Assembly (NCBI GenBank): GCA_902616715.1
Contig: CACMTR010000001.1
Location: 186,001-250,000, forward strand
Reading direction: 5' to 3'
Origin: an uncultured SAR86 cluster bacterium
Lineage (GTDB): Bacteria > Pseudomonadota > Gammaproteobacteria > Magnimaribacterales > AG-339-G14
DNA length: 64,000 bases
Of the stretch, positions 1-64,000 are shown piece after piece; the first letter of the stretch is position 1, and each line of letters opens with the position of its first letter. Made by a program: the position numbers and the translations under genes. The notes under the pieces are model-generated. The model ran no database searches. It was not told the origin of the DNA and was given only the letters and a program-made list of their open reading frames with translations.

Positions 1-852
1 CCGCAAAATACGGACATGATTGTTTTTAGAGAAAATTCTGAAGATATTTATACTGGAATTGAATTTGAAGCTGATTCAAAAGAAGCTAAAAAAATAATTG
101 ATTTCCTTTCCAATGAAATGGGAGTTGAGAATATTAGATTTGAAAACAATTGTGGAATAGGGGTTAAGAACATCTCCAGAGAAGGTACTGAAAGGTTGGT
201 TAGAAAAGCAATTGATTATGCTATAGAACATGACAGGGCCTCAGTGAGTATTGTTCATAAAGGTAATATTATGAAGTTTACCGAGGGTGCTTTTAAGAAA
301 TGGGCTTATGATCTTGCTGAAAAAGAGTATGGTGCAACCTCATTGGATGGAGGAGACTGGATGTCCTTTGTGAATCCTAAGACAAAGAAACAAATTATTC
401 TAAAAGATATTATCACTGACAATTTTTTACAACAGATTTTGATTAGACCCCTTGATTACGATGTGATTGCAACAATGAATTTGAATGGCGATTTTATTTC
501 AGATGCTTTAGCTGCAAAAGTTGGAGGACTTGGATTAGCTCCTGGGGCTAATATTGGAGATAGAGTTGCCTTGTTCGAGGCGACACATGGAACCGCTCCT
601 AAGTACGCTGGACAAGACAAAGTTAACCCTTCGTCATTAATATTATCGGCTGAAATGATGATGAGATATCTTGGTTGGAAAGAAGCTGCAGATAATATTC
701 TTAAAGGCGTTAGGTGGGCAATAAAGAATAAGTTAGTAACTTATGATTTAGAAAGATTGATGAAAGATGCAACTTTATTAAAATGTTCTGAGTTTGCTGA
801 TGAAATAAATCATGGCATGACTACAGAATATTTTAAATATATGGAATCTTAA
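1..852 (+). CDS. icd: Isocitrate dehydrogenase (NADP), 3' part
   Basis: Oxidatively decarboxylates isocitrate to 2-oxoglutarate in the TCA cycle (cytoplasm, homodimer). The reading frame is open from base 1, so the gene begins upstream of the window; the first ATG at 16 is internal. Visible family signatures are [19 protein letters not shown] near the start (substrate serine and arginine region), [13 protein letters not shown], the metal-binding aspartates around [11 protein letters not shown], and the NADP-pocket stretch [14 protein letters not shown]. The alignment in memory to the E. coli enzyme is close throughout and runs to the normal C-terminus. The stop lies one base before clpS, so the two may be cotranscribed. 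Confidence 0.96.
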
Positions 853-853
853 A

Positions 854-1204
854 ATGAACATTTTTGCATCGAACTCAGAAGAAAATGATTTTGAGGGAGG
901 TTCATCCTTTGCAACTCAAACAGTAGACCCAATTTTAAAAAAACCTACTCTTTATAGAGTAATTTTATTGAACGATGATTACACCCCAATGGAATTTGTA
1001 GTTTACGTACTACAGAATTTTTTTGGATTTGATAAAGAAAAAGCTACTCAGGTTATGTTAGCGGTTCATACTAAAGGAAAAGGCGTTTGCGGGGTATTTA
1101 CTAGGGAAGTTGCTGAAACAAAATCCATGCAAATAAATAATTATTCGCAACAAAATGAGCATCCTTTAGTAAGTGAAATAGAACCAGTTGAGGAAGAAGA
1201 TTAA
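854..1204 (+). CDS. clpS: ClpS, N-end rule adaptor of ClpAP
   Basis: Binds proteins with destabilising N-terminal residues and delivers them to ClpA. The 116-residue protein has a disordered N-terminal tail (about 1-30) followed by the ClpS core. This includes the [14 protein letters not shown] segment that forms the N-degron pocket and the later [19 protein letters not shown] stretch, both family hallmarks. The stop codon overlaps the clpA start by one base (TAATG), so translation is probably coupled. Length is normal for the family. Confidence 0.96.
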
Positions 1205-3465
1205 TGTTAGAGAAAAATTTAGAAACTTGTTTGAATAATTCTTTTAAAAAAGCTCATGCTGAAAAACATGAGTTTGTTACAACAGAACACTTGTTGTTAT
1301 CTCTTCTTGATAACGAGGATGCCTTAAATGTTTTAGCATCATGCGATGTTGATGTTGAGGTTTTAAGAAAAGAACTCACAGAGTTTATAGATAATCATGC
1401 ACCAAAGACAGAAACGGAAACTAAAGAAATCCAACCTACTTTAAGTTATCAAAGAGTTATTCAAAGAGCAGTTTTTCATGTCCAATCTACTGGAGCAAAT
1501 GAAGTATCGGGGGCTAACGTCCTGGTTGCCTTATTTAGTGAAAAAGAAAGTCACAGTGTTTTTCTTTTAAAAAAACAAGGAATGACTAGATTAGATGCTG
1601 TTTCTTATTTAAGTCACGGCGAGACAAATAAATTGAATGATGATTCTTCCGAAATAAAAGACGAGGAAACAGAGCAAAATACTAACGAATCAAATATTTT
1701 AAAATTTGCATTAAACCTTAACGAAGAAGCCAAGGAAGGAAGAATTGATCCAATTATTGGAAGAGAAAATGAGTTGGTTAGGATTTCTCAAATTCTTGCA
1801 AGAAGAAGCAAAAACAATCCGATCCTAGTTGGGGAGTCTGGAGTTGGGAAAACGGCCTTAATCGAAGGGTTAGCAAAAAATATTGTTGAAAATAAAGTTC
1901 CAGATACTCTAAAAAACTCTCAAATATTTTCGTTAGACATGGGTTCTCTTCTAGCAGGAACAAAATATCGAGGTGACTTTGAGAAAAGGTTGAAAACTAT
2001 TTTAGAAGAACTTTCAAAAATAGATAATTCAATTTTATTCATAGACGAAATTCATACCATTATAGGTGCTGGAGCGACATCTGGAGGAGTGATGGATGCT
2101 TCGAATTTACTAAAACCCATCCTAGGTAAAAACTCCGTGAAATTTATTGGTTCGACTACTTTTAAAGAGTATCGAACCGTCTTTGAAAAGGATAGAGCTT
2201 TGTCACGTAGATTTCAGAAAGTAGATCTGGATGAACCTTCGGTCCAAGAAACTGTTAAAATTTTAGAAGGGTTGAAGAATAAATACGAAGAACACCACCA
2301 ACTTAAGTACTCCTCAGGATCCATTAAAGCCGCCGCAGAACTTTCTGCTAAACATATTCGAGATAAATTTCTTCCTGACAAAGCAATAGATGTAATTGAT
2401 GAAGCTGGAGCAAGGATTCGTCTTTCTTCCACAAAAAGAAAGACTGTGTCTGAACAAGATATACAAAAAATTATTTCACAAATGGCGAAAATTCCTGAAA
2501 AAACTGTATCTGTAAAAGATAGAGTGTCATTAGGAAAACTTGAAGAAGATTTGAAACGAGTTATTTTTGGACAAGACAACGCTATAGAAAAACTTGCTAG
2601 TGCTATAGTTTTATCTAGAGCAGGCCTTGGAAATGAAGAAAAGCCGATGGGCTCCTTTTTATTCTCTGGTCCTACTGGAGTTGGAAAAACAGAAGTTTCA
2701 AGACAACTCGCCTCTTTATTGGGAGTAGAGTTAATTCGTTTTGATATGTCGGAGTATATGGAAAGACACACTGTCTCAAGACTTATCGGAGCACCTCCTG
2801 GCTATGTTGGTTATGATGAGGGTGGTTTATTAACAGAGGCAATTACCAAAAACCCTCATTCAGTAATTCTACTCGACGAAATAGAAAAAGCTCATCCCGA
2901 AGTTTTTAATATCCTGCTTCAAGTCATGGATCATGGAACTTTAACGGATAATAATGGTAGAAAGGCTAGTTTTAGAAATTGTGTCATTATCATGACTACT
3001 AATTCTGGAGCACAAGAAATGGCTCGCGAATCTATGGGTTTCCAAAAACAAGACAACACCACTGATGGCAGCGAAGTAATTAAAAAAACCTTTAGCCCAG
3101 AGTTTAGAAACCGTTTAGACGCGATTGTTCAATTTGATTCACTGAGTAAAGAAGTGATTCATACAGTTCTTGATAAGTTTCTAACTGAACTTCAAGCTCA
3201 ATTAGATGAGAAAAAAGTTACCCTTGAAGTTGAGAAAGATGCAAGAGAGTGGCTAGCTGAAAATGGTTATGATTCTAAGCTAGGTGCAAGGCCGATGCAG
3301 AGGTTAATTCAAGATAAGATCAAGAAGAATTTAGCTGAATCCATTTTATTTGGCGATCTATCCAGTTCTGGTGGAGTGGTAACTGTTAAATTAGAGGATG
3401 GAGATATAAAGGTTTTATTTTCAGAACATCAAGCTAACAAAGAAAAAGAAAAACAAACCAAATAA
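1204..3465 (+). CDS. clpA: ClpA, AAA+ unfoldase of the ClpAP protease
   Basis: Hexameric ATP-dependent unfoldase that feeds substrates to ClpP. The 753-residue protein shows an N-terminal Clp-N repeat domain (about 1-145) and an acidic linker. D1 follows with Walker A GESGVGKT and the sensor region [12 protein letters not shown]2 follows with GPTGVGKT and the GYVGYDEGG pore loop. The ClpP-docking loop appears as ESMGF, in the position of the usual IGL/IGF tripeptide. It overlaps clpS by one base and ends two bases before the convergent infA, so there is no room for a dedicated terminator. Confidence 0.97.
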
Positions 3466-3467
3466 AT

Positions 3468-3686
3468 TTATTTTGCTCTAAAAGTAATCCTGCCTTTTGT
3501 TAAATCATAAGGCGTCATTTCAACTTTTACTTTATCTCCGGTGAGAATACGAATGTAATTTTTCCTCATTTTTCCAGAAATATGCGCAGTAATTATATGG
3601 TCGTTTTCTAATTTAACTTTAAAGGTAGTGTTGGGCATGGTATCAATAACTTCGCCCTCCATTTCAATCAAATCTTCTTTAGCCAT
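3468..3686 (-). CDS. infA: Translation initiation factor IF-1
   Basis: A 72-residue S1/OB-fold protein that binds the ribosomal A site during initiation. The sequence begins [13 protein letters not shown] and ends with the family C-terminus KGRITFRAK. It has the typical length, start and basic C-terminal tail. It is convergent with clpA, which is the usual gammaproteobacterial neighbourhood. The aat gene often found nearby is absent. Confidence 0.97.
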
Positions 3687-3715
3687 ATAAATATTTAATG
3701 TTAATGTAGGTTATT

Positions 3716-3829
3716 ATGACAGATAGGAACGAGGATAAGAAATTTAACCTGAAGGGATTGATGATTTTATTGATCTCAGTGACAGTTTTTTTAGCTGTTG
3801 TAAGTTACTTGATAGACTATTTTTTTTAA
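3716..3829 (+). CDS. Small single-span membrane protein upstream of sixA (37 aa)
   Basis: An ORF starting at ATG 3716 encodes 37 residues: a charged N-terminus (MTDRNEDKKFNLKG) and one hydrophobic span (roughly residues 15-37, ending DYFF). Its TAA stop shares one base with the ATG of sixA (TAATG), an arrangement typical of coupled genes, and it occupies most of the infA-sixA gap. No strong ribosome binding site is seen. I do not recognise a family, and no function is proposed. The tight coupling is the main argument that it is translated. Confidence 0.5.
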   Translation: MTDRNEDKKFNLKGLMILLISVTVFLAVVSYLIDYFF

Positions 3830-4296
3830 TGCTTCTAACCTTAATTAGGCATGCAAAATCTTCTTGGTCAGACCTCTCATTAGATGACTTCGACAGACCT
3901 TTAAATGAGAGAGGCAAAAGAGACGCACCAAAAATGGCTCGGTGGTTTTTTGAGAATATTCAGGAGACACCCATTCTTTTTACTAGCCCAGCTAATAGAG
4001 CTTTATCAACTGCAAAATATTTTGAAAAAGAATTTACTTCGATCAAATTAAACAAAGTTGATAATTTATATCATGCAAATTTACATGATTACGAGAGTTT
4101 AATTTTAGAAAATAATCATGAGAAACATATTGTTATTTTTGGACACAATCCAACAATTTCTTCCGTTGCAGAAGAGATGCTTAATTTCAAAACTATATAT
4201 TTAAAGACTTGTTCTATTTGCCAAATAAATTTAATTGAACCTGATACTTTAATTGGAGAATTCAATTTTCTTAAAAGTCCGAAAGATTTAGCTTAA
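3829..4296 (+). CDS. sixA: Phosphohistidine phosphatase, SixA type
   Basis: Histidine-phosphatase (phosphoglycerate mutase-like) superfamily member of 155 residues. The catalytic RHAKSSWSD motif is at residues 7-15, with ERGKRDAP and SPANRALSTA following and the second histidine in FGHNPT near residue 106. SixA proteins dephosphorylate histidine-phosphotransfer domains. The position just before phoB-phoR suggests, but does not prove, a role in phosphate or phosphorelay signalling. It overlaps the preceding small ORF by one base. Confidence 0.88.
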   Translation: MLLTLIRHAKSSWSDLSLDDFDRPLNERGKRDAPKMARWFFENIQETPILFTSPANRALSTAKYFEKEFTSIKLNKVDNLYHANLHDYESLILENNHEKHIVIFGHNPTISSVAEEMLNFKTIYLKTCSICQINLIEPDTLIGEFNFLKSPKDLA

Positions 4297-4372
4297 GTTT
4301 TAATATTTTTAGAAAATCAAAAAATAAATCAGTTTTTAAACAATTGGAAATTATTTCTTGTAAAATTGAAAT

Positions 4373-5071
4373 ATGAGCAAAGATAAAATTTTATTAATCG
4401 AAGACGAACCGGATTTGCTTCAAACCCTTGCATTTAATTTTGAAAGTGAAGGTTATAAAGTTAAAAAAGCAACCAATGGTAAAGAGGCAATGAAGTCTCT
4501 TGAGGATGATGATTCCATATCTCTAGTTATTCTTGATTTAATGCTGCCAGATATGAGCGGTTTAGATATTTGTAGACACATCAGAGCTAAAAATAACCTA
4601 AAAGACATCTTAGTTATTATGGTGACTGCTAAAGGTGAGGAAGTAGATAGAGTGGTAGGTTTTGAAGTTGGCGCTGACGATTATGTCGTGAAACCTTATA
4701 GCGTCAGAGAGTTATTACTGCGCGTTGGCGGTATGCTGAAGAGATCATTGAAAGAGGATCAATTAAATGATAAAGATTTGGTTGAGTATGAAAATCTTAA
4801 AATAGATAACAATAAGCACAAAGTCTATTTGTCTGATAAAAAAATATCTTTAACTTCAAAAGAGTTCAAATTACTCAGACATCTTGTAAGAAAAGCTGAC
4901 AGAGTCCAGACACGAGATAATCTTCTTGAAAAGGTTTGGGGTTATAACAGTGACGTCACCACAAGAACTGTAGATACTCATATTAAAAGATTGAGATCCA
5001 AAATTGGAAAATACGGGGATAAAATAGAAACCATTAGAGGAGAAGGGTATCTCTTTAATAAATCAGACTAA
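4373..5071 (+). CDS. phoB: Phosphate regulon response regulator PhoB
   Basis: OmpR-family regulator of 232 residues. The receiver domain (1-120) has the acidic pair in IEDEPDL, the phosphoacceptor aspartate in LVILDLMLPDMSG, and the lysine in VVKPYS. The C-terminal winged-helix DNA-binding domain contains LTSKEFKLLRHLV and RTVDTHIKRLRSKIG. It lies directly before a PhoR-type kinase (no gap), which supports PhoB over other OmpR members. PhoB binds direct repeats in Pho boxes; candidate boxes occur at several places downstream in this window. I did not find a convincing Pho box in front of phoB itself. Confidence 0.9.
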   Translation: MSKDKILLIEDEPDLLQTLAFNFESEGYKVKKATNGKEAMKSLEDDDSISLVILDLMLPDMSGLDICRHIRAKNNLKDILVIMVTAKGEEVDRVVGFEVGADDYVVKPYSVRELLLRVGGMLKRSLKEDQLNDKDLVEYENLKIDNNKHKVYLSDKKISLTSKEFKLLRHLVRKADRVQTRDNLLEKVWGYNSDVTTRTVDTHIKRLRSKIGKYGDKIETIRGEGYLFNKSD

Positions 5072-6424
5072 ATGAAATCTATTATAAAAATAAGACTATT
5101 CTTGATCGTATTATTAGTTATATGTCTAGTTACTTTGGTCGGAGCTCTAATTTATAGAGGAAATACTTTTCTAAATGAAAACTTGTTAATAGGATTTAGT
5201 TTATTATTTCTCACTTCAATTGTTACAACTTATTTCATTTATCAATACTTTAAAAGACTAGTTAATTCAGCTGCCCAGTTTATTGCTAAAAAAATTGTAG
5301 ATGATCCTTCAGTGGCTTCTGAAGAAATTTTTGATCAGCTTCTTGAAGAATCTAAACAAGTTAAAGATGAGCTAGTTAATTACTCTCAACAAACTGAACG
5401 ATTTAGCTCTGTGTTATCAAAAATGGGACAAGGAGTTATTTTAGTTGATAAAAACCATCGAGTATTGTTTGCGAATAAAACTATTAATTCAGAATTTTGG
5501 TCTGACTTAAAAATTGGCGATAAGCTCTTTCAAAAAATTAGTTACCCTCAATTTAAAAAATTTATTGAAAAAGCCTGGATTAAAGAAGACTTGGTTAGAG
5601 AGATTTCAGGCCCTAGGTCTATTAAGACTGTTTATCTGGTAAGTGCTAAAAAAGACGACATGAGAGATGAATTGTTGATTGTTTTTAGTGACATATCCAA
5701 ATCTAAAAACCTTGAAAAAATGAGAGAAGATTTTATTGGCAACGTTTCTCATGAATTGAGAACACCAATTAGTGTTATCAAAGCTAATGCTGAAACTTTG
5801 ATTAACAATAAATTAATTAAAGATGATGAAAACGCTAAGTTATTCACAGAAGCAATATCTTCTCAATCAGAACGTATGAAAGTAATAGTTAATGATTTGC
5901 TTAAAATTTCAAGCATGGAAGCAGGGGAATATCCGATCTCAATTGAGTCTTTAGATTCATTTTCAATTGTCAATAACTTAATTGAAGGATTTAAATCCAG
6001 TTTAGAAGAGAAAAAATTAGATGTTCAAAATAATTTGAACGAACAAACTAGGGTAATGGCTGATGAAGCTGCTTTGAACATTATCCTGACAAATTTCTTA
6101 ACTAATGCCATCAAACATTCGCCTAAAAAAAGCCTCATAAACATAGAAGAATCTTACTTATCTGAGGGTTTTATAAGACTATCTATATCAGATCAAGGTA
6201 AAGGCGTACCAAAAAAATACAGAGAAAGAGTTTTTGAAAGATTTTACAGAATAGACAAAGGTCGATCGTCAAAAATAGGCGGTACAGGTTTAGGCCTTTC
6301 GATAAGTAAAAATTTAGCTTTGATGATGGGGTATTCCTTAGGAGTTGGATCGAATAAGCCTAAAGGTGCAACTTTCTTTATTGATATTAAAATCGATGAA
6401 GAAAAATCAGCTCAAGCTGCCTGA
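5072..6424 (+). CDS. phoR: Phosphate regulon sensor histidine kinase PhoR
   Basis: Membrane histidine kinase of 450 residues. Two N-terminal membrane spans (about 7-27 and 36-58) precede a PAS-like domain (about 110-200). The HisKA dimerisation helix carries the phosphorylated histidine in NVSHELRTPISVIKAN. The HATPase domain shows the N-box NFLTNAIKHSP, G1 DQGKGVP, and GGTGLGLSISK. The gene starts immediately after the phoB stop. Its 3' end overlaps the convergent ppx by 13 bases. No phoU or pst genes are in the window, so the usual PhoU/Pst input cannot be assessed here. Confidence 0.9.
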   Translation: MKSIIKIRLFLIVLLVICLVTLVGALIYRGNTFLNENLLIGFSLLFLTSIVTTYFIYQYFKRLVNSAAQFIAKKIVDDPSVASEEIFDQLLEESKQVKDELVNYSQQTERFSSVLSKMGQGVILVDKNHRVLFANKTINSEFWSDLKIGDKLFQKISYPQFKKFIEKAWIKEDLVREISGPRSIKTVYLVSAKKDDMRDELLIVFSDISKSKNLEKMREDFIGNVSHELRTPISVIKANAETLINNKLIKDDENAKLFTEAISSQSERMKVIVNDLLKISSMEAGEYPISIESLDSFSIVNNLIEGFKSSLEEKKLDVQNNLNEQTRVMADEAALNIILTNFLTNAIKHSPKKSLINIEESYLSEGFIRLSISDQGKGVPKKYRERVFERFYRIDKGRSSKIGGTGLGLSISKNLALMMGYSLGVGSNKPKGATFFIDIKIDEEKSAQAA

Positions 6425-7302
6425 ATATTTTTATTCTCCTGAAGTTTTTTTTCTATCACTGCATCAGCAATATTCCATGAACTATCAAATAGGCAGGAAT
6501 TAGGAAAAAACTCCATGATCTCTATAAAAATAGCAATAGCGTGTTCAAGAATATCGGCTCTATCCTCGGGTAGAGAATAAAATGATACTTTTTCTTCAAA
6601 ATTCTTGTTTTCTAGTTCTTTTTTTAAAGATCTCAATTCATCGATGGAAGATTTTCTATCATGTTTATTGATAATTTCATTGATAAGCCTGGCGTTTCCT
6701 CCAACACCAACTATATTTTTTATATTTTCAGATGGAATTTTAGTAAGCCACTCTTTTAAATTATTCCAATGCTTGGGTGAGTCTTTTTTTTCTAAAATTC
6801 TAACTGCTCCAAGAGGAAAAGATTTGGCAAGATTTTTACCATTTCCTCGATAAAAAATTTCGGTACTGCCACCGCCGATATCTACAACTACCGTTTCTTC
6901 TTTTTTAAAACTTTTGTAATTAAAAAAATTTAACAGCTGCGCCTCTTCGTTTCCGGATAATATTTTAATTTCTATATCAGTTTTTTTTGTTATTTTTTTA
7001 CAAATTTTATGTCCATTAGAAACCGTTCTCATAGCGGAGGTAGCTACTCCAGATATTATTTTTATATCTTTTTTATCAGCTTTGTCTTTGAGTTTAATTA
7101 TGCTTTCTAATAATTTCTGCTCAGTTTCGGAAGAAATTTTCTTGAATTTGAAGGCATCGGTGCCTAGCCTGACTGAGATTCTTTTAAAAGTATCCAATTC
7201 AGCAAAAACTTTTCTTTTTTTTGTTGATATTCGATACTGTCTATATTTAATCGCGTTTGAACCAATATCAATACAAGCCAGGCGCTGATTTTTATTCTTC
7301 AT
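6412..7302 (-). CDS. ppx: Short exopolyphosphatase / GppA-type phosphatase
   Basis: Member of the ASKHA-fold Ppx/GppA family, which removes terminal phosphate from polyphosphate or hydrolyses pppGpp. The 296 residues contain the phosphate-1 motif CIDIGSNAIKY, SGVATSAMR, the phosphate-2 motif VVDIGGGSTEIF, and FPLGAVR. Length corresponds only to the two N-terminal catalytic domains. The C-terminal HD-like half of the roughly 500-residue E. coli proteins is missing, as in some short bacterial homologues. It overlaps the upstream ppk2 by 11 bases, so both probably form one polyphosphate operon next to phoBR. Confidence 0.82.
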   Translation of the reverse strand: MKNKNQRLACIDIGSNAIKYRQYRISTKKRKVFAELDTFKRISVRLGTDAFKFKKISSETEQKLLESIIKLKDKADKKDIKIISGVATSAMRTVSNGHKICKKITKKTDIEIKILSGNEEAQLLNFFNYKSFKKEETVVVDIGGGSTEIFYRGNGKNLAKSFPLGAVRILEKKDSPKHWNNLKEWLTKIPSENIKNIVGVGGNARLINEIINKHDRKSSIDELRSLKKELENKNFEEKVSFYSLPEDRADILEHAIAIFIEIMEFFPNSCLFDSSWNIADAVIEKKLQENKNIQAA

Positions 7303-8125
7303 CTGCCAAAACTTTTAAAACCTTGTATTGCTGATAACTCAAGTTATTAAAAGGGACTTTATTTATAGTTAAAGAGTAATCGTTAATATTCTCCGTCCAA
7401 ATTTTTGGTTTTGGCAGGTCTTTATTAGGATAATCAAAGGTTCCCAAAATGTAACGTAAAGCATGAAGCACCGCTATTTTTTTATCATTAGCATTTAAAA
7501 CTATCCAAGGCGCTTCAGGATGGGAGGTGTTCTTAAACATTTGCTCTTTGTAAAGAGTAAAAATATCCCATCTGTCTAAACCTTTTAAGTCGTTTTCACT
7601 TATTTTCCAATACACCAATGGACTATTCTTACGTTTCTCTATTCTCATCTTCTGAGTTCCTTTTTCTATGGATAAATAAAACTTAAGTATTTTTGTGTCA
7701 TTTTCCATAAATCTTTCTTCCCAAGGGATAACTTTTTTCATAAAAGATTTGTACTGTCGTTCTGTGCAATAGCCCATAGTTGCTTCTACTAAAGCCCTGG
7801 TATACCAAGATCTGTCAAAAAAAACTAACTCACCAGTCTCTGGCATTTGTCTTTCATATCTTTGAAACCAATTTTTAGATTCATTTTCAGTAGGAATGCC
7901 TAGTTTAACAAGCCGGCAATGTTTGGGTATTAGATACTTAGACAAAACGGAAATACTCCCAGTCTTTCCAGCTGTGTCTCTTCCTTCAAAGACAACTGCT
8001 ATCTTCTTTTTCTCTTGTATGATCCAATCCTGGAGTTTGACAAGTTCAATTAAAAGCTTTCTTTTCTCTTTTTCATAAAGCTTTGAGTCAATTCTTCTGT
8101 AGTTTGGTATATCAAATTCAATCAT
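7292..8125 (-). CDS. ppk2: Polyphosphate kinase 2
   Basis: P-loop kinase that transfers phosphate between polyphosphate and nucleotides. Visible motifs are Walker A FEGRDTAGKTGS, the lid residues around RLVKLGIPTENE, and Walker B LVFFDRSWYTRA. The later SPLVYWKISENDLKGLDRWD region is also typical of PPK2. I place the start at ATG 8125 (MIEFDIPNYRR). The frame stays open to a TTG at 8191, but that 22-residue extension is atypical. It is a single-domain protein of 277 residues. Direction of the reaction (NTP from polyP, or polyP synthesis) cannot be told from sequence. Confidence 0.87.
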   Translation of the reverse strand: MIEFDIPNYRRIDSKLYEKEKRKLLIELVKLQDWIIQEKKKIAVVFEGRDTAGKTGSISVLSKYLIPKHCRLVKLGIPTENESKNWFQRYERQMPETGELVFFDRSWYTRALVEATMGYCTERQYKSFMKKVIPWEERFMENDTKILKFYLSIEKGTQKMRIEKRKNSPLVYWKISENDLKGLDRWDIFTLYKEQMFKNTSHPEAPWIVLNANDKKIAVLHALRYILGTFDYPNKDLPKPKIWTENINDYSLTINKVPFNNLSYQQYKVLKVLADEE

Positions 8126-8220
8126 ACTTTTTTGGCGAAAATCTATTCTAGCTAAGTTTTTATGGAAGATTAAATTATTTATCGTAAACAATTTTATTTT
8201 TTCTTCTCACAAATTAATAA

Positions 8221-8439
8221 GCTATTCTTAATGTTTATGGCCAAATAAATATGGCTGCTAATGACCGTAATGGCAATGGTGATTATTTTATCAATACACC
8301 TAGATAAGGAGTAAAAGGAATTTTGGGTTTTAACGGATTGACTGAAATTTACTAGGTTCAATAAGAATTAGATCCTAGCGATGGTTATCCGTGAGATGAA
8401 GTTAAAAATTCCAACGGTGTTGTAACGGACTAAGTTTGA
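8221..8439 (+). pseudogene. Decayed porin fragment with six in-frame stops
   Basis: Read in the frame of base 8221, about 73 codons give a recognisable start of a Gram-negative porin. Strand one (LNVYGQINMAANDRNGNGD) is followed by the NTPR-x-GVKG segment, which parallels the family pattern SRLGVKG. Next come LTEIY-x-VQ-x-ELDPSDGY (family pattern AIYQVE-ELDP) and NSNGVVTD. Stops interrupt at codons 29, 45, 48, 58, 71 and 73, yet no frameshift is needed. Most stops are one substitution from Leu, Gln or Trp codons expected there. There is no signal peptide before it and nothing recognisable after it. A relic is the best explanation. Confidence 0.55.
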
Positions 8440-8456
8440 AAAGATCTTATATATAT

Positions 8457-8481
8457 AAAAGGGCTAAAACTTTGCCCTTTT
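8457..8481. terminator. Rho-independent terminator hairpin
   Basis: Perfect 8-bp inverted repeat AAAAGGGC (8457-8464) and GCCCTTTT (8474-8481) with a 9-base loop. A-rich and T-rich flanks would let it work in both directions. It lies just past the 3' end of the gene read on the minus strand from 8925 and just past the porin relic on the plus strand, so it probably once served both. Confidence 0.72.
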
Positions 8482-8499
8482 ATAACTTACTCATATCTA

Positions 8500-8925
8500 T
8501 TAATTAAATGCCAAGAATTTATTTCGTTTAATATCGTTACAATGATTAGAAAAAAGATCTGCGAGATTATTTTGCTTTTCCTCTATTAGATAGTTAACTT
8601 GCAAATCACAAGTCAAAGAATTGTCTATTAATCCAATATTTGAATGTTGAAGATAATCGCTATATAGACCAAAAATCACAACATCATGATGCGTTTTCGA
8701 TAAATCATTTTCTACAAATATTCTACCCATGTCAGCAGATATATAGCAGCCTACTGATTGTTTTGGACAAAAGTCTTTAACTAGATTGAAATCATATTCA
8801 ATCTCTATATATTTTGAGTCTAAATTTAAATGTTTTTTAGCACTTTCGAAAATTTCTTTATTAGCCATGACACTTGTACTAGCCAAAATGATTGATAAAA
8901 AAATTATATTTTTAAAGTATTTCAT
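8500..8925 (-). CDS. Secreted hypothetical protein (141 aa)
   Basis: Not recognised. The N-terminus MKYFKNIIFLSIILASTSVMA is a clear signal peptide with probable cleavage before NKEIF, so the mature protein is about 120 residues and periplasmic or secreted. It has four cysteines (two in the FCPKQSVGC region, one in LTCDLQV, one in NHCND), which could form two disulfides. The middle HHDVVIFGLYSDYLQHSN followed by SLTCDLQVNYLIEE is loosely reminiscent of small metallopeptidases (HExxH ... C-x-E-x-x-A), but the HExxH motif is absent, so this is only a resemblance. A GGGAGA ribosome binding site precedes the ATG. Confidence 0.7.
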   Translation of the reverse strand: MKYFKNIIFLSIILASTSVMANKEIFESAKKHLNLDSKYIEIEYDFNLVKDFCPKQSVGCYISADMGRIFVENDLSKTHHDVVIFGLYSDYLQHSNIGLIDNSLTCDLQVNYLIEEKQNNLADLFSNHCNDIKRNKFLAFN

Positions 8926-8945
8926 AACAATTCTCCCTTTTTTAA

Positions 8946-8965
8946 ATGTTTCATAAATGAAACAT
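8946..8965. repeat. 20-bp palindrome in divergent promoter region
   Basis: Perfect inverted repeat of ATGTTTCAT (8946-8954) and ATGAAACAT (8957-8965) separated by AA. It sits 21 bases upstream of the start of the secreted protein read leftward from 8925. A partial relative (TTGTTTCATAACAA) lies near 9099-9116. The symmetry and position fit an operator for a dimeric repressor or activator, but the regulator is unknown. Confidence 0.45.
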
Positions 8966-8976
8966 AATTAACATAA

Positions 8977-9005
8977 ATGTAACTTAAATGTAACATATTT
9001 GTCAA
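8977..9005 (+). promoter_or_regulatory. Triple Pho-box-like direct repeat
   Basis: Three 7-base half sites spaced exactly 11 bases apart: ATGTAAC (8977-8983), ATGTAAC (8988-8994) and TTGTCAA (8999-9005), separated by AT-only 4-base spacers. This is the geometry PhoB needs. Ten bases after the third unit lies TTTAGT (9016-9021), a possible -10. It points toward the lipoprotein gene at 9204 and forms a second, more distal box. Confidence 0.55.
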
Positions 9006-9131
9006 ATTAGAACCTTTTAGTAAAACCTTTTTTAAAGGTAACTAAATCTCTCATATTTCAAAACAGAAAATTTTTTTTTAATTAATTTTTTTAAAACTTG
9101 TTTCATAACAATTTTCATTATCTTTGGAAAG

Positions 9132-9165
9132 ACGTAACATTTCTGTCACTATCTATTTGTAAGAT
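9132..9165 (+). promoter_or_regulatory. Pho box and -10 for the lipoprotein-TonB operon
   Basis: ACGTAAC (9132-9138), spacer ATTT, CTGTCAC (9143-9149) give two half sites 11 bases apart, close to the Escherichia Pho box. Exactly 10 bases later is TAAGAT (9160-9165), a good -10 element, as in PhoB-dependent promoters where the box replaces the -35. Transcription would begin around 9172, some 30 bases before the ATG at 9204. Confidence 0.7.
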
Positions 9166-9203
9166 TTTTGGATTATTTTTTTATTAGTTAAAGAGGAAAT
9201 CTT

Positions 9204-12152
9204 ATGAACCTAAAATCAACTAAATTTTTATTGTTAATTTTTTCAATGTTCGTTCTAGTTTCTTGTGGCGGCTCCGGTGATACTACTATTGCTTCGCCCG
9301 GTGAACTAGCACCACTAACAGCCCCAGCTAGTTCTTCTAGTGCTGCAGCTACTGCTAATAGCACTTTATTAACAGGAACATGTCCTACTTCTCCGTTTAT
9401 CTCTAATGATGCAACGCTTGCTGGAAACACATTATGTGCAATTTCGGGACCAATTACTTCAGATCTTACTTTAACAACTGATGTAATGTATCGTTTATCT
9501 GGCTTAGTTGATGTTGGAGTCGATATGGGCGGAAACGGCCAAAAAGCTGGAGGAGTTTCTGCAACATTAACGATTCCAGCTGGTGTAACGCTTGCTCAAA
9601 AAACACCTGATGATTACCTTGTTGTTCAAAGAGGTTCGAAAATAATTGCTAATGGAACAAGATCTAATCCTATCAGATTTACTGCAGCTTCTGCTGTTGA
9701 TGGAACTTTAACTAATCCGGAAAGTGCAACTGGTCTTTGGGGAGGAATAGTGATTTTAGGAAAAGCACCAATTAACAGGTGTGCTGCTGCTGATTTAAAC
9801 ACTGCTGATTGTGAAAGAGTGGTTGAGGGTTCTACCACTGCTATTATGGGTGGAGCTTCTCCAGCTGATAACTCTGGTCGCTTAAACTTTGTAAGAGTTG
9901 AATATGCAGGTAAAGAAATATTCCCAGGCAACGAATTAAATGGTATTACCTTTGGTGGTGTTGGTTATGGTACCGAAGTAGACTACGTTCAAGTTCATAA
10001 CAACCAAGATGATTGCGTAGAGTTTTTTGGTGGAACTGTAAATGTCAAACATTTAGTTTGCACTAATGCGGGTGATGATAATCTTGATATCGATTGGGGT
10101 TATCAAGGAAAAATGCAATTTGTTGTTGTTAAACAAAATGTTGGTGCTGGTGATCACATTGTCGAATCAGACAACACAAACTCTAATGCAGCAGTAGGTT
10201 ACCTAACAGAGCCTAGATCACAACCAATGGTTGCTAATTTTACCTTTATTGGAGGAGGAGCTGATGAACCACTTAAGTATAAAGAAGGAGTATCTGGAAT
10301 TTATATCAATGGTATTGTTGTAAACCAAGCATCAGCAAATCTCATAGAGGGTACTTTTGCAGAAACTACGCAAGATGGTGCATTAACAGATAAAATTGCC
10401 CATCATTCCATATTTTTTGATTCAGCTAAGACAGGACAACCTACAACGTTAGATGACACAGTAGTAGCGTTTGATTCCTCAGCAACTGCTGCAGCTTTTG
10501 CAACATCACTTACATCAAGATCAACTAATTTAACCATTGGAACCAATACTTTGGTGGACACATATTTCTTGGGTAATGCAGAGTCTGATGTTCCTAGCGC
10601 TTTCTCCATAGCACATAAGAACGCTATGTGTGCAGTTGGAACTCATGCAGCTGGTGCTGTTACAGAACTATGCCCTGCATATGATGACGGTAAATACTCA
10701 GTTAATACTTGGTTTTCAGCGACTGATTATATTGGTGCATTTTCACCTGGGTCTGATGCAGAAAATAACTGGGCTGCAGGTTGGACAGTTGGTTTATTTA
10801 CCGATCCTGCATGTCCAGCTGGAACTCTTGAATCAGAAATTCTCTTAGGTAGAAAAGTTTGTGACTTAAATGGAGTTATAACAGATGACATAACTCTAGT
10901 TGCAGGAAACTATTATAAGCTTGATGGTAAAGTTCAAATCGGTGTTGATGTAGGAGCAGATGGCTCTGCTGCAAGCGGTGATGCAGCTACACTAACTATT
11001 AATCCTGGCGTTACAGTTTTTGGTGAATCAGGTAATGACTATTTAGTTATCATGAGAGGTTCCGATATTAATGCTGTTGGAACAAGATCAGCTCCAATTG
11101 TGATGACCGGAAGACAAGATATTCTTGGTCAAGCAGATGTTAACCAAACAAGAGGACTTTGGGGTGGATTAGTCATTCTTGGTCAATCACCTATCAATAA
11201 GTGTACATACACAAATGGAGTAAAAGCTGACCCTTGTGAAAAAGTGGTTGAGGGATCAGCTGGAGATGTAATGGGTGGTGAAATCCCTACTGACAGCAGT
11301 GGAGCACTCAAATATTTAAGAGTTCAGTATGCAGGATATGAGGTATTTCCAGGTAATGAGCTAAATGGAATTACTTTTGGTGGTGTTGGAAGCGGTACCT
11401 CGGTCGAATACATCCAAGTGCATAACAATGCTGACGATTGCGTTGAGTTCTTTGGTGGAACTGTCGATGTGAAACGTTTGATATGTACTGGAGCAGATGA
11501 TGATAACTTAGACATTGATTGGGGTTATCAAGGAAGACTTCAATACGTAATAGTTCAACAGGCCAACGATAAAGGCGATCATATTGTAGAATCAGACAAC
11601 ACAAACTCTAATGCAGCAGTAGGCTACCTAACAGAGCCTAGATCAAACCCCATTGTTTCTAATTTCACATTTGTAAGCAGAGGTCATGACGATGTATTTA
11701 AGTTAAAAGAGGGTGTATCAGGTCAATATTATAACGGAGTTGCTGCAGTCCTTAGCGCTTCTGGCAAATCAACAGGTTGCATTGAAACAACTCTTGCAGA
11801 AACTATTCAAGATGGAGCTAGCACTCCTAAGTTCTCAATGAATTCTGTTGCAATGGATTGTCCTAGTTATATATCTACAGACGGTGCTGCAACGGTTGCA
11901 CAGGTAGATGCAATTGTAAAAGCAGGAGCAAATAATCTCTATGGAGCTAATTCAGGCGGAGGTAATTATCAGAATTCTCTTATAGGAGTTGTTAACGGTC
12001 CTGCAGAGGCTGCAGCTACTCCGACAGCTATTCCTGCAACATACAATGCCGATGGATTTTTTGACACTCCTACATATATAGGTGCAGTTAGCGGAGCTAC
12101 TGATACTTGGTACAAAGTATGGACATTACCTGGATCAATAAAACTTAACTAA
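9204..12152 (+). CDS. Large surface lipoprotein with two tandem beta-helix-like repeats
   Basis: A 982-residue protein with a lipoprotein signal peptide (lipobox LVSC, lipidated cysteine at about residue 21) followed by a small-residue linker. Two homologous halves of roughly 450 residues each follow. Each carries DYLVVQRGS or DYLVIMRGS, LWGGIVILGKAPIN, the ELNGITFGGVG block, DDCVEFFGGTVNVK, DNLDIDWGYQG, and a shared block HIVESDNTNSNAAVGYL. The pattern suggests right-handed parallel beta-helices. It is followed after 29 bases by a TonB receptor gene, and a Pho box precedes it. By layout it recalls ElpS, the phosphate-starvation extracellular lipoprotein of Caulobacter exported by type II secretion. 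That comparison is from memory of context, not an alignment. Substrate unknown. Confidence 0.8.
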   Translation: MNLKSTKFLLLIFSMFVLVSCGGSGDTTIASPGELAPLTAPASSSSAAATANSTLLTGTCPTSPFISNDATLAGNTLCAISGPITSDLTLTTDVMYRLSGLVDVGVDMGGNGQKAGGVSATLTIPAGVTLAQKTPDDYLVVQRGSKIIANGTRSNPIRFTAASAVDGTLTNPESATGLWGGIVILGKAPINRCAAADLNTADCERVVEGSTTAIMGGASPADNSGRLNFVRVEYAGKEIFPGNELNGITFGGVGYGTEVDYVQVHNNQDDCVEFFGGTVNVKHLVCTNAGDDNLDIDWGYQGKMQFVVVKQNVGAGDHIVESDNTNSNAAVGYLTEPRSQPMVANFTFIGGGADEPLKYKEGVSGIYINGIVVNQASANLIEGTFAETTQDGALTDKIAHHSIFFDSAKTGQPTTLDDTVVAFDSSATAAAFATSLTSRSTNLTIGTNTLVDTYFLGNAESDVPSAFSIAHKNAMCAVGTHAAGAVTELCPAYDDGKYSVNTWFSATDYIGAFSPGSDAENNWAAGWTVGLFTDPACPAGTLESEILLGRKVCDLNGVITDDITLVAGNYYKLDGKVQIGVDVGADGSAASGDAATLTINPGVTVFGESGNDYLVIMRGSDINAVGTRSAPIVMTGRQDILGQADVNQTRGLWGGLVILGQSPINKCTYTNGVKADPCEKVVEGSAGDVMGGEIPTDSSGALKYLRVQYAGYEVFPGNELNGITFGGVGSGTSVEYIQVHNNADDCVEFFGGTVDVKRLICTGADDDNLDIDWGYQGRLQYVIVQQANDKGDHIVESDNTNSNAAVGYLTEPRSNPIVSNFTFVSRGHDDVFKLKEGVSGQYYNGVAAVLSASGKSTGCIETTLAETIQDGASTPKFSMNSVAMDCPSYISTDGAATVAQVDAIVKAGANNLYGANSGGGNYQNSLIGVVNGPAEAAATPTAIPATYNADGFFDTPTYIGAVSGATDTWYKVWTLPGSIKLN
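10164..10220 (+). repeat. Near-identical internal DNA repeat, copy 1
   Basis: A 57-base segment within the first half of the lipoprotein gene matches 11589-11645 with a single difference (a T/C change in a glycine codon), although the surrounding halves are strongly diverged in DNA. It encodes ESDNTNSNAAVGYLTEPRS. Confidence 0.9.
11589..11645 (+). repeat. Near-identical internal DNA repeat, copy 2
   Basis: Second copy of the 57-base segment at 10164-10220, 1425 bases further on, at the equivalent place in the second half of the protein. Identity at synonymous positions points to gene conversion or very recent exchange between the two halves. Confidence 0.9.
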
Positions 12153-12181
12153 TACCTTTTAAAACCTATTTTGGAGTCAAA

Positions 12182-14812
12182 ATGAAATCTACAAAAAAAA
12201 TAAATAAAATCATGGGTTTTTTAAAGTTTGCTTTACCCTTCATAATAGTTTTTCCATTATTTATTAATGCTCAAGAAACTGAACAATCTCAGGAAACTGA
12301 AGAATTGGTTGTGAGTGGATCTTTTATACCAGATGCAAAAAGGAATACATCTGAGATTTCTGCAATATTAGATTCGTCAGATATCGAAAGAGCTGGTGAT
12401 GACAATATTGCTATCGCCCTTACAAGACTTGCGGGTCTTAGTCTAGTGCGAGGTAAATACGTATTTGTTAGAGGTTTAGGTGATAGATATTCATCTGCTT
12501 CACTTAACGGCCTTAATCTTCCAAGCCCAGAACCACTCAAAAGAGTTGTACCACTTGATCTTTTTCCAACAAGCATCATTGAATCGTCTGTAGTACAAAA
12601 AACCTATTCAGCTGACATGCCTGGTGAGTTTGGTGGAGGTATGGTTGAGATAAAAACAAAGGCTGTGCCTTTAGATAGAATCTTTGAATTTTCAGCTTCA
12701 ACAAGCTTCAACTCCGCTACTTCGTTAAAAGATGATGGGTTGATGTACGACGGCGGAGAGAATAATTTTGGGTACGATGACGGGATCAGATCAGTTCCAA
12801 GCAGTATTCAGGACGCTATCAATAGCAACCTTAAACTTGATAGATCGAACTTTAGTTCAACACAATTGGCTAACTTTGGTCGAGATTTTGAAAATTCAAA
12901 GCTTTGGGTTTTACAATCAGGAGAGGTTCCTCTAGATCAATCTTATAGTTTAACTTATGGAGATAGTCTCGACGGTTTAGGAATTGGTCAAATCATTGGT
13001 ATTCCAAGTGCAACAATGGGATTTATGGTTACAGCAGGTTACAAAAATTCTTGGGATACACAAGAAGGAATCAGACAAACCGGTGATTTACAAAGTCAAG
13101 GCGGTACTGTTAATGTAATAGTTCAAAATGACAAAACTTTTAGAAGCACAACGAATGACATTACAGCATATGCAATGGCTGTTCTTGGGGTTGAAACGGA
13201 TTTATCTGAATTAAAATACACCGGATTATATATTCATAAAGGATCAAAAGAAGCTCGTATCTTGCAAGGGTATGACTCAAGTGATTCAGCTAATGTTCGA
13301 GAAGATTTTCTAGAATTTTACGAAAGAGAATTAACAAATCATCAGTTAAATTTTAATAAGTCTTTTGAAAATGGCTGGAATTTAAATGTAGGTTTGGGTG
13401 ATGGAGAGGCAGAGAGAGACTCTCCATACGAAAGAGTTGTTTTCTATGAAGATGGAAACAATGACGGAGTTTACTTATACGATGTTAATACAGGTAGGAA
13501 CCAAACCCAGTTTAGTATGGTCGAAGATCAAACTACAAATGTTGTTATAGATTTAGAGATACCCTTTGGTTCTTCAACATTTTTAAGAGCTGGAATTGAA
13601 AGTCTTGAAAATGACAGATCGGCTGAAGTTAGAAGCTATAGATTTCTGGCTGCTGGCGGTCCCATACCTCAAGATGGTCTAGATAATAGAATAGATTATA
13701 TTTTTGCTGATCAAAATTTTGATCCTAATAGATTGTTGGTAATTGAGAATACGGCAAGTTCATCGCCAGCTGGGTACTTAGGATTATTGGAAGTTGATTC
13801 AACGTATATCAGCGTTGAATCTCAAATTGGAGATAATTTTGAAATTACTGCTGGAATAAGGCATGAAGATGGCCTTCAGCAAGTTAATACATTTGATTTA
13901 TTTACAGGCGTTGACTCTACTATTGATAAATCAATAGAAGAAGATTATCAGCTACCTTCAATGACATTAACTTATCTTCCTGAATTTGATGAAAACCTTC
14001 AAATTAGATTGGGTCTTTCTCAGACAATTGCTAGGCCAACCTTCAGAGAGCTTTCTCCGACACTATTTATTGATGTTGATACTGACAGAGTAATAGCTGG
14101 TTCACTATATTTGCAAAATAGTGAGATTGACAATATTGATTTAAGAGCTGAATACTATTTTGGTTTAAATCAATTTTTAACAGCTGGAATTTTTTATAAG
14201 GATATTCTTAATCCTATCGAAGAAACTGTTAATGAGTCAGGTGATTTAATTATTACTTCTTACCAAAACGTTCCTTCGGCTGAAATCACTGGTTTTGAAA
14301 TTGAATATGAGCAAATATTTGAGGCGATTATGGACTCTAATAACGACTTAATCGTTAAGTTCAATTATACGGATACTGACTCTGAAGTAATTGTGAATCC
14401 TGGAGATACTTATATAAATAATCTTGGTACTTCAGTAAATGCTCAAACTCTTCTAGCGAACGGAAGAGATACCAGATTACAGGGTCAATCAGATACAATT
14501 GCAAACTTTCAAATTGGTTTAGATAATTTACAAGATCAATCTGAAGCCACCCTAATCTTTAACTATGTTAGTGATAGAGTAAGGGCTAGAGGTGTTGATG
14601 TTTTACCAGATATTATTGAAGAACCTCCATTATTGGTTGATTTTACATATTCAAGAGTTTTAGCTTACCCTAATTACGATTTGAAATTGTCGCTTGAATT
14701 AAGAAACTTACTTGACGAGGAGTACTATGCTTCTATGAGAAATATTGCAATATATGATCAATATGATCTTGGTCAATCAGCTTCATTAGGATTTAAAGTC
14801 TTATTTAAATAA
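12182..14812 (+). CDS. TonB-dependent outer-membrane receptor (partner of the lipoprotein)
   Basis: An 876-residue receptor. A signal sequence (about 1-30, ending INAQ) is followed by a TonB-box-like TEELVVSGSF and the plug domain with FVRGLGDRYSSASLNGLNLPSPEP. A 22-strand barrel region follows, and the protein ends in an aromatic residue (GFKVLFK), the usual outer-membrane signature. The RGLGDRYSS / SPEP plug type is a distinct receptor subgroup. A GGAG ribosome binding site lies before the ATG. The short gap after the lipoprotein gene and the shared Pho-box promoter suggest one operon for a phosphorus-containing ligand. The ligand itself cannot be read from sequence. Confidence 0.9.
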   Translation: MKSTKKINKIMGFLKFALPFIIVFPLFINAQETEQSQETEELVVSGSFIPDAKRNTSEISAILDSSDIERAGDDNIAIALTRLAGLSLVRGKYVFVRGLGDRYSSASLNGLNLPSPEPLKRVVPLDLFPTSIIESSVVQKTYSADMPGEFGGGMVEIKTKAVPLDRIFEFSASTSFNSATSLKDDGLMYDGGENNFGYDDGIRSVPSSIQDAINSNLKLDRSNFSSTQLANFGRDFENSKLWVLQSGEVPLDQSYSLTYGDSLDGLGIGQIIGIPSATMGFMVTAGYKNSWDTQEGIRQTGDLQSQGGTVNVIVQNDKTFRSTTNDITAYAMAVLGVETDLSELKYTGLYIHKGSKEARILQGYDSSDSANVREDFLEFYERELTNHQLNFNKSFENGWNLNVGLGDGEAERDSPYERVVFYEDGNNDGVYLYDVNTGRNQTQFSMVEDQTTNVVIDLEIPFGSSTFLRAGIESLENDRSAEVRSYRFLAAGGPIPQDGLDNRIDYIFADQNFDPNRLLVIENTASSSPAGYLGLLEVDSTYISVESQIGDNFEITAGIRHEDGLQQVNTFDLFTGVDSTIDKSIEEDYQLPSMTLTYLPEFDENLQIRLGLSQTIARPTFRELSPTLFIDVDTDRVIAGSLYLQNSEIDNIDLRAEYYFGLNQFLTAGIFYKDILNPIEETVNESGDLIITSYQNVPSAEITGFEIEYEQIFEAIMDSNNDLIVKFNYTDTDSEVIVNPGDTYINNLGTSVNAQTLLANGRDTRLQGQSDTIANFQIGLDNLQDQSEATLIFNYVSDRVRARGVDVLPDIIEEPPLLVDFTYSRVLAYPNYDLKLSLELRNLLDEEYYASMRNIAIYDQYDLGQSASLGFKVLFK

Positions 14813-14880
14813 GAGGTTTATTTCAATGAATCGAAGTTAAGTTTTTATTTTGGTTCTCTGTTTATAATAAAAACAATACA

Positions 14881-14908
14881 AAAAGGCCATGCTTAGGTAT
14901 GGCCTTTT
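14881..14908 (+). terminator. Rho-independent terminator after TonB receptor 1
   Basis: AAAAGGCCAT (14881-14890) pairs perfectly with ATGGCCTTTT (14899-14908) around an 8-base loop and runs into a T-rich end. It closes the lipoprotein-receptor operon. The remaining 180 bases to the next gene hold no ORF I can support and no clear Pho box. Confidence 0.85.
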
Positions 14909-15092
14909 CTAATAAAATTATTAGATTAATTTAATTACTGTTAAAGACAAAGCGAGCTACTTAACGATATGAATTTAATAAAAACACAAGAAGTAGTTTC
15001 CTTAATATTGATGTAAAAATATGAATTAGAAACAGGGAAATTGTATGAGCTTTTATATTAATTTAAAGAAAAAAGTTTGATTTTAGGAATTA

Positions 15093-15737
15093 ATGATAAT
15101 AAAAAAATACATTGCTGAATTCTTAGGAACCTTTTTTTTAGTTGCTACAGTCATTGGTTCCGGGATCATGGGTGAAAATTTATCTTCTGGTAACGTGGCA
15201 GTGGCTTTATTAGGAAATACGATTGCAACCGGAGCAATTCTTTATGTCATCATTAAATCTTTTGAAGATTTATCAGGAGCTCACTTCAATCCAATTGTCT
15301 CAATAGTCTTTTATTTTTTAAAAGAGATCAACTTAAAAGATTTACTCTTCTATTTAGTTATTCAATTCATTGCAGGAATTTTCGCAGTAATATTAATCCA
15401 TTTCATATTTGAACTTAGTTTGCTTCAAATTTCATCCAAACCCAGGATGGGAATCAGCATGTTTTTTAGTGAAATAATTGCATCATTAGGATTAATTTTA
15501 ACTATCTTAATGGTTAGAAAAAATAATAAGTCTAATGTAGCTATTTCAGTTGCTTTATTTATTACAGCGGGTTACTGGTTTACATCGTCTACCTCATTCG
15601 CAAATCCAGCAGTAACTTTAGCCAGGACATTTACGGATACCTTTACTGGAATTTCACCAGAGTCGATTATTTATTTCTTTTCAGGCCAATTAATTGGTCT
15701 GTTTATTGCTTTGTATGTTTATAAATTTTTAAGATGA
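15093..15737 (+). CDS. aqpS: MIP-family aquaglyceroporin, AqpS-like
   Basis: A 214-residue six-span channel of the major intrinsic protein family. The N-terminus MIIKKYIAEFLGTFFLV is typical. The first pore motif is altered to HFNPIV (NPI instead of NPA), while the second is intact in SFANPAVTLARTFT. It overlaps the downstream arsC by four bases (ATGA). An aquaporin beside arsC matches the AqpS-ArsC arrangement known from rhizobia, where arsenate is reduced by ArsC and arsenite leaves by the channel. The gene sits inside the phosphate island. The symbol is by analogy. Confidence 0.8.
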   Translation: MIIKKYIAEFLGTFFLVATVIGSGIMGENLSSGNVAVALLGNTIATGAILYVIIKSFEDLSGAHFNPIVSIVFYFLKEINLKDLLFYLVIQFIAGIFAVILIHFIFELSLLQISSKPRMGISMFFSEIIASLGLILTILMVRKNNKSNVAISVALFITAGYWFTSSTSFANPAVTLARTFTDTFTGISPESIIYFFSGQLIGLFIALYVYKFLR

Positions 15738-16153
15738 GAGAATCAAAGAAAATATTATTTCTCTGCACTGGAAATTCTTGTAGATCGCAAATGGCTGAAG
15801 GTTTTGCAAAAAAATTTACTAGTTTTCAGGCTTATTCAGCTGGCACAAGAAAAACTAATTTAAATTCATATGCAATCAAAGCAATGTCAGAAGTCAAAAT
15901 TGATATATCTGATCAATTCTCTAAAACCATAAACGAATTGGAAGACAAAGATTTTGATTATGTTTTTACTTTATGTTCAGATGCTGAAGAAAACTGTCCA
16001 GTCTTATTCAAAGGGAAGACCATACACAAGGGTTTTGAAGATCCTCCTAAGCTCTCAGAAAATATAAATGATGATGAAAAAATATTAAATATTTATAGAA
16101 GGGTAAGGGATGAAATTCTTGATTTCATTCTAAATATCAATCATTACATTTAA
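15734..16153 (+). CDS. arsC: Arsenate reductase, thioredoxin-coupled type
   Basis: Low-molecular-weight phosphatase fold, 139 residues. The P-loop CTGNSCRSQMAEG holds the nucleophilic cysteine. The redox pair lies in TLCSDAEENCPV, and the catalytic aspartate in GFEDPPK. These three cysteines and the spacing are those of thioredoxin-linked ArsC rather than plain tyrosine phosphatases. It reduces arsenate to arsenite in the cytoplasm. It starts within the end of the aquaporin gene, so the pair is translationally coupled. No arsR is seen beside it. Confidence 0.87.
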   Translation: MRESKKILFLCTGNSCRSQMAEGFAKKFTSFQAYSAGTRKTNLNSYAIKAMSEVKIDISDQFSKTINELEDKDFDYVFTLCSDAEENCPVLFKGKTIHKGFEDPPKLSENINDDEKILNIYRRVRDEILDFILNINHYI

Positions 16154-16156
16154 ATT

Positions 16157-16201
16157 TAGTCACACTGGGACAATAGTTTCACAACAACTTTATCGTGTAT
16201 T
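16157..16201 (+). promoter_or_regulatory. Second Pho-like promoter, related to the PiT promoter
   Basis: Imperfect units GGACAAT (16168-16174) and TCACAAC (16179-16185), 11 bases apart, are followed after 10 bases by TGTATT (16196-16201). The leader after it, ATTTTTCAATTTAGAGA, nearly repeats the ATTTTTAATTTAGAGA leader before the PiT gene at 20524. A TAGTCAC at 16157-16163 is out of phase by one base. A promoter duplication is likely; activity is uncertain. Confidence 0.4.
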
Positions 16202-16226
16202 ATTTTTCAATTTAGAGAAATAAAAT

Positions 16227-16301
16227 ATGAAATTTTTATTTTTAATCTGCTTTCCATCTGAATTGTTCTCATTAATTTATTCATTCGTCACATACCTGTA
16301 A
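16227..16301 (+). CDS. 24-codon leader ORF or gene relic
   Basis: ATG 16227 follows the PiT-like leader at the same relative place as the PiT start codon. It opens 24 hydrophobic residues (MKFLFLICFPSELFSLIY...) and stops with a TAA lying inside the Pho half site CTGTAAC. It looks like the first codons of a lost gene, or a signal-like leader peptide. Translation is unproven. Confidence 0.25.
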   Translation: MKFLFLICFPSELFSLIYSFVTYL

Positions 16302-16318
16302 CAATTTTTATTTAAAGT
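16285..16318 (+). promoter_or_regulatory. Pho box and -10 for TonB receptor 2 / phytase
   Basis: TCGTCAC (16285-16291), spacer ATAC, CTGTAAC (16296-16302): two half sites 11 bases apart. TAAAGT (16313-16318) follows exactly 10 bases later as the -10. Transcription would begin near 16325, ahead of the ATG at 16352. Geometry is identical to the promoter at 9132. Confidence 0.7.
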
Positions 16319-16351
16319 ATTTTTAATTTCATCTATATAAGGATTACCACT

Positions 16352-18907
16352 ATGAAAAAAATATATTTATTTCTTTTAATTTTTGCAAACCCTTTCGTTT
16401 TTTCACAAGAAGACTCAGAAAATATTGAGGAATTATTTGTAGTTGGAACAAAAGCCAGCATTATCTCTGCTATAGAAAAGCAAAGGGAATCCGATCAGAT
16501 TATATCTGTTATAGATTCAGATGCATTAGGTGAATTTCCAGATACTACCGCAGCAGAGGCTTTAAGAAGAATCTCAGGTATTTCAGTTGAAAACGATCAA
16601 GGTGAGGGCCGCTATGTTACTGTTAGAGGTCTCTCGGGAGACTTAAACAATATTTCTGTTAATGGCGCTACTGTTCCTGCACCAGAAGGTGGAAGAAAAG
16701 TGATGCTTGACGGTCTACCAACAGAACTTTTAGATTCTATTGAAGTATACAAATCTTTAACTCCTGATCAAGATCTTGATTCTATTGGCGGAAAAGTTGA
16801 GTTTAATACGAAAAGTGCTCTAGACTTGGACGGGACGTATTTCAAATTAAAAGCAAATACTTTGTACAACGATCAAACATATAATAGTAGTAATCCTAAA
16901 ATCTCCCTTACCTATGGAGATATGATTAGTGAAAATGTAGGACATATAATTGGTCTTACTTATTCTGAAAAACAAGTAATTACTTACAACAATGAAACCG
17001 GTTTTCCAGCCTGGAAGCTCATTAGTGGAAACTATGCAATAGATGACGATTTTGAAAGCAGATACTATGATTTAACCAGAGAAAGATTAGGAATTACTTA
17101 CGACATTGACTATAGGATGAATGACGAATCTTCTATCTATGCAAGCATTTTATGGAATGAATACGTGGATGATGAGCTCAGATATAAAGACGAGTATAAA
17201 ATGAGAGAAGAACAAACTAATGTTACTGCTACAGGAAGTACTATTACTGAAATAAGAAGAGATGCAGAAGTAAGAGTTAGGGAGGAGCTTAGAACAATCA
17301 GAACATTTATTCTAGGTGGTAACACAATAGTCAACGGTTGGGATGCAGAGTTTGCACTTTCGAGTTCTTTTGCTGAAGAAGATGATACCGACAATGTTGA
17401 TGCAAAGTTTAGAAGTAGTACATTTGATGCAGGTGATTGTGGAGGACTTTGCGGATCTTTTGATTATTCAAATCCTCAAAAACCACGTATGACTCTAGCT
17501 ACTGCAATTACTACTGGGGCTGGAAATATTTATGATCCAGCAAGCATGGGAGTAGATGAGATTGAAGAGGAAGATTCTGTAATTCAAGACAGAGTGTCAT
17601 CATTTAAGGCTGATTTTACAAAAGAAGGCTTTATGGTTTCTGACATTCCAACGACTTTAAAATTTGGCTTCAAATATAGCACTCGAGAAAAAGAAAAAAC
17701 TGTTTCAGGTTTCGCTTCGGAACCTAACACTAATCAATCAGATTACAATCCAATCACTACACCTGTTAACTGGCCTTTTCCAAACGTTTTTGGTCCCATG
17801 GCAGATCCTGCAACAATCTTCGCTCTTCAGGGCACATTTGGTGCATTAACAAATAACTATGCAAAACCTAACTTTGACAATGATTTTGTTTCTGAAGAAG
17901 ATATCACAGCACTTTATTTAATGGGCACAATGGAATTTGAAAATGCTGTTGTGATTGCTGGTCTAAGGGCAGAGGACACTTCATTTGATACACTTGGATA
18001 CAATAAAGAAGATGACTCTATTATTAGAGCATCTAAAAATTACACATTCGTATCACCAAGTGTAAACGTAAAATACTTCGTCAATGACGACACAATAGTT
18101 CGTGGGGCAATTTGGCGATCTTTATCTAGACCTGGATTCGGTGAAACTGCTCCTGTAGCAGACTTTGAATCGGATGGAACTGCAGCGGATGGAAGTACAA
18201 TCTATAAGGGAGAAATGGGTAATCCTGACTTAGAACCATATGAATCTACAAATCTGGATCTTATCTTTGAAAAATATTATGACAATGGCGCAGTATCATT
18301 AGGTTATTTTAGGAAAGATGTTAAAAACGCTATTTATCCTCAGGTTACAGCAGGTGTTGTTGGAGGGATTAACTTTAACGAATTAGAAACATACATTAAC
18401 AGCGAAAAGTCATCAGTTAATGGAATAGAATTCAATTTTTTCAGGGAATTTGTGGATCTTCCTGAACCATTTGATGGTTTATTCATCTCAGTCAATTTAA
18501 CTAAAGTTGACGCTGAAAGTGATGTTCCTAGCGCTGCCGGTGTGTTTACCGTTCCATTTAGAAAACTCGCTGATAGCACAGAAAATTTATCAATTGGTTA
18601 CGACAAAGGAAAGGTTGACATGAGACTCTCAGTAGCTCGAAGAAGTGATTACTTAGATTATCTTGCTGATGATGACATAGAAACTACTGTAGATGATCTA
18701 AATTATGACAATATCAGATTTACTGACGATCATTCGCAAATAGACTTTACAGCCAAGTACTATTTGAATGACAATTTAACTCTTAAATTAGACTTAATTA
18801 ATATAAATGACGAACCAGAATTTTATTATTGGGGCAGTCCTTCAAGACTTTCCCAATATGATGAATATGGTAGAAGCGCGACAATTGGTTTCACTTATAA
18901 GTACTAA
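16352..18907 (+). CDS. TonB-dependent receptor next to phytase (predicted inositol-phosphate uptake)
   Basis: An 851-residue receptor. The signal peptide ends around VFSQ, followed by an EELFVVGTK TonB-box region. The plug contains TTAAEALRRISGISVEND, YVTVRGLSGDLNNISVNG and SIGGKVEFNTKSA. A long barrel follows, ending in GFTYKY with the terminal aromatic residue. This plug type (RGL, PAPEGGRK) is found in large marine TonB families. It is followed directly by a beta-propeller phytase, an association known in Shewanella and xanthomonads. Uptake of phytate or its lower inositol phosphates is therefore the leading inference. Preceded by a Pho box. Confidence 0.88.
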   Translation: MKKIYLFLLIFANPFVFSQEDSENIEELFVVGTKASIISAIEKQRESDQIISVIDSDALGEFPDTTAAEALRRISGISVENDQGEGRYVTVRGLSGDLNNISVNGATVPAPEGGRKVMLDGLPTELLDSIEVYKSLTPDQDLDSIGGKVEFNTKSALDLDGTYFKLKANTLYNDQTYNSSNPKISLTYGDMISENVGHIIGLTYSEKQVITYNNETGFPAWKLISGNYAIDDDFESRYYDLTRERLGITYDIDYRMNDESSIYASILWNEYVDDELRYKDEYKMREEQTNVTATGSTITEIRRDAEVRVREELRTIRTFILGGNTIVNGWDAEFALSSSFAEEDDTDNVDAKFRSSTFDAGDCGGLCGSFDYSNPQKPRMTLATAITTGAGNIYDPASMGVDEIEEEDSVIQDRVSSFKADFTKEGFMVSDIPTTLKFGFKYSTREKEKTVSGFASEPNTNQSDYNPITTPVNWPFPNVFGPMADPATIFALQGTFGALTNNYAKPNFDNDFVSEEDITALYLMGTMEFENAVVIAGLRAEDTSFDTLGYNKEDDSIIRASKNYTFVSPSVNVKYFVNDDTIVRGAIWRSLSRPGFGETAPVADFESDGTAADGSTIYKGEMGNPDLEPYESTNLDLIFEKYYDNGAVSLGYFRKDVKNAIYPQVTAGVVGGINFNELETYINSEKSSVNGIEFNFFREFVDLPEPFDGLFISVNLTKVDAESDVPSAAGVFTVPFRKLADSTENLSIGYDKGKVDMRLSVARRSDYLDYLADDDIETTVDDLNYDNIRFTDDHSQIDFTAKYYLNDNLTLKLDLININDEPEFYYWGSPSRLSQYDEYGRSATIGFTYKY

Positions 18908-19988
18908 AAATTATTTTCCCCCTAAAAAGGCAAGTTTCATACTTGCCTTTTTATTGTCTACTCTTACTTTTGCAGATTATGTCGAGGTTGAGGCAATTTA
19001 CGAGACACCGCCAGTTATAACGGAGGGAGATGCAGCCGATGATCCTGCAATATGGGTAAATAAAAATAATCCTTCAAATTCAATTATCTTTGGAACTGAT
19101 AAAAAAAGCGGAATTTATAGTTACAATCTTCAAGGACAAGAGTTGAGCTATACAAATCTTGGTAGGATTAATAATATTGATACAAGAAGTATGAATCTTG
19201 GTGACGATGAGAATGTCTCTGATTTTACTTTCCTTTTTGGGTCTAATAGAACATTAGGATCGGTAGATTTATGGGTATTTGAAGATAATAAAACAAGACA
19301 AAAACTTAAAAATAATTTATGGGAAGTTCCATCAAAACCATCATTTAGAGGCAAATCAAATATTATCGTATACGGTATATGCGCTGGAATCGATCCAAAG
19401 TATGGATTGGTTGCTTTTTTAACAGAAGACACTGGTCCGCGAGTTGAAGTATGGAACCTGACTGATAATGGCCTCGATCTTATAACAACTTTTAATAATG
19501 GTGGAGAATCGGAAGGGTGTGTTTATGATGATTTCAATAGAACTCTTTTTATATCAGAAGAAGAAGTAAGAGGGGTTTTAAAAGCTTATAGACTCGATGA
19601 TAGTTTTGATTTCTCTGAGCCTTATATTGTCGATTCTAGAGAAGGTCAAATTGGTGGCGATCCAGAGGGTGTATCTTTATATAAAACATCAAACAATTCA
19701 GGTTATTTAATTTTATCCTCTCAAGGCGATAGTAAATTTAATTTGTATGATAGGAATTATCCATATGATTATATAACCAGTTTTAGAATAGGTTCTTCAA
19801 AAAGAATAGACAATGTTACTGATACTGACGGTATAGAAACAATCAACTTTAAACTGAGTGATGAGTATCCAGAAGGTATTATGATTGCACAAGATGGTCT
19901 TAATAAAGATGGGTATAAAACTAAAAGACAAAACTTTAAAATTGTCTCTTTCAAAGATGTGCTTGATGCTATAAATGTTCCTAGATAA
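18885..19988 (+). CDS. Beta-propeller phytase (3-phytase)
   Basis: Calcium-dependent six-bladed propeller phytase that removes phosphates from phytate outside the cytoplasm. Typical motifs are GDAADDPAIWVN, FGTDKKSGIYSYNLQG, EDTGPRVEVWNL, SEGCVYDD, ISEEEVRGVLKAY, DPEGVSLY and LSSQGDSKFNLYDR. The signal peptide is KKASFILAFLLSTLTFA with cleavage before DYVEV. Any in-frame start must overlap the receptor gene. TTG 18885 gives a 29-residue signal peptide; ATG 18867 and ATG 18807 are alternatives. No start other than a signal-less TTG exists after the receptor stop. The signal peptide is encoded by a terminator-like hairpin. Confidence 0.88.
   Translation: MVSLISTKNYFPPKKASFILAFLLSTLTFADYVEVEAIYETPPVITEGDAADDPAIWVNKNNPSNSIIFGTDKKSGIYSYNLQGQELSYTNLGRINNIDTRSMNLGDDENVSDFTFLFGSNRTLGSVDLWVFEDNKTRQKLKNNLWEVPSKPSFRGKSNIIVYGICAGIDPKYGLVAFLTEDTGPRVEVWNLTDNGLDLITTFNNGGESEGCVYDDFNRTLFISEEEVRGVLKAYRLDDSFDFSEPYIVDSREGQIGGDPEGVSLYKTSNNSGYLILSSQGDSKFNLYDRNYPYDYITSFRIGSSKRIDNVTDTDGIETINFKLSDEYPEGIMIAQDGLNKDGYKTKRQNFKIVSFKDVLDAINVPR
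18924..18952 (+). terminator. Terminator-shaped hairpin inside the phytase signal-peptide codons
   Basis: AAAAAGGCAAGT (18924-18935) pairs perfectly over 12 bp with ACTTGCCTTTTT (18941-18952) around the loop TTCAT, and ends in five T. It lies 17 bases after the receptor stop, where a terminator is expected. It closely resembles the terminators at 8457 and 14881, yet it is translated as part of the phytase signal peptide. It could cause partial termination between receptor and phytase. Confidence 0.7.
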
Positions 19989-20141
19989 TCTCTAGAGTTT
20001 ATATTTAATAATTCAAACACTCATATGCATTAATTCTTACCTTTGCCTTTTATTGTTTTGGATAAATTTATTTTTTGTAAGTCTAAGGACTAAACTGAAA
20101 TAGGTATCGAATTCAATTTTTAAATATTTAAATTTAAAGTT
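19989..20141. other. Gap after phytase without recognisable features
   Basis: About 150 AT-rich bases with no ORF, hairpin or promoter I can support; the regulatory elements of this 535-base gap start at 20142. Confidence 0.6.
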
Positions 20142-20170
20142 TTGAAAAAAATGCTAGTTTTTTTTATAAA
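20142..20170 (+). promoter_or_regulatory. Sigma70-type promoter
   Basis: TTGAAA (20142-20147) and TATAAA (20165-20170) separated by 17 bases form a near-consensus promoter, with a start expected near 20177. That is just upstream of the four Pho half sites, so PhoB bound there would sit downstream of this start and might repress it. Confidence 0.5.
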
Positions 20171-20181
20171 ATTCGTCTATT

Positions 20182-20221
20182 GTGTCAATTATGTGACATA
20201 AAAGTGTCAATAAAGTTACAA
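20182..20221 (+). promoter_or_regulatory. Four tandem Pho half sites
   Basis: GTGTCAA (20182-20188), GTGACAT (20193-20199), GTGTCAA (20204-20210) and GTTACAA (20215-20221) are spaced exactly 11 bases apart, separated by AT-only spacers. This is the longest such array in the window. The hexamer AATAGT (20221-20226) is 10 bases after the third unit and could be a weak -10. The array ends five bases before the ATG of the small ORF. Confidence 0.6.
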
Positions 20222-20226
20222 ATAGT

Positions 20227-20352
20227 ATGAATACTAAAACCGTTCTTAAAGATCAAAGATTAATACCTGCAAAGTCTCAAGTGCAAGAGATGGTTATATT
20301 TGGTTTTATTTCTTTATGGATAGTTTTAGTGGCAGTTCTTTATTTTTCATAA
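20227..20352 (+). CDS. Small single-span membrane protein under Pho array (41 aa)
   Basis: A 41-codon ORF. A basic, polar N-terminus (MNTKTVLKDQRLIPAKSQ) is followed by one strongly hydrophobic span (residues 23-40, ending LYFS). Internal ATG at 20290 would give just the span. No ribosome binding site is visible before 20227, and the Pho half sites abut the start, so translation may be leaderless or begin at 20290. No family recognised. The regulatory array and the position between phytase and the phosphate permease point to a phosphate-stress small protein. Confidence 0.5.
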   Translation: MNTKTVLKDQRLIPAKSQVQEMVIFGFISLWIVLVAVLYFS

Positions 20353-20453
20353 ATATCTCTGAAAAAAAACCTAAGTCTTTTTATTTATCCATAAATTGCA
20401 AGGATTTGAATCATTCACTATTTCATATAAATTTTAATTTAATATCTAAAATT

Positions 20454-20498
20454 AAGTTACATTAAGGCAACAGTTTCTTAACAATCTTGTAGTAAAAT
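20454..20498 (+). promoter_or_regulatory. Pho box and -10 for the PiT permease
   Basis: Three units 11 bases apart: AAGTTAC (20454-20460), AGGCAAC (20465-20471), TCTTAAC (20476-20482). TAAAAT (20493-20498) follows 10 bases after the last unit and matches five of six -10 positions. The units are more degenerate than those at 9132 or 22550 but keep the spacing. Confidence 0.55.
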
Positions 20499-20523
20499 TA
20501 TTTTTAATTTAGAGACTCTAAAT

Positions 20524-21774
20524 ATGGAAACTTTGTTTTTGGATCCTTTTAACATACTTTTGATTGCAGGATTTATTGGTTTTTTTATGGCTTTCGGCAT
20601 TGGGGCTAACGATGTTGCAAACTCCATGGGGACTTCTGTAGGAAGCAAAGCTATAACCCTTAAACAAGCAATAATAATTGCGGCTATTTTTGAATTTTTA
20701 GGAGCTTTTTTAGCAGGTGGAGAAGTAACTTCTACAATTAGAAAAGGCATCGTAGATCCAAATCTATATGCCAATGATGTAAATATATTTGTAATGGGCA
20801 TGATATCAGCTCTTTTAGCAGGAGGTACTTGGTTGTTTATCGCGAGTTTAAGAGGCTGGCCTGTTTCTACTACTCACTCAATAGTGGGAGCTATTATTGG
20901 TTTCGTACTAATTTCTAAGGGAGTAGATGCTGTATCTTGGGGTAAGGTTGGTAATATAGCAATGAGTTGGGTAACTTCCCCTTTATTCTCTGGAACTTTA
21001 GCTTTTGGACTCTATATATCTGCAAAAAAATTAATTTTAGATAGAGCCAATCCTGGAAAAGCAGCTATCACTTTTATTCCATTATATAGTTTTCTAGTAG
21101 CAGTCGTTATTTCACTCGTCACAGCAAGGAAAGGTCTTAAACATGTAGGAATAGAATTTTCAGAAAATGAAATTTATTTATTTACTTTAATTTTTAGCAT
21201 TATTGTTGCAACTGGAACAGCATTTTTTTTAAGAAGGAATAAAGATCAAATAATGAGAGAAGGTGGCATTGAATTTGCATTTGGTTTGCTGATGGTAGTT
21301 TCTGCTAGCGCCATGGCTTTTGCCCATGGTTCAAATGATGTTGCAAATGCAATTGGACCTTTGGCAGCAGTTGTAAGTGTTGTGGATACTGGCGAAATAG
21401 GATCTAAATCTTCGATTAGCCCATGGGTTTTACTTGTTGGAGGTATTGGGATAGTTTTTGGTTTAGCAACTCTAGGTTCCAGGGTCATCTCAACAGTCGG
21501 AAAAAAAATTACAGCTCTAACACCTAGTCTTGGCTTCTCCGCAGAAATGGCCACAGCGTCTACTGTCGTTGCTGCAACTTATCTTGGGTTTCCTATTTCA
21601 ACTACACATACACTAGTCGGTGGAGTTATAGGCGTTGGGTTAGCTAAAGGCGCAGAACACTTAGATTATGTTTCGATAAGGAGAATAATTGCTTCTTGGT
21701 TAGTAACTATTCCTACTGGTGCGGCATTTACAATTCTCTTCTATATTTTATTAAGAATAATTTTTGGTGTATAA
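20524..21774 (+). CDS. pitA: PiT-family inorganic phosphate transporter
   Basis: A 416-residue inner-membrane carrier with the two PiT signature repeats, GIGANDVANSMGTSVGSKA near the N-terminus and AHGSNDVANAIGPLAAV in the second half. Each is followed by a SWGK/PVSTTHS or PISTTHTLVGG element. PiT proteins import (metal-)phosphate with protons or, in marine forms, sodium. Around ten membrane spans are visible. It is normally constitutive in E. coli, but here a Pho-box-like promoter precedes it. It ends seven bases before the convergent gspO. Confidence 0.93.
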   Translation: METLFLDPFNILLIAGFIGFFMAFGIGANDVANSMGTSVGSKAITLKQAIIIAAIFEFLGAFLAGGEVTSTIRKGIVDPNLYANDVNIFVMGMISALLAGGTWLFIASLRGWPVSTTHSIVGAIIGFVLISKGVDAVSWGKVGNIAMSWVTSPLFSGTLAFGLYISAKKLILDRANPGKAAITFIPLYSFLVAVVISLVTARKGLKHVGIEFSENEIYLFTLIFSIIVATGTAFFLRRNKDQIMREGGIEFAFGLLMVVSASAMAFAHGSNDVANAIGPLAAVVSVVDTGEIGSKSSISPWVLLVGGIGIVFGLATLGSRVISTVGKKITALTPSLGFSAEMATASTVVAATYLGFPISTTHTLVGGVIGVGLAKGAEHLDYVSIRRIIASWLVTIPTGAAFTILFYILLRIIFGV

Positions 21775-21781
21775 AATTAAT

Positions 21782-22531
21782 TTAAAGAATAAATAATAAC
21801 CAGATTCCAGACAAAGCAATGTGCGGACCAAAAGCAATAGTTTTTTCTGAAACATTTCTTTTTTTAAAAAAATACCAAATTATTCCTGATAAAGAAGAGA
21901 CAAATAAAATAAAGGGTAAATTGTAGATACCAAAAAATAGAGATAGATTGGATATCAATATTATATCCCCCCAACCAAAAGAATCTTTCTTCAATATATA
22001 GTCTGCTAAAAATTTGATAGCAGATAACACGGCAAGGCATATCAAGAAAGAGACAAACCCTAGGCCTAAAGAAGTGAAATAAAAATTGGCAAGAATTCCA
22101 GTAAAAAAAACGATTAAATTAAGCGAGAAGGGAATTTTGAAAAAACTTTCGTCCAAGCGAGCGATTAAGATTAAGGTAAAAATAAAAAGACAATCTAAAA
22201 GAAAGATATAATTTATCGAACCTGCTTTGATCAAAATTAAGGCAAATAAAATTCCAAGCAAAATCTCGAAAAAAGGGTAACTGATTGAAATACTTTGTTT
22301 ACAAGATTTACATTTACCCATTTGAATAAAAAAACTTAAAACTGGTATGAGCGAAAATACTGATAAAGGTGCTTTGCAATTTGGACAAAACGACCTGGGA
22401 AAAGAAAGTCCCATATCTGGGAACTCCTTCAAAGCATTGCGATAATTAAGGATAATAGGCAAGCGATATGACAAGCTATTGAGAAAGCTTCCAAATATAA
22501 GTCCTAGTAAGAAAGCATATAAAATTTCCAT
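21782..22531 (-). CDS. gspO: Prepilin peptidase GspO/PilD
   Basis: Inner-membrane aspartyl protease that cleaves and N-methylates pseudopilins. The 249 residues carry the N-terminal FGSFLNSLSYRLP block, the zinc-type cysteines CPNCKAP and CKSCKQS, the first catalytic aspartate in ARLDESFF, and the second in FGWGDIILI. It is transcribed away from gspC, sharing the 97-base divergent promoter region. It is the only such peptidase in the window and would process GspG, I, J and K. Confidence 0.92.
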   Translation of the reverse strand: MEILYAFLLGLIFGSFLNSLSYRLPIILNYRNALKEFPDMGLSFPRSFCPNCKAPLSVFSLIPVLSFFIQMGKCKSCKQSISISYPFFEILLGILFALILIKAGSINYIFLLDCLFIFTLILIARLDESFFKIPFSLNLIVFFTGILANFYFTSLGLGFVSFLICLAVLSAIKFLADYILKKDSFGWGDIILISNLSLFFGIYNLPFILFVSSLSGIIWYFFKKRNVSEKTIAFGPHIALSGIWLLFIL

Positions 22532-22549
22532 AAAATAATAATATTCAAA

Positions 22550-22583
22550 TTGTCACTTAATTGTCATTCAAAATCGCATATTT
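22550..22583 (+). promoter_or_regulatory. Pho box in front of the type II secretion operon
   Basis: TTGTCAC (22550-22556), spacer TTAA, TTGTCAT (22561-22567): a clean pair of TGTCA half sites 11 bases apart. Ten bases later comes ATATTT (22578-22583), a weak -10; TATTTA one base on is an alternative. The orientation is toward gspC at 22629. Confidence 0.6.
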
Positions 22584-22628
22584 AGTAGATAATATATCCT
22601 CTTAAGGTCAAACTAGTATATTTAAAAC

Positions 22629-23459
22629 ATGAATATAAATTTTTTTAATATTTACGATAAAATCGCTGATTTCGTTTCTAAAAAGGCCAAAACAATTGTT
22701 ATTGCAATAGTTGCTTTGATATTCTCATTTGAGACTTCAAATGTAATTCTAGAGATCGTATTTTCCGATAAACCAGTTTTAAACTTGTCCCCAGTTGCAA
22801 AAATCCAAATCAAAAAGATAGATCGAAATCCTTTTATACCAAATTATGAATCGCAAAGAAATTCCAATGCTTTCTTAAACGATATTAAAGCACCAGAAAC
22901 ATCCTTATCTTTAAAGTTATTTGGCGTGACTTCCTCCGAGGACAAAAATTTTGCAATTATTGGCCTTTCTAAATCAGATCAAAAAGAATATCAGCCAGGA
23001 GATGGCATCTTAGACGATGTTTTTCTAGAATCGATACATAAAGATTATGTAACGATCAATAGATCTGGAGTTACAGAAAGTCTCTCATTTAACAAACCGA
23101 ACTTAATTTCCGGAATAGAAACAGAAATTACAAAGGATCCTCTTAATGAAAACGACAATATAATCTCTGCGGAGTGGTTATCAAATCAAAATATTTTAGA
23201 CGCGATTTCCTTTGTTCCAATTTTTTCAAACGGTGCTTTGTCAGGACTGGAAGTCAATCCTGGTGAAAATAAAGAGTTTTTTGTAAATTTAGATCTTATG
23301 CCTGGAGATGTTCTTGTATCAATAAATGGTGCTTTAGTCTCTGATTTAAATGAAAATTATCTTTCTAATTTAGAGACTTTTTTTAAAGAACCGAAGGATC
23401 TAAACCTTTCAATTTTAAGAGATAACAATCCAATTTCAATTGGAATTAAAGTTAATTAA
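22629..23459 (+). CDS. gspC: Type II secretion inner-membrane protein GspC
   Basis: Links the inner-membrane platform to the secretin. A single N-terminal span (about 22-44) is followed by the homology region (LSLKLFGVTSSEDKNFAIIG ... GDGILDDVFLESIHKDYVTINRSG). A C-terminal PDZ-like domain contains SGLEVNPGENKEFFVNLDLMPGDVLVSING. 276 residues, normal length. First gene of the operon, preceded by a Pho-box-like repeat, and eight bases ahead of gspD. Confidence 0.9.
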   Translation: MNINFFNIYDKIADFVSKKAKTIVIAIVALIFSFETSNVILEIVFSDKPVLNLSPVAKIQIKKIDRNPFIPNYESQRNSNAFLNDIKAPETSLSLKLFGVTSSEDKNFAIIGLSKSDQKEYQPGDGILDDVFLESIHKDYVTINRSGVTESLSFNKPNLISGIETEITKDPLNENDNIISAEWLSNQNILDAISFVPIFSNGALSGLEVNPGENKEFFVNLDLMPGDVLVSINGALVSDLNENYLSNLETFFKEPKDLNLSILRDNNPISIGIKVN

Positions 23460-23466
23460 ATAAAAT

Positions 23467-25359
23467 ATGTATTTAGGAAATTACTTAAAATTATGCGCGA
23501 CTTTGACGCTTATTTTTTCTTTATATAGCCATGCTGTAACTATAAATATGCGTGATGCTGATATCAGAGCTTTTATATCTGATATTTCTTCTTTAACGGG
23601 CAAGACTTTTATAGTCGATCCAAGAATAAATGCAAAAATCACGATAATATCTAGTGAAGATTTATCTATTGATGAGGCTTATGAAGTAATGCTATCTGTT
23701 TTAGCAGTGAATGGATATGCTGCTATCGAACAAGATAACGCTACTAAAATAGTTCCTGAGATAATCGGAAGGCAATCTTTTAATTCTTTCGCTAGGTCAA
23801 ATAGCCCAGTCGATTCCTTTGTGACTGATATTATTAAACCCAAATTCGCTGCAGTGAATTCTTTGGTTTCAATACTGAGACCGATTATCTCTTCGCAGGG
23901 CCATTTGGCCGTTTATGAGCCGACTAATTCACTAATAATTGCAGACCGGGTTGGAATTGTAGAAAAGTTAAGAGGCATAATAAACGAACTTGATAAAACA
24001 CCAGGTGAAAAGTATGAGGTTGTCAAACTCAATTTTTCATCCTCAAAAGAAATCTCACAGTTAATAGATAAAATTTTCAATGAAAACCCAGGAGGAGTTA
24101 ATCCTAATCAATTTGCATCATATGCAATTGATCGAAGTAACAGCATTCTTTTAGTTGGGGATGAGCCCATAGTAGACCGGATGAAAAATCTTATTCAGAA
24201 TTTGGATACCGAGCAAAGCGGTTCGAGCACTTTAAAAGTGAAATACCTTAAATATGCCGATGCCAAATCTCTTGAAAGTATTCTTAAGAACTTATCAAAT
24301 AATTTATCTGCACAAGATAAAAGTACTAGCAAAATAACAACTAGTATCGAAGCACACGAAGGTACCAATTCATTAGTAATTTCAGCGGACCCTGAGGTAA
24401 TGTCAGCAATTGAAGATGTTATTGCGAGCTTAGATATTAAGAGGGCTCAAGTTTTGGTGGAAGCTATTATTGTTGAAATTTCAGATACTTTAGCTAACGA
24501 ATTGGGTGTCCAAATCCTTTTTTCAGGCGAAGGATCTGATACTCCAATAGTTTCTCAAAGGTTTGGAACTCCAACACCTGATTTGACAGCGATCGTTGGA
24601 GGAGAAGTTTATGACACTACATCCGGTTCATCTTCAATTCCAGCTGCAGCGCAATCACTATTAACTTTAGATGGACTTGCTGCTGGAGTAGGAAAATATA
24701 AAAAAGATGGAGAAAGTTTTGCCGCGATTCTTAATGTTCTTCGTAAAGATACTGAGTCTAATGTGTTATCTACTCCTTCTATTCTTACAATGGATAATGA
24801 AGAATCCTCAATTATAGTTGGCCAAGAAATACCTATTACAACTGGAGAATCTTTAGGTGCTGACAATACAAATCCTTTTAGAACGGTTAGTAGAGAAGAA
24901 GTTGGCGTCAAGTTACTTGTCAAGCCACAAATTAACGAAGGAAACTTTATCCGATTAGATATAGAACAGGAGGTTTCTAGTGTATTTGGACCTTTGTTAA
25001 TTGGAGCTTCTGATATAGCTACTAACAAAAGAGAAATTAAAACAGCTGTAATGGTGGAAGATAGTGAGATAATTGTTTTAGGTGGTTTAATAAGTGATGA
25101 CGTTCAGGAATCAGAAAGAAAAGTTCCTCTACTAGGTGACATACCGCTCTTAGGAAGATTATTTAAATCTACTACAACTTCAAGATCAAAAAAGAATTTA
25201 GTAGTTTTTTTAAAACCTACTATTGTTAGAGATGCAGAAGATATGCAGCTAATAACTAATGAAAAATATAATTTACTTAAAGCTGAGCAAATTTTAAAAA
25301 CAAAAAGAGGCAGGCCTACACCAGACTTGAAAGTTTTAGAAGACTTGATAACCGATTAA
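23467..25359 (+). CDS. gspD: Type II secretion secretin GspD
   Basis: Outer-membrane secretin of 630 residues. A signal peptide (about 1-23, ending YSHA) precedes the N0 domain ([29 protein letters not shown]) and N1-N3 domains. The secretin barrel motif is [30 protein letters not shown]. No long C-terminal pilotin-binding S domain is evident after the [10 protein letters not shown] end of the barrel. This could fit a system without a GspS pilotin, though that is an inference. Confidence 0.94.
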
Positions 25360-25372
25360 AATAAGTAGTCAT

Positions 25373-26743
25373 ATGAGAAATCAAGACATAGATCTAAGTT
25401 ATAAATATTGCAAAGATAATCAAGTCCTTTTGGAAAAAGAAGAAAACTTACTTTCAATTAAATGCACTGAAGACACAAAAATTTCTGCAATCTCTTATTT
25501 ACAAAAATATTTTGATTTGCCTTTAAATGTATCGAAAATTTCATTTCAAGATTTCAATAAAGCTTTATCGGAAAGTTTTACAAATAGCACATCTTCATCT
25601 GAAGATTTAATTCAAGGAGTTGATGAAAATGTTGATCTCGATTCATTGGTGTCTAACTTACCTAAAACGGAAGATTTACTGGATGATAGTAATGAAGCAC
25701 CAGTAATACGATTAATCAATGCAATCTTATCTGAAGCAATCAAGGATGGAGCATCCGATATTCATATTGAGCCATACGAAGAGAACTTAGCGATAAGATT
25801 TAGAGTTGATGGAATTCTTAAAGAGAAACTAAATCCCAATAGCAGGATTGCACCGCTTCTCAATGCAAGAATAAAAGTGATGTCCAATTTAGATATAGCC
25901 GAAAGAAGAATGCCTCAGGATGGAAGAATGTCCTTAAAACTGGGAGAAAAATGGATTGATATAAGAGTGTCAACTTTGCCATCAAGCTTTGGAGAAAGGC
26001 TAGTTTTGAGATTGCTTGATAAGGCAGATGCAAGCTTGGATTTAAGAGAACTAGGTATGAGCGATGAAATGACTAAAGATTATTTAGATCAGCTGAAAAG
26101 TACAAGTGGAATAATTTTAGTAACGGGACCGACAGGCTCAGGTAAAACTACAACTCTTTATTCGGGTCTTAATTATTTAAACGATCAATCAAGAAATATC
26201 CTAACAGTTGAGGATCCAATTGAGTATGCCTTGGAAGGTATAGGCCAAACTCAAGTAAATAATAAAGTAGGTTTGTCATTTGCAAAGGGTTTGCGAGCAA
26301 TTTTGAGACAAGATCCAGATGTAGTTATGGTTGGTGAGATAAGAGACAAAGAAACTGCTGAAACGGCAATACAAGCTAGTTTAACTGGACACTTGGTCTT
26401 ATCTACAATACACACAAATGATGCTGTGGGTGCTATTACAAGATTAATAGATATGGGTGTAGAGCCCTATCTTTTAGCAAGCTCAGTCAAAATGGTAATC
26501 GCACAAAGATTAGTTAGAAAAATAGACGATGAGCAAAAATTTTCAGGAAGAGTAGGAATTTTTGAGATGATTAAAATTGATAATGATATTAAAAAACTAA
26601 TTAACGAAAACATTGATGAGGATTCAATTAGAAATAATGCTTTTAAAAAATATACATCTTTAACTAAAGATGGAGAAAACAAGGTAAAACAAGGGGTAAC
26701 TTCAGATTTAGAGTTAAAAAGAGTTCTCAAAGAAGTTGAATAA
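25373..26743 (+). CDS. gspE: Type II secretion ATPase GspE, without zinc domain
   Basis: Hexameric cytoplasmic ATPase of 456 residues. The N-terminal N1E domain is shortened. The N2E domain is [20 protein letters not shown]. Walker A is [12 protein letters not shown], the Asp box and Walker B are [14 protein letters not shown] and [13 protein letters not shown], and the His box is [12 protein letters not shown]. The tetracysteine zinc domain that normally follows the QRLVR sequence is missing. Here [22 protein letters not shown] runs straight from one flank to the other, with no cysteine. Otherwise intact; three bases before gspF. Confidence 0.94.
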
Positions 26744-26745
26744 AC

Positions 26746-27954
26746 ATGGCAAGTTTTTCTTATAAAGCTTTAGATCATAAAGGCGAAACTGAAAAAGGGT
26801 TCCTTGTAGCTGAGAATATAGACGAAGCCCAAAACGAGCTTAAAAACAGAAAACTAATTCCAATTAAGCTTAAAGAGTACAAGCAAAGAATTAATTTAAG
26901 TTTTTTTTCTTCTATCAGTAACTCAAAATTGTCTTTGATCTCTAGGCAATTATCGACATTAATCAATAGCGGAATACCAGTTGATCAGGCACTAGATTCA
27001 GTTTCTGAACAAATAGAACCCCCAAGAATTGGTAATAAATTAAGACAAGTTTCTTTAAAAGTTAAATCCGGTTATAAATTATCTGAGTCTCTTGAAGAAC
27101 ATCCTGAATCCTTCGATAGGCTTTTTTGCTCTCTTATAAAAGCAGGGGAGTCTTCAGGAGAACTAGGTAAAATTTTGGAAAAAACATCAGATTTTTTAGA
27201 AAAAAGGGCAAATATGTCTCAAGAAATAACTGGTGCTTTAGTTTATCCTCTAATTTTATTCACTGTAGCTATTGGAATAATTAGTTTATTGCTTGTCTAT
27301 GTAGTGCCAGACGTAGTCTCTCAATTTTCTAACCTTGATAGAGAGCTACCTCTTCTTACTAAGTCCCTTCTTTTCTTATCCCAGGTTCTGACAAATCCAA
27401 TTTTTCAAATATTTATAGTTTTATTTTGCTTACTTTTATATGTTCCTTTGAAATATTTTGGAACTCAGAAAGTAAAGTTCAAATTCGATGAAATTTTATT
27501 AAAAATTCCGGTCGTAAAAAATTTTTTGTTAGATGCTGATCTATCTAGATTTACTAGTTCACTCAGTCTATTAAGATTAGGTAATGTGTCTATTTTGAAT
27601 GCTTTAAAAATTTCTTCAGACACAATTTCAAATTCTTATTTAAGATCTTCGATTATTAAAGCTTCCTCAAGAGTAGGAGAGGGAGAATCCCTAGCAAAAT
27701 CTCTTGGAAGAGTTAACGCTATCCCGCCTTTGGTGATTCAAATGATTCAAAATGGAGAAAAATCGGGAAAATTAGAAGATATGCTATCTAAATTATCTGA
27801 TTATTTAGAGACGAGATTTAGAAATTCTACAAAAATTGCTATGAATCTTTTTGAACCATTGGTTATTATAATTTTAGGAGTTTTTGTGGCTCTAATTGTT
27901 TTAGCAATCCTCTTACCATTAATACAATTAAATACATTTACAACAACGATATGA
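26746..27954 (+). CDS. gspF: Type II secretion platform protein GspF
   Basis: Polytopic inner-membrane protein of 402 residues with two homologous cytoplasmic GspF domains. One contains LSRQLSTLINSGIPVDQAL, the other FTSSLSLLRLGNVSILNAL. Three membrane spans lie at about 165-190, 220-240 and 370-395. The N-terminus MASFSYKALDHKGETEKGF is family-typical. The stop overlaps the start of gspG by four bases. Confidence 0.94.
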   Translation: MASFSYKALDHKGETEKGFLVAENIDEAQNELKNRKLIPIKLKEYKQRINLSFFSSISNSKLSLISRQLSTLINSGIPVDQALDSVSEQIEPPRIGNKLRQVSLKVKSGYKLSESLEEHPESFDRLFCSLIKAGESSGELGKILEKTSDFLEKRANMSQEITGALVYPLILFTVAIGIISLLLVYVVPDVVSQFSNLDRELPLLTKSLLFLSQVLTNPIFQIFIVLFCLLLYVPLKYFGTQKVKFKFDEILLKIPVVKNFLLDADLSRFTSSLSLLRLGNVSILNALKISSDTISNSYLRSSIIKASSRVGEGESLAKSLGRVNAIPPLVIQMIQNGEKSGKLEDMLSKLSDYLETRFRNSTKIAMNLFEPLVIIILGVFVALIVLAILLPLIQLNTFTTTI

Positions 27955-28403
27955 ATATTAATAAAAATAAAAAAGTTAACTCTAAATCTTTAGAAAATGG
28001 TTTTAGTTTGATAGAAATTTTAGTAGTTTTAATGATTATTGGAATGTTAACTGCGGTTGTTGCAATCAATGTTTTGCCAAGCCAAGATAGAGCAAGAGTC
28101 GACAAAGCTAAAGCTGACATAAGAATAATAGAGCAAGCCTTAGAGCTATATAGATTAGATATGTTTTCTTATCCAACTGAGCAGGAAGGTTTGAAGGCAT
28201 TAATTGAAAAACCTGCAAATAATAGATTTTCAGATAGGTACAGACAGGGTGGGTATATAAAAAGATTAGAAGCCGATCCTTGGGGCAATGACTATTTATA
28301 TGAAAGACCAGGAAAAAATAATACATTTGACATTATTTCATTAGGAGCTGATGGTCAAAAAGGCGGCGATGGTTTAGACAGCGACATATCTAATTGGGAC
28401 TGA
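27951..28403 (+). CDS. gspG: Major pseudopilin GspG
   Basis: Main pseudopilus subunit of 150 residues. A short leader precedes the prepilin cleavage site G|FSLIEILVVLMIIGML (glutamate at mature position 5). The C-terminal calcium-binding region is DPWGNDYLYERP and SLGADGQKGGDGLDSD, both diagnostic for GspG. The leader of about 17 residues is longer than the usual 6-8. Confidence 0.95.
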   Translation: MNINKNKKVNSKSLENGFSLIEILVVLMIIGMLTAVVAINVLPSQDRARVDKAKADIRIIEQALELYRLDMFSYPTEQEGLKALIEKPANNRFSDRYRQGGYIKRLEADPWGNDYLYERPGKNNTFDIISLGADGQKGGDGLDSDISNWD

Positions 28404-28408
28404 TTTAA

Positions 28409-28759
28409 GTGAAAGGTTTCACTTTAATTGAAGTTTTAGTTTCTTTATTAATTTTATCGGTAGTGGCTGCGGCAGGGCTATCTAGTATTTCTTTCTCCAC
28501 TCAAAGCTATCTAACTTTAAAAGAAAATTTCTATACTTCTACAATTGCAGAAAATGTTTTATTACTTTCTTTTTATGATGATAATTTTCTTACTAATAAC
28601 GTTACTAGTCAGCAAGAAGTTTTAATGGGTAGTTTTTATATTTGGAAAAGAGATATCAATATTAATAAGTCTCAAAATTCCTTGAGCATATCCGTGGAAG
28701 TTAATTCTGAACTTCAATCTAATCCTTACAAACTAGAAATATTCAAAACGATAAAATGA
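28409..28759 (+). CDS. gspI: Minor pseudopilin GspI
   Basis: A 116-residue minor pseudopilin starting from GTG 28409, with the site G|FTLIEVLVSLLILS only two residues in. The AENVLLLSFY segment and the later GSFYIWKRDIN segment match the GspI pattern (AENQL ... G-x-W-x-W). It directly follows gspG; no gspH gene lies between. Its stop overlaps gspJ by four bases. Confidence 0.8.
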   Translation: MKGFTLIEVLVSLLILSVVAAAGLSSISFSTQSYLTLKENFYTSTIAENVLLLSFYDDNFLTNNVTSQQEVLMGSFYIWKRDININKSQNSLSISVEVNSELQSNPYKLEIFKTIK

Positions 28760-29328
28760 CAATTACTAAAGGTTATTCTTTGATAGAAATATTAGTAGTC
28801 CTATTAATCTTTAGTTCCATTGCAATAATTTCTGCATCATTTCTATCTTCTGCAGCAAACTCGTTTTTTCAAGTAAATTCAAAAACCGATGAACTAAGAG
28901 AGCTCATAATAGCTACGGAAATAATAAAAGAGGATCTGATTCATATTGTAAATAAGTCAACACGTAATGAATTCGGAATAAAGAAAAAATCTTTTTATTT
29001 GTCAAATGAGTTAAAACAATCAGGGAAAATAATAGAGTTTGTAAGATTTTCTTCTAGTGACGGCATAGAAGGTTTAGGGTCTCTGCACAGGGTTAAATAT
29101 ATTTTAGAAAATGGAGTGCTAAAGAGATATTCAAGTAATTTTTTAAACTCTCCATATTTAAATGATCATATAACTCTGATTCAAAACGTCAGTGAAGTTA
29201 AAATTAATAATCCATTAGTTTTTTCAAGACCAGCAAACAATTTAAACATTTTGCCAAAAATTCTTAATTTTAAAATAAAAATTAAAGAAGTCTTTTTTAA
29301 TAAAGTTTTCGTAGTTTCTAATGCTTAA
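28756..29328 (+). CDS. gspJ: Minor pseudopilin GspJ
   Basis: A 190-residue minor pseudopilin with cleavage site G|YSLIEILVVLLIFSSI and the GspJ-like globular part (TDELRELIIATEIIKEDLIHI ... FVRFSS ... LHRVKYILENGVLKR). It belongs to the pseudopilus tip complex with GspI and GspK. It overlaps both neighbouring genes by a few bases, consistent with one operon. Confidence 0.85.
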   Translation: MTITKGYSLIEILVVLLIFSSIAIISASFLSSAANSFFQVNSKTDELRELIIATEIIKEDLIHIVNKSTRNEFGIKKKSFYLSNELKQSGKIIEFVRFSSSDGIEGLGSLHRVKYILENGVLKRYSSNFLNSPYLNDHITLIQNVSEVKINNPLVFSRPANNLNILPKILNFKIKIKEVFFNKVFVVSNA

Positions 29329-30313
29329 TAAAGAATCAAAAATAAATAATGGAGCGACTCTTTTGCTAACTTTGTTTATCACAAGTATTGTTTCAATTAT
29401 AGGTTATAGGCTTTTTGATTTAACAATGTTCACATCCGAAGTGGAAAAGAGAAACCTAAGTTACCAACAATCTTTTTTAATGGCACTCAGCCTAGAATCT
29501 TACACACTTGATTTCATGAGTTCAGCTGAAAAAAGAAAATCATTATCTTTAATGACTAACAGATATGATCCATATAGCCCTATTGAAATTCCTTTGAAAA
29601 GAGGAAATATAGTGGCTCAAATCGAAGACAAAAGTGATTGTTTTAATTTGAATTTGATTGTTACAAATGATGAAGAATCAAAGACAAAAACAGTTAATCA
29701 AGATGAACTACTTTTTTTTAAAAATTTACTTTCTAGTTTAGAAATTCCAAGTGACAAGATCGAAATCATAAGCGCATCTTTAATAGATTGGATAGATGAG
29801 GATGATTTTCCTGATTATTATAATGGCGCGGAAGATTTTTATTATTCTAATTTGAAAATACCATATCTGACATCTAATCAGTATATGCAAAATATTTCGG
29901 AATTAAGAAAAGTTAAAGGCGTTACAGAGGTTATTTATAAAAAAATTGAACCGTATATATGCGCACTGCCATTAAATTTTAAGTTTATAAACATAAATTC
30001 GATTTCGCCACTAAAACCGAAAATACTGGTAGCTTTGAGTGAAAAAAAACTTTCAGATCAAGAGGCTATTTCAATCTTAGAAGATAGACCTTTAAAAGGT
30101 TATAAAAATACCGATGAGTTTTTTAATGACGAATTTGTAAAACAATCTCTTTCATCTAGTTTTTCAAGAAAGAAACTAAATGCTGAATCTTTTTATTTTA
30201 ATTTAGAATCTCAAATAAAATATGACGAATTCACATTTATAATGAACTCTAGAATCATTAAAGACGATGAAGACATGAAGATAATCTCTAGGAAAATAGG
30301 TAATTTCTTATGA
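29321..30313 (+). CDS. gspK: Pseudopilus tip protein GspK
   Basis: A 330-residue large minor pseudopilin. The N-terminal helix follows NNGATLLLTLFITSIVSIIG and lacks the usual Glu5, as is normal for GspK. The body has the SAM-like region (FKNLLSSLEIPSDKIEIISASLIDWIDEDDFPDYYNGAEDFYY) containing the acidic calcium-site residues. A late region is NISELRKVKGVTEVIYKKIEPYI. Overlaps gspJ by eight bases. Confidence 0.88.
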   Translation: MLNKESKINNGATLLLTLFITSIVSIIGYRLFDLTMFTSEVEKRNLSYQQSFLMALSLESYTLDFMSSAEKRKSLSLMTNRYDPYSPIEIPLKRGNIVAQIEDKSDCFNLNLIVTNDEESKTKTVNQDELLFFKNLLSSLEIPSDKIEIISASLIDWIDEDDFPDYYNGAEDFYYSNLKIPYLTSNQYMQNISELRKVKGVTEVIYKKIEPYICALPLNFKFININSISPLKPKILVALSEKKLSDQEAISILEDRPLKGYKNTDEFFNDEFVKQSLSSSFSRKKLNAESFYFNLESQIKYDEFTFIMNSRIIKDDEDMKIISRKIGNFL

Positions 30314-31446
30314 GTAAGGCAATTTATGTCCTTTTTAACTATTTTTCTGATGAAAAGCTTTATTTTTTGGTTAACGACAATGAAATAAAAGAATTAAAAG
30401 AAAAAGAACTCGAAAAATATTCCGATATTAAAAAAAATATTTTTTTGATATCTGACTTATTTGACTCTATAGATTTAGACTTACCTGAAACAAATTTAGC
30501 TAATCAAAAAAAAGCTATTCCATTTTTAATTCAAGATAGTTTATTAGATGATGTTAATAATTATTCTTGGCTTTTAAATACCGATGACAAAGTTCTTCTT
30601 TTAACTAGTAAAGAAAAATTAAATACTTTAATAAATAAGATAGATCTTTATTCAACATCTTCTCTGAATCCAATCGAAGCATCTTTTGATAGAGATAATT
30701 TGATAATTATTGATGATAAGGTAATTTTATCGCTCCAGAATCAATGGTATTGGTCGGGTTCGTTAGGAGTTTTCTATAATCATCTCTCTTTTATCGAAGA
30801 AAAGCTAAAAGACAAAATTATTGAAAGTCATTGTCTGATCAAGGTACCAGAAAAACTAAAAGATAAGGAATTTTTAAATTTCACCTTACATAAAGATATT
30901 CGATCTTTATGGATGGCAAATCTGCCATCTTTAAAACTAGGATTTAATATTTTACAAGGTAAATTCGAGCCTAAAATAAACTGGCTTCAAAAAATAAAGG
31001 ATTTCAGATTTTATATTATTTCTGCTTTAGCTATCTATTCTATTTTCTTGGTTTCAAATCTTATACAGTTTGGTTCATTATCAATTTTAAATTACCAATT
31101 GAATAATCAGCTTTCTGAGGTTTTTAAATTAAAATTCCCTAATGAAACAATTGAAAATGATCTTATTTCACAGGTAAATAATCTAGTAAATCTAAATTCT
31201 TACTCGAAGAAAAATTTAGATTCTTTAAGACTTTTGTCTAATGAAATCGTAATGATGGAAAATTTAAGTCTCATTTCAATTAATTCTGATGGTAGCAAAA
31301 TCACCATAGAAGTAGAAGCAGTAGATTATGACCAATTAGAAAAATTAGTGAAATTAATGTCGACCATGAATATTGACTTATCTATTGGAAGTTCTAGAAG
31401 ATTAAACAATCTATTAGTAGGAGAGCTAAATGTTAGATCTTTTTAG
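30310..31446 (+). CDS. gspL: Type II secretion protein GspL
   Basis: A 378-residue bitopic protein. The cytoplasmic actin-like part (1-230) contacts GspE, a single span lies at about 236-258 (FYIISALAIYSIFLVSNLIQF), and a small periplasmic ferredoxin-like domain ends the protein. Sequence is weakly conserved. The call rests on position between gspK and gspM, size, topology and the WQ...SG / SLKLGFNILQGKF segment typical of GspL. It overlaps gspM by 17 bases. Confidence 0.82.
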   Translation: MSKAIYVLFNYFSDEKLYFLVNDNEIKELKEKELEKYSDIKKNIFLISDLFDSIDLDLPETNLANQKKAIPFLIQDSLLDDVNNYSWLLNTDDKVLLLTSKEKLNTLINKIDLYSTSSLNPIEASFDRDNLIIIDDKVILSLQNQWYWSGSLGVFYNHLSFIEEKLKDKIIESHCLIKVPEKLKDKEFLNFTLHKDIRSLWMANLPSLKLGFNILQGKFEPKINWLQKIKDFRFYIISALAIYSIFLVSNLIQFGSLSILNYQLNNQLSEVFKLKFPNETIENDLISQVNNLVNLNSYSKKNLDSLRLLSNEIVMMENLSLISINSDGSKITIEVEAVDYDQLEKLVKLMSTMNIDLSIGSSRRLNNLLVGELNVRSF

Positions 31447-31888
31447 AAATATTATAAAGATTAGAATATCAAGACAAAATCAAATTATTTTTGCAGCTTT
31501 TAATCTTTGTCTTTTGATATATATCTTGTCATCATCGTTGATGATTTTAAAAAATAACGTCAATAACTTAAAAAAAGAAAATGAAATAAATCTAAACCGA
31601 ATAGAGTTTATAGCTGCTATTGAAGAACAGGAAATAAATTCTAAATCGGCATTCTCATCAAATTTTGCTTCTTCAGTCAATTCTTCTGCTAGAGACAATA
31701 AATTAAAAATTGACCGGACGTTGCCTATTTCAAATAATGAAATATCTATTTGGATTAATGAATCTAATTTTATAGATTTATTCAACTGGTTTTTAGAAAT
31801 TAATAATAATGGAGTTGAAATAACAAAGATGAGTATTAGGAGGATTTCTAAAGAAACAGTAAGCGCACAATTAACAGTTAAGTTATAA
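31430..31888 (+). CDS. gspM: Type II secretion protein GspM
   Basis: A 152-residue protein with one N-terminal span (about 18-38), a coiled segment (KNNVNNLKKENEINLNRIEFI) and a periplasmic ferredoxin-like domain with IWINESNFIDLFNWFLEINN near the end. Assignment is by topology, size and position after gspL; sequence similarity within GspM is always low. Confidence 0.8.
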   Translation: MLDLFRNIIKIRISRQNQIIFAAFNLCLLIYILSSSLMILKNNVNNLKKENEINLNRIEFIAAIEEQEINSKSAFSSNFASSVNSSARDNKLKIDRTLPISNNEISIWINESNFIDLFNWFLEINNNGVEITKMSIRRISKETVSAQLTVKL

Positions 31889-31892
31889 AAAA

Positions 31893-32615
31893 ATGAAATA
31901 TTTTATTTACTTTATTATTTCAAGTTTTTTAATTATTTCGTTAGTTGTGGTTATTAATTTACCTTTGAGAATTATCAAGCCAGTTATGGCTGAATATTTT
32001 CCAGAAATTACCTTTAGTAAAATTGATGGAACAATTTGGTCTGGAAAAATTTATGATTTGAGTTTTGCTAATGAATATTTAGGAAGTCTAAATACAGAAA
32101 TGGATTTAAGGACTTTAAAATTTTATTTAAATGATAATGAAGTTTCAGTAGAAGGGAAAATAAATATCATTAGCTCAATAATTGAAGAAAAAATTAATTT
32201 AAGAGAAACAAATTTTGAGATAGGCTCTAGAAGATTTTTGCAGAGAGTTCCTTCGATTTCTGCTGTTTCTGGAAATAACTTAAATATGACTTTCGACGTA
32301 GATGGGTGTTACGAGGCATCAGGTAACCTTTATGCTGATTTAGACAGAAAAGGCCTTCTTAACCAAGCTGTGACAACAAAAATGGAAGTAATTTTGGGCT
32401 GCAAAGATAATAAGCTGATAGGAGATTTCTTTAGTACGCCAAACCAAGATGTTTTGAAGGGCAATTTTACCGTTGATAATGAGCTAAACTATGTTTTAGT
32501 TGCAAACTCAGCATTAGTTTTATCTAAAATTTCAAAACTTTTAACTAAACCACTAAGTCGTGCACCAGATATTAAAATTAAGGGAAATTTATATGAATTA
32601 TTTTATGGAGATTAA
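31893..32615 (+). CDS. gspN: Type II secretion protein GspN
   Basis: A 240-residue inner-membrane-anchored periplasmic protein with an N-terminal span (3-23). The family-like features are INLPLRIIKPVMAEYFPEITFSKIDGTIWSGKI, the later CYEASGNLYADLD and a C-terminal IKIKGNLYELFYGD. GspN is an optional T2SS component. It closes the gsp gene run. Confidence 0.85.
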   Translation: MKYFIYFIISSFLIISLVVVINLPLRIIKPVMAEYFPEITFSKIDGTIWSGKIYDLSFANEYLGSLNTEMDLRTLKFYLNDNEVSVEGKINIISSIIEEKINLRETNFEIGSRRFLQRVPSISAVSGNNLNMTFDVDGCYEASGNLYADLDRKGLLNQAVTTKMEVILGCKDNKLIGDFFSTPNQDVLKGNFTVDNELNYVLVANSALVLSKISKLLTKPLSRAPDIKIKGNLYELFYGD

Positions 32616-32618
32616 TAA

Positions 32619-33500
32619 ATGTTGATAGGAAAGAATCCGTTGAATGAATCACCTAAATGGTTCACACGTAATATCGGAATTGAGCCAGAAAATAATTCTG
32701 TTGAAGTAGACGGTACTTCGATAAATTTTAATGTTTGGGGAGATAAAAACCTTCCTGGACTCCTTTTATTGCATGGCTTTAATGCTCACAGTCTTTGGTG
32801 GTCACATATTGCTCCTGCATTCATGGAAAAATATTGTGTAGTTGCCATGGATTTTAGTGGCATGGGCGATAGTGGGCGCAGAGATTTTTACTCTCAGGAA
32901 ATCTATAGCAAAGAAATCAAAGGTGTCGTAAATGCAATGGGCTGGGATTCAGTGACTTGTCTTGCACACAGTATGGGAGGATCGGTATCAATGTTTTCTA
33001 CCTCTATTTTTCCAGATTTATTCTCTAAACTAATTCTTTTGGATTCAATAATCGTATTACCTCCTGAAAAAGCAACTGCAATGAAATCGAGTAGACCCTC
33101 ATCAAGATTTGCCGTGTTTTCAGAGGACTTAGAGGAAGCCATAGCAAGATTTAGGTTGATGCCCCCACAGCCTTGTGCAAAAGATTATGTTTTAAGGAAC
33201 GTCGCTAAGCATTCATACAAACAAACTGAAGAGGGTTGGACCCTTAAAGCAGATCCACTCATACCAAAAACCTACGAATACAATGATTTGCACGAAATTT
33301 TTATGAAAGCCAAAGTTGATATTGAAATAGTGTACGGAGGCTCCAGCCAACTTTATTCTCAAGATGTTATAGACTATATGGTTTACGTTGGTAATTTAGA
33401 CCAAAATAAGATGCATAAACTTGATGGTGCCATGCATCATTTATTCTTAGATATGCCAGAAGAGTTTATTGAGTTAATACAAAATATTTTAAAAAAATGA
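32619..33500 (+). CDS. Alpha/beta hydrolase
   Basis: A 293-residue alpha/beta-fold hydrolase. The oxyanion segment is LLLLHGFNAHSLWW, the nucleophile elbow AHSMGGS carries the catalytic serine, and a likely catalytic histidine sits in DGAMHHLFLDMPEE near the end. The substrate is not evident. It starts three bases after gspN and overlaps the next hydrolase by four bases, so it probably reads from the same transcript. No signal peptide, so cytoplasmic. Confidence 0.85.
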   Translation: MLIGKNPLNESPKWFTRNIGIEPENNSVEVDGTSINFNVWGDKNLPGLLLLHGFNAHSLWWSHIAPAFMEKYCVVAMDFSGMGDSGRRDFYSQEIYSKEIKGVVNAMGWDSVTCLAHSMGGSVSMFSTSIFPDLFSKLILLDSIIVLPPEKATAMKSSRPSSRFAVFSEDLEEAIARFRLMPPQPCAKDYVLRNVAKHSYKQTEEGWTLKADPLIPKTYEYNDLHEIFMKAKVDIEIVYGGSSQLYSQDVIDYMVYVGNLDQNKMHKLDGAMHHLFLDMPEEFIELIQNILKK

Positions 33501-34714
33501 CTGTTGCTAAGGTTGAAGGATTTTGTGATCCAAAGTTTTCTAAACTTGGAGATATTTTTTCCAAAGCAATAAAATCTGGTTTTGATGATGGTGCTGCTCT
33601 CTCTTTGGAAATTGAAAATGAGTTGGTTATTGACATGTGGGGAGGTTATAAAGATAAAGAGCATACGGAAGTATGGACTGAGGATACTATAGCCAACGTT
33701 TTTTCCGTGACTAAGGCAATGACCGCAACATGTGCTCTTAAATTATTGGAAGAAAAAAAAATAAATTTAGGCGATAGAGTTTCCAGGTACTGGCCTGAGT
33801 ACGATTGTAAGTCAAAAGGGGATACTACGATAAAAGATTTTTTTACCCATCGTGCCGGAATGTTTGGCTTTCAAGACCCACTTCCATACGAATGCTGGGA
33901 AGATTGGGATTTGATAGTCAATCAATTGGCCAAACAAGAACCTTTTCACGTTCCTGGAACAGCTCAAGGGTATCACGCAATGACTTTCGGATTTTTACTT
34001 GGAGAGATCATAAAAAGAGTAGATGGGAGAACAGTAGGTACTTTTTTTAGGGAGGAAATTGCGGATGTTTTTGACATTGATTTCAAGATTGGGTTAGACG
34101 AGAGCGAGTTTGATAGATGTGCTGAAATGATAATGCAGGGCGCTCCGATAAACGTAATTAATTTTTTCAGAAGAATTCCTCGATGGCTTCTTCCGAGTAG
34201 AATTCGAGCAATTGGAGACACTCTTTCAAGTGCAGAGTATCGAAAAGCTTTTATTGAAATAGTTCAGGACGATCAAAATTTAAGATCTGTAACTGATTTT
34301 CCAAACAGTCCTCAATGGCGTAAAGGAGAAATCCCAGCTGCCAATGGACACGGAACGTCAAGAGGTGTAGCTAAATTCTTTGGTATTCTCTCGAATGGAG
34401 GCGCTCGGGACGGAAAAAAAATATTAAATCAAGAGACTATTGATCTGGCCACTACAGAATTTACGATAGGACCTGACAAAGTGTTACTGCAAGCTCCTTA
34501 CAAATTTGGGTTGGGTTATATGCTTGATGCGCCTTTTTCTCCAATTGGATACAAAAATACAATGTTTGGTCATACAGGCATTGGTGGAGCTGCAGGTTTT
34601 GGAGATAAAGTTAACAAGATAGGCTTTGCTTTTGTAAATAATAGACAGCATTCGCTTGGAAAGTTATACAAGTCTGCTAATGATTTAACCAAAGCACTTT
34701 ACAAAGCTCTTTAA
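33497..34714 (+). CDS. Serine hydrolase of the beta-lactamase/esterase family
   Basis: A 405-residue member of the class C beta-lactamase-like esterases (EstB/LACTB group). The catalytic SxxK is SVTK in NVFSVTKAMTA, the tyrosine motif position is GYHAMTFGFLLGE, and a late HTG-type motif lies in MFGHTGIGGAAGFGD. No signal peptide, so probably cytoplasmic and acting on esters or other small substrates rather than peptidoglycan. Coupled to the preceding hydrolase. Confidence 0.86.
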   Translation: MTVAKVEGFCDPKFSKLGDIFSKAIKSGFDDGAALSLEIENELVIDMWGGYKDKEHTEVWTEDTIANVFSVTKAMTATCALKLLEEKKINLGDRVSRYWPEYDCKSKGDTTIKDFFTHRAGMFGFQDPLPYECWEDWDLIVNQLAKQEPFHVPGTAQGYHAMTFGFLLGEIIKRVDGRTVGTFFREEIADVFDIDFKIGLDESEFDRCAEMIMQGAPINVINFFRRIPRWLLPSRIRAIGDTLSSAEYRKAFIEIVQDDQNLRSVTDFPNSPQWRKGEIPAANGHGTSRGVAKFFGILSNGGARDGKKILNQETIDLATTEFTIGPDKVLLQAPYKFGLGYMLDAPFSPIGYKNTMFGHTGIGGAAGFGDKVNKIGFAFVNNRQHSLGKLYKSANDLTKALYKAL

Positions 34715-34720
34715 GGTTTA

Positions 34721-35473
34721 ATGATCCTCGATCCGTATTTTTACGTCGTTGCCGTGTTATCAGTTTTTTTTCATGGCATGGGCAAAGCAGGTTTTGGTCT
34801 TGGACTGCCTATCCTTGCGATACCGCTTATGAGTATTTTTATCCCTCCGTTACAAGCTTTAGCTATATTAGTGATTCCACTGATTTTTATGGATTTGGTA
34901 ACCATTAGACGATTTTGGAGCTTATGGGATCTCGAATTAGTTAAAGCCATCATACCTCTAACGTTATTTGGTGTGATTATTGGAACAATTACCTATAGTT
35001 TTCTCTCTGATAATTCGATTAGAATTATTTTAGGAGTTATTGCTTGTGCTTTTGGATTGGAATATTTTATAAACAAGTCCAAAAAAATTGGTAAAAGCAG
35101 CAAAACCTCTGGAACTTTTTGGTCAACTCTTGCTGGATTTACCAGTTTTACAATTCATGCTGGAGGATTGCCATTAAGTTTTTATCTTTTACCGATGAGA
35201 CTCGATCGCAGAAAGTACGTTGCAACTTTGGCAATAGTTTTTTTAGCTTTAAATCTTTTTAAAACGATTCCCTATGCCTATTTTGGCCAGATAAATTTTG
35301 AAAATTTGTTAACTTCTCTTTTATTACTTCCTTTAGCTCCTATTGGAGTTTACTTCGGAGCTTATTTGACAGAAAGAGTAAGTCAGGAAATATTTTATTC
35401 AATTACTCATTTTTGCTTGATTTTAACTGGATCAAAATTAATCTATGATGGGCTCACTATGGTTTCAATCTAA
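34721..35473 (+). CDS. TauE/SafE-family permease
   Basis: A 250-residue membrane protein with about seven to eight spans and the family features GMGKAGFGLGLPILAIPLM near the N-terminus and SFTIHAGGLPLSFYLLPMRLDRR in the middle. The family exports or imports small organic and sulfur-containing anions. The substrate here is unknown. Its stop directly abuts pdxJ. Confidence 0.85.
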   Translation: MILDPYFYVVAVLSVFFHGMGKAGFGLGLPILAIPLMSIFIPPLQALAILVIPLIFMDLVTIRRFWSLWDLELVKAIIPLTLFGVIIGTITYSFLSDNSIRIILGVIACAFGLEYFINKSKKIGKSSKTSGTFWSTLAGFTSFTIHAGGLPLSFYLLPMRLDRRKYVATLAIVFLALNLFKTIPYAYFGQINFENLLTSLLLLPLAPIGVYFGAYLTERVSQEIFYSITHFCLILTGSKLIYDGLTMVSI

Positions 35474-36214
35474 ATGACGAACTTAAGCGTAAATATTAAT
35501 AAAATTGCTTTATTGAGAAATTCTCGACCAGGAAATAACCCTTCACCTTTAGCATTTGCGAAGAATTGCTTGGAATATGGAGCGCAAGGAATTACGGTCC
35601 ATCCACGTCCAGATTTAAGACATATCAAACCTTCAGATCTAATAGGAATAAAAAAAATCACTAAAGAATACAATGTAGAATTTAACATTGAAGGAAATCC
35701 TTTTGAGAACAAAAATAATCACTATCCAGGTTTTTTAACACTCGTCGAGGAAAATTTACCTGACCAAGTGACTTTAGTTCCTGATAATCCCGATCAACTC
35801 ACTTCTGATCATGGGTGGGACCTAAAATCTAGCCTATCTCAAATAAAAGATTTTTCAGAGAGATTTAAAAACAACAATATTAGAACAAGTATTTTTTTAG
35901 ATCCTGATCAGAAACAACTTGAAATTGCTAAAGAAATTAATGTTGATAGAGTTGAGTTATACACTGGTCCATTTGCAAGGGCATTCGAAGAAAAAGATAT
36001 TAAAACTTTAAAAACTTATCAGGAGGCAATTAGTTTTGCTAACAATATAAATGTTTCTTTAAATGCGGGACATGACTTAAATTTATCTAATCTGCCAACT
36101 CTACTTGAATATGGAGATATAAAGGAGGTTTCGATTGGACACGCATTGATAATTGAAAGCTTAGAACTCGGAGTTAAAGAAACTATCAAAAGGTATCTTA
36201 AAATACTAAAATAA
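35474..36214 (+). CDS. pdxJ: Pyridoxine 5'-phosphate synthase PdxJ
   Basis: Condenses deoxyxylulose 5-phosphate with 3-amino-2-oxopropyl phosphate to pyridoxine phosphate. A 246-residue TIM barrel with LSVNINKIALLRNSR, GAQGITVHPRPDLRHIK, FNIEGNP, VTLVPD, DHGWDL, ELYTGPFARAF, LNAGHDLNLSNL and EVSIGHALI, all diagnostic. It begins immediately after the permease stop, away from the recO/acpS context seen in E. coli. Confidence 0.95.
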   Translation: MTNLSVNINKIALLRNSRPGNNPSPLAFAKNCLEYGAQGITVHPRPDLRHIKPSDLIGIKKITKEYNVEFNIEGNPFENKNNHYPGFLTLVEENLPDQVTLVPDNPDQLTSDHGWDLKSSLSQIKDFSERFKNNNIRTSIFLDPDQKQLEIAKEINVDRVELYTGPFARAFEEKDIKTLKTYQEAISFANNINVSLNAGHDLNLSNLPTLLEYGDIKEVSIGHALIIESLELGVKETIKRYLKILK

Positions 36215-36218
36215 TATT

Positions 36219-36533
36219 ATGAGTACTGAAGAAAATATAAAAAAACAAATCGAGGATAATAAAATTCTTTTATACATGAAAGGCTCGCCAGATAAGCCTC
36301 AGTGCGGTTTTTCTCAAAGAGCTACTCAAATTTTAATGGCATGTGGCAAAGAATTTTCTTTTGTTGATATTTTATCTAATCCAGACATTCGAGAAACTCT
36401 TCCAACGGTTTCAAATTGGCCTACTTTTCCGCAATTATATATTGAAGGAGAGTTAATTGGCGGAAGCGATATCATGATGGATATGTATCAAAACGGTGAA
36501 CTAAAAAAGTTAATAGACGACGTCGAGATTTAA
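36219..36533 (+). CDS. grxD: Monothiol glutaredoxin GrxD
   Basis: A 104-residue monothiol glutaredoxin for iron-sulfur cluster trafficking. Features are LLYMKGSPDKPQCGFSQRA (CGFS active site), SNWPTFPQLYIEGELIGGSDIM and the typical length. It ends the long rightward gene run that starts at gspC, four bases after pdxJ. Confidence 0.95.
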   Translation: MSTEENIKKQIEDNKILLYMKGSPDKPQCGFSQRATQILMACGKEFSFVDILSNPDIRETLPTVSNWPTFPQLYIEGELIGGSDIMMDMYQNGELKKLIDDVEI

Positions 36534-36536
36534 GAC

Positions 36537-36564
36537 TTGCAAAGAACTTCTCATTCCTTATAAA
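36537..36564 (+). promoter_or_regulatory. Sigma70-type promoter for argG
   Basis: TTGCAA (36537-36542) and TATAAA (36559-36564) with a 16-base spacer give a good promoter 56 bases before argG. Between it and the ATG the heptamer ATTCTCA occurs twice 14 bases apart, a possible operator; no clear ArgR box is seen. Confidence 0.5.
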
Positions 36565-36620
36565 GTCAAAAATAATTAACAAATTGGGAAAATCATTCTC
36601 ATGATATTATTCTCACAATT

Positions 36621-37805
36621 ATGTCTGCAAAAAAAGTAGTACTAGCCTATTCTGGTGGATTGGATACCTCTGTCATTCTCAAATGGCTTCAAGAGGAAAA
36701 AAATCTGGAAGTAATCACCTACACTGCCGATATGGGCCAAGGGGATATACCGGAAGACCTTGAGGAACGCGCCAAAGGTTTTGGTGCAATCAAAGTGATA
36801 GTAGATGATTTATCCGATGAATTTGTTTCAAATTACGTCTTCCCCATGTTTCGATGCAATACCTTATACGAAGGTGAATATTTACTGGGTACAGCCATCG
36901 CTCGACCATTGATTGCCAAGCGTCTTGTCGAGATTGCAAATCAGGAAGATACGAATTTTATTGCGCATGGAGCTACTGGAAAGGGCAATGACCAAATAAG
37001 ATTTGAAATGGGCGCCCATGCTCTTAACTCTGAGATACAAGTTATCGCCCCATGGCGAGAATGGGACATGTCTTCTAGAACAGATCTCATGAATTACTGT
37101 AAAGAAAATCAAATACCAATGCCTGCTAGCAAAGCCGAAGAACCGCCATTTTCTATGGATGAAAATCTATTACACATTTCCTATGAGGGCGGAGTTTTAG
37201 AAGACTTATCAACTCCACCTCCAGAGGACATGTGGTTAAAAGTTAAATCAATAGAAAAAGCAAATTCAGAACCAGAGACAATAAATATAAAATTTCAAAA
37301 TGGCGATCCAGTTGCAATTAACGATAACGCTTTAACTGATGCCGAAATTCTTAAAAACCTTAACGATTTAGGCTGTGCTCATGGGATAGGAAGAATTGAT
37401 ATTGTCGAATCCAGAGCGACTGGCATGAAATCTAGAGGTTGTTATGAAACTCCAGGAGGAACAATTTTACTTAAAGCTAGAAGAGCAATGGAATCCTTAT
37501 GCCTAACTAGAGATAACATCATTGAAAAAGACTCGCTCATGCCTACATATGCAAAATTGATTTACGATGGACTTTGGTGGAGTAATAAAAGAATAGATCT
37601 CCAAAATAAAATTGATTCAATTTCAGAAAAAGTGAGTGGCTCTGTCTCTTTGAAACTTTATAAAGGTAATGTCATTAGCTTGGGCAAAGAAAGTCAAAAT
37701 TCACTCTATGACGAAAACAAAGCTAGCTTTGAGGCAAAAGGCGGATTTTCTAATGAAGACATGGCTGAGCATATAAAAACTAATATATTGAAGTTTGATA
37801 AATAA
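36621..37805 (+). CDS. argG: Argininosuccinate synthase
   Basis: Joins citrulline and aspartate using ATP in arginine synthesis. The 394 residues show the N-type ATP pyrophosphatase P-loop AYSGGLDTSVILKWL, the AHGATGKGNDQIRFE block, the YEGGVLEDLSTPPPEDMW stretch and the later GIGRIDIVESRATGMKSRGCYETPGGTIL. Length is normal. It stops one base before the convergent fabD. Confidence 0.96.
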   Translation: MSAKKVVLAYSGGLDTSVILKWLQEEKNLEVITYTADMGQGDIPEDLEERAKGFGAIKVIVDDLSDEFVSNYVFPMFRCNTLYEGEYLLGTAIARPLIAKRLVEIANQEDTNFIAHGATGKGNDQIRFEMGAHALNSEIQVIAPWREWDMSSRTDLMNYCKENQIPMPASKAEEPPFSMDENLLHISYEGGVLEDLSTPPPEDMWLKVKSIEKANSEPETINIKFQNGDPVAINDNALTDAEILKNLNDLGCAHGIGRIDIVESRATGMKSRGCYETPGGTILLKARRAMESLCLTRDNIIEKDSLMPTYAKLIYDGLWWSNKRIDLQNKIDSISEKVSGSVSLKLYKGNVISLGKESQNSLYDENKASFEAKGGFSNEDMAEHIKTNILKFDK

Positions 37806-37806
37806 T

Positions 37807-38703
37807 TTACATATCCAACAAGCTAGTCTTTTCAATATCTTTTAACTTTCGAGCCATATTTACAATTGTTTTCCCTGGGCCCGCATCAATGATCTCTTGA
37901 ATTTTGTTTTCAGTTAAAAACAAAAGAGTTTCTCTCCATCTGACGGTACTTGTAAGTTGTGTGACAAGAGCGTTTTTTATTTCGTCTGGGTTATTGGTCG
38001 GTTTTGCAAGCACGTTTGGAATAACCGGTATCTTAGGACTTTTAAATTCCATCGAATTCAATAATTTCTCTAGTTCAGCTTGAGCCTCAGATAATAAAGA
38101 GCAATGAGAGGGTACAGACATTTGGACCATCTGAGTTTTAACTCTTCTAAAATTATTGTCTTCTATATATTTTTTACATGCATCTATAGATGAGTTTTTT
38201 CCAGCCAAAACAGAAACCCCTTCAGCATTGTCAGTAGAAAAATTAATTTCCTCTCCTGACGAATTAACTGAATCAATCATTTTATAAACCTCATTTAAAT
38301 CCATATTCAATATTACCAACATTCCGGCAGTTCCTTCTGGAACGGCGTTCTGCATAAGCCTGCCACGTACATTGACCAATTTAAGTGCATCTGAAAATTT
38401 TAGACAATTGGCATAAACTAGCGCTGAGTATTCACCTAAAGACAATCCAGCAGTTACGCTTATATTTGAATTAAGTTTTTTAGCTCTAATTATTGTTATG
38501 CTGCTGGCTAGAATGGCTGGCTGAGCGTATTCAGTTAAATTCAATTTTTCTTCGGGACCTGAAGCAATTAATTTGATTAAATCGAAGTCTAGTCCCTCTG
38601 AAGCTTTTGCAAGAAAATCATAAATTTCTGAATTAGAAGAAATAATTTCATCTAACATGCCAATTTTTTGAACTCCTTGTCCGGGAAATAGAAGCGCTTT
38701 CAT
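37807..38703 (-). CDS. fabD: Malonyl-CoA:ACP transacylase FabD
   Basis: Transfers malonyl from CoA to ACP for fatty-acid synthesis. From ATG 38703 it has 298 residues: ALLFPGQGVQKIGM, nucleophile GLSLGEYSAL (Ser), arginine in VRGRLMQNAVPEG, catalytic histidine in VPSHCSLL, and QLTSTVRW. A TTG at 38715 is possible but ATG gives the usual MKALLFPGQG start. The ATG overlaps the monooxygenase stop in an ATGA arrangement. The gene is displaced from the fab cluster at 54-57 kb, where fabD normally lies. Confidence 0.9.
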   Translation of the reverse strand: MKALLFPGQGVQKIGMLDEIISSNSEIYDFLAKASEGLDFDLIKLIASGPEEKLNLTEYAQPAILASSITIIRAKKLNSNISVTAGLSLGEYSALVYANCLKFSDALKLVNVRGRLMQNAVPEGTAGMLVILNMDLNEVYKMIDSVNSSGEEINFSTDNAEGVSVLAGKNSSIDACKKYIEDNNFRRVKTQMVQMSVPSHCSLLSEAQAELEKLLNSMEFKSPKIPVIPNVLAKPTNNPDEIKNALVTQLTSTVRWRETLLFLTENKIQEIIDAGPGKTIVNMARKLKDIEKTSLLDM

Positions 38704-40193
38704 ATTTTTAAACAAAAACTAGTTTCTAAGCTTTCAATGATTTTCGAGGCATCATCTAAGGATTCTATACCTCCATAAACGTAACGATCCGGTCTTACTA
38801 AAATTAATTTATATAAGCTAAAGATTTTCTCCATCCTATTTTCTTCATCATCTTCTTCAGAAAGCTCAACTATTTGGATGTCCAGCGTTTCAATAATTTT
38901 TTCTGCTTTGTTACTGAGTTTAGGAATACCGTCTCGAGTGAATATGCAAAATTTAGATCCAACCACTCTGTCAGAAAGTTGCTTTATTCCGTCTCGCGAT
39001 AACAATGGCTGAGGGCAGGGGTATCCAGAAATTTCGTCTGAAGCGTCTTCAAAAATACCTGAAGGTAGATGAGGAAATTTAACTCCATATCCGTCATTTT
39101 CTTCAGGAGTAAATTCTTTTCCCTCTTGTTGGGCACATATCCCTTCAATGATTTTTCCAATTGAAACTGATTGAGCAACAGTCCATTTGGCATGTGGATA
39201 TCTTTCAGCTTTGTAGGTATCAAGAATATCATCTCCTGCCCGTCCAGATAAGACTAGATCCAACTTCCAAAACAAATTCATTGCGTCTCTTATACCTGTA
39301 CCCATTCCAGCTCCCATAAAAGGGGGCATCTGGTGCGCAGCGTCTCCTGCAATTAAACAATTTCCTATTCTCCAATCTTTCGCTAAAGCGGCATGAAATT
39401 GATAAACGTCTGCTCTTTCTAAAGAGGCATTATCAGGATTTATCCAAGGAGATAAAAGTTCCCAAACTTTCTCCTTTTTTTCTAATTCCTCCTTCGATTC
39501 ACCTGGCATCAATTTAAATTCAAACCTTCTATGACCTCTTCTTCCTGGCACATAAGTAGCTGGTCTTTTTGGATTACATACTTGTTTAGCATGATGTCTC
39601 GGAATATCTACTGTTTGCGTTAGATGTGCGTCGGCAACTAACCAATCTTGATCATAACCAAGATCGTCTCTTTCGATTTTTAATATTTTTCTTACACTGC
39701 TGCTTGCTCCATCGCACCCAATCAAATATTTACATTCGTATTGACTGATTTCACCATTTGAGGAGCAACTAAGAGTGATTTTGTCTTTTTCGATACTAAA
39801 ATTTTCTAAAATGGTCTCTTCTTTAATTTCAATATTTTTGTTCGATTCAACCGAATATCTAATTATTTTCTCAAGTTCTGGTTGATAAAAAAGAAGTTGA
39901 GGTGGCCATCCCATTGCGCCAATTTCCAAAGGTTGATCCTGAGTGATTATTTCGTTTAACTCAGCATCTGTGAATGAAACCTTATCAATATAACCAGTAT
40001 TTTCTACAACTTCTTCTGCGAATCCTAGGAGATCGAAGGTACGACATTGTTCCCCATCTGTATTAATTGCTCTTGCTGTAGGACTAGTTCCTTTATTAGC
40101 GTCTATTATAAGGATGTTGTGCCCTTTAATAGCTATCAAATTAGCCATTATTGATCCAACTGGTCCGTATCCAATTATTGCAACATCAAACAT
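38700..40193 (-). CDS. FAD-dependent aromatic monooxygenase, MhpA-like
   Basis: A 497-residue flavoprotein hydroxylase. The dinucleotide motif is VAIIGYGPVGSIMANLIA, the DG motif region is YLIGCDGASSSVRK, and the FAD ribityl motif is CLIAGDAAHQMPPFMGAGMGTGIRDAMNL. A thioredoxin-like C-terminal domain follows, as in phenol and 3-(3-hydroxyphenyl)propionate hydroxylases. Substrate unknown. It diverges from a VOC dioxygenase gene, so a small aromatic ring-hydroxylation and cleavage module is plausible. Confidence 0.86.
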   Translation of the reverse strand: MFDVAIIGYGPVGSIMANLIAIKGHNILIIDANKGTSPTARAINTDGEQCRTFDLLGFAEEVVENTGYIDKVSFTDAELNEIITQDQPLEIGAMGWPPQLLFYQPELEKIIRYSVESNKNIEIKEETILENFSIEKDKITLSCSSNGEISQYECKYLIGCDGASSSVRKILKIERDDLGYDQDWLVADAHLTQTVDIPRHHAKQVCNPKRPATYVPGRRGHRRFEFKLMPGESKEELEKKEKVWELLSPWINPDNASLERADVYQFHAALAKDWRIGNCLIAGDAAHQMPPFMGAGMGTGIRDAMNLFWKLDLVLSGRAGDDILDTYKAERYPHAKWTVAQSVSIGKIIEGICAQQEGKEFTPEENDGYGVKFPHLPSGIFEDASDEISGYPCPQPLLSRDGIKQLSDRVVGSKFCIFTRDGIPKLSNKAEKIIETLDIQIVELSEEDDEENRMEKIFSLYKLILVRPDRYVYGGIESLDDASKIIESLETSFCLKI

Positions 40194-40278
40194 CGAATTT
40201 GGATTTTAACTTATTTAAAAAATAAATTTGTTGATAATTTAATTCACAATATACTTACTTTATGTCGGCTTTATTCTC

Positions 40279-40320
40279 TTGATAATCTCATAAAGAGTTA
40301 TTAATATTTTTGGAAGGAGG
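40279..40320 (+). promoter_or_regulatory. Promoter and strong ribosome binding site of the VOC gene
   Basis: TTGATA (40279-40284), 17-base spacer, TAATAT (40302-40307) form a near-consensus promoter. AAGGAGG (40314-40320) five bases before the ATG is the strongest Shine-Dalgarno sequence I noticed in the window, so the dioxygenase gene may be highly translated. Confidence 0.6.
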
Positions 40321-40325
40321 AGATT

Positions 40326-41333
40326 ATGGATCCAATTATCAAAGCATCAGATGTTCAATATTGTACGTTGCAATGTCCTGATTTAGATGTTCAAGAACAG
40401 TTTTTAATTCATTTTGGAATGCACACAGTTGAAAAAACTGATGAGATGCTTTTAATGAAAGGCGATGGAACTCAACCTTTCATTGAGAAAGTCTTAAAAG
40501 GGGAGAAGAAATTTATTAGTCTCGCTTTCGTTGCATCTTCAATGGAAGATTTAGAAAAAATTAGCAAGACAGAATCTTTTTCAGACATTGAAGAACTTAG
40601 CACTCCAGGCGGAGGTTACGTATCTAAAGGACAAGACCTAGACGGGTTTGGTGTTGAAGTTGTTTATGGAATTAAAAACTTAGAAAAAACTGCAGAGACA
40701 ATTCCAACCAATGAGGGAAGAACCGTCAATAGGGTTAATCAAATGAAAAGGTTTTTAAAAGGGTCTTATCCTAGAATTCTAAGATTTGCTCATGCTGGTC
40801 TTAACGCAATCAACGTCCAAGACTCTTTTGATTGGTATCAAAAACATTTAGGACTTATAGCAAGCGATAGACTTTTTCTCGGCGATCCCAAAGATCCTAA
40901 CACTCCTTTACAGGGTATTTTTTCAAGATTAGATAAAGGCTTGGAGCCCGCCGATCATCATACAATTTTCTTTTTGTCTGCAGCTATGCTTTCTGAAGGC
41001 AAGCCAGTAATGAATCATGTATCTTTTGAAATGTTTAATATTGATGATGTATTTACAGGAAATGAAATGCTTGAAGCTAAAAAAGACGAGTTTAATTATT
41101 TTCAAGAATGGGGAATAGGAAGACATTATCAAGGTAGTCAATTATTTGATTATTGGCGCAACCCATTTGGTCAAACTCATGAACATCAAACTGATGGAGA
41201 TATGTTTGATAACACTTTTCCCACAAGAGATTTAAACGTAACTATAGATGAAGCTGGTCTAGGAGAAGAGCCAGGAGAATCTCAATGGGGCCCTGCGTTT
41301 AGTAATACTTTTGGTAATGCTGAAAACGGTTAG
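40326..41333 (+). CDS. VOC-fold extradiol dioxygenase-like protein
   Basis: A 335-residue protein with two vicinal-oxygen-chelate domains. The N-terminal one starts VQYCTLQCPDLDVQEQFLIHFG. The C-terminal one has RFAHAGLNAINVQDSFDWYQKHLGL, VMNHVSFEMFNIDD and YWRNPFGQTHEHQTDGD. Two histidines and a third acidic or histidine ligand of a type I extradiol dioxygenase can be located in those segments, though the exact third ligand is uncertain. It likely cleaves a catechol-type ring made by the divergent monooxygenase. Confidence 0.8.
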   Translation: MDPIIKASDVQYCTLQCPDLDVQEQFLIHFGMHTVEKTDEMLLMKGDGTQPFIEKVLKGEKKFISLAFVASSMEDLEKISKTESFSDIEELSTPGGGYVSKGQDLDGFGVEVVYGIKNLEKTAETIPTNEGRTVNRVNQMKRFLKGSYPRILRFAHAGLNAINVQDSFDWYQKHLGLIASDRLFLGDPKDPNTPLQGIFSRLDKGLEPADHHTIFFLSAAMLSEGKPVMNHVSFEMFNIDDVFTGNEMLEAKKDEFNYFQEWGIGRHYQGSQLFDYWRNPFGQTHEHQTDGDMFDNTFPTRDLNVTIDEAGLGEEPGESQWGPAFSNTFGNAENG

Positions 41334-41336
41334 TAA

Positions 41337-42113
41337 GTGGATTTAGGGATATCAGAAAAAAGAGCGATTGTCTGCGCTTCTAGCAGAGGTTTAGGAAAAG
41401 CATGCGCTGAATCTTTGGCCAAGGAAGGAACAGAGATTATTATTAATGGAGTTAATGAAGAAAACCTAAAAAATACTGAAGCTGAATTTAAATCAAAAGG
41501 TTATAAAGTTACTTCAGTCTTAGGAGCAATGGAGGATAAGGCAACAAGAAAAGCACTACTAGAAGCTTGCCCCGAACCTGATATTTTAATTAATAACAGT
41601 GGCGGACCCCCACCAGGAAATTTTTTTGAATGGAGTGAGGAAGATTTTCTGTCAGCTATTAAGTCAAACTTTACTCAATCTGCAATGCTAATGCAGTCAG
41701 TTCTACCAGGAATGAAAGAAAGAAAGTTTGGTCGAATTATTAATATCCTTTCAGCGATGGTAAAAAATCCTCATGTAATTATGGGACTATCAACTTCCGC
41801 CAGATCAGGCTTGCTTGGACTTTCAAAAGGATTGTCTAGGGAAATGGCTCAATTTAACATAACAATAAATAATCTACTTCCTGAGCGAATTGATACAGAT
41901 AGACAGACTAGAGTCATAGAATTTCAAGCAAAACTTGCTGGAATATCTTATGACGAAGCAAAAAATAATATGGAAGAAGAACTTACTGCAAAAAGAATGG
42001 GAACTGTCGAAGAATTTTCTGATTTAGCAGCTTTTTTATGTTCCGAACAGGCGGCTTATATATCCGGCCAAAGTATTTCGATAGACGGTGGAAACAGTAC
42101 TAACTTTTATTAA
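41337..42113 (+). CDS. SDR-family oxidoreductase with altered active site
   Basis: A 258-residue Rossmann protein starting at GTG 41337. The cofactor loop is CASSRGLGKACAE, NNSGGPPPG replaces the NNAG motif, the catalytic serine region is INILSAMVKNP, and the C-terminus SISIDGG is typical. Where YxxxK is expected the sequence reads GLSTSARSGLLG, so the catalytic tyrosine and lysine are absent. This is a known divergent subgroup. Coupled three bases after the dioxygenase gene. Function unknown. Confidence 0.84.
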   Translation: MDLGISEKRAIVCASSRGLGKACAESLAKEGTEIIINGVNEENLKNTEAEFKSKGYKVTSVLGAMEDKATRKALLEACPEPDILINNSGGPPPGNFFEWSEEDFLSAIKSNFTQSAMLMQSVLPGMKERKFGRIINILSAMVKNPHVIMGLSTSARSGLLGLSKGLSREMAQFNITINNLLPERIDTDRQTRVIEFQAKLAGISYDEAKNNMEEELTAKRMGTVEEFSDLAAFLCSEQAAYISGQSISIDGGNSTNFY

Positions 42114-43125
42114 CTTTTAGTTTTTCTTGAAGACCTTTATTGGAGGTTGTGTATCCAAAAGGCACGCGTTCTCCAGGATTTATTCTTTTAAAAGCTTCTT
42201 GAACAGCTAAAGTAGTTTCATGAAAGCCACATAAAATTAGATCTAACTTTCCTGGATAAGTATTAATGTCTCCAACAGCGAAGATACCCTTTTTATTGGT
42301 TTCAAAATTTTCGGTATTTACGGAAATTTTTTTCTCGCTCAGCTCTATCTCCCAATCCAAAATTGGACCCAGCTGTTTATTCAATCCAAAAAAGAAGAGG
42401 GCTTCATCGCAATCAATCGTTTCGATTTCTTTAGTTTCAAAATGCATTAAATCAACACCTGAAAAAGAATCTTCTCCGTTGATATCTTTAATAACATAAG
42501 GAATTTTTAAATTAATTTTTCCTGATTTAACTAATTCCCTCATTTGCGATTCTGTGTGCTGCGCACCACGAAATTCGTCTCTTCTATGTACTAAATAGAT
42601 CTTTTTGGCTATCTTGGCCAATTCAACCGACCAATCAAGTGCACTATCTCCACCGCCGAATATAATAATTTCTTTATTTTCATATTTTTTAATATCTCTC
42701 ACAGCGTATTCAATACCGTTTCCTAAAAACCTGTCAGGACTTTCTACAGGAGGTCTTCTTGATTCAAACGAACCAGCTCCTGCTGCAATAAAAATGTTAC
42801 TAGTTAAAAACTCCAAATCGTTATTAGTTTTTACGATCCATTTTTCTCCCTTCGATTCTACGGATTCGACCCTTGTATTTAAATGAACGTTATAGTCAAA
42901 AGGTTTGATTTGTTCCAACAGAGCTTCTATGTGCTGTTTCCCTGTCTGATTTGCGACACCTGGGATATCATAAATTGGTTTGTCAGGATAAAGTTCAATG
43001 CATTGACCTCCAATTTTGTCGAGATTATCAACCAATTCACAATTTAATCCTAAAAGTCCTGCTTCGAACACTGTAAATAAACCAACAGGTCCAGCGCCAA
43101 TGATTAAAATATCTGTTTCTTTCAT
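42100..43125 (-). CDS. Ferredoxin-NADP reductase, thioredoxin-reductase-like
   Basis: Type 2 FNR of 341 residues. The FAD motif is DILIIGAGPVGLFTVFEAG, followed by KIGGQCIELYPDKPIYDIPG, the NADPH motif IIIFGGGDSALDW, and FAVGDINTYPGKLDLILCGFHE. It lacks the CxxC disulfide of true thioredoxin reductases. Start chosen at ATG 43125 (MKETDILIIG), one base after the upstream gene's stop. The frame extends to ATG 43170, but those residues would overlap that gene. Its 3' end overlaps the convergent SDR by 14 bases. Confidence 0.86.
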   Translation of the reverse strand: MKETDILIIGAGPVGLFTVFEAGLLGLNCELVDNLDKIGGQCIELYPDKPIYDIPGVANQTGKQHIEALLEQIKPFDYNVHLNTRVESVESKGEKWIVKTNNDLEFLTSNIFIAAGAGSFESRRPPVESPDRFLGNGIEYAVRDIKKYENKEIIIFGGGDSALDWSVELAKIAKKIYLVHRRDEFRGAQHTESQMRELVKSGKINLKIPYVIKDINGEDSFSGVDLMHFETKEIETIDCDEALFFFGLNKQLGPILDWEIELSEKKISVNTENFETNKKGIFAVGDINTYPGKLDLILCGFHETTLAVQEAFKRINPGERVPFGYTTSNKGLQEKLKVNKS

Positions 43126-43126
43126 G

Positions 43127-43456
43127 TTAGGTAACTTTATCTCCGGGCTTTGCACCGCTGTCTGATCCAATCAAAAATACACCTTCGTCATTACTCGATG
43201 CTAAAATCATTCCTTCTGAAGTTCCAAATTTCATTTCTCTATTTTTTAAATTGTTCACACACACCACTAATTTTCCTATTAAATCCTGTGGGTTATAAAA
43301 TTTTTTTATACCAGCAAAAACAGTTTTTTCTCCAAAATCTCCTATATTCAAATTTATTTTAATTAACTTATCAGCTTCTTCTACGGCTTCTGCAGATATA
43401 ATCTTAGCTACCCTGAGATCAAGTTTTGTAAAGTCATCTATATTAATTTCATCCAT
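43127..43456 (-). CDS. Free-standing tRNA-binding domain of methionyl-tRNA synthetase
   Basis: A 109-residue OB-fold EMAP-II-like tRNA-binding protein. FTKLDLRVAKIISAE, VFAGIKKFY, LVVCVNNLKNREMKFGTSEGMILAS and SGAKPGDKV correspond one to one with the C-terminal domain of E. coli MetG. Here it is a separate gene whose ATG overlaps the end of metG by eight bases in another frame (ATGGATGA). It probably associates with MetG or dimerises like Trbp111. Confidence 0.9.
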   Translation of the reverse strand: MDEINIDDFTKLDLRVAKIISAEAVEEADKLIKINLNIGDFGEKTVFAGIKKFYNPQDLIGKLVVCVNNLKNREMKFGTSEGMILASSNDEGVFLIGSDSGAKPGDKVT

Positions 43457-45095
43457 TTTGACTTATCTCAGCTAACTTAGCTATTTCTGAATCTTCTATT
43501 CTTAATAATAAAGGTTTAAAAATTTCTAATTGATGATTTACCAAGTTATTTTTCAGATTATCTAAAGATTGATTAGATTTTAAATAATTTTTAATTTTTT
43601 CAGAAGTCTCTGGAATTACTGGTTCTAAATATAGATTCAAAATTCTAAATAGATTAATTGCGGTTGAAGCAATTTTTTTAACTTCAATAGAATTTACTTC
43701 TTCTTTATTTAATTCCCATGGTTTATTTAAATCTATGTACTGATTTGCTTTATCAGCAAGAAGCATAATTTCTTTCAATGCTTTAGAGTATTCCCTTGCT
43801 GTAAATAAATTAAATATATTGTCTTTTTCATTAATAAACTCATCAATAATCTCATTATCTAAAACTTCACCTAGCATATTACTATCCTTTTTTAGAAAAC
43901 CTTGAGACCTGCTAGCTATATTTATGAATTTTCCAATAAGGTCGGTATTAACTTTTTTTTGAAAATCATTTAAGTCCATGTCTAAATCATCAACCCCTGA
44001 TGATAATTTTGAAGCCAAGTAATATCTAATAAAATCTGGTTGTAACACTTGTAGATAATCGTCAACTAAAAGAAAGTTTTTCTTTGATTTAGACATTTTT
44101 TTCCCATTTAAAGTCATGAAACCATGAATAAAAACATTGGTTGGTTTTTTAAAACCTGCTGTTTCAAGCATGCAGGGCCAAAATAAAGTGTGAAAATTCA
44201 TAATATCCTTACCAATAAAATGATAAATTTCAGTATCACTTTGTTCTCCCCAAAGCTCTCTAGAATCTTTATTAATATTTTTTTTCTTAAGATAATTTTC
44301 TAAACTTGCAATGTAGCCGATTGGTGCATCCAACCAAACATAAAAATATTTGTCTTCGTAACCTGGAATTTTAAATCCAAAGTAAGGCGCATCTCTACTT
44401 ATGTCCCAAGGTTTCAAACCATCAACAAACCATTCTTGTATTTTATTTTTTACTGCCGATTGTAAATCGGTATCCGATATCCATTTTTTTAGATTTTCAC
44501 TGCAAGATCCAACATCAAAAAATAAATGTTCACTTTCTTTTACCGAAGGTTTGTTGCCAGTAAAAATAGACTTTGGGTTTAACAGTTCTGTTGCTTCGTA
44601 AGTTGCGCCACATACCTCACAATTATCTCCGTATTGATCTTTTGCTCCGCATTTTGGACATTCTCCTTGCACATATCTATCAGCTAAAAAAAGACCTTTC
44701 GAGTCATCATAGAGTTGTTTTATTTTTTTCCTTATTATCAAGCCTTTCTTATCTGCGCTATTAAAAATTAATTCACTAAAAACTCTATTTTCTTTTGAAT
44801 GAGTTGTGTAATAGTTGTCATGTTTTATATTGAAATTAATTAAAGATTTTTTTTGAATCTCTGTTATTTCTTCTATAAGTTTTTCGGGTTGAATGTTTTC
44901 TTCTTCTGCTTTTAACATGATGGGCGTGCCGTGTGCATCACTCGCACAAATATAAATACATTCCTTATTCAACGCTCTGTTGGTTCTGACCCAAATGTCC
45001 GTTTGAATGTGTTCAAGTAAATGTCCAAAGTGCAGAGGTCCATTGGCATACGGAAGCGCTGAAGTGATAATTAGAAGATTATTTTTGTTTGGCAT
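43449..45095 (-). CDS. metG: Methionyl-tRNA synthetase, catalytic and anticodon domains
   Basis: Charges tRNA-Met. The 548 residues contain the HIGH-type motif PYANGPLHFGH, the zinc knuckle CPKCGAKDQYGDNCEVCG, the KMSKS loop GKKMSKSKKN, and the alpha-helical anticodon-binding domain. It is shorter than the E. coli enzyme (677) because the C-terminal tRNA-binding domain is encoded by the next, overlapping gene. Confidence 0.96.
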   Translation of the reverse strand: MPNKNNLLIITSALPYANGPLHFGHLLEHIQTDIWVRTNRALNKECIYICASDAHGTPIMLKAEEENIQPEKLIEEITEIQKKSLINFNIKHDNYYTTHSKENRVFSELIFNSADKKGLIIRKKIKQLYDDSKGLFLADRYVQGECPKCGAKDQYGDNCEVCGATYEATELLNPKSIFTGNKPSVKESEHLFFDVGSCSENLKKWISDTDLQSAVKNKIQEWFVDGLKPWDISRDAPYFGFKIPGYEDKYFYVWLDAPIGYIASLENYLKKKNINKDSRELWGEQSDTEIYHFIGKDIMNFHTLFWPCMLETAGFKKPTNVFIHGFMTLNGKKMSKSKKNFLLVDDYLQVLQPDFIRYYLASKLSSGVDDLDMDLNDFQKKVNTDLIGKFINIASRSQGFLKKDSNMLGEVLDNEIIDEFINEKDNIFNLFTAREYSKALKEIMLLADKANQYIDLNKPWELNKEEVNSIEVKKIASTAINLFRILNLYLEPVIPETSEKIKNYLKSNQSLDNLKNNLVNHQLEIFKPLLLRIEDSEIAKLAEISQNG

Positions 45096-45106
45096 ATAAT
45101 TTTGTT

Positions 45107-46195
45107 ATGAAAAACTGGCTTTCAAGACTTAGATTTTACTTATCTTGGTTCCTTATCTCTACTTTAATTAGTTTTATTTCGCACGCTAACGAATACAACG
45201 ATGCAAGTCATCTAAACGTATCGGAATCGGAATTTAATGATCTCTGGTCAATCGCCGTAGACTTAAAATCTGAATTTACTAATTTATCTGTTTATCAAAT
45301 AATGATAGCCATACAAGATTTGAATAAATCTTCTTTTAATAAAAATAATGTAAATTTATTAAAAAAATCTAGTGTCCTCAAAATTCCAAGTCCAAGTTTT
45401 GTAGAAACATTTGATACCTCTCGATCAATAATAGAAGTAGCTAGGCAAAATTCTCTTATCGACAGCAAATTTACTTACTTTTCTATTTTAGAATCAAGAC
45501 TTCCATCAACTTTAGTAGTTACAGAAAATTCTTTAGCAAACATAGATACCAGCGGTTTTTTAAAAAAAGAAAATGAAGATCCTTTTGAAAAATTTAATAG
45601 AAGGGTACATAACTTTAATAGTTCTGTTGATAATGTATTTTTTAAACCTGTGGCAGAAATTTATGATTCTGGAACTCCAGAGTTTTTTCAAACAGGAATA
45701 TCTAATGTTTTTGGAAATTTGGGAGACGCAAGTTCAGCTGCAAATAATATTTTACAACTTAAGCCATTTGCCTTTGCGAGAGATCTTTCTAGATTCGTAA
45801 TTAATTCAACTATGGGCTTATTTGGAATTTTTGATATTGCCTCTGAAATGGGCATCGAAGGAACCAATGAAGATTTTGGACAAACTTTAGGTCATTGGGG
45901 CATTTCATCAGGCCCTTACATCGTGATTCCTTTCTACGGACCAAGTAATTTGAGAGACTCGTTTTCTATTATTCCTGACTTATATTTATACCCTAATGTG
46001 CCAAGAGATGACTCGGCGAGAATAGCTTCAGGAGCTTTAAATCTTTTAGATCTTAGATCCGATTTATTGGGTGTAACAGAAATCTCAGGAAGTGATCAGT
46101 ATACTTTCTATAGAGATGCATATATTCAAAGAAGAGATTATCAAATCAATGATGGAGAACTCGAAGAAGACTTAATTTTTGACGAGTTTGATTAG
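45107..46195 (+). CDS. mlaA: MlaA (VacJ) with an N-terminal FimV-like domain
   Basis: MlaA removes phospholipids from the outer leaflet of the outer membrane. The C-terminal part (about 160-350) has DPFEKFNRRVHNFN, VFGNLGDASSAANNILQ, DFGQTLGHWGISSGPYIVIPFYGPSNLRD. Before it lies an extra region of about 130 residues with NDLWSIAVDLKSEFTNLSVYQ, NKNNVNLLKKSSVLKIPSP, which matches the FimV core/LysM-like pattern. Signal peptide MKNWLSRLRFYLSWFLIS... ends HA; no lipobox, unlike typical MlaA. Start at ATG 45107 rather than 45089, which would run into the divergent metG start. Confidence 0.85.
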   Translation: MKNWLSRLRFYLSWFLISTLISFISHANEYNDASHLNVSESEFNDLWSIAVDLKSEFTNLSVYQIMIAIQDLNKSSFNKNNVNLLKKSSVLKIPSPSFVETFDTSRSIIEVARQNSLIDSKFTYFSILESRLPSTLVVTENSLANIDTSGFLKKENEDPFEKFNRRVHNFNSSVDNVFFKPVAEIYDSGTPEFFQTGISNVFGNLGDASSAANNILQLKPFAFARDLSRFVINSTMGLFGIFDIASEMGIEGTNEDFGQTLGHWGISSGPYIVIPFYGPSNLRDSFSIIPDLYLYPNVPRDDSARIASGALNLLDLRSDLLGVTEISGSDQYTFYRDAYIQRRDYQINDGELEEDLIFDEFD

Positions 46196-47442
46196 TCTAA
46201 AAAAGCACTATAAACCATAGATTGCATTTGCACTCTGATCGGATAATATCCTGATGGCATTAATTGAGTCATTAAAATACATATAAGTTCTTCTTTAGGA
46301 TCTACCCAGAAAAAAGTACTAGCAGCGCCACCCCAATTATAACTTCCGAGAGATCCACTGTTTTGAGTTCCAGCAAGATCAATATTCACTCCGAATCCTA
46401 ATCCAAAACCAACTCCTTTGTACCTCACTTCACTAAAACTTCCTTCAGAACCCATGGAGATCATGTCTTGGTTATCTGGAAGATGGTTAATAGTCATTAA
46501 TTCAACTGTTTTTCTGGATAGTATTCTTTTTCCTTCAAATTCTCCTTTATTTAATAGCATTAAGCAGAAATTATGATAATCGTTTGCAGTTGAAACTAAT
46601 CCCCCACCTCCAGAATAAAAGTTTGGTTCTTTTGAAAATGCACTATTTTTGCCAGATTCATCATTGAGCCTAAGATAAGTTTTAGGAGTTCTTTCATAAC
46701 ATGAAGAAAATCTATTTAATTTTGATTTTTTTACAAAAAAATCTGTGTCAGTCATTTTGAGCGGAGAAAAAATATTTTTTTTGAAATATTCCGCTAATGT
46801 TAAGCCACTTAAAACTTCAATCAGTCTTCCACAAATATCAGTAGATACGCTGTAATTCCATTTATCTCCAGGACTAAATTCAAGTGGTAAAGCTGCAATT
46901 GTCTTAGAGAAGTTTTCTAGATCCATTGGCGGGAAAGAAAAATCAGAATTTTCTCCTCTTGGACCACTCCAGACTTTTCTATAAGCATGATCGACATTAG
47001 TTTGATAATGAAAACCATAAGTCAATCCAGAAGTATGACTAAGAAGATCTCTGATAGTAATTTCTCTATCAGGATTTGAAGTCATGAAATTAGGGTAACT
47101 TCCTGATTGAAAAACTGAGGATTTCTTGAACTCTGGAAGGAATTTACCCACAGGATCAGCTAATTGAAAAAGGCCCTTTTCAAAAAGCTGCATGAGTGCA
47201 ACACTTGTTACAGGCTTGGTCATTGAATAAATTCTAAATATCGTATCCTTCTCAATTTTTTTTGAATTTTCTACATCCCGAAAACCATTTGAATGAAAAT
47301 GTATTATTTTTCCCTTTCTAGAAATTAAAGTCTGAGTTCCTGCTAGTTTTCCTTTGTCTGTATAGCTTTTTTTAAAAAAAGCTTCCATTTCCTTTAGTTT
47401 ATCTTTTGACATACCAAGTTTTTCTGGATTATGTATCTTCAT
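46192..47442 (-). CDS. Serine hydrolase of the beta-lactamase family
   Basis: A 416-residue class C-like esterase. SxxK is SMTK in FRIYSMTKPVTSVALMQL, the tyrosine motif is WNYSVSTDICG, and a late GGAASTFFWVDP stretch stands near the usual KTG/HTG position. LLSHTSGLTYGF is typical. No signal peptide. It resembles secondary-metabolite and ester hydrolases (EstB/LovD group) more than penicillinases. Overlaps mlaA by four bases convergently and the TerB-like gene by 14. Confidence 0.86.
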   Translation of the reverse strand: MKIHNPEKLGMSKDKLKEMEAFFKKSYTDKGKLAGTQTLISRKGKIIHFHSNGFRDVENSKKIEKDTIFRIYSMTKPVTSVALMQLFEKGLFQLADPVGKFLPEFKKSSVFQSGSYPNFMTSNPDREITIRDLLSHTSGLTYGFHYQTNVDHAYRKVWSGPRGENSDFSFPPMDLENFSKTIAALPLEFSPGDKWNYSVSTDICGRLIEVLSGLTLAEYFKKNIFSPLKMTDTDFFVKKSKLNRFSSCYERTPKTYLRLNDESGKNSAFSKEPNFYSGGGGLVSTANDYHNFCLMLLNKGEFEGKRILSRKTVELMTINHLPDNQDMISMGSEGSFSEVRYKGVGFGLGFGVNIDLAGTQNSGSLGSYNWGGAASTFFWVDPKEELICILMTQLMPSGYYPIRVQMQSMVYSAFLD

Positions 47443-47875
47443 TCTTAACCTCCATCTTTGCTTTTATAAATTCCTCGTGAGAAATATAAATCAGATCAGA
47501 AACTTTTCTAATTACATATTCTTCATATTTATCAACGTTTCCGTCAGCAAATGCTATTTCCCACATTGATTTAATCAAGTCGTATTTTTCTTCAAAACTA
47601 AAGTCATCATTTATAACTCTTGTAAATTCATAAAGAGAAGTAGATTCTTCTTGCGATTCTTTTCCTGCAGAAATTAAAGAAGATATTTGTGCCTCTTCAA
47701 TATTAAATTTGTTGGAGAGTGTTTTTTTTAAACTTTCAATTTCAGACTCATCTATTGATTGATCAGCTAAACTTACTTCTATCATCAAGGAAATACAAGC
47801 CGATACCACCTTATCGACTTCTTTTTCTTCGATCACTTCCTGCTTGTTAAAAAATTTTGAAAAAATGTTTTTCAT
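47429..47875 (-). CDS. TerB-like (tellurite-resistance/DjlA N-terminal) protein
   Basis: A 148-residue helical acidic protein with the TerB pattern: ACISLMIEVSLADQSIDESEIESLKKTL, then FEEKYDLIKSMWEIAFADGNVDKYEEYVIRKVSDLI. The paired D-x-x-I-D/E-x-E metal-type acidic clusters are conserved. TerB-type proteins are often linked to membrane or stress complexes; the specific role here is unknown. Overlaps its neighbours on both sides. Confidence 0.8.
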   Translation of the reverse strand: MKNIFSKFFNKQEVIEEKEVDKVVSACISLMIEVSLADQSIDESEIESLKKTLSNKFNIEEAQISSLISAGKESQEESTSLYEFTRVINDDFSFEEKYDLIKSMWEIAFADGNVDKYEEYVIRKVSDLIYISHEEFIKAKMEVKNEDT

Positions 47876-48840
47876 GCCGCTCTAATAATACCTTTTTCAA
47901 GTATTGATAATATTTCATTTTTGGATTTTTCTAAATAAATACTATTCGATAAAAGAATTCTTATTTTTTTAGCCTCTTTGTGACCATTGAACAGGCCATG
48001 CATATGAATCAAGCCTCGTTTAACAAGGTTTTTATTTTTTAAGGATCCAAAGTAATTGAACATCTCTGATGTAATGTCGTATAAAGAATTATTTTTAGTC
48101 AAATCGGCTTCTAAGATTTTATCTACGTCATTAAGAATTAGTGGATTTGAGTATACTTCTCTACCAATCATAATACCGTCTAGGTTGCATAAATCATTTT
48201 TTTTAAGAAAATCTAATTCTTTGATACCGCCATTTATTATTATTTCTAAATCTGAATAATCTACTTTTAATTTTTTAACCCTTTCGTAGTTAAGAGGCGG
48301 TATTTCTCTATTTTGCTTTGGGGTTAAGCCTTTTAGAATTGCTTTTCTTGCGTGAACATAAAAAACTTTAATACCTGAGGATTTAACTGAGTCAACAAAG
48401 TTATCTAGAGTTTCGTCAATATCATTGTCATCTGTGCCGAGTCGAATTTTTACCGATACTTCTTTATCAAAATTCTCTTTAATAGACGACAAACAATTTT
48501 TTACTAATTCGGGATCATTCATTAGAGCAGCTCCAAAGCCACCACTGCTAACTCTAGGACTTGGGCAACCTAAATTTAAATTAATTTCATCGTAGTTGAA
48601 TTTATTTGCAAGTTTTGAAACCTGACCAAGGTTTTTAGGATCATTACCACCTAATTGAAGTACTATTGGATTTTCAATATTGGAGTATTCTTCTAACTTA
48701 TTTTTATTTCCAAAAAGAATAGCATTTGAATGAATCATTTCAGTGAAGAGTACGGTTCTTTTAGATATTTGTCTGACTAGATATCTAAATTGACTATCAG
48801 TTCTTCCCATCATGGGAGCTATACAGTACGATCTATCCAT
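47872..48840 (-). CDS. dusA: tRNA-dihydrouridine(20/20a) synthase DusA
   Basis: FMN-dependent tRNA reductase of 322 residues. APMMGRTDSQFRYLVR, the catalytic cysteine loop NLNLGCPSPRVSSGGFGAALM, and the DusA-specific HARKAILKGLTPKQNREIPPL are present, with NGGIKELDF and the GIMIGREVYSNP phosphate-binding region. The DusA-specific motif separates it from DusB and DusC. Confidence 0.94.
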   Translation of the reverse strand: MDRSYCIAPMMGRTDSQFRYLVRQISKRTVLFTEMIHSNAILFGNKNKLEEYSNIENPIVLQLGGNDPKNLGQVSKLANKFNYDEINLNLGCPSPRVSSGGFGAALMNDPELVKNCLSSIKENFDKEVSVKIRLGTDDNDIDETLDNFVDSVKSSGIKVFYVHARKAILKGLTPKQNREIPPLNYERVKKLKVDYSDLEIIINGGIKELDFLKKNDLCNLDGIMIGREVYSNPLILNDVDKILEADLTKNNSLYDITSEMFNYFGSLKNKNLVKRGLIHMHGLFNGHKEAKKIRILLSNSIYLEKSKNEILSILEKGIIRAA

Positions 48841-48843
48841 TTT

Positions 48844-50313
48844 TTACAAGAAATATATAACGGAATAAAGTCCTACTATAGTTAAAACAAAAGTGTAGGG
48901 CAGGGCCATTATTATCATTCTGAAATATGAAAGATTTATTAATGGAGCAATGGAAGACGTAAGTAAAAAAAGAAAAGCAGCTTGACCATTAGGAGTCGCA
49001 ACACTTGGTAGGTTTGTTCCAGTATTAATTGCAATTGCTAGGAGATCAAATTGATTTCTATCAATGACGCCTGCGTCGAAAGCGTTTTTGACTTCGCTAA
49101 TATATATCGTTGCTACAAAAACGTTATCACTAATCATCGACAAGATTCCATTAGCTAGAAAAAACATTGGGACTTGTAAGTCAAAATTTAAAGTCAATAC
49201 ATAATTTATTACAGGCGAAAATAGGTGCTGATCATGAATGACAGACACAATTACAAAAAATACAACTAATAAAGCAGTGAAAGGAAGCGCTTCTTCGAAA
49301 GCCTTTCCTAACTTGTGTTCTTCGGTAATTCCATTAAAAGCGGTTAAAAGAACTATTACCATTAATCCAATTAACCCTACCGCAGCTACGTTAAAAGCTA
49401 GAGCGAAGATTAAAATTAAAGCAACTAAAAATTGAACTACTAGTTTTGTTTTTTGAGATGATGTCCTTTGAGCATCTTCTTTAGAACCGAAGTCATTAAT
49501 AATCTCTCTTATTTTTGGAGATAACTCAGCACCATAACCAACAATTTTTAATTTCTCAATTAAATAACAAGTAAATATTCCAAATATAAACACTGGAAGC
49601 GATACTGGTAACATTCTTATAAAAAACTCTATGAAATCCCAATCAGCTACTGATCCAATAAGGAGGTTTTGAGGCTCTCCAACAATAGTACTAACTCCTC
49701 CAAGAGCTGTTCCAACCGCTCCATGCATTAATAGGTTCCTTAAAAATCTTTTGAATTCTTCAGTTTCTTGATCGAGGTTATCGCTTTCTAGTAAAGATTT
49801 ATTTTCTTGATAAAGAGTATAAAAACCCACAGCAACAGCAATTAAAACAGCGGTTACGGTTAAAGCATCTAGAAAAGCAGATAAAACAGCGGCACTTATT
49901 AAAAATAATAGAGAAAGCAATTTCTTATTTCTTACATTTATTAGTAATTTAGTAAAAATAAAAAGTAGAAAATCTTTCATGAAGTATATTCCAGCAACCA
50001 TAAAAACAAGTAATAAAATTACTTTAAGATTAAGTACAACTTCCTGATAAATATGTTTTGATGTAGTCAATCCCAATATTACGGATTGGATCGCTATTAA
50101 CCCTCCAGGTTGAAGAGGGTAACACTCTAGAGCCATAGCAAGCGTGACAATAAATTGACCTAAAATAATCCAGCCTAATATAAAACCTGCATCTAGGTTC
50201 GTATTTAACAAAATAAAATAAATGATCGGATTAGATACTAGAAAAATAATGATCAAATTCTTGTACCAATTTGCAGAAGTTCCTAAAAAATTGCTATAAA
50301 GGTTATAAATCAC
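48844..50313 (-). CDS. nhaB: Na+/H+ antiporter NhaB
   Basis: Inner-membrane antiporter of 489 residues that follows the E. coli NhaB sequence along its length. Examples are [77 protein letters not shown] and [32 protein letters not shown]. About twelve spans. It fits a sodium-rich habitat. Three bases from dusA. Confidence 0.95.
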
Positions 50314-50324
50314 GGAATATTGTT

Positions 50325-51143
50325 TTGAATTTGTTTAATCCTGCTAATTCTATTGAAAAAGACACCAAAGAGTCAAAGTACTTTGTAATTAATTCTCATG
50401 AAATTCTAAGCTTTAAAAACGAAAATTTCTTAAGACCATTGTCTAGTGATGAGCTTAATTGGTCAGGATTGGAAATTAAGAGAAAACATTTTTTAGGCTA
50501 TTTAAATGAAGCGTCTTGTTTTGCAGTTGCAACCGAGGGAGAGTGCGTATTAGATCAAGCCATATTTACTGACTTAAGATCGATGTTAGGAAGAATTCCA
50601 GATGATTTATTTTCAGTAATTTCAAGAGCGATCCAGATCCAACATTGGTTTGAAGCTCATAAGTTCTGTGGATATTGTGGCAATGAATTAGTTGAAGATT
50701 CAAAAGAAAGGGCAATGATTTGCAATCATTGTGATGCGCCTCCAGCTTACCCCAAGATTTCTCCATGTGTGATAACACTAATACATAGAAAAAATGAAAT
50801 TTTACTAGCTCATAATGTTAACTTTCCAGAAAACTTCTACAGTACCTTAGCTGGCTTTATTGAGCCTGGAGAGTCTGTGGAGGCTGCTTTGGAAAGAGAA
50901 GTGCTAGAAGAAGTAGGCATTAAAGTAAAAAATATTAAATATTTTGGAAGCCAATCTTGGCCATTTCCCAGTCAGCTTATGCTTGGGTATTATGCAGAAT
51001 ATTCAAGTGGTGAAATTACTCCAGATTTAGAAGAAATTGATAAAGCAGATTGGTTTAAAATTGATAATCTTCCTAATACGCCTCCTGCTAATATTTCTAT
51101 TTCAGGAAAACTTATAGAAAACTACGTAAAAGAAAACGCTTAA
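50325..51143 (+). CDS. nudC: NADH pyrophosphatase / RNA de-NADding enzyme NudC
   Basis: Nudix hydrolase of 272 residues. The zinc ribbon is [23 protein letters not shown], the Nudix box is [23 protein letters not shown], and the NudC-specific [17 protein letters not shown] motif follows. I choose TTG 50325 because the upstream ATG at 50271 lies inside the divergent nhaB gene; the exact start is uncertain. Overlaps rne by four bases convergently. Confidence 0.9.
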
Positions 51144-53089
51144 GTTTTATTTCTTGGATCGTTTGAAGCTCTTCCAACTGAATTATCGATATCTAATTTT
51201 TTAGCATTCGTTTTTGGCGCTTCAGTTTTTTTAGGTCTACTCAATTTTCTAGGTATAACTATATTTTCTGGAGCTTTTTGAATTGGAGCCTTTTTTTGTT
51301 GTTTTTCAGAGGTGTCTTTAGTTTTCCTAAGCTTATTTAAGTTATCTTTTTTAGGTTTATTTTTTTGAAAATTTTTATTTTTGTTTTCAAATCTTTTATT
51401 TGTATTATTTTTAGATTTAAAATTTTTATTTTGAGGTTTTCTTCTGTTATTAGGTTTTCTTTTTGGTTTTTCAGTAACTTTAGGATTAGATTTAAACAAA
51501 CTTGTAATTTTAGATAAAATTCCTTTTTTTGGCTTAGAGGTAGGCATTATTTTTACAGCAGCTACTTCTTCAGGTATTTTTGATTTTTTAGTTTTTCTTT
51601 CAAATTGTTCTGCGGCTGAGATTGAAGATTTATTTTTATCTGGATCTTGAACCTTTCCGTCTTTAATCCTAATAACTTCAAATCTTGAATCCGGCCTTGT
51701 TGCATCAGAAATAACAACAACTTTTACACCAGATCGAGCTTCAATATCATTCAGTCTAATTCGTCTTTCATTAAGCAATAATGCAGACATATCGGGAGAA
51801 ACGATGGCTCTGACCTCATTTGTATTGGTTTTGCTCGTCTCTTCTTCTAAAAGTCTTAATACAGAAGTTGATAATGTGTTTACGTCTTGCGTCCACCTTT
51901 CTGAAAGAGAAGATCTCAATCTTTGACGCGATAATTCCAATAGACCAAATCTTGAAATCCTTCCAATTTGAACTCTAGCTCTATCAACTGCAAGAGCCTT
52001 TCTCATTTCGTCTTCAACTGCTCTTTTATTTTCAAGTTTCATCATGTCAATAAAATCTATAACAACTAGACCTCCGATATCCCTTAATCGAAGTTGTCTT
52101 GCTATCTCTCTACTAGCTTCCAAATTAGTATTTGCTGCTGTTTCTTCAATATCTTTTCCTTGAGTGGCTTGAGAAGAGTTGATGTCAATAGCCACCAAGG
52201 CTTCAGTATCGTCTATTACAATTGCTCCACCAGAGTTAAGCCTGACTTCTCTTTGATATGCTGTTTCAATTTGAGATTCAATCTGATATCTAGTGAATAA
52301 AGGCAAAGTGTTTTCGTACTTATTTAATATTTTTGTTTGTTCCGGCATAACGCTATTAATAAATTCTTCAGCTTGTTCGTAAGCTTCTTTAGTATCTATC
52401 CAAATTTCATCAACATCTTCTTTTAAGTAGTCCCTTAGTGTTCTTATAATAATGTCGCTTTCTTTATAAATTAAAAAAGGTGCATTTTTTAAAGCGTTTG
52501 CTTCCAAGATTGCTTCCCAAACATTGAGTAAATAGGAAAGATCCCATTTTAAATCATCTTGTTCTCTTCCTTCACCAGCAGTTCTTACAATCACTCCCAT
52601 ACCTTCGGGTGCGTTGAGATCAGCAACTTTTTTCTTAAGAAGCTCTCTTTGATCAGGGTTAAGTCTTCTTGAGATTCCAGATGCTCTTGGATTATTTGGC
52701 ATCAAAACTAGAAAACGTCCAGCAATACTTATCTGAGTAGTCAATGCAGCGCCTTTGTTACCTCTCTCATCTTTTTCTACTTGAACAATTATTTCTTGAT
52801 CTTTACTCAAGCAATCTTTAATTGAGATTCTTTCGTTACCTTTTCTATCTTTAGGTAAATATTGAGGCGCTAATTCTTTAAAAGGTAAAAATCCGTGTCT
52901 TTCTGCTCCAAAATCCACAAAAGCTGCACCAAGACTAGGTTCGATTCTACTAACCTTACCCTTATAAATGTTACCTTTACGTCTAACCTCGGCTATATTT
53001 TCAATATCTAGATCGAAGAGAGAGTTTCCATCAGTAATGGCTATTCTTACTTCTTCAGGTTGAGTTGCATTAACAAGCATCCTTTTCAT
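51140..53089 (-). CDS. rne: Ribonuclease E, without zinc-link
   Basis: Endonuclease of the RNA degradosome. 649 residues. The N-terminus MKRMLVNATQPEEVRIAI is followed by an S1 domain with FVDFGAERHGFLPFKEL. DNase-I-like catalytic segments include VAIDINSS and DIGGLVVIDFIDM with the metal aspartates. A basic, asparagine/lysine-rich C-terminal tail of about 150 residues ends in the conserved [11 protein letters not shown]. The zinc-link CPRCSGTG that normally follows the LSRQRL sequence is missing. The protein runs LSRQRLRSSLSERWTQDV straight into the next helix. Shorter than E. coli RNase E (1061). Confidence 0.94.
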   Translation of the reverse strand: MKRMLVNATQPEEVRIAITDGNSLFDLDIENIAEVRRKGNIYKGKVSRIEPSLGAAFVDFGAERHGFLPFKELAPQYLPKDRKGNERISIKDCLSKDQEIIVQVEKDERGNKGAALTTQISIAGRFLVLMPNNPRASGISRRLNPDQRELLKKKVADLNAPEGMGVIVRTAGEGREQDDLKWDLSYLLNVWEAILEANALKNAPFLIYKESDIIIRTLRDYLKEDVDEIWIDTKEAYEQAEEFINSVMPEQTKILNKYENTLPLFTRYQIESQIETAYQREVRLNSGGAIVIDDTEALVAIDINSSQATQGKDIEETAANTNLEASREIARQLRLRDIGGLVVIDFIDMMKLENKRAVEDEMRKALAVDRARVQIGRISRFGLLELSRQRLRSSLSERWTQDVNTLSTSVLRLLEEETSKTNTNEVRAIVSPDMSALLLNERRIRLNDIEARSGVKVVVISDATRPDSRFEVIRIKDGKVQDPDKNKSSISAAEQFERKTKKSKIPEEVAAVKIMPTSKPKKGILSKITSLFKSNPKVTEKPKRKPNNRRKPQNKNFKSKNNTNKRFENKNKNFQKNKPKKDNLNKLRKTKDTSEKQQKKAPIQKAPENIVIPRKLSRPKKTEAPKTNAKKLDIDNSVGRASNDPRNKT

Positions 53090-53125
53090 AGGACATCTCC
53101 AATAATGCTTTTAAACAAGGAATTG

Positions 53126-53145
53126 GAATCTAAAAGTATAGATTC
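53126..53145 (-). promoter_or_regulatory. Hairpin in the rne leader
   Basis: GAATCTA (53126-53132) and TAGATTC (53139-53145) form a 7-bp stem with a 6-base loop about 40 bases upstream of the rne start. RNase E autoregulates through leader hairpins in E. coli, so a similar role is possible. The rest of the 225-base divergent gap to rluC is AT-rich; one further weak 8-bp inverted repeat (AAATAGGA at 53234-53241, TCCTATTT at 53251-53258) is seen. Confidence 0.3.
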
Positions 53146-53314
53146 TCAAAAAGATTTTAATTTAGGATTTACGTCTCTTAACCTAAATAAAATAAAATTC
53201 TGTAATAAAAGCTGTTTTTTAAAAATTCTTCATAAATAGGATATTTAATTTCCTATTTTGTTATTAAGTGCGGTATTTTAGATTAGAAACCAAAAAAAAC
53301 ATAATTTTTTTTAT

Positions 53315-54235
53315 ATGTTAGATAAAGTTAAAAAAATAAAAATATCTGAAGACTTTAATGGCCAAAGAATTGATAATTTTTTGATTAATCTGCTAAAAGG
53401 CATACCAAAATCAAAGATTTACTCCATTATAAGAAAGGGAGAAGTGAGGGTTGATGGATCTAGAAAAAAACCTTCCTACAAGCTAGTTAAAGGTAATGAA
53501 GTCAGAATTCCACCTTTAGAATTTGACGAAATTGACCAACCACGATTTATTCCGAAAAACTTAATAAATTTATTAAAAAATAAAGTAATTTTTGAAAACG
53601 ATGATTATTTAGCGATTGAGAAACCATGTGGAATTGCATCACATGGGGGAAGTGGAATAAAAATAGGGTTAATTGAGGCAGTAAGAAATTTTGGAAGAAA
53701 TTATAGAGAATGTAAGTTAGTCCATAGGCTAGATAAAGACACCTCAGGATGTCAGATAATCTCTAAGAAACAGCAATTCTTAAGAAAATGTAACGAAGAG
53801 ATTAGATTGGGAAGGAGTTTTAAAGAATATTTGGCGGTGGTGAATGGTAATTGGCCTGAAAGCAAAAAAAGAATTAGTTCGAGCCTTGTAAAAACTAAAA
53901 ATTTAAAAGGAGAAAATTTTGTATTTGAAAATCCTGAAGGCAAAGAATCAATTTCAATATTTAAAGTTTTAAAGAAGTCAAAAAATTTATCAAAATTAAG
54001 TTGCAATATAATTACAGGAAGGACACACCAAATCAGAGTTCAAACTTCTTCTGAAGGATACTCGATTGTTGGAGATTCAAAGTATGGAAAAAGAGAATTG
54101 AACAAAAAATATAATCAATTTCAGAGAATGTTTCTTCATTCATTTAAATTGAATATTCCAAATTTAAACGTAATGATTGAAGCTAAAGAGCCAGAAGAAT
54201 TTAAAAAAATTCTAAAATTTGATGAAACTTTATAA
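53315..54235 (+). CDS. rluC: 23S rRNA pseudouridine synthase RluC
   Basis: Makes pseudouridines in 23S rRNA (955, 2504 and 2580 in E. coli). 306 residues: an S4 domain (QRIDNFLINLLKGIPKSKIYSIIRKGEVRVDG), the catalytic aspartate motif CKLVHRLDKDTSGC, and TGRTHQIRVQTSSEGYSIVGDSKYG. Located upstream of rpmF and divergent from rne, the standard gammaproteobacterial place for rluC, which supports the specific name over RluD. Confidence 0.92.
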   Translation: MLDKVKKIKISEDFNGQRIDNFLINLLKGIPKSKIYSIIRKGEVRVDGSRKKPSYKLVKGNEVRIPPLEFDEIDQPRFIPKNLINLLKNKVIFENDDYLAIEKPCGIASHGGSGIKIGLIEAVRNFGRNYRECKLVHRLDKDTSGCQIISKKQQFLRKCNEEIRLGRSFKEYLAVVNGNWPESKKRISSSLVKTKNLKGENFVFENPEGKESISIFKVLKKSKNLSKLSCNIITGRTHQIRVQTSSEGYSIVGDSKYGKRELNKKYNQFQRMFLHSFKLNIPNLNVMIEAKEPEEFKKILKFDETL

Positions 54236-54266
54236 TTTTTCCAATAGAATCTAGTTTTTTTAAGTT

Positions 54267-54473
54267 ATGGCAGTACAGAAAAGTAAAGTATCTAGATCTA
54301 GAAGGGGTGCAAGACGTTCTCATAATAAATTGAAGTCTCCAGCACTATCGACCGATCAAACTACTGGGGAAATTCATTTGCGTCATCACATGACTGAGGA
54401 TGGCTTTTATAAAGGTAAAAAAGTCATGGAAGTTAAAATAAAAAAAGAAGCTTCAGAATCCGAAGAAAATTAA
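54267..54473 (+). CDS. rpmF: Ribosomal protein L32
   Basis: A 68-residue protein, [19 protein letters not shown]... with [20 protein letters not shown], matching the cysteine-free gammaproteobacterial L32. The C-terminal tail is somewhat longer and acidic (ASESEEN). Its stop is immediately followed by fabG; plsX, fabH and fabD, which normally lie between, are absent. Confidence 0.96.
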
Positions 54474-55211
54474 GTGAGTTTTGAAAAAAAAGTTTTAATC
54501 ACAGGAGCTTCTCGTGGAATTGGCAAAGCAATTCTGGAGTCCTTTACTGAACAAAATTTTTATTTGATCGGAACTGCCACTTCTGAAAATGGAATAAAAT
54601 CAATTCAAGAGGTTATTTCATCTAATAATTCTTCAGGAGAAGGTATTGTCCTAGACTTAAATAATGACGAATCTTTTGAACATTTTTTTTCTTATTTAAA
54701 AGAAAACGATTTATATCCAGATATTTTAATAAATAACGCAGGCTTCACTAAAGACAATATTTTTTTAAGAATGAAGGATGATGAATGGAATGACGTGTTA
54801 AACGTTCATTTAAATGCGCAATTTAAAATAATCAAGAATTTAATCAAACCTATGTTGAAAAATAAGTTTGGAAGAATTATTAATTTGTCTTCTGCTGCGG
54901 CTGCTATTGGAAATAAAGGGCAAGCAAATTACGTAGCTGCTAAGTCTGGTATTGAGGCTATGTCTAAAACCCTTGCGAGAGAATTCGGTTTAAAAAATAT
55001 TACGATTAATTGCGTAGCTCCAGGATTTATAGATACAGACATGACAGATAGTCTAGATCAAGATTACAAAAATCTTGTGTCCTCTCAAATTCCACTGCAA
55101 AGATTTGGAAAAGCTGAAGAGGTTGCTGATTTGGTCAAGTTTTTAACTTCTAATGAAGCGGATTATATTACTGGACAAACCATTCATATTAATGGTGGTC
55201 TTTTTATGTAA
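54474..55211 (+). CDS. fabG: 3-oxoacyl-ACP reductase FabG
   Basis: NADPH-dependent SDR of fatty-acid elongation. 245 residues starting from GTG 54474 directly after rpmF. The cofactor loop is TGASRGIGKAI, then NNAGFTKDN, the catalytic INLSSAAAAIGNKGQANYVAAKSG with Ser, Tyr and Lys, and NCVAPGFIDTDMT. It sits before acpP and fabF in the usual order. Confidence 0.96.
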   Translation: MSFEKKVLITGASRGIGKAILESFTEQNFYLIGTATSENGIKSIQEVISSNNSSGEGIVLDLNNDESFEHFFSYLKENDLYPDILINNAGFTKDNIFLRMKDDEWNDVLNVHLNAQFKIIKNLIKPMLKNKFGRIINLSSAAAAIGNKGQANYVAAKSGIEAMSKTLAREFGLKNITINCVAPGFIDTDMTDSLDQDYKNLVSSQIPLQRFGKAEEVADLVKFLTSNEADYITGQTIHINGGLFM

Positions 55212-55276
55212 ATATTCATCTTATCTAGTTTTTTTATAAATTAGATATATAATTATCGAACTTTAGAGAGGTTCTT

Positions 55277-55510
55277 ATGAGTAGTACTGAAGATAGAGTA
55301 AAAAGAATAGTATGTGAGCAATTGGGAGTAGGCGAAGAAGAAGTAACGCTTGAAGCCTCTTTTATAGACGACTTGGGTGCTGATTCTCTTGACACAGTTG
55401 AATTAGTAATGGCTTTTGAAGAGGAATTTGAAATCGAAATTCCTGATGAAGAAGCAGAAAAGATTGCTACAGTCAAAAATGCAGTCGATTACATCGACTC
55501 AGCGTCCTAA
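55277..55510 (+). CDS. acpP: Acyl carrier protein
   Basis: A 77-residue acidic helical protein with the phosphopantetheine serine in [21 protein letters not shown] and the C-terminal [20 protein letters not shown] ribosome binding site precedes the ATG. Located between fabG and fabF, as usual. Confidence 0.97.
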
Positions 55511-55519
55511 TATTTTTTA

Positions 55520-56764
55520 ATGGCTCAAGGCAGGCGAGTAGTCATTACTGGTCTGGGCACTGTTAGTCCAAATGGTAACGACGTATCTTCTACTTGGGAA
55601 AGCATAGTTAATGGCCAAAGTGGAGTTGAGTTAATAGAAAAATTTGATACTTCTGAATTTACAACAAAATTCGGAGCTTCAGTAAAAGATTTCGATAAAA
55701 ATGAAAACATTGATCCAAAAGACTCAAGAAGACTTGATCCATTTATACAATTTGGTTTAGCAGCTACAGCAGAAGCAATTAAAGATTCAGGAATTAATCT
55801 AAATGATCATGATTTAGATAGGATTGGAGTATCTATAGGCTCAGGAATAGGCGGTTTAGAAACAATTGAGAAGAATTCTCTGATACTTAAAGATAAAGGT
55901 CCAAAAAGAATTTCTCCTTTTTTTGTGCCTGGATCAATAATTAATATGGCTTCTGGAACAGTTGCAATTAAATATGGTCTAAGAGGACCTAACTTATCTA
56001 TGGTTTCAGCTTGTTCATCTGCTGGTCATAGTATTGGGTATTCTGCAAGAAGTATCGCTTATGGAGAAGTCGATATCATGGTGACAGGAGGAGCAGAAGC
56101 AGCTATGAGCCCTCTTGGTTTAGCAGGATTTAACGCTGCTAAAGCGTTATCAACTAGGAATGATTCTCCGAAGGAAGCAAGTAGACCTTGGGATAAGGAC
56201 AGAGATGGTTTCGTATTAGGCGAAGGCTCAGGAGTATTGATATTAGAAGATCTTGAGTCCGCTAAAAAAAGATCCGCAAAAATATACGCAGAAATTATTG
56301 GTTTCGGAATGAGTGATGATGCTTTTCATATGACTGCTCCTGCAGAAGATGGGAAAGGTGCAAAACTTGCTATGAAGAATTCCTTAATTGATGCAGAAAT
56401 TGATTTTTCTGAAATTGATCACATCAATGCTCATGGTACTTCTACACCTTTGGGAGATGTTGTTGAGTCTAGAGCGATAAGAGAGTTATTCTCAAATGAT
56501 GCAGACAATATTTTAGTTTCTTCAACAAAATCTATGACAGGTCATCTATTAGGAGCAGCAGGAGCAATTGAATCTATTTTTAGTATTTTGTCATTAAATG
56601 ACAATGTTATACCGCCTACTATCAACCTTGAGAATCCTGATAATGAAGCAAATTTAAGATTAGTTGCTAAAGAAACTGTAAGCAAAAAAATAAACCACGT
56701 TATGAACAATACCTTTGGTTTCGGTGGAACAAACGTTTCGTTGATTTTCAAAAAGTTTGAGTGA
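55520..56764 (+). CDS. fabF: 3-oxoacyl-ACP synthase II FabF
   Basis: Condensing enzyme of 414 residues: RRVVITGLGTVSPNGNDV, nucleophilic cysteine in LSMVSACSSAGHSIGYSA, histidines in DHINAHGTSTPLGD and STKSMTGHLLGAAGA, and NTFGFGGTNVSLIFK. With fabH missing from this cluster it is the only condensing enzyme visible in the window. Overlaps mltG by four bases. Confidence 0.96.
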   Translation: MAQGRRVVITGLGTVSPNGNDVSSTWESIVNGQSGVELIEKFDTSEFTTKFGASVKDFDKNENIDPKDSRRLDPFIQFGLAATAEAIKDSGINLNDHDLDRIGVSIGSGIGGLETIEKNSLILKDKGPKRISPFFVPGSIINMASGTVAIKYGLRGPNLSMVSACSSAGHSIGYSARSIAYGEVDIMVTGGAEAAMSPLGLAGFNAAKALSTRNDSPKEASRPWDKDRDGFVLGEGSGVLILEDLESAKKRSAKIYAEIIGFGMSDDAFHMTAPAEDGKGAKLAMKNSLIDAEIDFSEIDHINAHGTSTPLGDVVESRAIRELFSNDADNILVSSTKSMTGHLLGAAGAIESIFSILSLNDNVIPPTINLENPDNEANLRLVAKETVSKKINHVMNNTFGFGGTNVSLIFKKFE

Positions 56765-57672
56765 AAATATTTTTTCTAATTAATTTTGTTTTTTTATCTT
56801 TCACTTTTTCGATTTTTTCATTTGATCGAATTCAAGAGGATTATATTTTAAAAATTGAATCAGGGAACTCATTTGCTGATGTAAAAGATAAATTATCTAA
56901 AAAAAATATTTTCTTCCCTAATTTAATAAAAATTTTATTTTTAGTCACCAATAAAGATCAAGACTTAAGAATTGGAGAGTACCTAATTAAAAATCAAGAT
57001 AGTTCTTTGAAAATAGCTCTCAAAATTTTGACTAACGATGTTAACTATAGATCTCTTTATATCCCCGAGGGGTCAAAATCAACAGACTTCTTGACGAATA
57101 ATCAAATTGAAAGCTTTTGTAATTATAAAAATATTTCAAAATGTAATTTGGATGGCTTCTTTCACCCAAATACTTATCTTTATGAATTTTATGAAGATTT
57201 TAATGAAGTTTTGAATAGAGCATTTAATATGCAGTTATCTTATTTAGAAAATCACTATAACGAAACTAATAACAGTTTAGTAAAAGATTCATTTGAACTT
57301 TTAATTATTGCTTCCATCATTGAGAAAGAAAGTTGTAGAAATGAAATGTCTCAAGTCGCGGGAGTTATTTATAATAGGTTGCGAGATAATATGAAGTTAC
57401 AAATTGATTCAACGGTTATATATGGAGTTAAAAATTTCGATGGAAACTTAACGAAAAAACATCTTAAAACTGATAATGTTTACAATAGTTATTTGAATTT
57501 CGGTCTTCCACCCACTCCAATTAGCAATCCTTCTTTAAATGCCATCAAAGCATCTGCAAAACCCGATGATCATAAATTTTTATACTTTGTAAAAAAAGAA
57601 AAATGCTTACATGAATTTTCTACAAATTATGAAGATCATTTGGCTGCGGTTAATAAATTTCAAATTAATTAA
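56761..57672 (+). CDS. mltG: Endolytic murein transglycosylase MltG (YceG)
   Basis: Inner-membrane anchored lytic transglycosylase proposed to set glycan strand length. 303 residues from GTG 56761: one N-terminal span, a LysM-like region (SGNSFADVKDKLSKKNIF), the catalytic glutamate in LLIIASIIEKESC, then SQVAGVIYNRLRDNMKLQIDSTVIYG and NSYLNFGLPPTPISNP. Position between fabF and tmk is standard. Confidence 0.94.
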   Translation: MKIFFLINFVFLSFTFSIFSFDRIQEDYILKIESGNSFADVKDKLSKKNIFFPNLIKILFLVTNKDQDLRIGEYLIKNQDSSLKIALKILTNDVNYRSLYIPEGSKSTDFLTNNQIESFCNYKNISKCNLDGFFHPNTYLYEFYEDFNEVLNRAFNMQLSYLENHYNETNNSLVKDSFELLIIASIIEKESCRNEMSQVAGVIYNRLRDNMKLQIDSTVIYGVKNFDGNLTKKHLKTDNVYNSYLNFGLPPTPISNPSLNAIKASAKPDDHKFLYFVKKEKCLHEFSTNYEDHLAAVNKFQIN

Positions 57673-57674
57673 TA

Positions 57675-58274
57675 ATGTTCATTACATTTGAAGGTATTGA
57701 AGGTTCTGGAAAAAGTACACAAATCCAGATGTTAAAAGAATTTTTTGAAAAAAAGTCTCTCAAAGCATTTTTTACCAAAGAACCAGGATCCAGTGAGATA
57801 GGAAAAGAAATAAGATCTATTTTGTTAAATAAAGAAAATAAAATTTATCCTCAAACAGAGATATTTTTAATTTTTGCTGACAGAGTTCAACATGTAGAAG
57901 AAATTATAAAACCTAATTTAAACGAAGGAAAAATTGTTGTTTCTGATAGGTACTACGATTCTTCAGTAGCTTACCAAGGTCAGCGAGAAGGAATAAGTAA
58001 AATTGAAATTTATGAGTTGATAGAAAATTTAGATTTACCGACTCCAGACATTACTTTTTTGCTCGATTTACCAGCTAACGTTGGCTTAAAAAGGGCTAAA
58101 AATCGAGCCTCTTTAGATAGATTTGAAAGTGAAGAAATATCTTTTCACGAAGGGGTTAGGCAAAATTATCTTGATCTTCAGGAACAAAATTTTCAAAGAA
58201 TAGTAAAAATTGATGCTACACAGTCTACTAACGAAATATTTTCAAATATAATAAAAAAAATAAAAATTGAATAA
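57675..58274 (+). CDS. tmk: Thymidylate kinase
   Basis: Phosphorylates dTMP. 199 residues: P-loop FEGIEGSGKSTQ, KEPGSSEIGKEIR, the DRYYDSSVAYQG substrate motif and a LID region (LPANVGLKRAKNRASLDRFE). Overlaps holB by eight bases. Confidence 0.96.
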   Translation: MFITFEGIEGSGKSTQIQMLKEFFEKKSLKAFFTKEPGSSEIGKEIRSILLNKENKIYPQTEIFLIFADRVQHVEEIIKPNLNEGKIVVSDRYYDSSVAYQGQREGISKIEIYELIENLDLPTPDITFLLDLPANVGLKRAKNRASLDRFESEEISFHEGVRQNYLDLQEQNFQRIVKIDATQSTNEIFSNIIKKIKIE

Positions 58275-59247
58275 CATCAATAAAAATTTATCTCCTTGGC
58301 TAAGCATTAATAAAGTTACCTTTAAGAAAGAGTTACTTTCTCATGGATATTTATTATCCGGAGAAAATGGAATTGGAAAAAGGGACTTTGCAAATGAATT
58401 AAGTAAATCAATACTTTGCACTGAATCAGATCAACTTTTTGAAGCTTGTGGAAAATGTAATTCGTGTAAGTTATTTGCTGGAAAAAGTTCTCCTGATTAT
58501 CACTTTATAGAAGAAGAGGTTGGTTCCAATATTATAAAAATTGGTCAACTCAGAGGAAACAAACAAAAGAAAGATTCTTTTGAGGGAATAGTTGACAAAA
58601 TTTATGAAACTCCTTTGGTGTCTTCATCTAAAGTTTTTATTATTAATAATGCACACTTAATGAATGATGAGTCACAAAATTTTCTTCTAAAAATTTTAGA
58701 AGAACCGCCTCTAAAGACTTTTATTTTTTTACTGTCTTCTTCACCTTTTTTGTTAAAAAAAACTCTTCTAAGTCGTTTATCTCATATTCATTTTAAATTT
58801 CCCAAATATATTGAACTGAAAGATTATTACGAATCTAAGGGGTTTAATTTTAGAGAATCAGATTTTGATCTTGTAAAAGGTTTAAATTTAACTAAATTGA
58901 CTGAAAAAAATCTAAATGAGGCTCGGGAAAACTGGGCGGAATTTATGAATGATTTATCAGAATTATCTTCTTATAAGGAAATTGAAAAAGTTGTTTCAAA
59001 ATGGGATAACGAATTAATTCAAGAAAAACTAATTTGGTTGTCTCGAATCTTAATAAATTCTTTTGGGAGTAAATTAAAAATTAAATCAAGATCTGTTAGA
59101 TTTAAAGTGGACAGTTTTGAAACGAAAAGCTTAATTGAGCTTTCAGAAATATTTAAGACAATCCAAGAAATATTAATAGATTTAAATTCAGGCATTAAAC
59201 TAAATAATAAAGTTCAACTTAAAAGTTTGTTGATGAGTCTAAACTAG
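58267..59247 (+). CDS. holB: DNA polymerase III delta-prime subunit
   Basis: Clamp-loader subunit of 326 residues, started from TTG 58267 within the end of tmk. It has the degenerate AAA+ P-loop SGENGIGKRDFANEL, the zinc cysteines C...CGKCNSCKLF, IGQLRG, NNAHLMNDESQNFLLKILEEPP and SRLSHIHFKFP. It ends the rluC-to-holB run. Its 3' end overlaps the convergent dehydrogenase by four bases. Confidence 0.92.
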   Translation: MNNINKNLSPWLSINKVTFKKELLSHGYLLSGENGIGKRDFANELSKSILCTESDQLFEACGKCNSCKLFAGKSSPDYHFIEEEVGSNIIKIGQLRGNKQKKDSFEGIVDKIYETPLVSSSKVFIINNAHLMNDESQNFLLKILEEPPLKTFIFLLSSSPFLLKKTLLSRLSHIHFKFPKYIELKDYYESKGFNFRESDFDLVKGLNLTKLTEKNLNEARENWAEFMNDLSELSSYKEIEKVVSKWDNELIQEKLIWLSRILINSFGSKLKIKSRSVRFKVDSFETKSLIELSEIFKTIQEILIDLNSGIKLNNKVQLKSLLMSLN

Positions 59248-60320
59248 ATTGGAGTAACTTTGATTAACTTCGCGTTAGATTTATCAGTAATTAAGTAAAT
59301 CTCGCCATTAGGAGATTCTACAATATTCCTTATTCTAGAATTTAACTCGCTGAACAAAATCTCTTCTGTAATTGTTGCATTATCTAAGATTTCTATTCTT
59401 CTTACATCACCGGGAACTAAAGCAGAAATAAAAAAAGAATCTTTCCATTTTGGAAATTTATTTCCTTTATAAAACATCATTCCAGAGGGTGCTATTGAGG
59501 GAGTCCAGTAATGAATAGGTTGCTCCATTCCCTTCATTTTTTTAAAGGGAGAAATTAATGCACCTGAATAATCAATACCATAAGTTATTGCAGGCCAACC
59601 GTAGTTTCTACCAGGCTCAATTAAATTTATTTCATCTCCTCCTCTTGGACCATGTTCATGCTCTATTATTGTTCCATCCTCTAAAACTACTAATCCTTGC
59701 ATGTTTCTATGACCATAAGAAAAAATATCTTCTAAACCAGAGGATCCAAAAAAAGGGTTATTTGATGGGATATCACCATTGTCTTTAATGCGTATTATTT
59801 TTCCAAAATGATTATCAAGTTCTTGAGCTGATTCCCTGTAATCAAACCCATCTCCACTAGTAATTAAAAGTGAATTATCTTTAAGAAAGGCCATTTTAGC
59901 TCCATAATGAACCGGAGGTGATCTGAGAGCGGAAGCTATAAAAATGTTTTCTTGTTTTGAAACATAATCATCTTCAATTTTTATTCTATCGACATATAAG
60001 GTATTTTTCCCTGATTTAGTAGACGCAGAATAACTTATGTATATCCATCCATTTTCTTTGTAATTTGGATGAAGTGTTATACCAGACAAACCTCCTTGTC
60101 CTCTGAATAGAACTTTTGGTACATTTTTGATTTCAATAATCTCATTCGTTAAAAGATCAATTTTTTTTATGTTGCCAGGTAGTTCTGTAATTAGAAGAGT
60201 ATTTTCTGAAATGAATGACATTCCCCAAGGATAGTTTAGATCGTCTATTAAAGTTTCCAACTTGTATGAAGAAAACAAATTCAAGGAAAAAAGAAAAATA
60301 AAAGGTAATATATTTTTCAT
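59244..60320 (-). CDS. PQQ-dependent sugar dehydrogenase-like beta-propeller (Asd/YliI type)
   Basis: A 358-residue exported six-bladed propeller. Start at ATG 60320 gives the signal peptide MKNILPFIFLFSLNLFSS. The frame stays open to 60446 but would overlap the divergent gene. Motifs are NYPWGMSFISENTLLITE, RGQGGLSGITLHPNY, GHRNMQGLV, HEHGPRGGDEINLIEPGRNYGWP, and APSGMMFYKGNKFP. These are the PQQ and calcium-binding regions of aldose dehydrogenases. PQQ dependence is a family property; no PQQ genes are in the window. Confidence 0.88.
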   Translation of the reverse strand: MKNILPFIFLFSLNLFSSYKLETLIDDLNYPWGMSFISENTLLITELPGNIKKIDLLTNEIIEIKNVPKVLFRGQGGLSGITLHPNYKENGWIYISYSASTKSGKNTLYVDRIKIEDDYVSKQENIFIASALRSPPVHYGAKMAFLKDNSLLITSGDGFDYRESAQELDNHFGKIIRIKDNGDIPSNNPFFGSSGLEDIFSYGHRNMQGLVVLEDGTIIEHEHGPRGGDEINLIEPGRNYGWPAITYGIDYSGALISPFKKMKGMEQPIHYWTPSIAPSGMMFYKGNKFPKWKDSFFISALVPGDVRRIEILDNATITEEILFSELNSRIRNIVESPNGEIYLITDKSNAKLIKVTPI

Positions 60321-60363
60321 AAAGACATTATAAAAATTAAGTAGAAAACTTATAATATTTTTC

Positions 60364-60804
60364 ATGTTGATTACTATCAAACTTATAAGCATATTTTTAT
60401 TTAGTACTTTGGTTTCTGTTTTTTTTTCAGTTCCAATTACAAGCATTTCTTATTTATATTGGCTTTCATCAATAAACATTCCTATTAATTTTAAAGTAAT
60501 AATTGATAGCCTAATTCACGATTGGATATATTTTTCTCCTGTTCTTTTTATAATTTATTCGATAGGGTTTTTTATAGCTTTTCTTTCCTCAAAAGTTGTA
60601 TTGCTTTTATTTTCTTGGGAAAAAAGAATTGTTTATGGAATAGCAGGAGCTTGCGCAGTCGCAGCTATTTTATATTTATCTGTAGCTCTCCTTTTTGAAA
60701 CACAAGTTATTGCCGGTAACCGATATGCTTTAGGATGGATATTTCATATCATTTTTGGGTTTTTTGGGGGATATATCTTTGCTTCTTTTCTAAAGAAGAT
60801 ATAA
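60364..60804 (+). CDS. Hypothetical four-span membrane protein (146 aa)
   Basis: Not recognised. Four hydrophobic spans can be read (about 5-29, 55-80, 88-112 and 120-143) with few charges, and a small C-terminal KKI. It diverges from the dehydrogenase and precedes the HD-domain gene by seven bases, so it may be in that operon. No motif suggests a function. Confidence 0.65.
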   Translation: MLITIKLISIFLFSTLVSVFFSVPITSISYLYWLSSINIPINFKVIIDSLIHDWIYFSPVLFIIYSIGFFIAFLSSKVVLLLFSWEKRIVYGIAGACAVAAILYLSVALLFETQVIAGNRYALGWIFHIIFGFFGGYIFASFLKKI

Positions 60805-60811
60805 TTAATAT

Positions 60812-61381
60812 ATGAGTAAAACTGCTAAGTTCACCGAAATGGTCAATGGTACTGCCGAGGACTATCTTCCTATTGTTGAAGCTGGGATGGAGCACGCTTT
60901 GGAATTACCTAAAAGAATCCTAGAACATTTAGACATGTTAAAAGGCGATCATGGAGGTTTTGCAGTTGACCGCTATACCCACTGTCTTCAAACAGCTACA
61001 AGAGCTTATAGAGACGGGAGAGATGAAGAATATGTTGTTTGTGCATTACTCCATGACATTGGCGATATTCTTGCTCCTGCAAACCATGCAGATTTTGCAG
61101 CAACTTTACTCGAACCTTATATTTCTGAAAAAAATTTTTGGATTCTTAAACATCATGGAATTTTTCAAGGTTATTACTTTTTTCATTTCTTAGGCTTAGA
61201 CAGACACATGAGAGATAAATTTAAAGACAATGAACATTGGCGCGATTGCGTTGAATTTTGTGCCAAGTATGATCAAAATTCCTTCGATCCAAATTATGAC
61301 ACTTTGCCGATAGAAACTTTTGTACCAATGTTGGAAAAAGTTTTATCCAAAACAAAAAAATCTATTTACAAAGCTGACTAA
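60812..61381 (+). CDS. HD-domain protein (possible PhnZ/TmpB-like oxygenase or phosphohydrolase)
   Basis: A 189-residue single-domain HD protein. The metal-site motifs are THCLQTATRAYRDG (first His), LLHDIGDI (HD), NHADFAATLL (His), KHHGIFQGYYF (His pair) and KYDQNSFDPNYDTLPIETF (last Asp). The extra histidines and size fit the small HD subgroup that includes the mixed-valence di-iron oxygenases PhnZ and TmpB, which cleave phosphonates. A plain phosphohydrolase is equally possible. Followed by an MFS-2 transporter, hinting at a small-molecule substrate. Confidence 0.75.
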   Translation: MSKTAKFTEMVNGTAEDYLPIVEAGMEHALELPKRILEHLDMLKGDHGGFAVDRYTHCLQTATRAYRDGRDEEYVVCALLHDIGDILAPANHADFAATLLEPYISEKNFWILKHHGIFQGYYFFHFLGLDRHMRDKFKDNEHWRDCVEFCAKYDQNSFDPNYDTLPIETFVPMLEKVLSKTKKSIYKAD

Positions 61382-61400
61382 ATTTTAGTCTTCAAATAAG

Positions 61401-62843
61401 TTGTTAAAACAAGTCTCCGATCGCTTTCTTGTTCTTTACTCCTCTGGCTCGGGAGTAATTGGAATAAATGCTGCTATTTTCGGAACTTGGGTTTTAATTT
61501 TTTATAATCAAGTCCTTGGACTTAATCCAGTAATTGCTTCATTGGCCCTTGGAATAGCTTTAGTATTTGACGCAATCTCTGACCCCTTAATTGGTGCCTG
61601 GTCAGATAGATTTAATTCTAGACTAGGTCGAAGACACCCATTTATCTATGCAAGCATAATTCCATTAAGTTTGAGTTTTTATTTTCTTTTTACCGAGCCA
61701 GCTAGTTATAGCCAATCTTATCTTTTTTGGAAATTGCTGATATTAGTATTAATAATAAGAATTTCTCTTACTTTTTATGAAATTCCAAGGGCATCTTTAG
61801 GTCCAGAATTAACAAAAGATTACGATAAAAGAAATTTTGTAAATGGATGGGCTTATGCAGCTGCCGTTTTAGGCGCAATGACAGTCACTTTTGTTATGTA
61901 TTCTTTTTTTTTGGTAGAGACAGAAGAATTTTCTGGTAACAGAGCTTTTCTAAATCCAGAAGGCTATAAATACTTCGGATTATTTTCAGCAGTGTTAATA
62001 ATTTTGTTTGGGTTTACTTCTGCTTTAAGCACTCATAGATTTATTCCTTACCTTCACAAAGCTCAAGATGAAGCATATTTTTCTTTGAGAGTTTTCCTCA
62101 AAGAGCTATACGAGTGTTTTTCAAATAAATCCTGGTTAGTTATGTTGCTAGCAGGAGGTTTTTATGGACTTAATATCGGAATTACAAGTGGAACTGCTAC
62201 ATATGTAAATACATATTTTTGGGAATGGACTCCCTCATCTATTTCACTATTTCCTGTAATTGCAGGAATAGCAACTATTTTTGGAGCTTTATTAGCAGTT
62301 TTAATAACTGCTGGTAGAGAAAAAAAGAACATTGTTATATCAGTTTTTATTTTGGGGCTACTCATTGATCCCTTGCCAATTTGGTTAAGACTTCTTGATG
62401 ATACTTTTCTTTTAACTCTTTTTCCTTCAAATGGTACAAACTTACTTTGGTGGGTAATGATTATCCACACTTCAATAGTTGATGCTTTAAGGGCAATGGG
62501 ATTTGTACTAGTTATATCAATGATTTATGACATTGTTGAAGATAGTCAAATTTCAACTGGAAGGAGAGATGAAGGAGTTTTTATGTCAGGTCCCAATCTT
62601 ATTCAAAAAATTCTGTCAGGTTTTGGAATTTTTATATTAGGAATCGTAATGCAAATTATTGGTTTTGATAGTAATAACATGACCACCGAAGAAATACAAA
62701 ATCCAATCAAAAACCTAGTCATTTTTCAATCAGTTATTGGTCCAGTTCTGTCCCTAGCAGGAATAATATGTCTTTTCTTTTATAATATCACTAGAGATAA
62801 ATTTGATAACACAATTAGCGACTTAGGTTATAAAGAAAATTAA
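61401..62843 (+). CDS. Sodium/proton symporter of the GPH (MFS-2, MelB-like) family
   Basis: A 480-residue twelve-span transporter, started from TTG 61401. The family signature DPLIGAWSDRFNSRLGRRHPFIY lies after the second span, with a second ARG-type loop (EIPRASLGPELTKDYDKR) and the late DIVEDSQISTGRRDEG loop. GPH proteins import sugars, glycosides or sulfonates with Na+ or H+. The substrate here is unknown. Overlaps the rhomboid gene by one base. Confidence 0.88.
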   Translation: MLKQVSDRFLVLYSSGSGVIGINAAIFGTWVLIFYNQVLGLNPVIASLALGIALVFDAISDPLIGAWSDRFNSRLGRRHPFIYASIIPLSLSFYFLFTEPASYSQSYLFWKLLILVLIIRISLTFYEIPRASLGPELTKDYDKRNFVNGWAYAAAVLGAMTVTFVMYSFFLVETEEFSGNRAFLNPEGYKYFGLFSAVLIILFGFTSALSTHRFIPYLHKAQDEAYFSLRVFLKELYECFSNKSWLVMLLAGGFYGLNIGITSGTATYVNTYFWEWTPSSISLFPVIAGIATIFGALLAVLITAGREKKNIVISVFILGLLIDPLPIWLRLLDDTFLLTLFPSNGTNLLWWVMIIHTSIVDALRAMGFVLVISMIYDIVEDSQISTGRRDEGVFMSGPNLIQKILSGFGIFILGIVMQIIGFDSNNMTTEEIQNPIKNLVIFQSVIGPVLSLAGIICLFFYNITRDKFDNTISDLGYKEN

Positions 62844-63625
62844 TGTTTTTTCCAATTTCTGACGAAAATCCAAGTAAAAATAAACCCTTCATTACCTATA
62901 TTTTAATTGGACTATGTACTTTCTTTTTTATTTTGCAGTATCTATCTCAAATGAACGTAGAAATTTTTTTGAATTATGGATTCATCCCTAATAATTTCTT
63001 TTATTCAGACTTTTCTCTTGATTCATATTTTCCAGTTTTCAGTTCTATGTTTCTGCATGGAGGCTTAGCCCATATTGCTGGAAATATGCTCTATTTATGG
63101 ATCTTTGGAGATAACGTCGAAGATTCAATGGGGAAAGTAAGATTTACAATTTTCTATCTTTTATGTGGAGTGATTGCGGCCTTAGCCCAAGGGTTAGTAG
63201 ATCCTTCATCTAATATTCCCATGGTAGGAGCAAGCGGGGCGATTGCAGGCGTTCTTGGCGCCTATCTTTTACTTCATCCAAGAGCAAAAGTTAAATGCCT
63301 TTTTTTCATAATCATTATTATCCAGATGGTTAGGATCCCTGCATTTATTGTTTTGGGTTTTTGGATATTTGGCCAATTTTTTAGCGCTCCGTTTTCTCTT
63401 GATTCTGGTGGTGGCACAGCATATTTTGCTCATATTGGCGGGTTTCTAGCTGGAATGATCCTTGTTCCTTTTTTTAAAAAGAAAGATGTAAGCTTATTTA
63501 ACAACAAAGCGAGTTCTTCATGGACGATTTTTGAAAGCAAAGATAAAATCTACAATCCTAAAAATAATTTTTTAGACGATTTTATTAAAAAATCTGAAGA
63601 CGAAATTAGAAAAAGAAAACAATGA
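62843..63625 (+). CDS. Rhomboid-family intramembrane serine protease
   Basis: A 260-residue protein with six spans. HGGLAHIAGNMLYLWIFGDNVE contains the conserved histidine and asparagine, the catalytic serine is in GASGAIAGVLGAYLLLHPRAKV, and the catalytic histidine is in YFAHIGGFLAGM. A short soluble C-terminal tail follows. The WxR-type motif of the first loop is not evident. Overlaps the next gene by four bases (ATGA). Confidence 0.92.
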   Translation: MFFPISDENPSKNKPFITYILIGLCTFFFILQYLSQMNVEIFLNYGFIPNNFFYSDFSLDSYFPVFSSMFLHGGLAHIAGNMLYLWIFGDNVEDSMGKVRFTIFYLLCGVIAALAQGLVDPSSNIPMVGASGAIAGVLGAYLLLHPRAKVKCLFFIIIIIQMVRIPAFIVLGFWIFGQFFSAPFSLDSGGGTAYFAHIGGFLAGMILVPFFKKKDVSLFNNKASSSWTIFESKDKIYNPKNNFLDDFIKKSEDEIRKRKQ

Positions 63626-64000
63626 AAAACATTTTTTATAAATCTCTATTTTGGATTGTTGGCGTCTTGATATCTATATCGCTTATTATTTTTTTATATT
63701 TATTTGCTTTTTATTTTAATTTTTTTGGTGCTTTAGAAAATTCAGGGTCTAACATTAAAAATAGTTATCCTGATCAGTTAGTTCAAAGAAAAATACAAGC
63801 TCAAATAGAAGTCTCTAATCGAGATACTCAAATTTTATTTGGGGATACTCACGTACATTCGACTTATTCAACTGATGCTTTTTTATGGAGCTTGCCAAAT
63901 AGTCAAGGTGAAGGCCCTCACTTAATGGCAGATGCATGCGATTATGCAAGATTTTGTTCTGCAATAGATTTTTGGGTAATGACTGATCACGCTGAGGCAA
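63622..64000 (+). CDS. DUF3604 protein, 5' part
   Basis: Runs off the window end. ATG 63622 overlaps the rhomboid stop. One N-terminal membrane span (about 9-33) precedes the start of the DUF3604 domain: LFGDTHVHSTYSTDAF, then ADACDYARFCSAIDFWVMTDHAE. These histidines and aspartates resemble the metal-binding PHP phosphoesterase fold. Periplasmic, membrane-anchored. Function not known; the family is common in marine bacteria. Confidence 0.85.
   Translation, partial: MKNIFYKSLFWIVGVLISISLIIFLYLFAFYFNFFGALENSGSNIKNSYPDQLVQRKIQAQIEVSNRDTQILFGDTHVHSTYSTDAFLWSLPNSQGEGPHLMADACDYARFCSAIDFWVMTDHAEA

Follow-up and report, generated by a model that had tools for sequence, protein, structure and literature searches.

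Type II secretion systems (T2SSs) linked to phosphate starvation are already known as a kind, from Hxc of Pseudomonas aeruginosa and from the ElpS/T2SS locus of Caulobacter crescentus. In addition to Xcp, P. aeruginosa has Hxc as a second T2SS, which exports LapA and LapB and, like its phosphatases, appears under phosphate limitation (Ball et al. 2002, cited in PMC9769906). In C. crescentus, the gene order is cc0170 (elpS)-cc0171-T2SS. ElpS is induced by phosphate starvation and does not need the T2SS to get to the surface; the T2SS is required only for ElpS release and is itself made constitutively, under all conditions (PMC2996285). The case described here, from the SAR86 clade, is new to the searchable literature; within open-licence publications, no prior description of SAR86 with a T2SS, a phytase, or phosphate starvation was found.

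The window (the whole stretch of DNA that was analyzed, 64 kb) comes from SAR86, as nearly all of the closest relatives of its gspC belong to named SAR86 single-cell genomes. The SAR86 clade is abundant in the surface ocean, is uncultured, and has a very small genome. The window holds a phosphate island in the order phoBR, ppx, ppk2, lipoprotein and TonB receptor, MIP channel and LMWPc-family protein, TonB-dependent receptor (TBDR)-phytase, PHO4, and gspO/gspC. Judging from the sequence, we consider it likely that a predicted PhoB operator in the gspO/gspC gap activates gspC and coordinates the T2SS with phosphorus acquisition. The relevant features are as follows:

4373-5071, + strand: phoB response regulator (profile matches)
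5072-6424, + strand: phoR-like sensor kinase
6412-8191, - strand: ppx (6412-7302) and ppk2 (7292-8191), the polyphosphate genes of the island
8977-9005, + strand: three Pho half sites in tandem, between orf141 and the lipoprotein gene (matrices)
9132-9149, + strand: Pho box, lipoprotein-TBDR unit; TAAGAT follows after 10 nt
9204-12152, + strand: two-repeat secreted lipoprotein, lipobox LVSC
12182-14812, + strand: TBDR adjoining the lipoprotein
16285-16302, + strand: Pho box, TBDR-phytase unit; TAAAGT follows after 10 nt
16352-18907, + strand: TBDR of the TBDR-phytase unit (TIGR01782 and PF02333 for the TBDR/phytase pair, 16352-19988)
18807-19988, + strand: phytase (ORF; the true start is probably further in)
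20182-20221, best fit on the - strand: four Pho half sites before PHO4 (matrices)
20524-21774, + strand: PHO4-family phosphate transporter (PF01384)
21782-22531, - strand: gspO, prepilin peptidase (PF06750, PF01478)
22538-22567, - strand: putative gspO promoter, ATGACA-18-TATTAT (consensus match only)
22550-22567, + strand: predicted Pho box facing gspC
22577-22582, + strand: candidate -10, CATATT, 9 nt after the box and weak
22588-22595, + strand: GATAATAT, an alternative -10-like element (comparison of relatives)
22629-23459, + strand: gspC (PF11356; TIGR01713 under cut-off)
23467-25359, + strand: gspD, secretin (TIGR02517)
25373-26743, + strand: gspE, ATPase (PF00437; TIGR02533 just under cut-off)
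26746-32615, + strand: other gsp genes, F to N, with names assigned from gene order

The T2SS core genes gspC, gspD, gspE, and gspO were identified. Among the remaining genes, gspF, gspG, gspH, and gspK match the same-order genes of members of other phyla, and the last gsp gene gives a weak T2SSN match (E = 2e-4) that falls under the cut-off. The window lipoprotein is of a family that stands before TBDR and T2SS genes elsewhere. A small secreted protein encoded at 8500-8925 (- strand) has no Pfam match; its distant homologues in genus g3 (L096 1071-1475, L094 1544-1948) have a near-perfect Pho box directly upstream, which makes it a candidate for a Pho-regulated, exported protein. In the gap from porin or phytase to PHO4 or MIP, two to four Pho half sites form arrays, for which the best strand faces away from PHO4 (window 20182-20221, L076 11262-11290, L077 15483, and L124 5941-5969). 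An antisense or small RNA that is unannotated may be transcribed from these arrays, or they may repress PHO4. A few bases past the window array starts a 41-codon ORF (20228-20353) with a hydrophobic segment, and this start is kept in g1 and g4 relatives.

The predicted Pho box, TTGTCAC-TTAA-TTGTCAT, consists of two TGTCA-type direct half sites (22550-22556 and 22561-22567) with the spacer TTAA (22557-22560) and an 11-nt period. It lies inside the 97-nt gap between the starts of gspO (22531, - strand) and gspC (22629, + strand). The original prediction had singled out this pair of half sites, and its sequence, coordinates, spacing, and strand are all as claimed. The 18-mer is present in a single copy in the 1,158,399-bp genome and is the sole perfect match genome-wide to YTGTCAYN4YTGTCAY. 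A one-mismatch consensus scan of the same genome gave five matches against three in a reversed control, which was too unspecific alone; thus, matrices were used instead. The first matrix was built from 58 PhoB sites of Escherichia coli mapped by ChIP-seq (PMC10294691) and was run over the 64-kb window. It scored the gspC box at 16.7 bits, which exceeds the median for the E. coli ChIP sites and ranks 17th against the 58 real ones. Matches scoring this well are expected 0.0003 times per 97 nt and 3.6 times per genome. The six top window positions (20181, 8989, 22551, 16286, 9133, and 8978), the gspC box included, are all intergenic and fall in promoters of the one phosphate island.

A second, SAR86 (clade) matrix was trained on sites before porin, TBDR-phytase, and lipoprotein genes, with gspC and window sites excluded; because its training sites were picked after the repeats had been seen, the E. 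coli matrix serves as the independent check. The SAR86 matrix placed the gspC box at the top of ~128,000 scored window positions (20.2 bits), and its best match outside the island promoters, inside clpA, reached 14.2 bits. With a near-identical SAR86 matrix that included two window sites, no match in 1.28 Mb of shuffled sequence reached the score of the gspC box. Across family f1, almost all exact boxes are located in the phosphate island. TGTCA-type direct repeats with an 11-nt period are common to the gspC box and the pho boxes of E. coli (PMC10294691), whereas SAR86 half sites read TTGTCAC or NTGTAAC and often form arrays of three or four.

The phoB gene is 17 kb away from the gspC box, and the best NCBIfam model for its product is TIGR02154, with a score under the curated cut-off. 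A PF00486 search retrieved one protein in the genome, PhoB itself, which is the sole OmpR-type DNA-binding protein found; as the genome is 86% complete, a second PF00486 protein is possible. The same search in 24 relatives retrieved at most one protein per genome, with no match in G040, and G055 has no full-length PhoB. No PstB above the family cut-off was found in the window's own genome (G000; 86% complete), which has PhoBR and PHO4 without a detected Pst transporter. The original identification of the repeat as a Pho box is backed by the two independent matrices, the nearby cognate regulator, and sister promoters with the same element; together with gene linkage, these observations mark the site as a probable PhoB operator.

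When phosphate is scarce, PhoR would phosphorylate PhoB, which would bind the two head-to-tail half sites at 22550-22567. Bound PhoB would stand in for a -35 element and recruit RNA polymerase to a weak -10 located 9 or 10 bases downstream, and gspC and the T2SS genes that follow would be transcribed more strongly. PhoB would also drive the neighboring lipoprotein/TBDR and TBDR/phytase units; thus, under common control, the export machine would be made together with phosphorus-acquisition proteins. In the sister promoters of the island, 10 nt separate the box from the -10, which is TACATT, TAAAGT, or TAAATT in TBDR-phytase promoters and TAAGAT or TAAAGT in lipoprotein promoters; the -10 of pstS in g2 relatives is TATTAT. 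By comparison, the -10 at gspC is weak, with CATATT only 9 nt from the box; this position reads TATATT in G001 and G018. The -10 first proposed for gspC, ATATTT (22578-22583), does lie 10 nt past the box and is weak, but its fit to TATAAT is very poor, and CATATT is the better candidate.

PhoB might instead bind with gspO as its main target, or with repression as its effect, and gspC might be transcribed mainly from a conserved GATAATAT start. This element is kept in 8/8 of the closest gspC promoters, whether the box is present or absent, and its retention in boxless relatives is consistent with such an arrangement. So are a box in the gspO-gspC gap of G005, which faces gspO, and the putative minus-strand gspO promoter, the -35 of which overlaps the second half site of the Pho box. 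However, this promoter matches the consensus within a region for which a promoter scan gives 9 sites versus 12.2 in shuffles (i.e., fewer than shuffles), and the box of the window points toward gspC at nearly the normal PhoB spacing. We therefore regard gspO as an unlikely main target, and repression as an unlikely effect.

The original prediction took conservation of both half sites in relatives that keep the operon as the check on the box, and the outcome is divided. An identical box was found in G001, G012, and G018, which reflects recent exchange; G009, G015, G024, and the g2 genomes have no box, which partly counts against the prediction. In G001, G012, and G018, the DNA from PHO4 through gspO is mostly 97 to 99% identical to the window (79 to 90% inside gspC). 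Identity of the box in these genomes was thus rejected as footprinting evidence, as recent exchange of the block means that it is no evidence of selection. Over window positions 20524-23459, PHO4-gspO is 97 to 99% identical between genera g1 and g4 and identity falls within gspC, a recombination edge in an exchangeable island. By the clade matrix, no gspC box above 10 bits (99% null, 11.0) was found in G009, G015, G024, G003, or 13 g2 genomes. The T2SS is kept in the same island in G009, G015, G024, and the g2 genomes; the gsp cluster of G003 lies outside the phosphate island. A sequence of the boxless relatives, CTGTAATATAGCTTTCAT, was considered as a shifted Pho box, with 17.5 bits in G015 by a seven-site E. 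coli matrix. It was rejected because it scores 5 to 10 bits by the clade matrix (95% null, 8.1; 99% null, 11.0) and stands at the wrong distance from the -10. Away from the phosphate island, gspC also occurs as a second or relocated copy at G001:C6:62049 (L073) and G003:C4:62995 (L072); these copies have matching neighborhoods and no Pho box, and the G001 copy has no adjoining gspO. On viral contigs, no T2SS relative was found.

Within family f1, the box follows the cargo of the island. The lipoprotein is present in G000, G001, G005, G012, G018, and all g3 genomes and is absent from G003, G009, G015, G024, and 11/11 tested g2 genomes. Among T2SS-bearing f1 genomes, a box was found at the gsp locus in 13/13 with the ElpS-like lipoprotein and 0/15 without it, counts that represent ~3 independent events (the shared g1/g4 block, G005, and g3) rather than 28 independent trials. 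The box in the gspO-gspC gap scores 20.2 bits in four genomes and 16.2 in G005; in the other lipoprotein-bearing f1 genomes, a box of 11.7 to 19.0 bits stands before the lipoprotein-TBDR-gspC run. In g3, TATATAAT lies just upstream of gspC, so gspC may or may not be co-transcribed with the lipoprotein-TBDR pair there. Most f1 genomes keep the frame sixA-phoBR-ppx-ppk2 ... gspO-gspC, inside which the cargo varies (porin, pstSCAB, or lipoprotein and phytase).

Close relatives that have the same island with no box at gspC, and an exchanged block that could have brought the box along without selection, would also suit a Caulobacter-like arrangement, in which the T2SS is constitutive, only its substrates are phosphate controlled, and the gspC box was carried along with little effect. 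Indeed, the Caulobacter T2SS is made in all conditions (PMC2996285). We consider this arrangement quite improbable, as the gspC box has the top window score by the clade matrix and, in other lineages, boxes or phoBR stand directly before gsp genes in different arrangements. Chance resemblance of the gspC box to a short motif could draw on the one-mismatch counts and on the 3.6 equally good E. coli-matrix matches expected per genome but is highly improbable given the 0.0003 expected in the gap, the six top window sites that all lie in island promoters, the absence of equally good clade-matrix matches in 1.28 Mb of shuffled sequence, and PhoB as the only OmpR-type regulator found.

Activation of gspC by PhoB, the reading that we prefer, can be set beside the linkage of phoB and the T2SS across SAR86. 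Where full-length PhoB and gspD are both present, the two genes are on one contig and <19 kb apart in 23/25 genomes. The exceptions are G024, with phoB and gspD on separate contigs, and G003. Three architectures were observed: gspC immediately preceded by a Pho box, a lipoprotein-TBDR-gsp unit with a Pho box in front of it, and a head-to-tail phoBR-gsp run. In family f3, phoBR is followed by lipoprotein, TBDR, and gsp genes, with boxes of 12 to 16 bits before the lipoprotein in several genomes; in G050, CTGTCACATAAATGTCACATATATGACAC lies between phoR and gsp. Family f4 (G045 and G054) has phoB, phoR, a small ORF, gspD, and gspE head to tail. The small ORF, in the position of gspC, has no Pfam match, and its flanking gaps are 3 to 16 nt. 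At the f4 loci L188 (2791-7512 after reversal) and L189 (3060-7786), phoB-phoR run straight into T2SS genes, possibly as a regulator-plus-machine operon. The loci of G040, G055, and G082 have PHO4-gspO-gspC and no boxes. Outside SAR86, gsp genes are immediately preceded by a lipoprotein-TBDR pair in 5/16 sampled Pseudomonadota loci, the same layout as at the Caulobacter elpS locus (PMC2996285). We tentatively propose that, throughout SAR86, several independent architectures tie the T2SS to the phosphate starvation response, that the system may serve the whole clade as a device for acquiring phosphorus, and that gain and loss of the Pho box may follow the cargo of an exchangeable island.

This clade-wide phoB-T2SS linkage is what makes the SAR86 case interesting. 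If the sole detected T2SS is phosphate controlled, what SAR86 exports would largely be a phosphorus-scavenging kit, and such control would be readable in existing metatranscriptomes along phosphate gradients. Candidates for export are the lipoprotein with two repeats, the phytase, and the small secreted protein encoded at 8500-8925. If the box is real, the original prediction held, the T2SS has a dedicated role in exporting phosphorus-scavenging proteins such as the phytase and the lipoprotein; this goes beyond the data, in which both are T2SS neighbors with their own predicted Pho boxes.

The SAR86 locus resembles Hxc in having a T2SS alongside phosphorus-scavenging proteins; expression under phosphate limitation has been shown for Hxc and is predicted for the SAR86 system. 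In contrast to Hxc, one gspD was found per SAR86 genome, in a phoBR-linked island with the lipoprotein, TBDR, and phytase. The Caulobacter elpS locus (PMC2996285) and the window each have a lipoprotein, a TBDR, and gspC-N in one neighborhood, and in each the lipoprotein has a link to phosphate starvation (in the window, its predicted Pho box), with the likeness of the lipoprotein to ElpS drawn from gene order and the lipobox. The elpS-TBDR-gsp order of Caulobacter (PMC2996285) is exact in f1 genus g3 and in family f3. Compared with Caulobacter (PMC2996285), the window keeps the lipoprotein-TBDR pair, but at a distance of 8 kb on the upstream side of gspC, which has a Pho box of its own.
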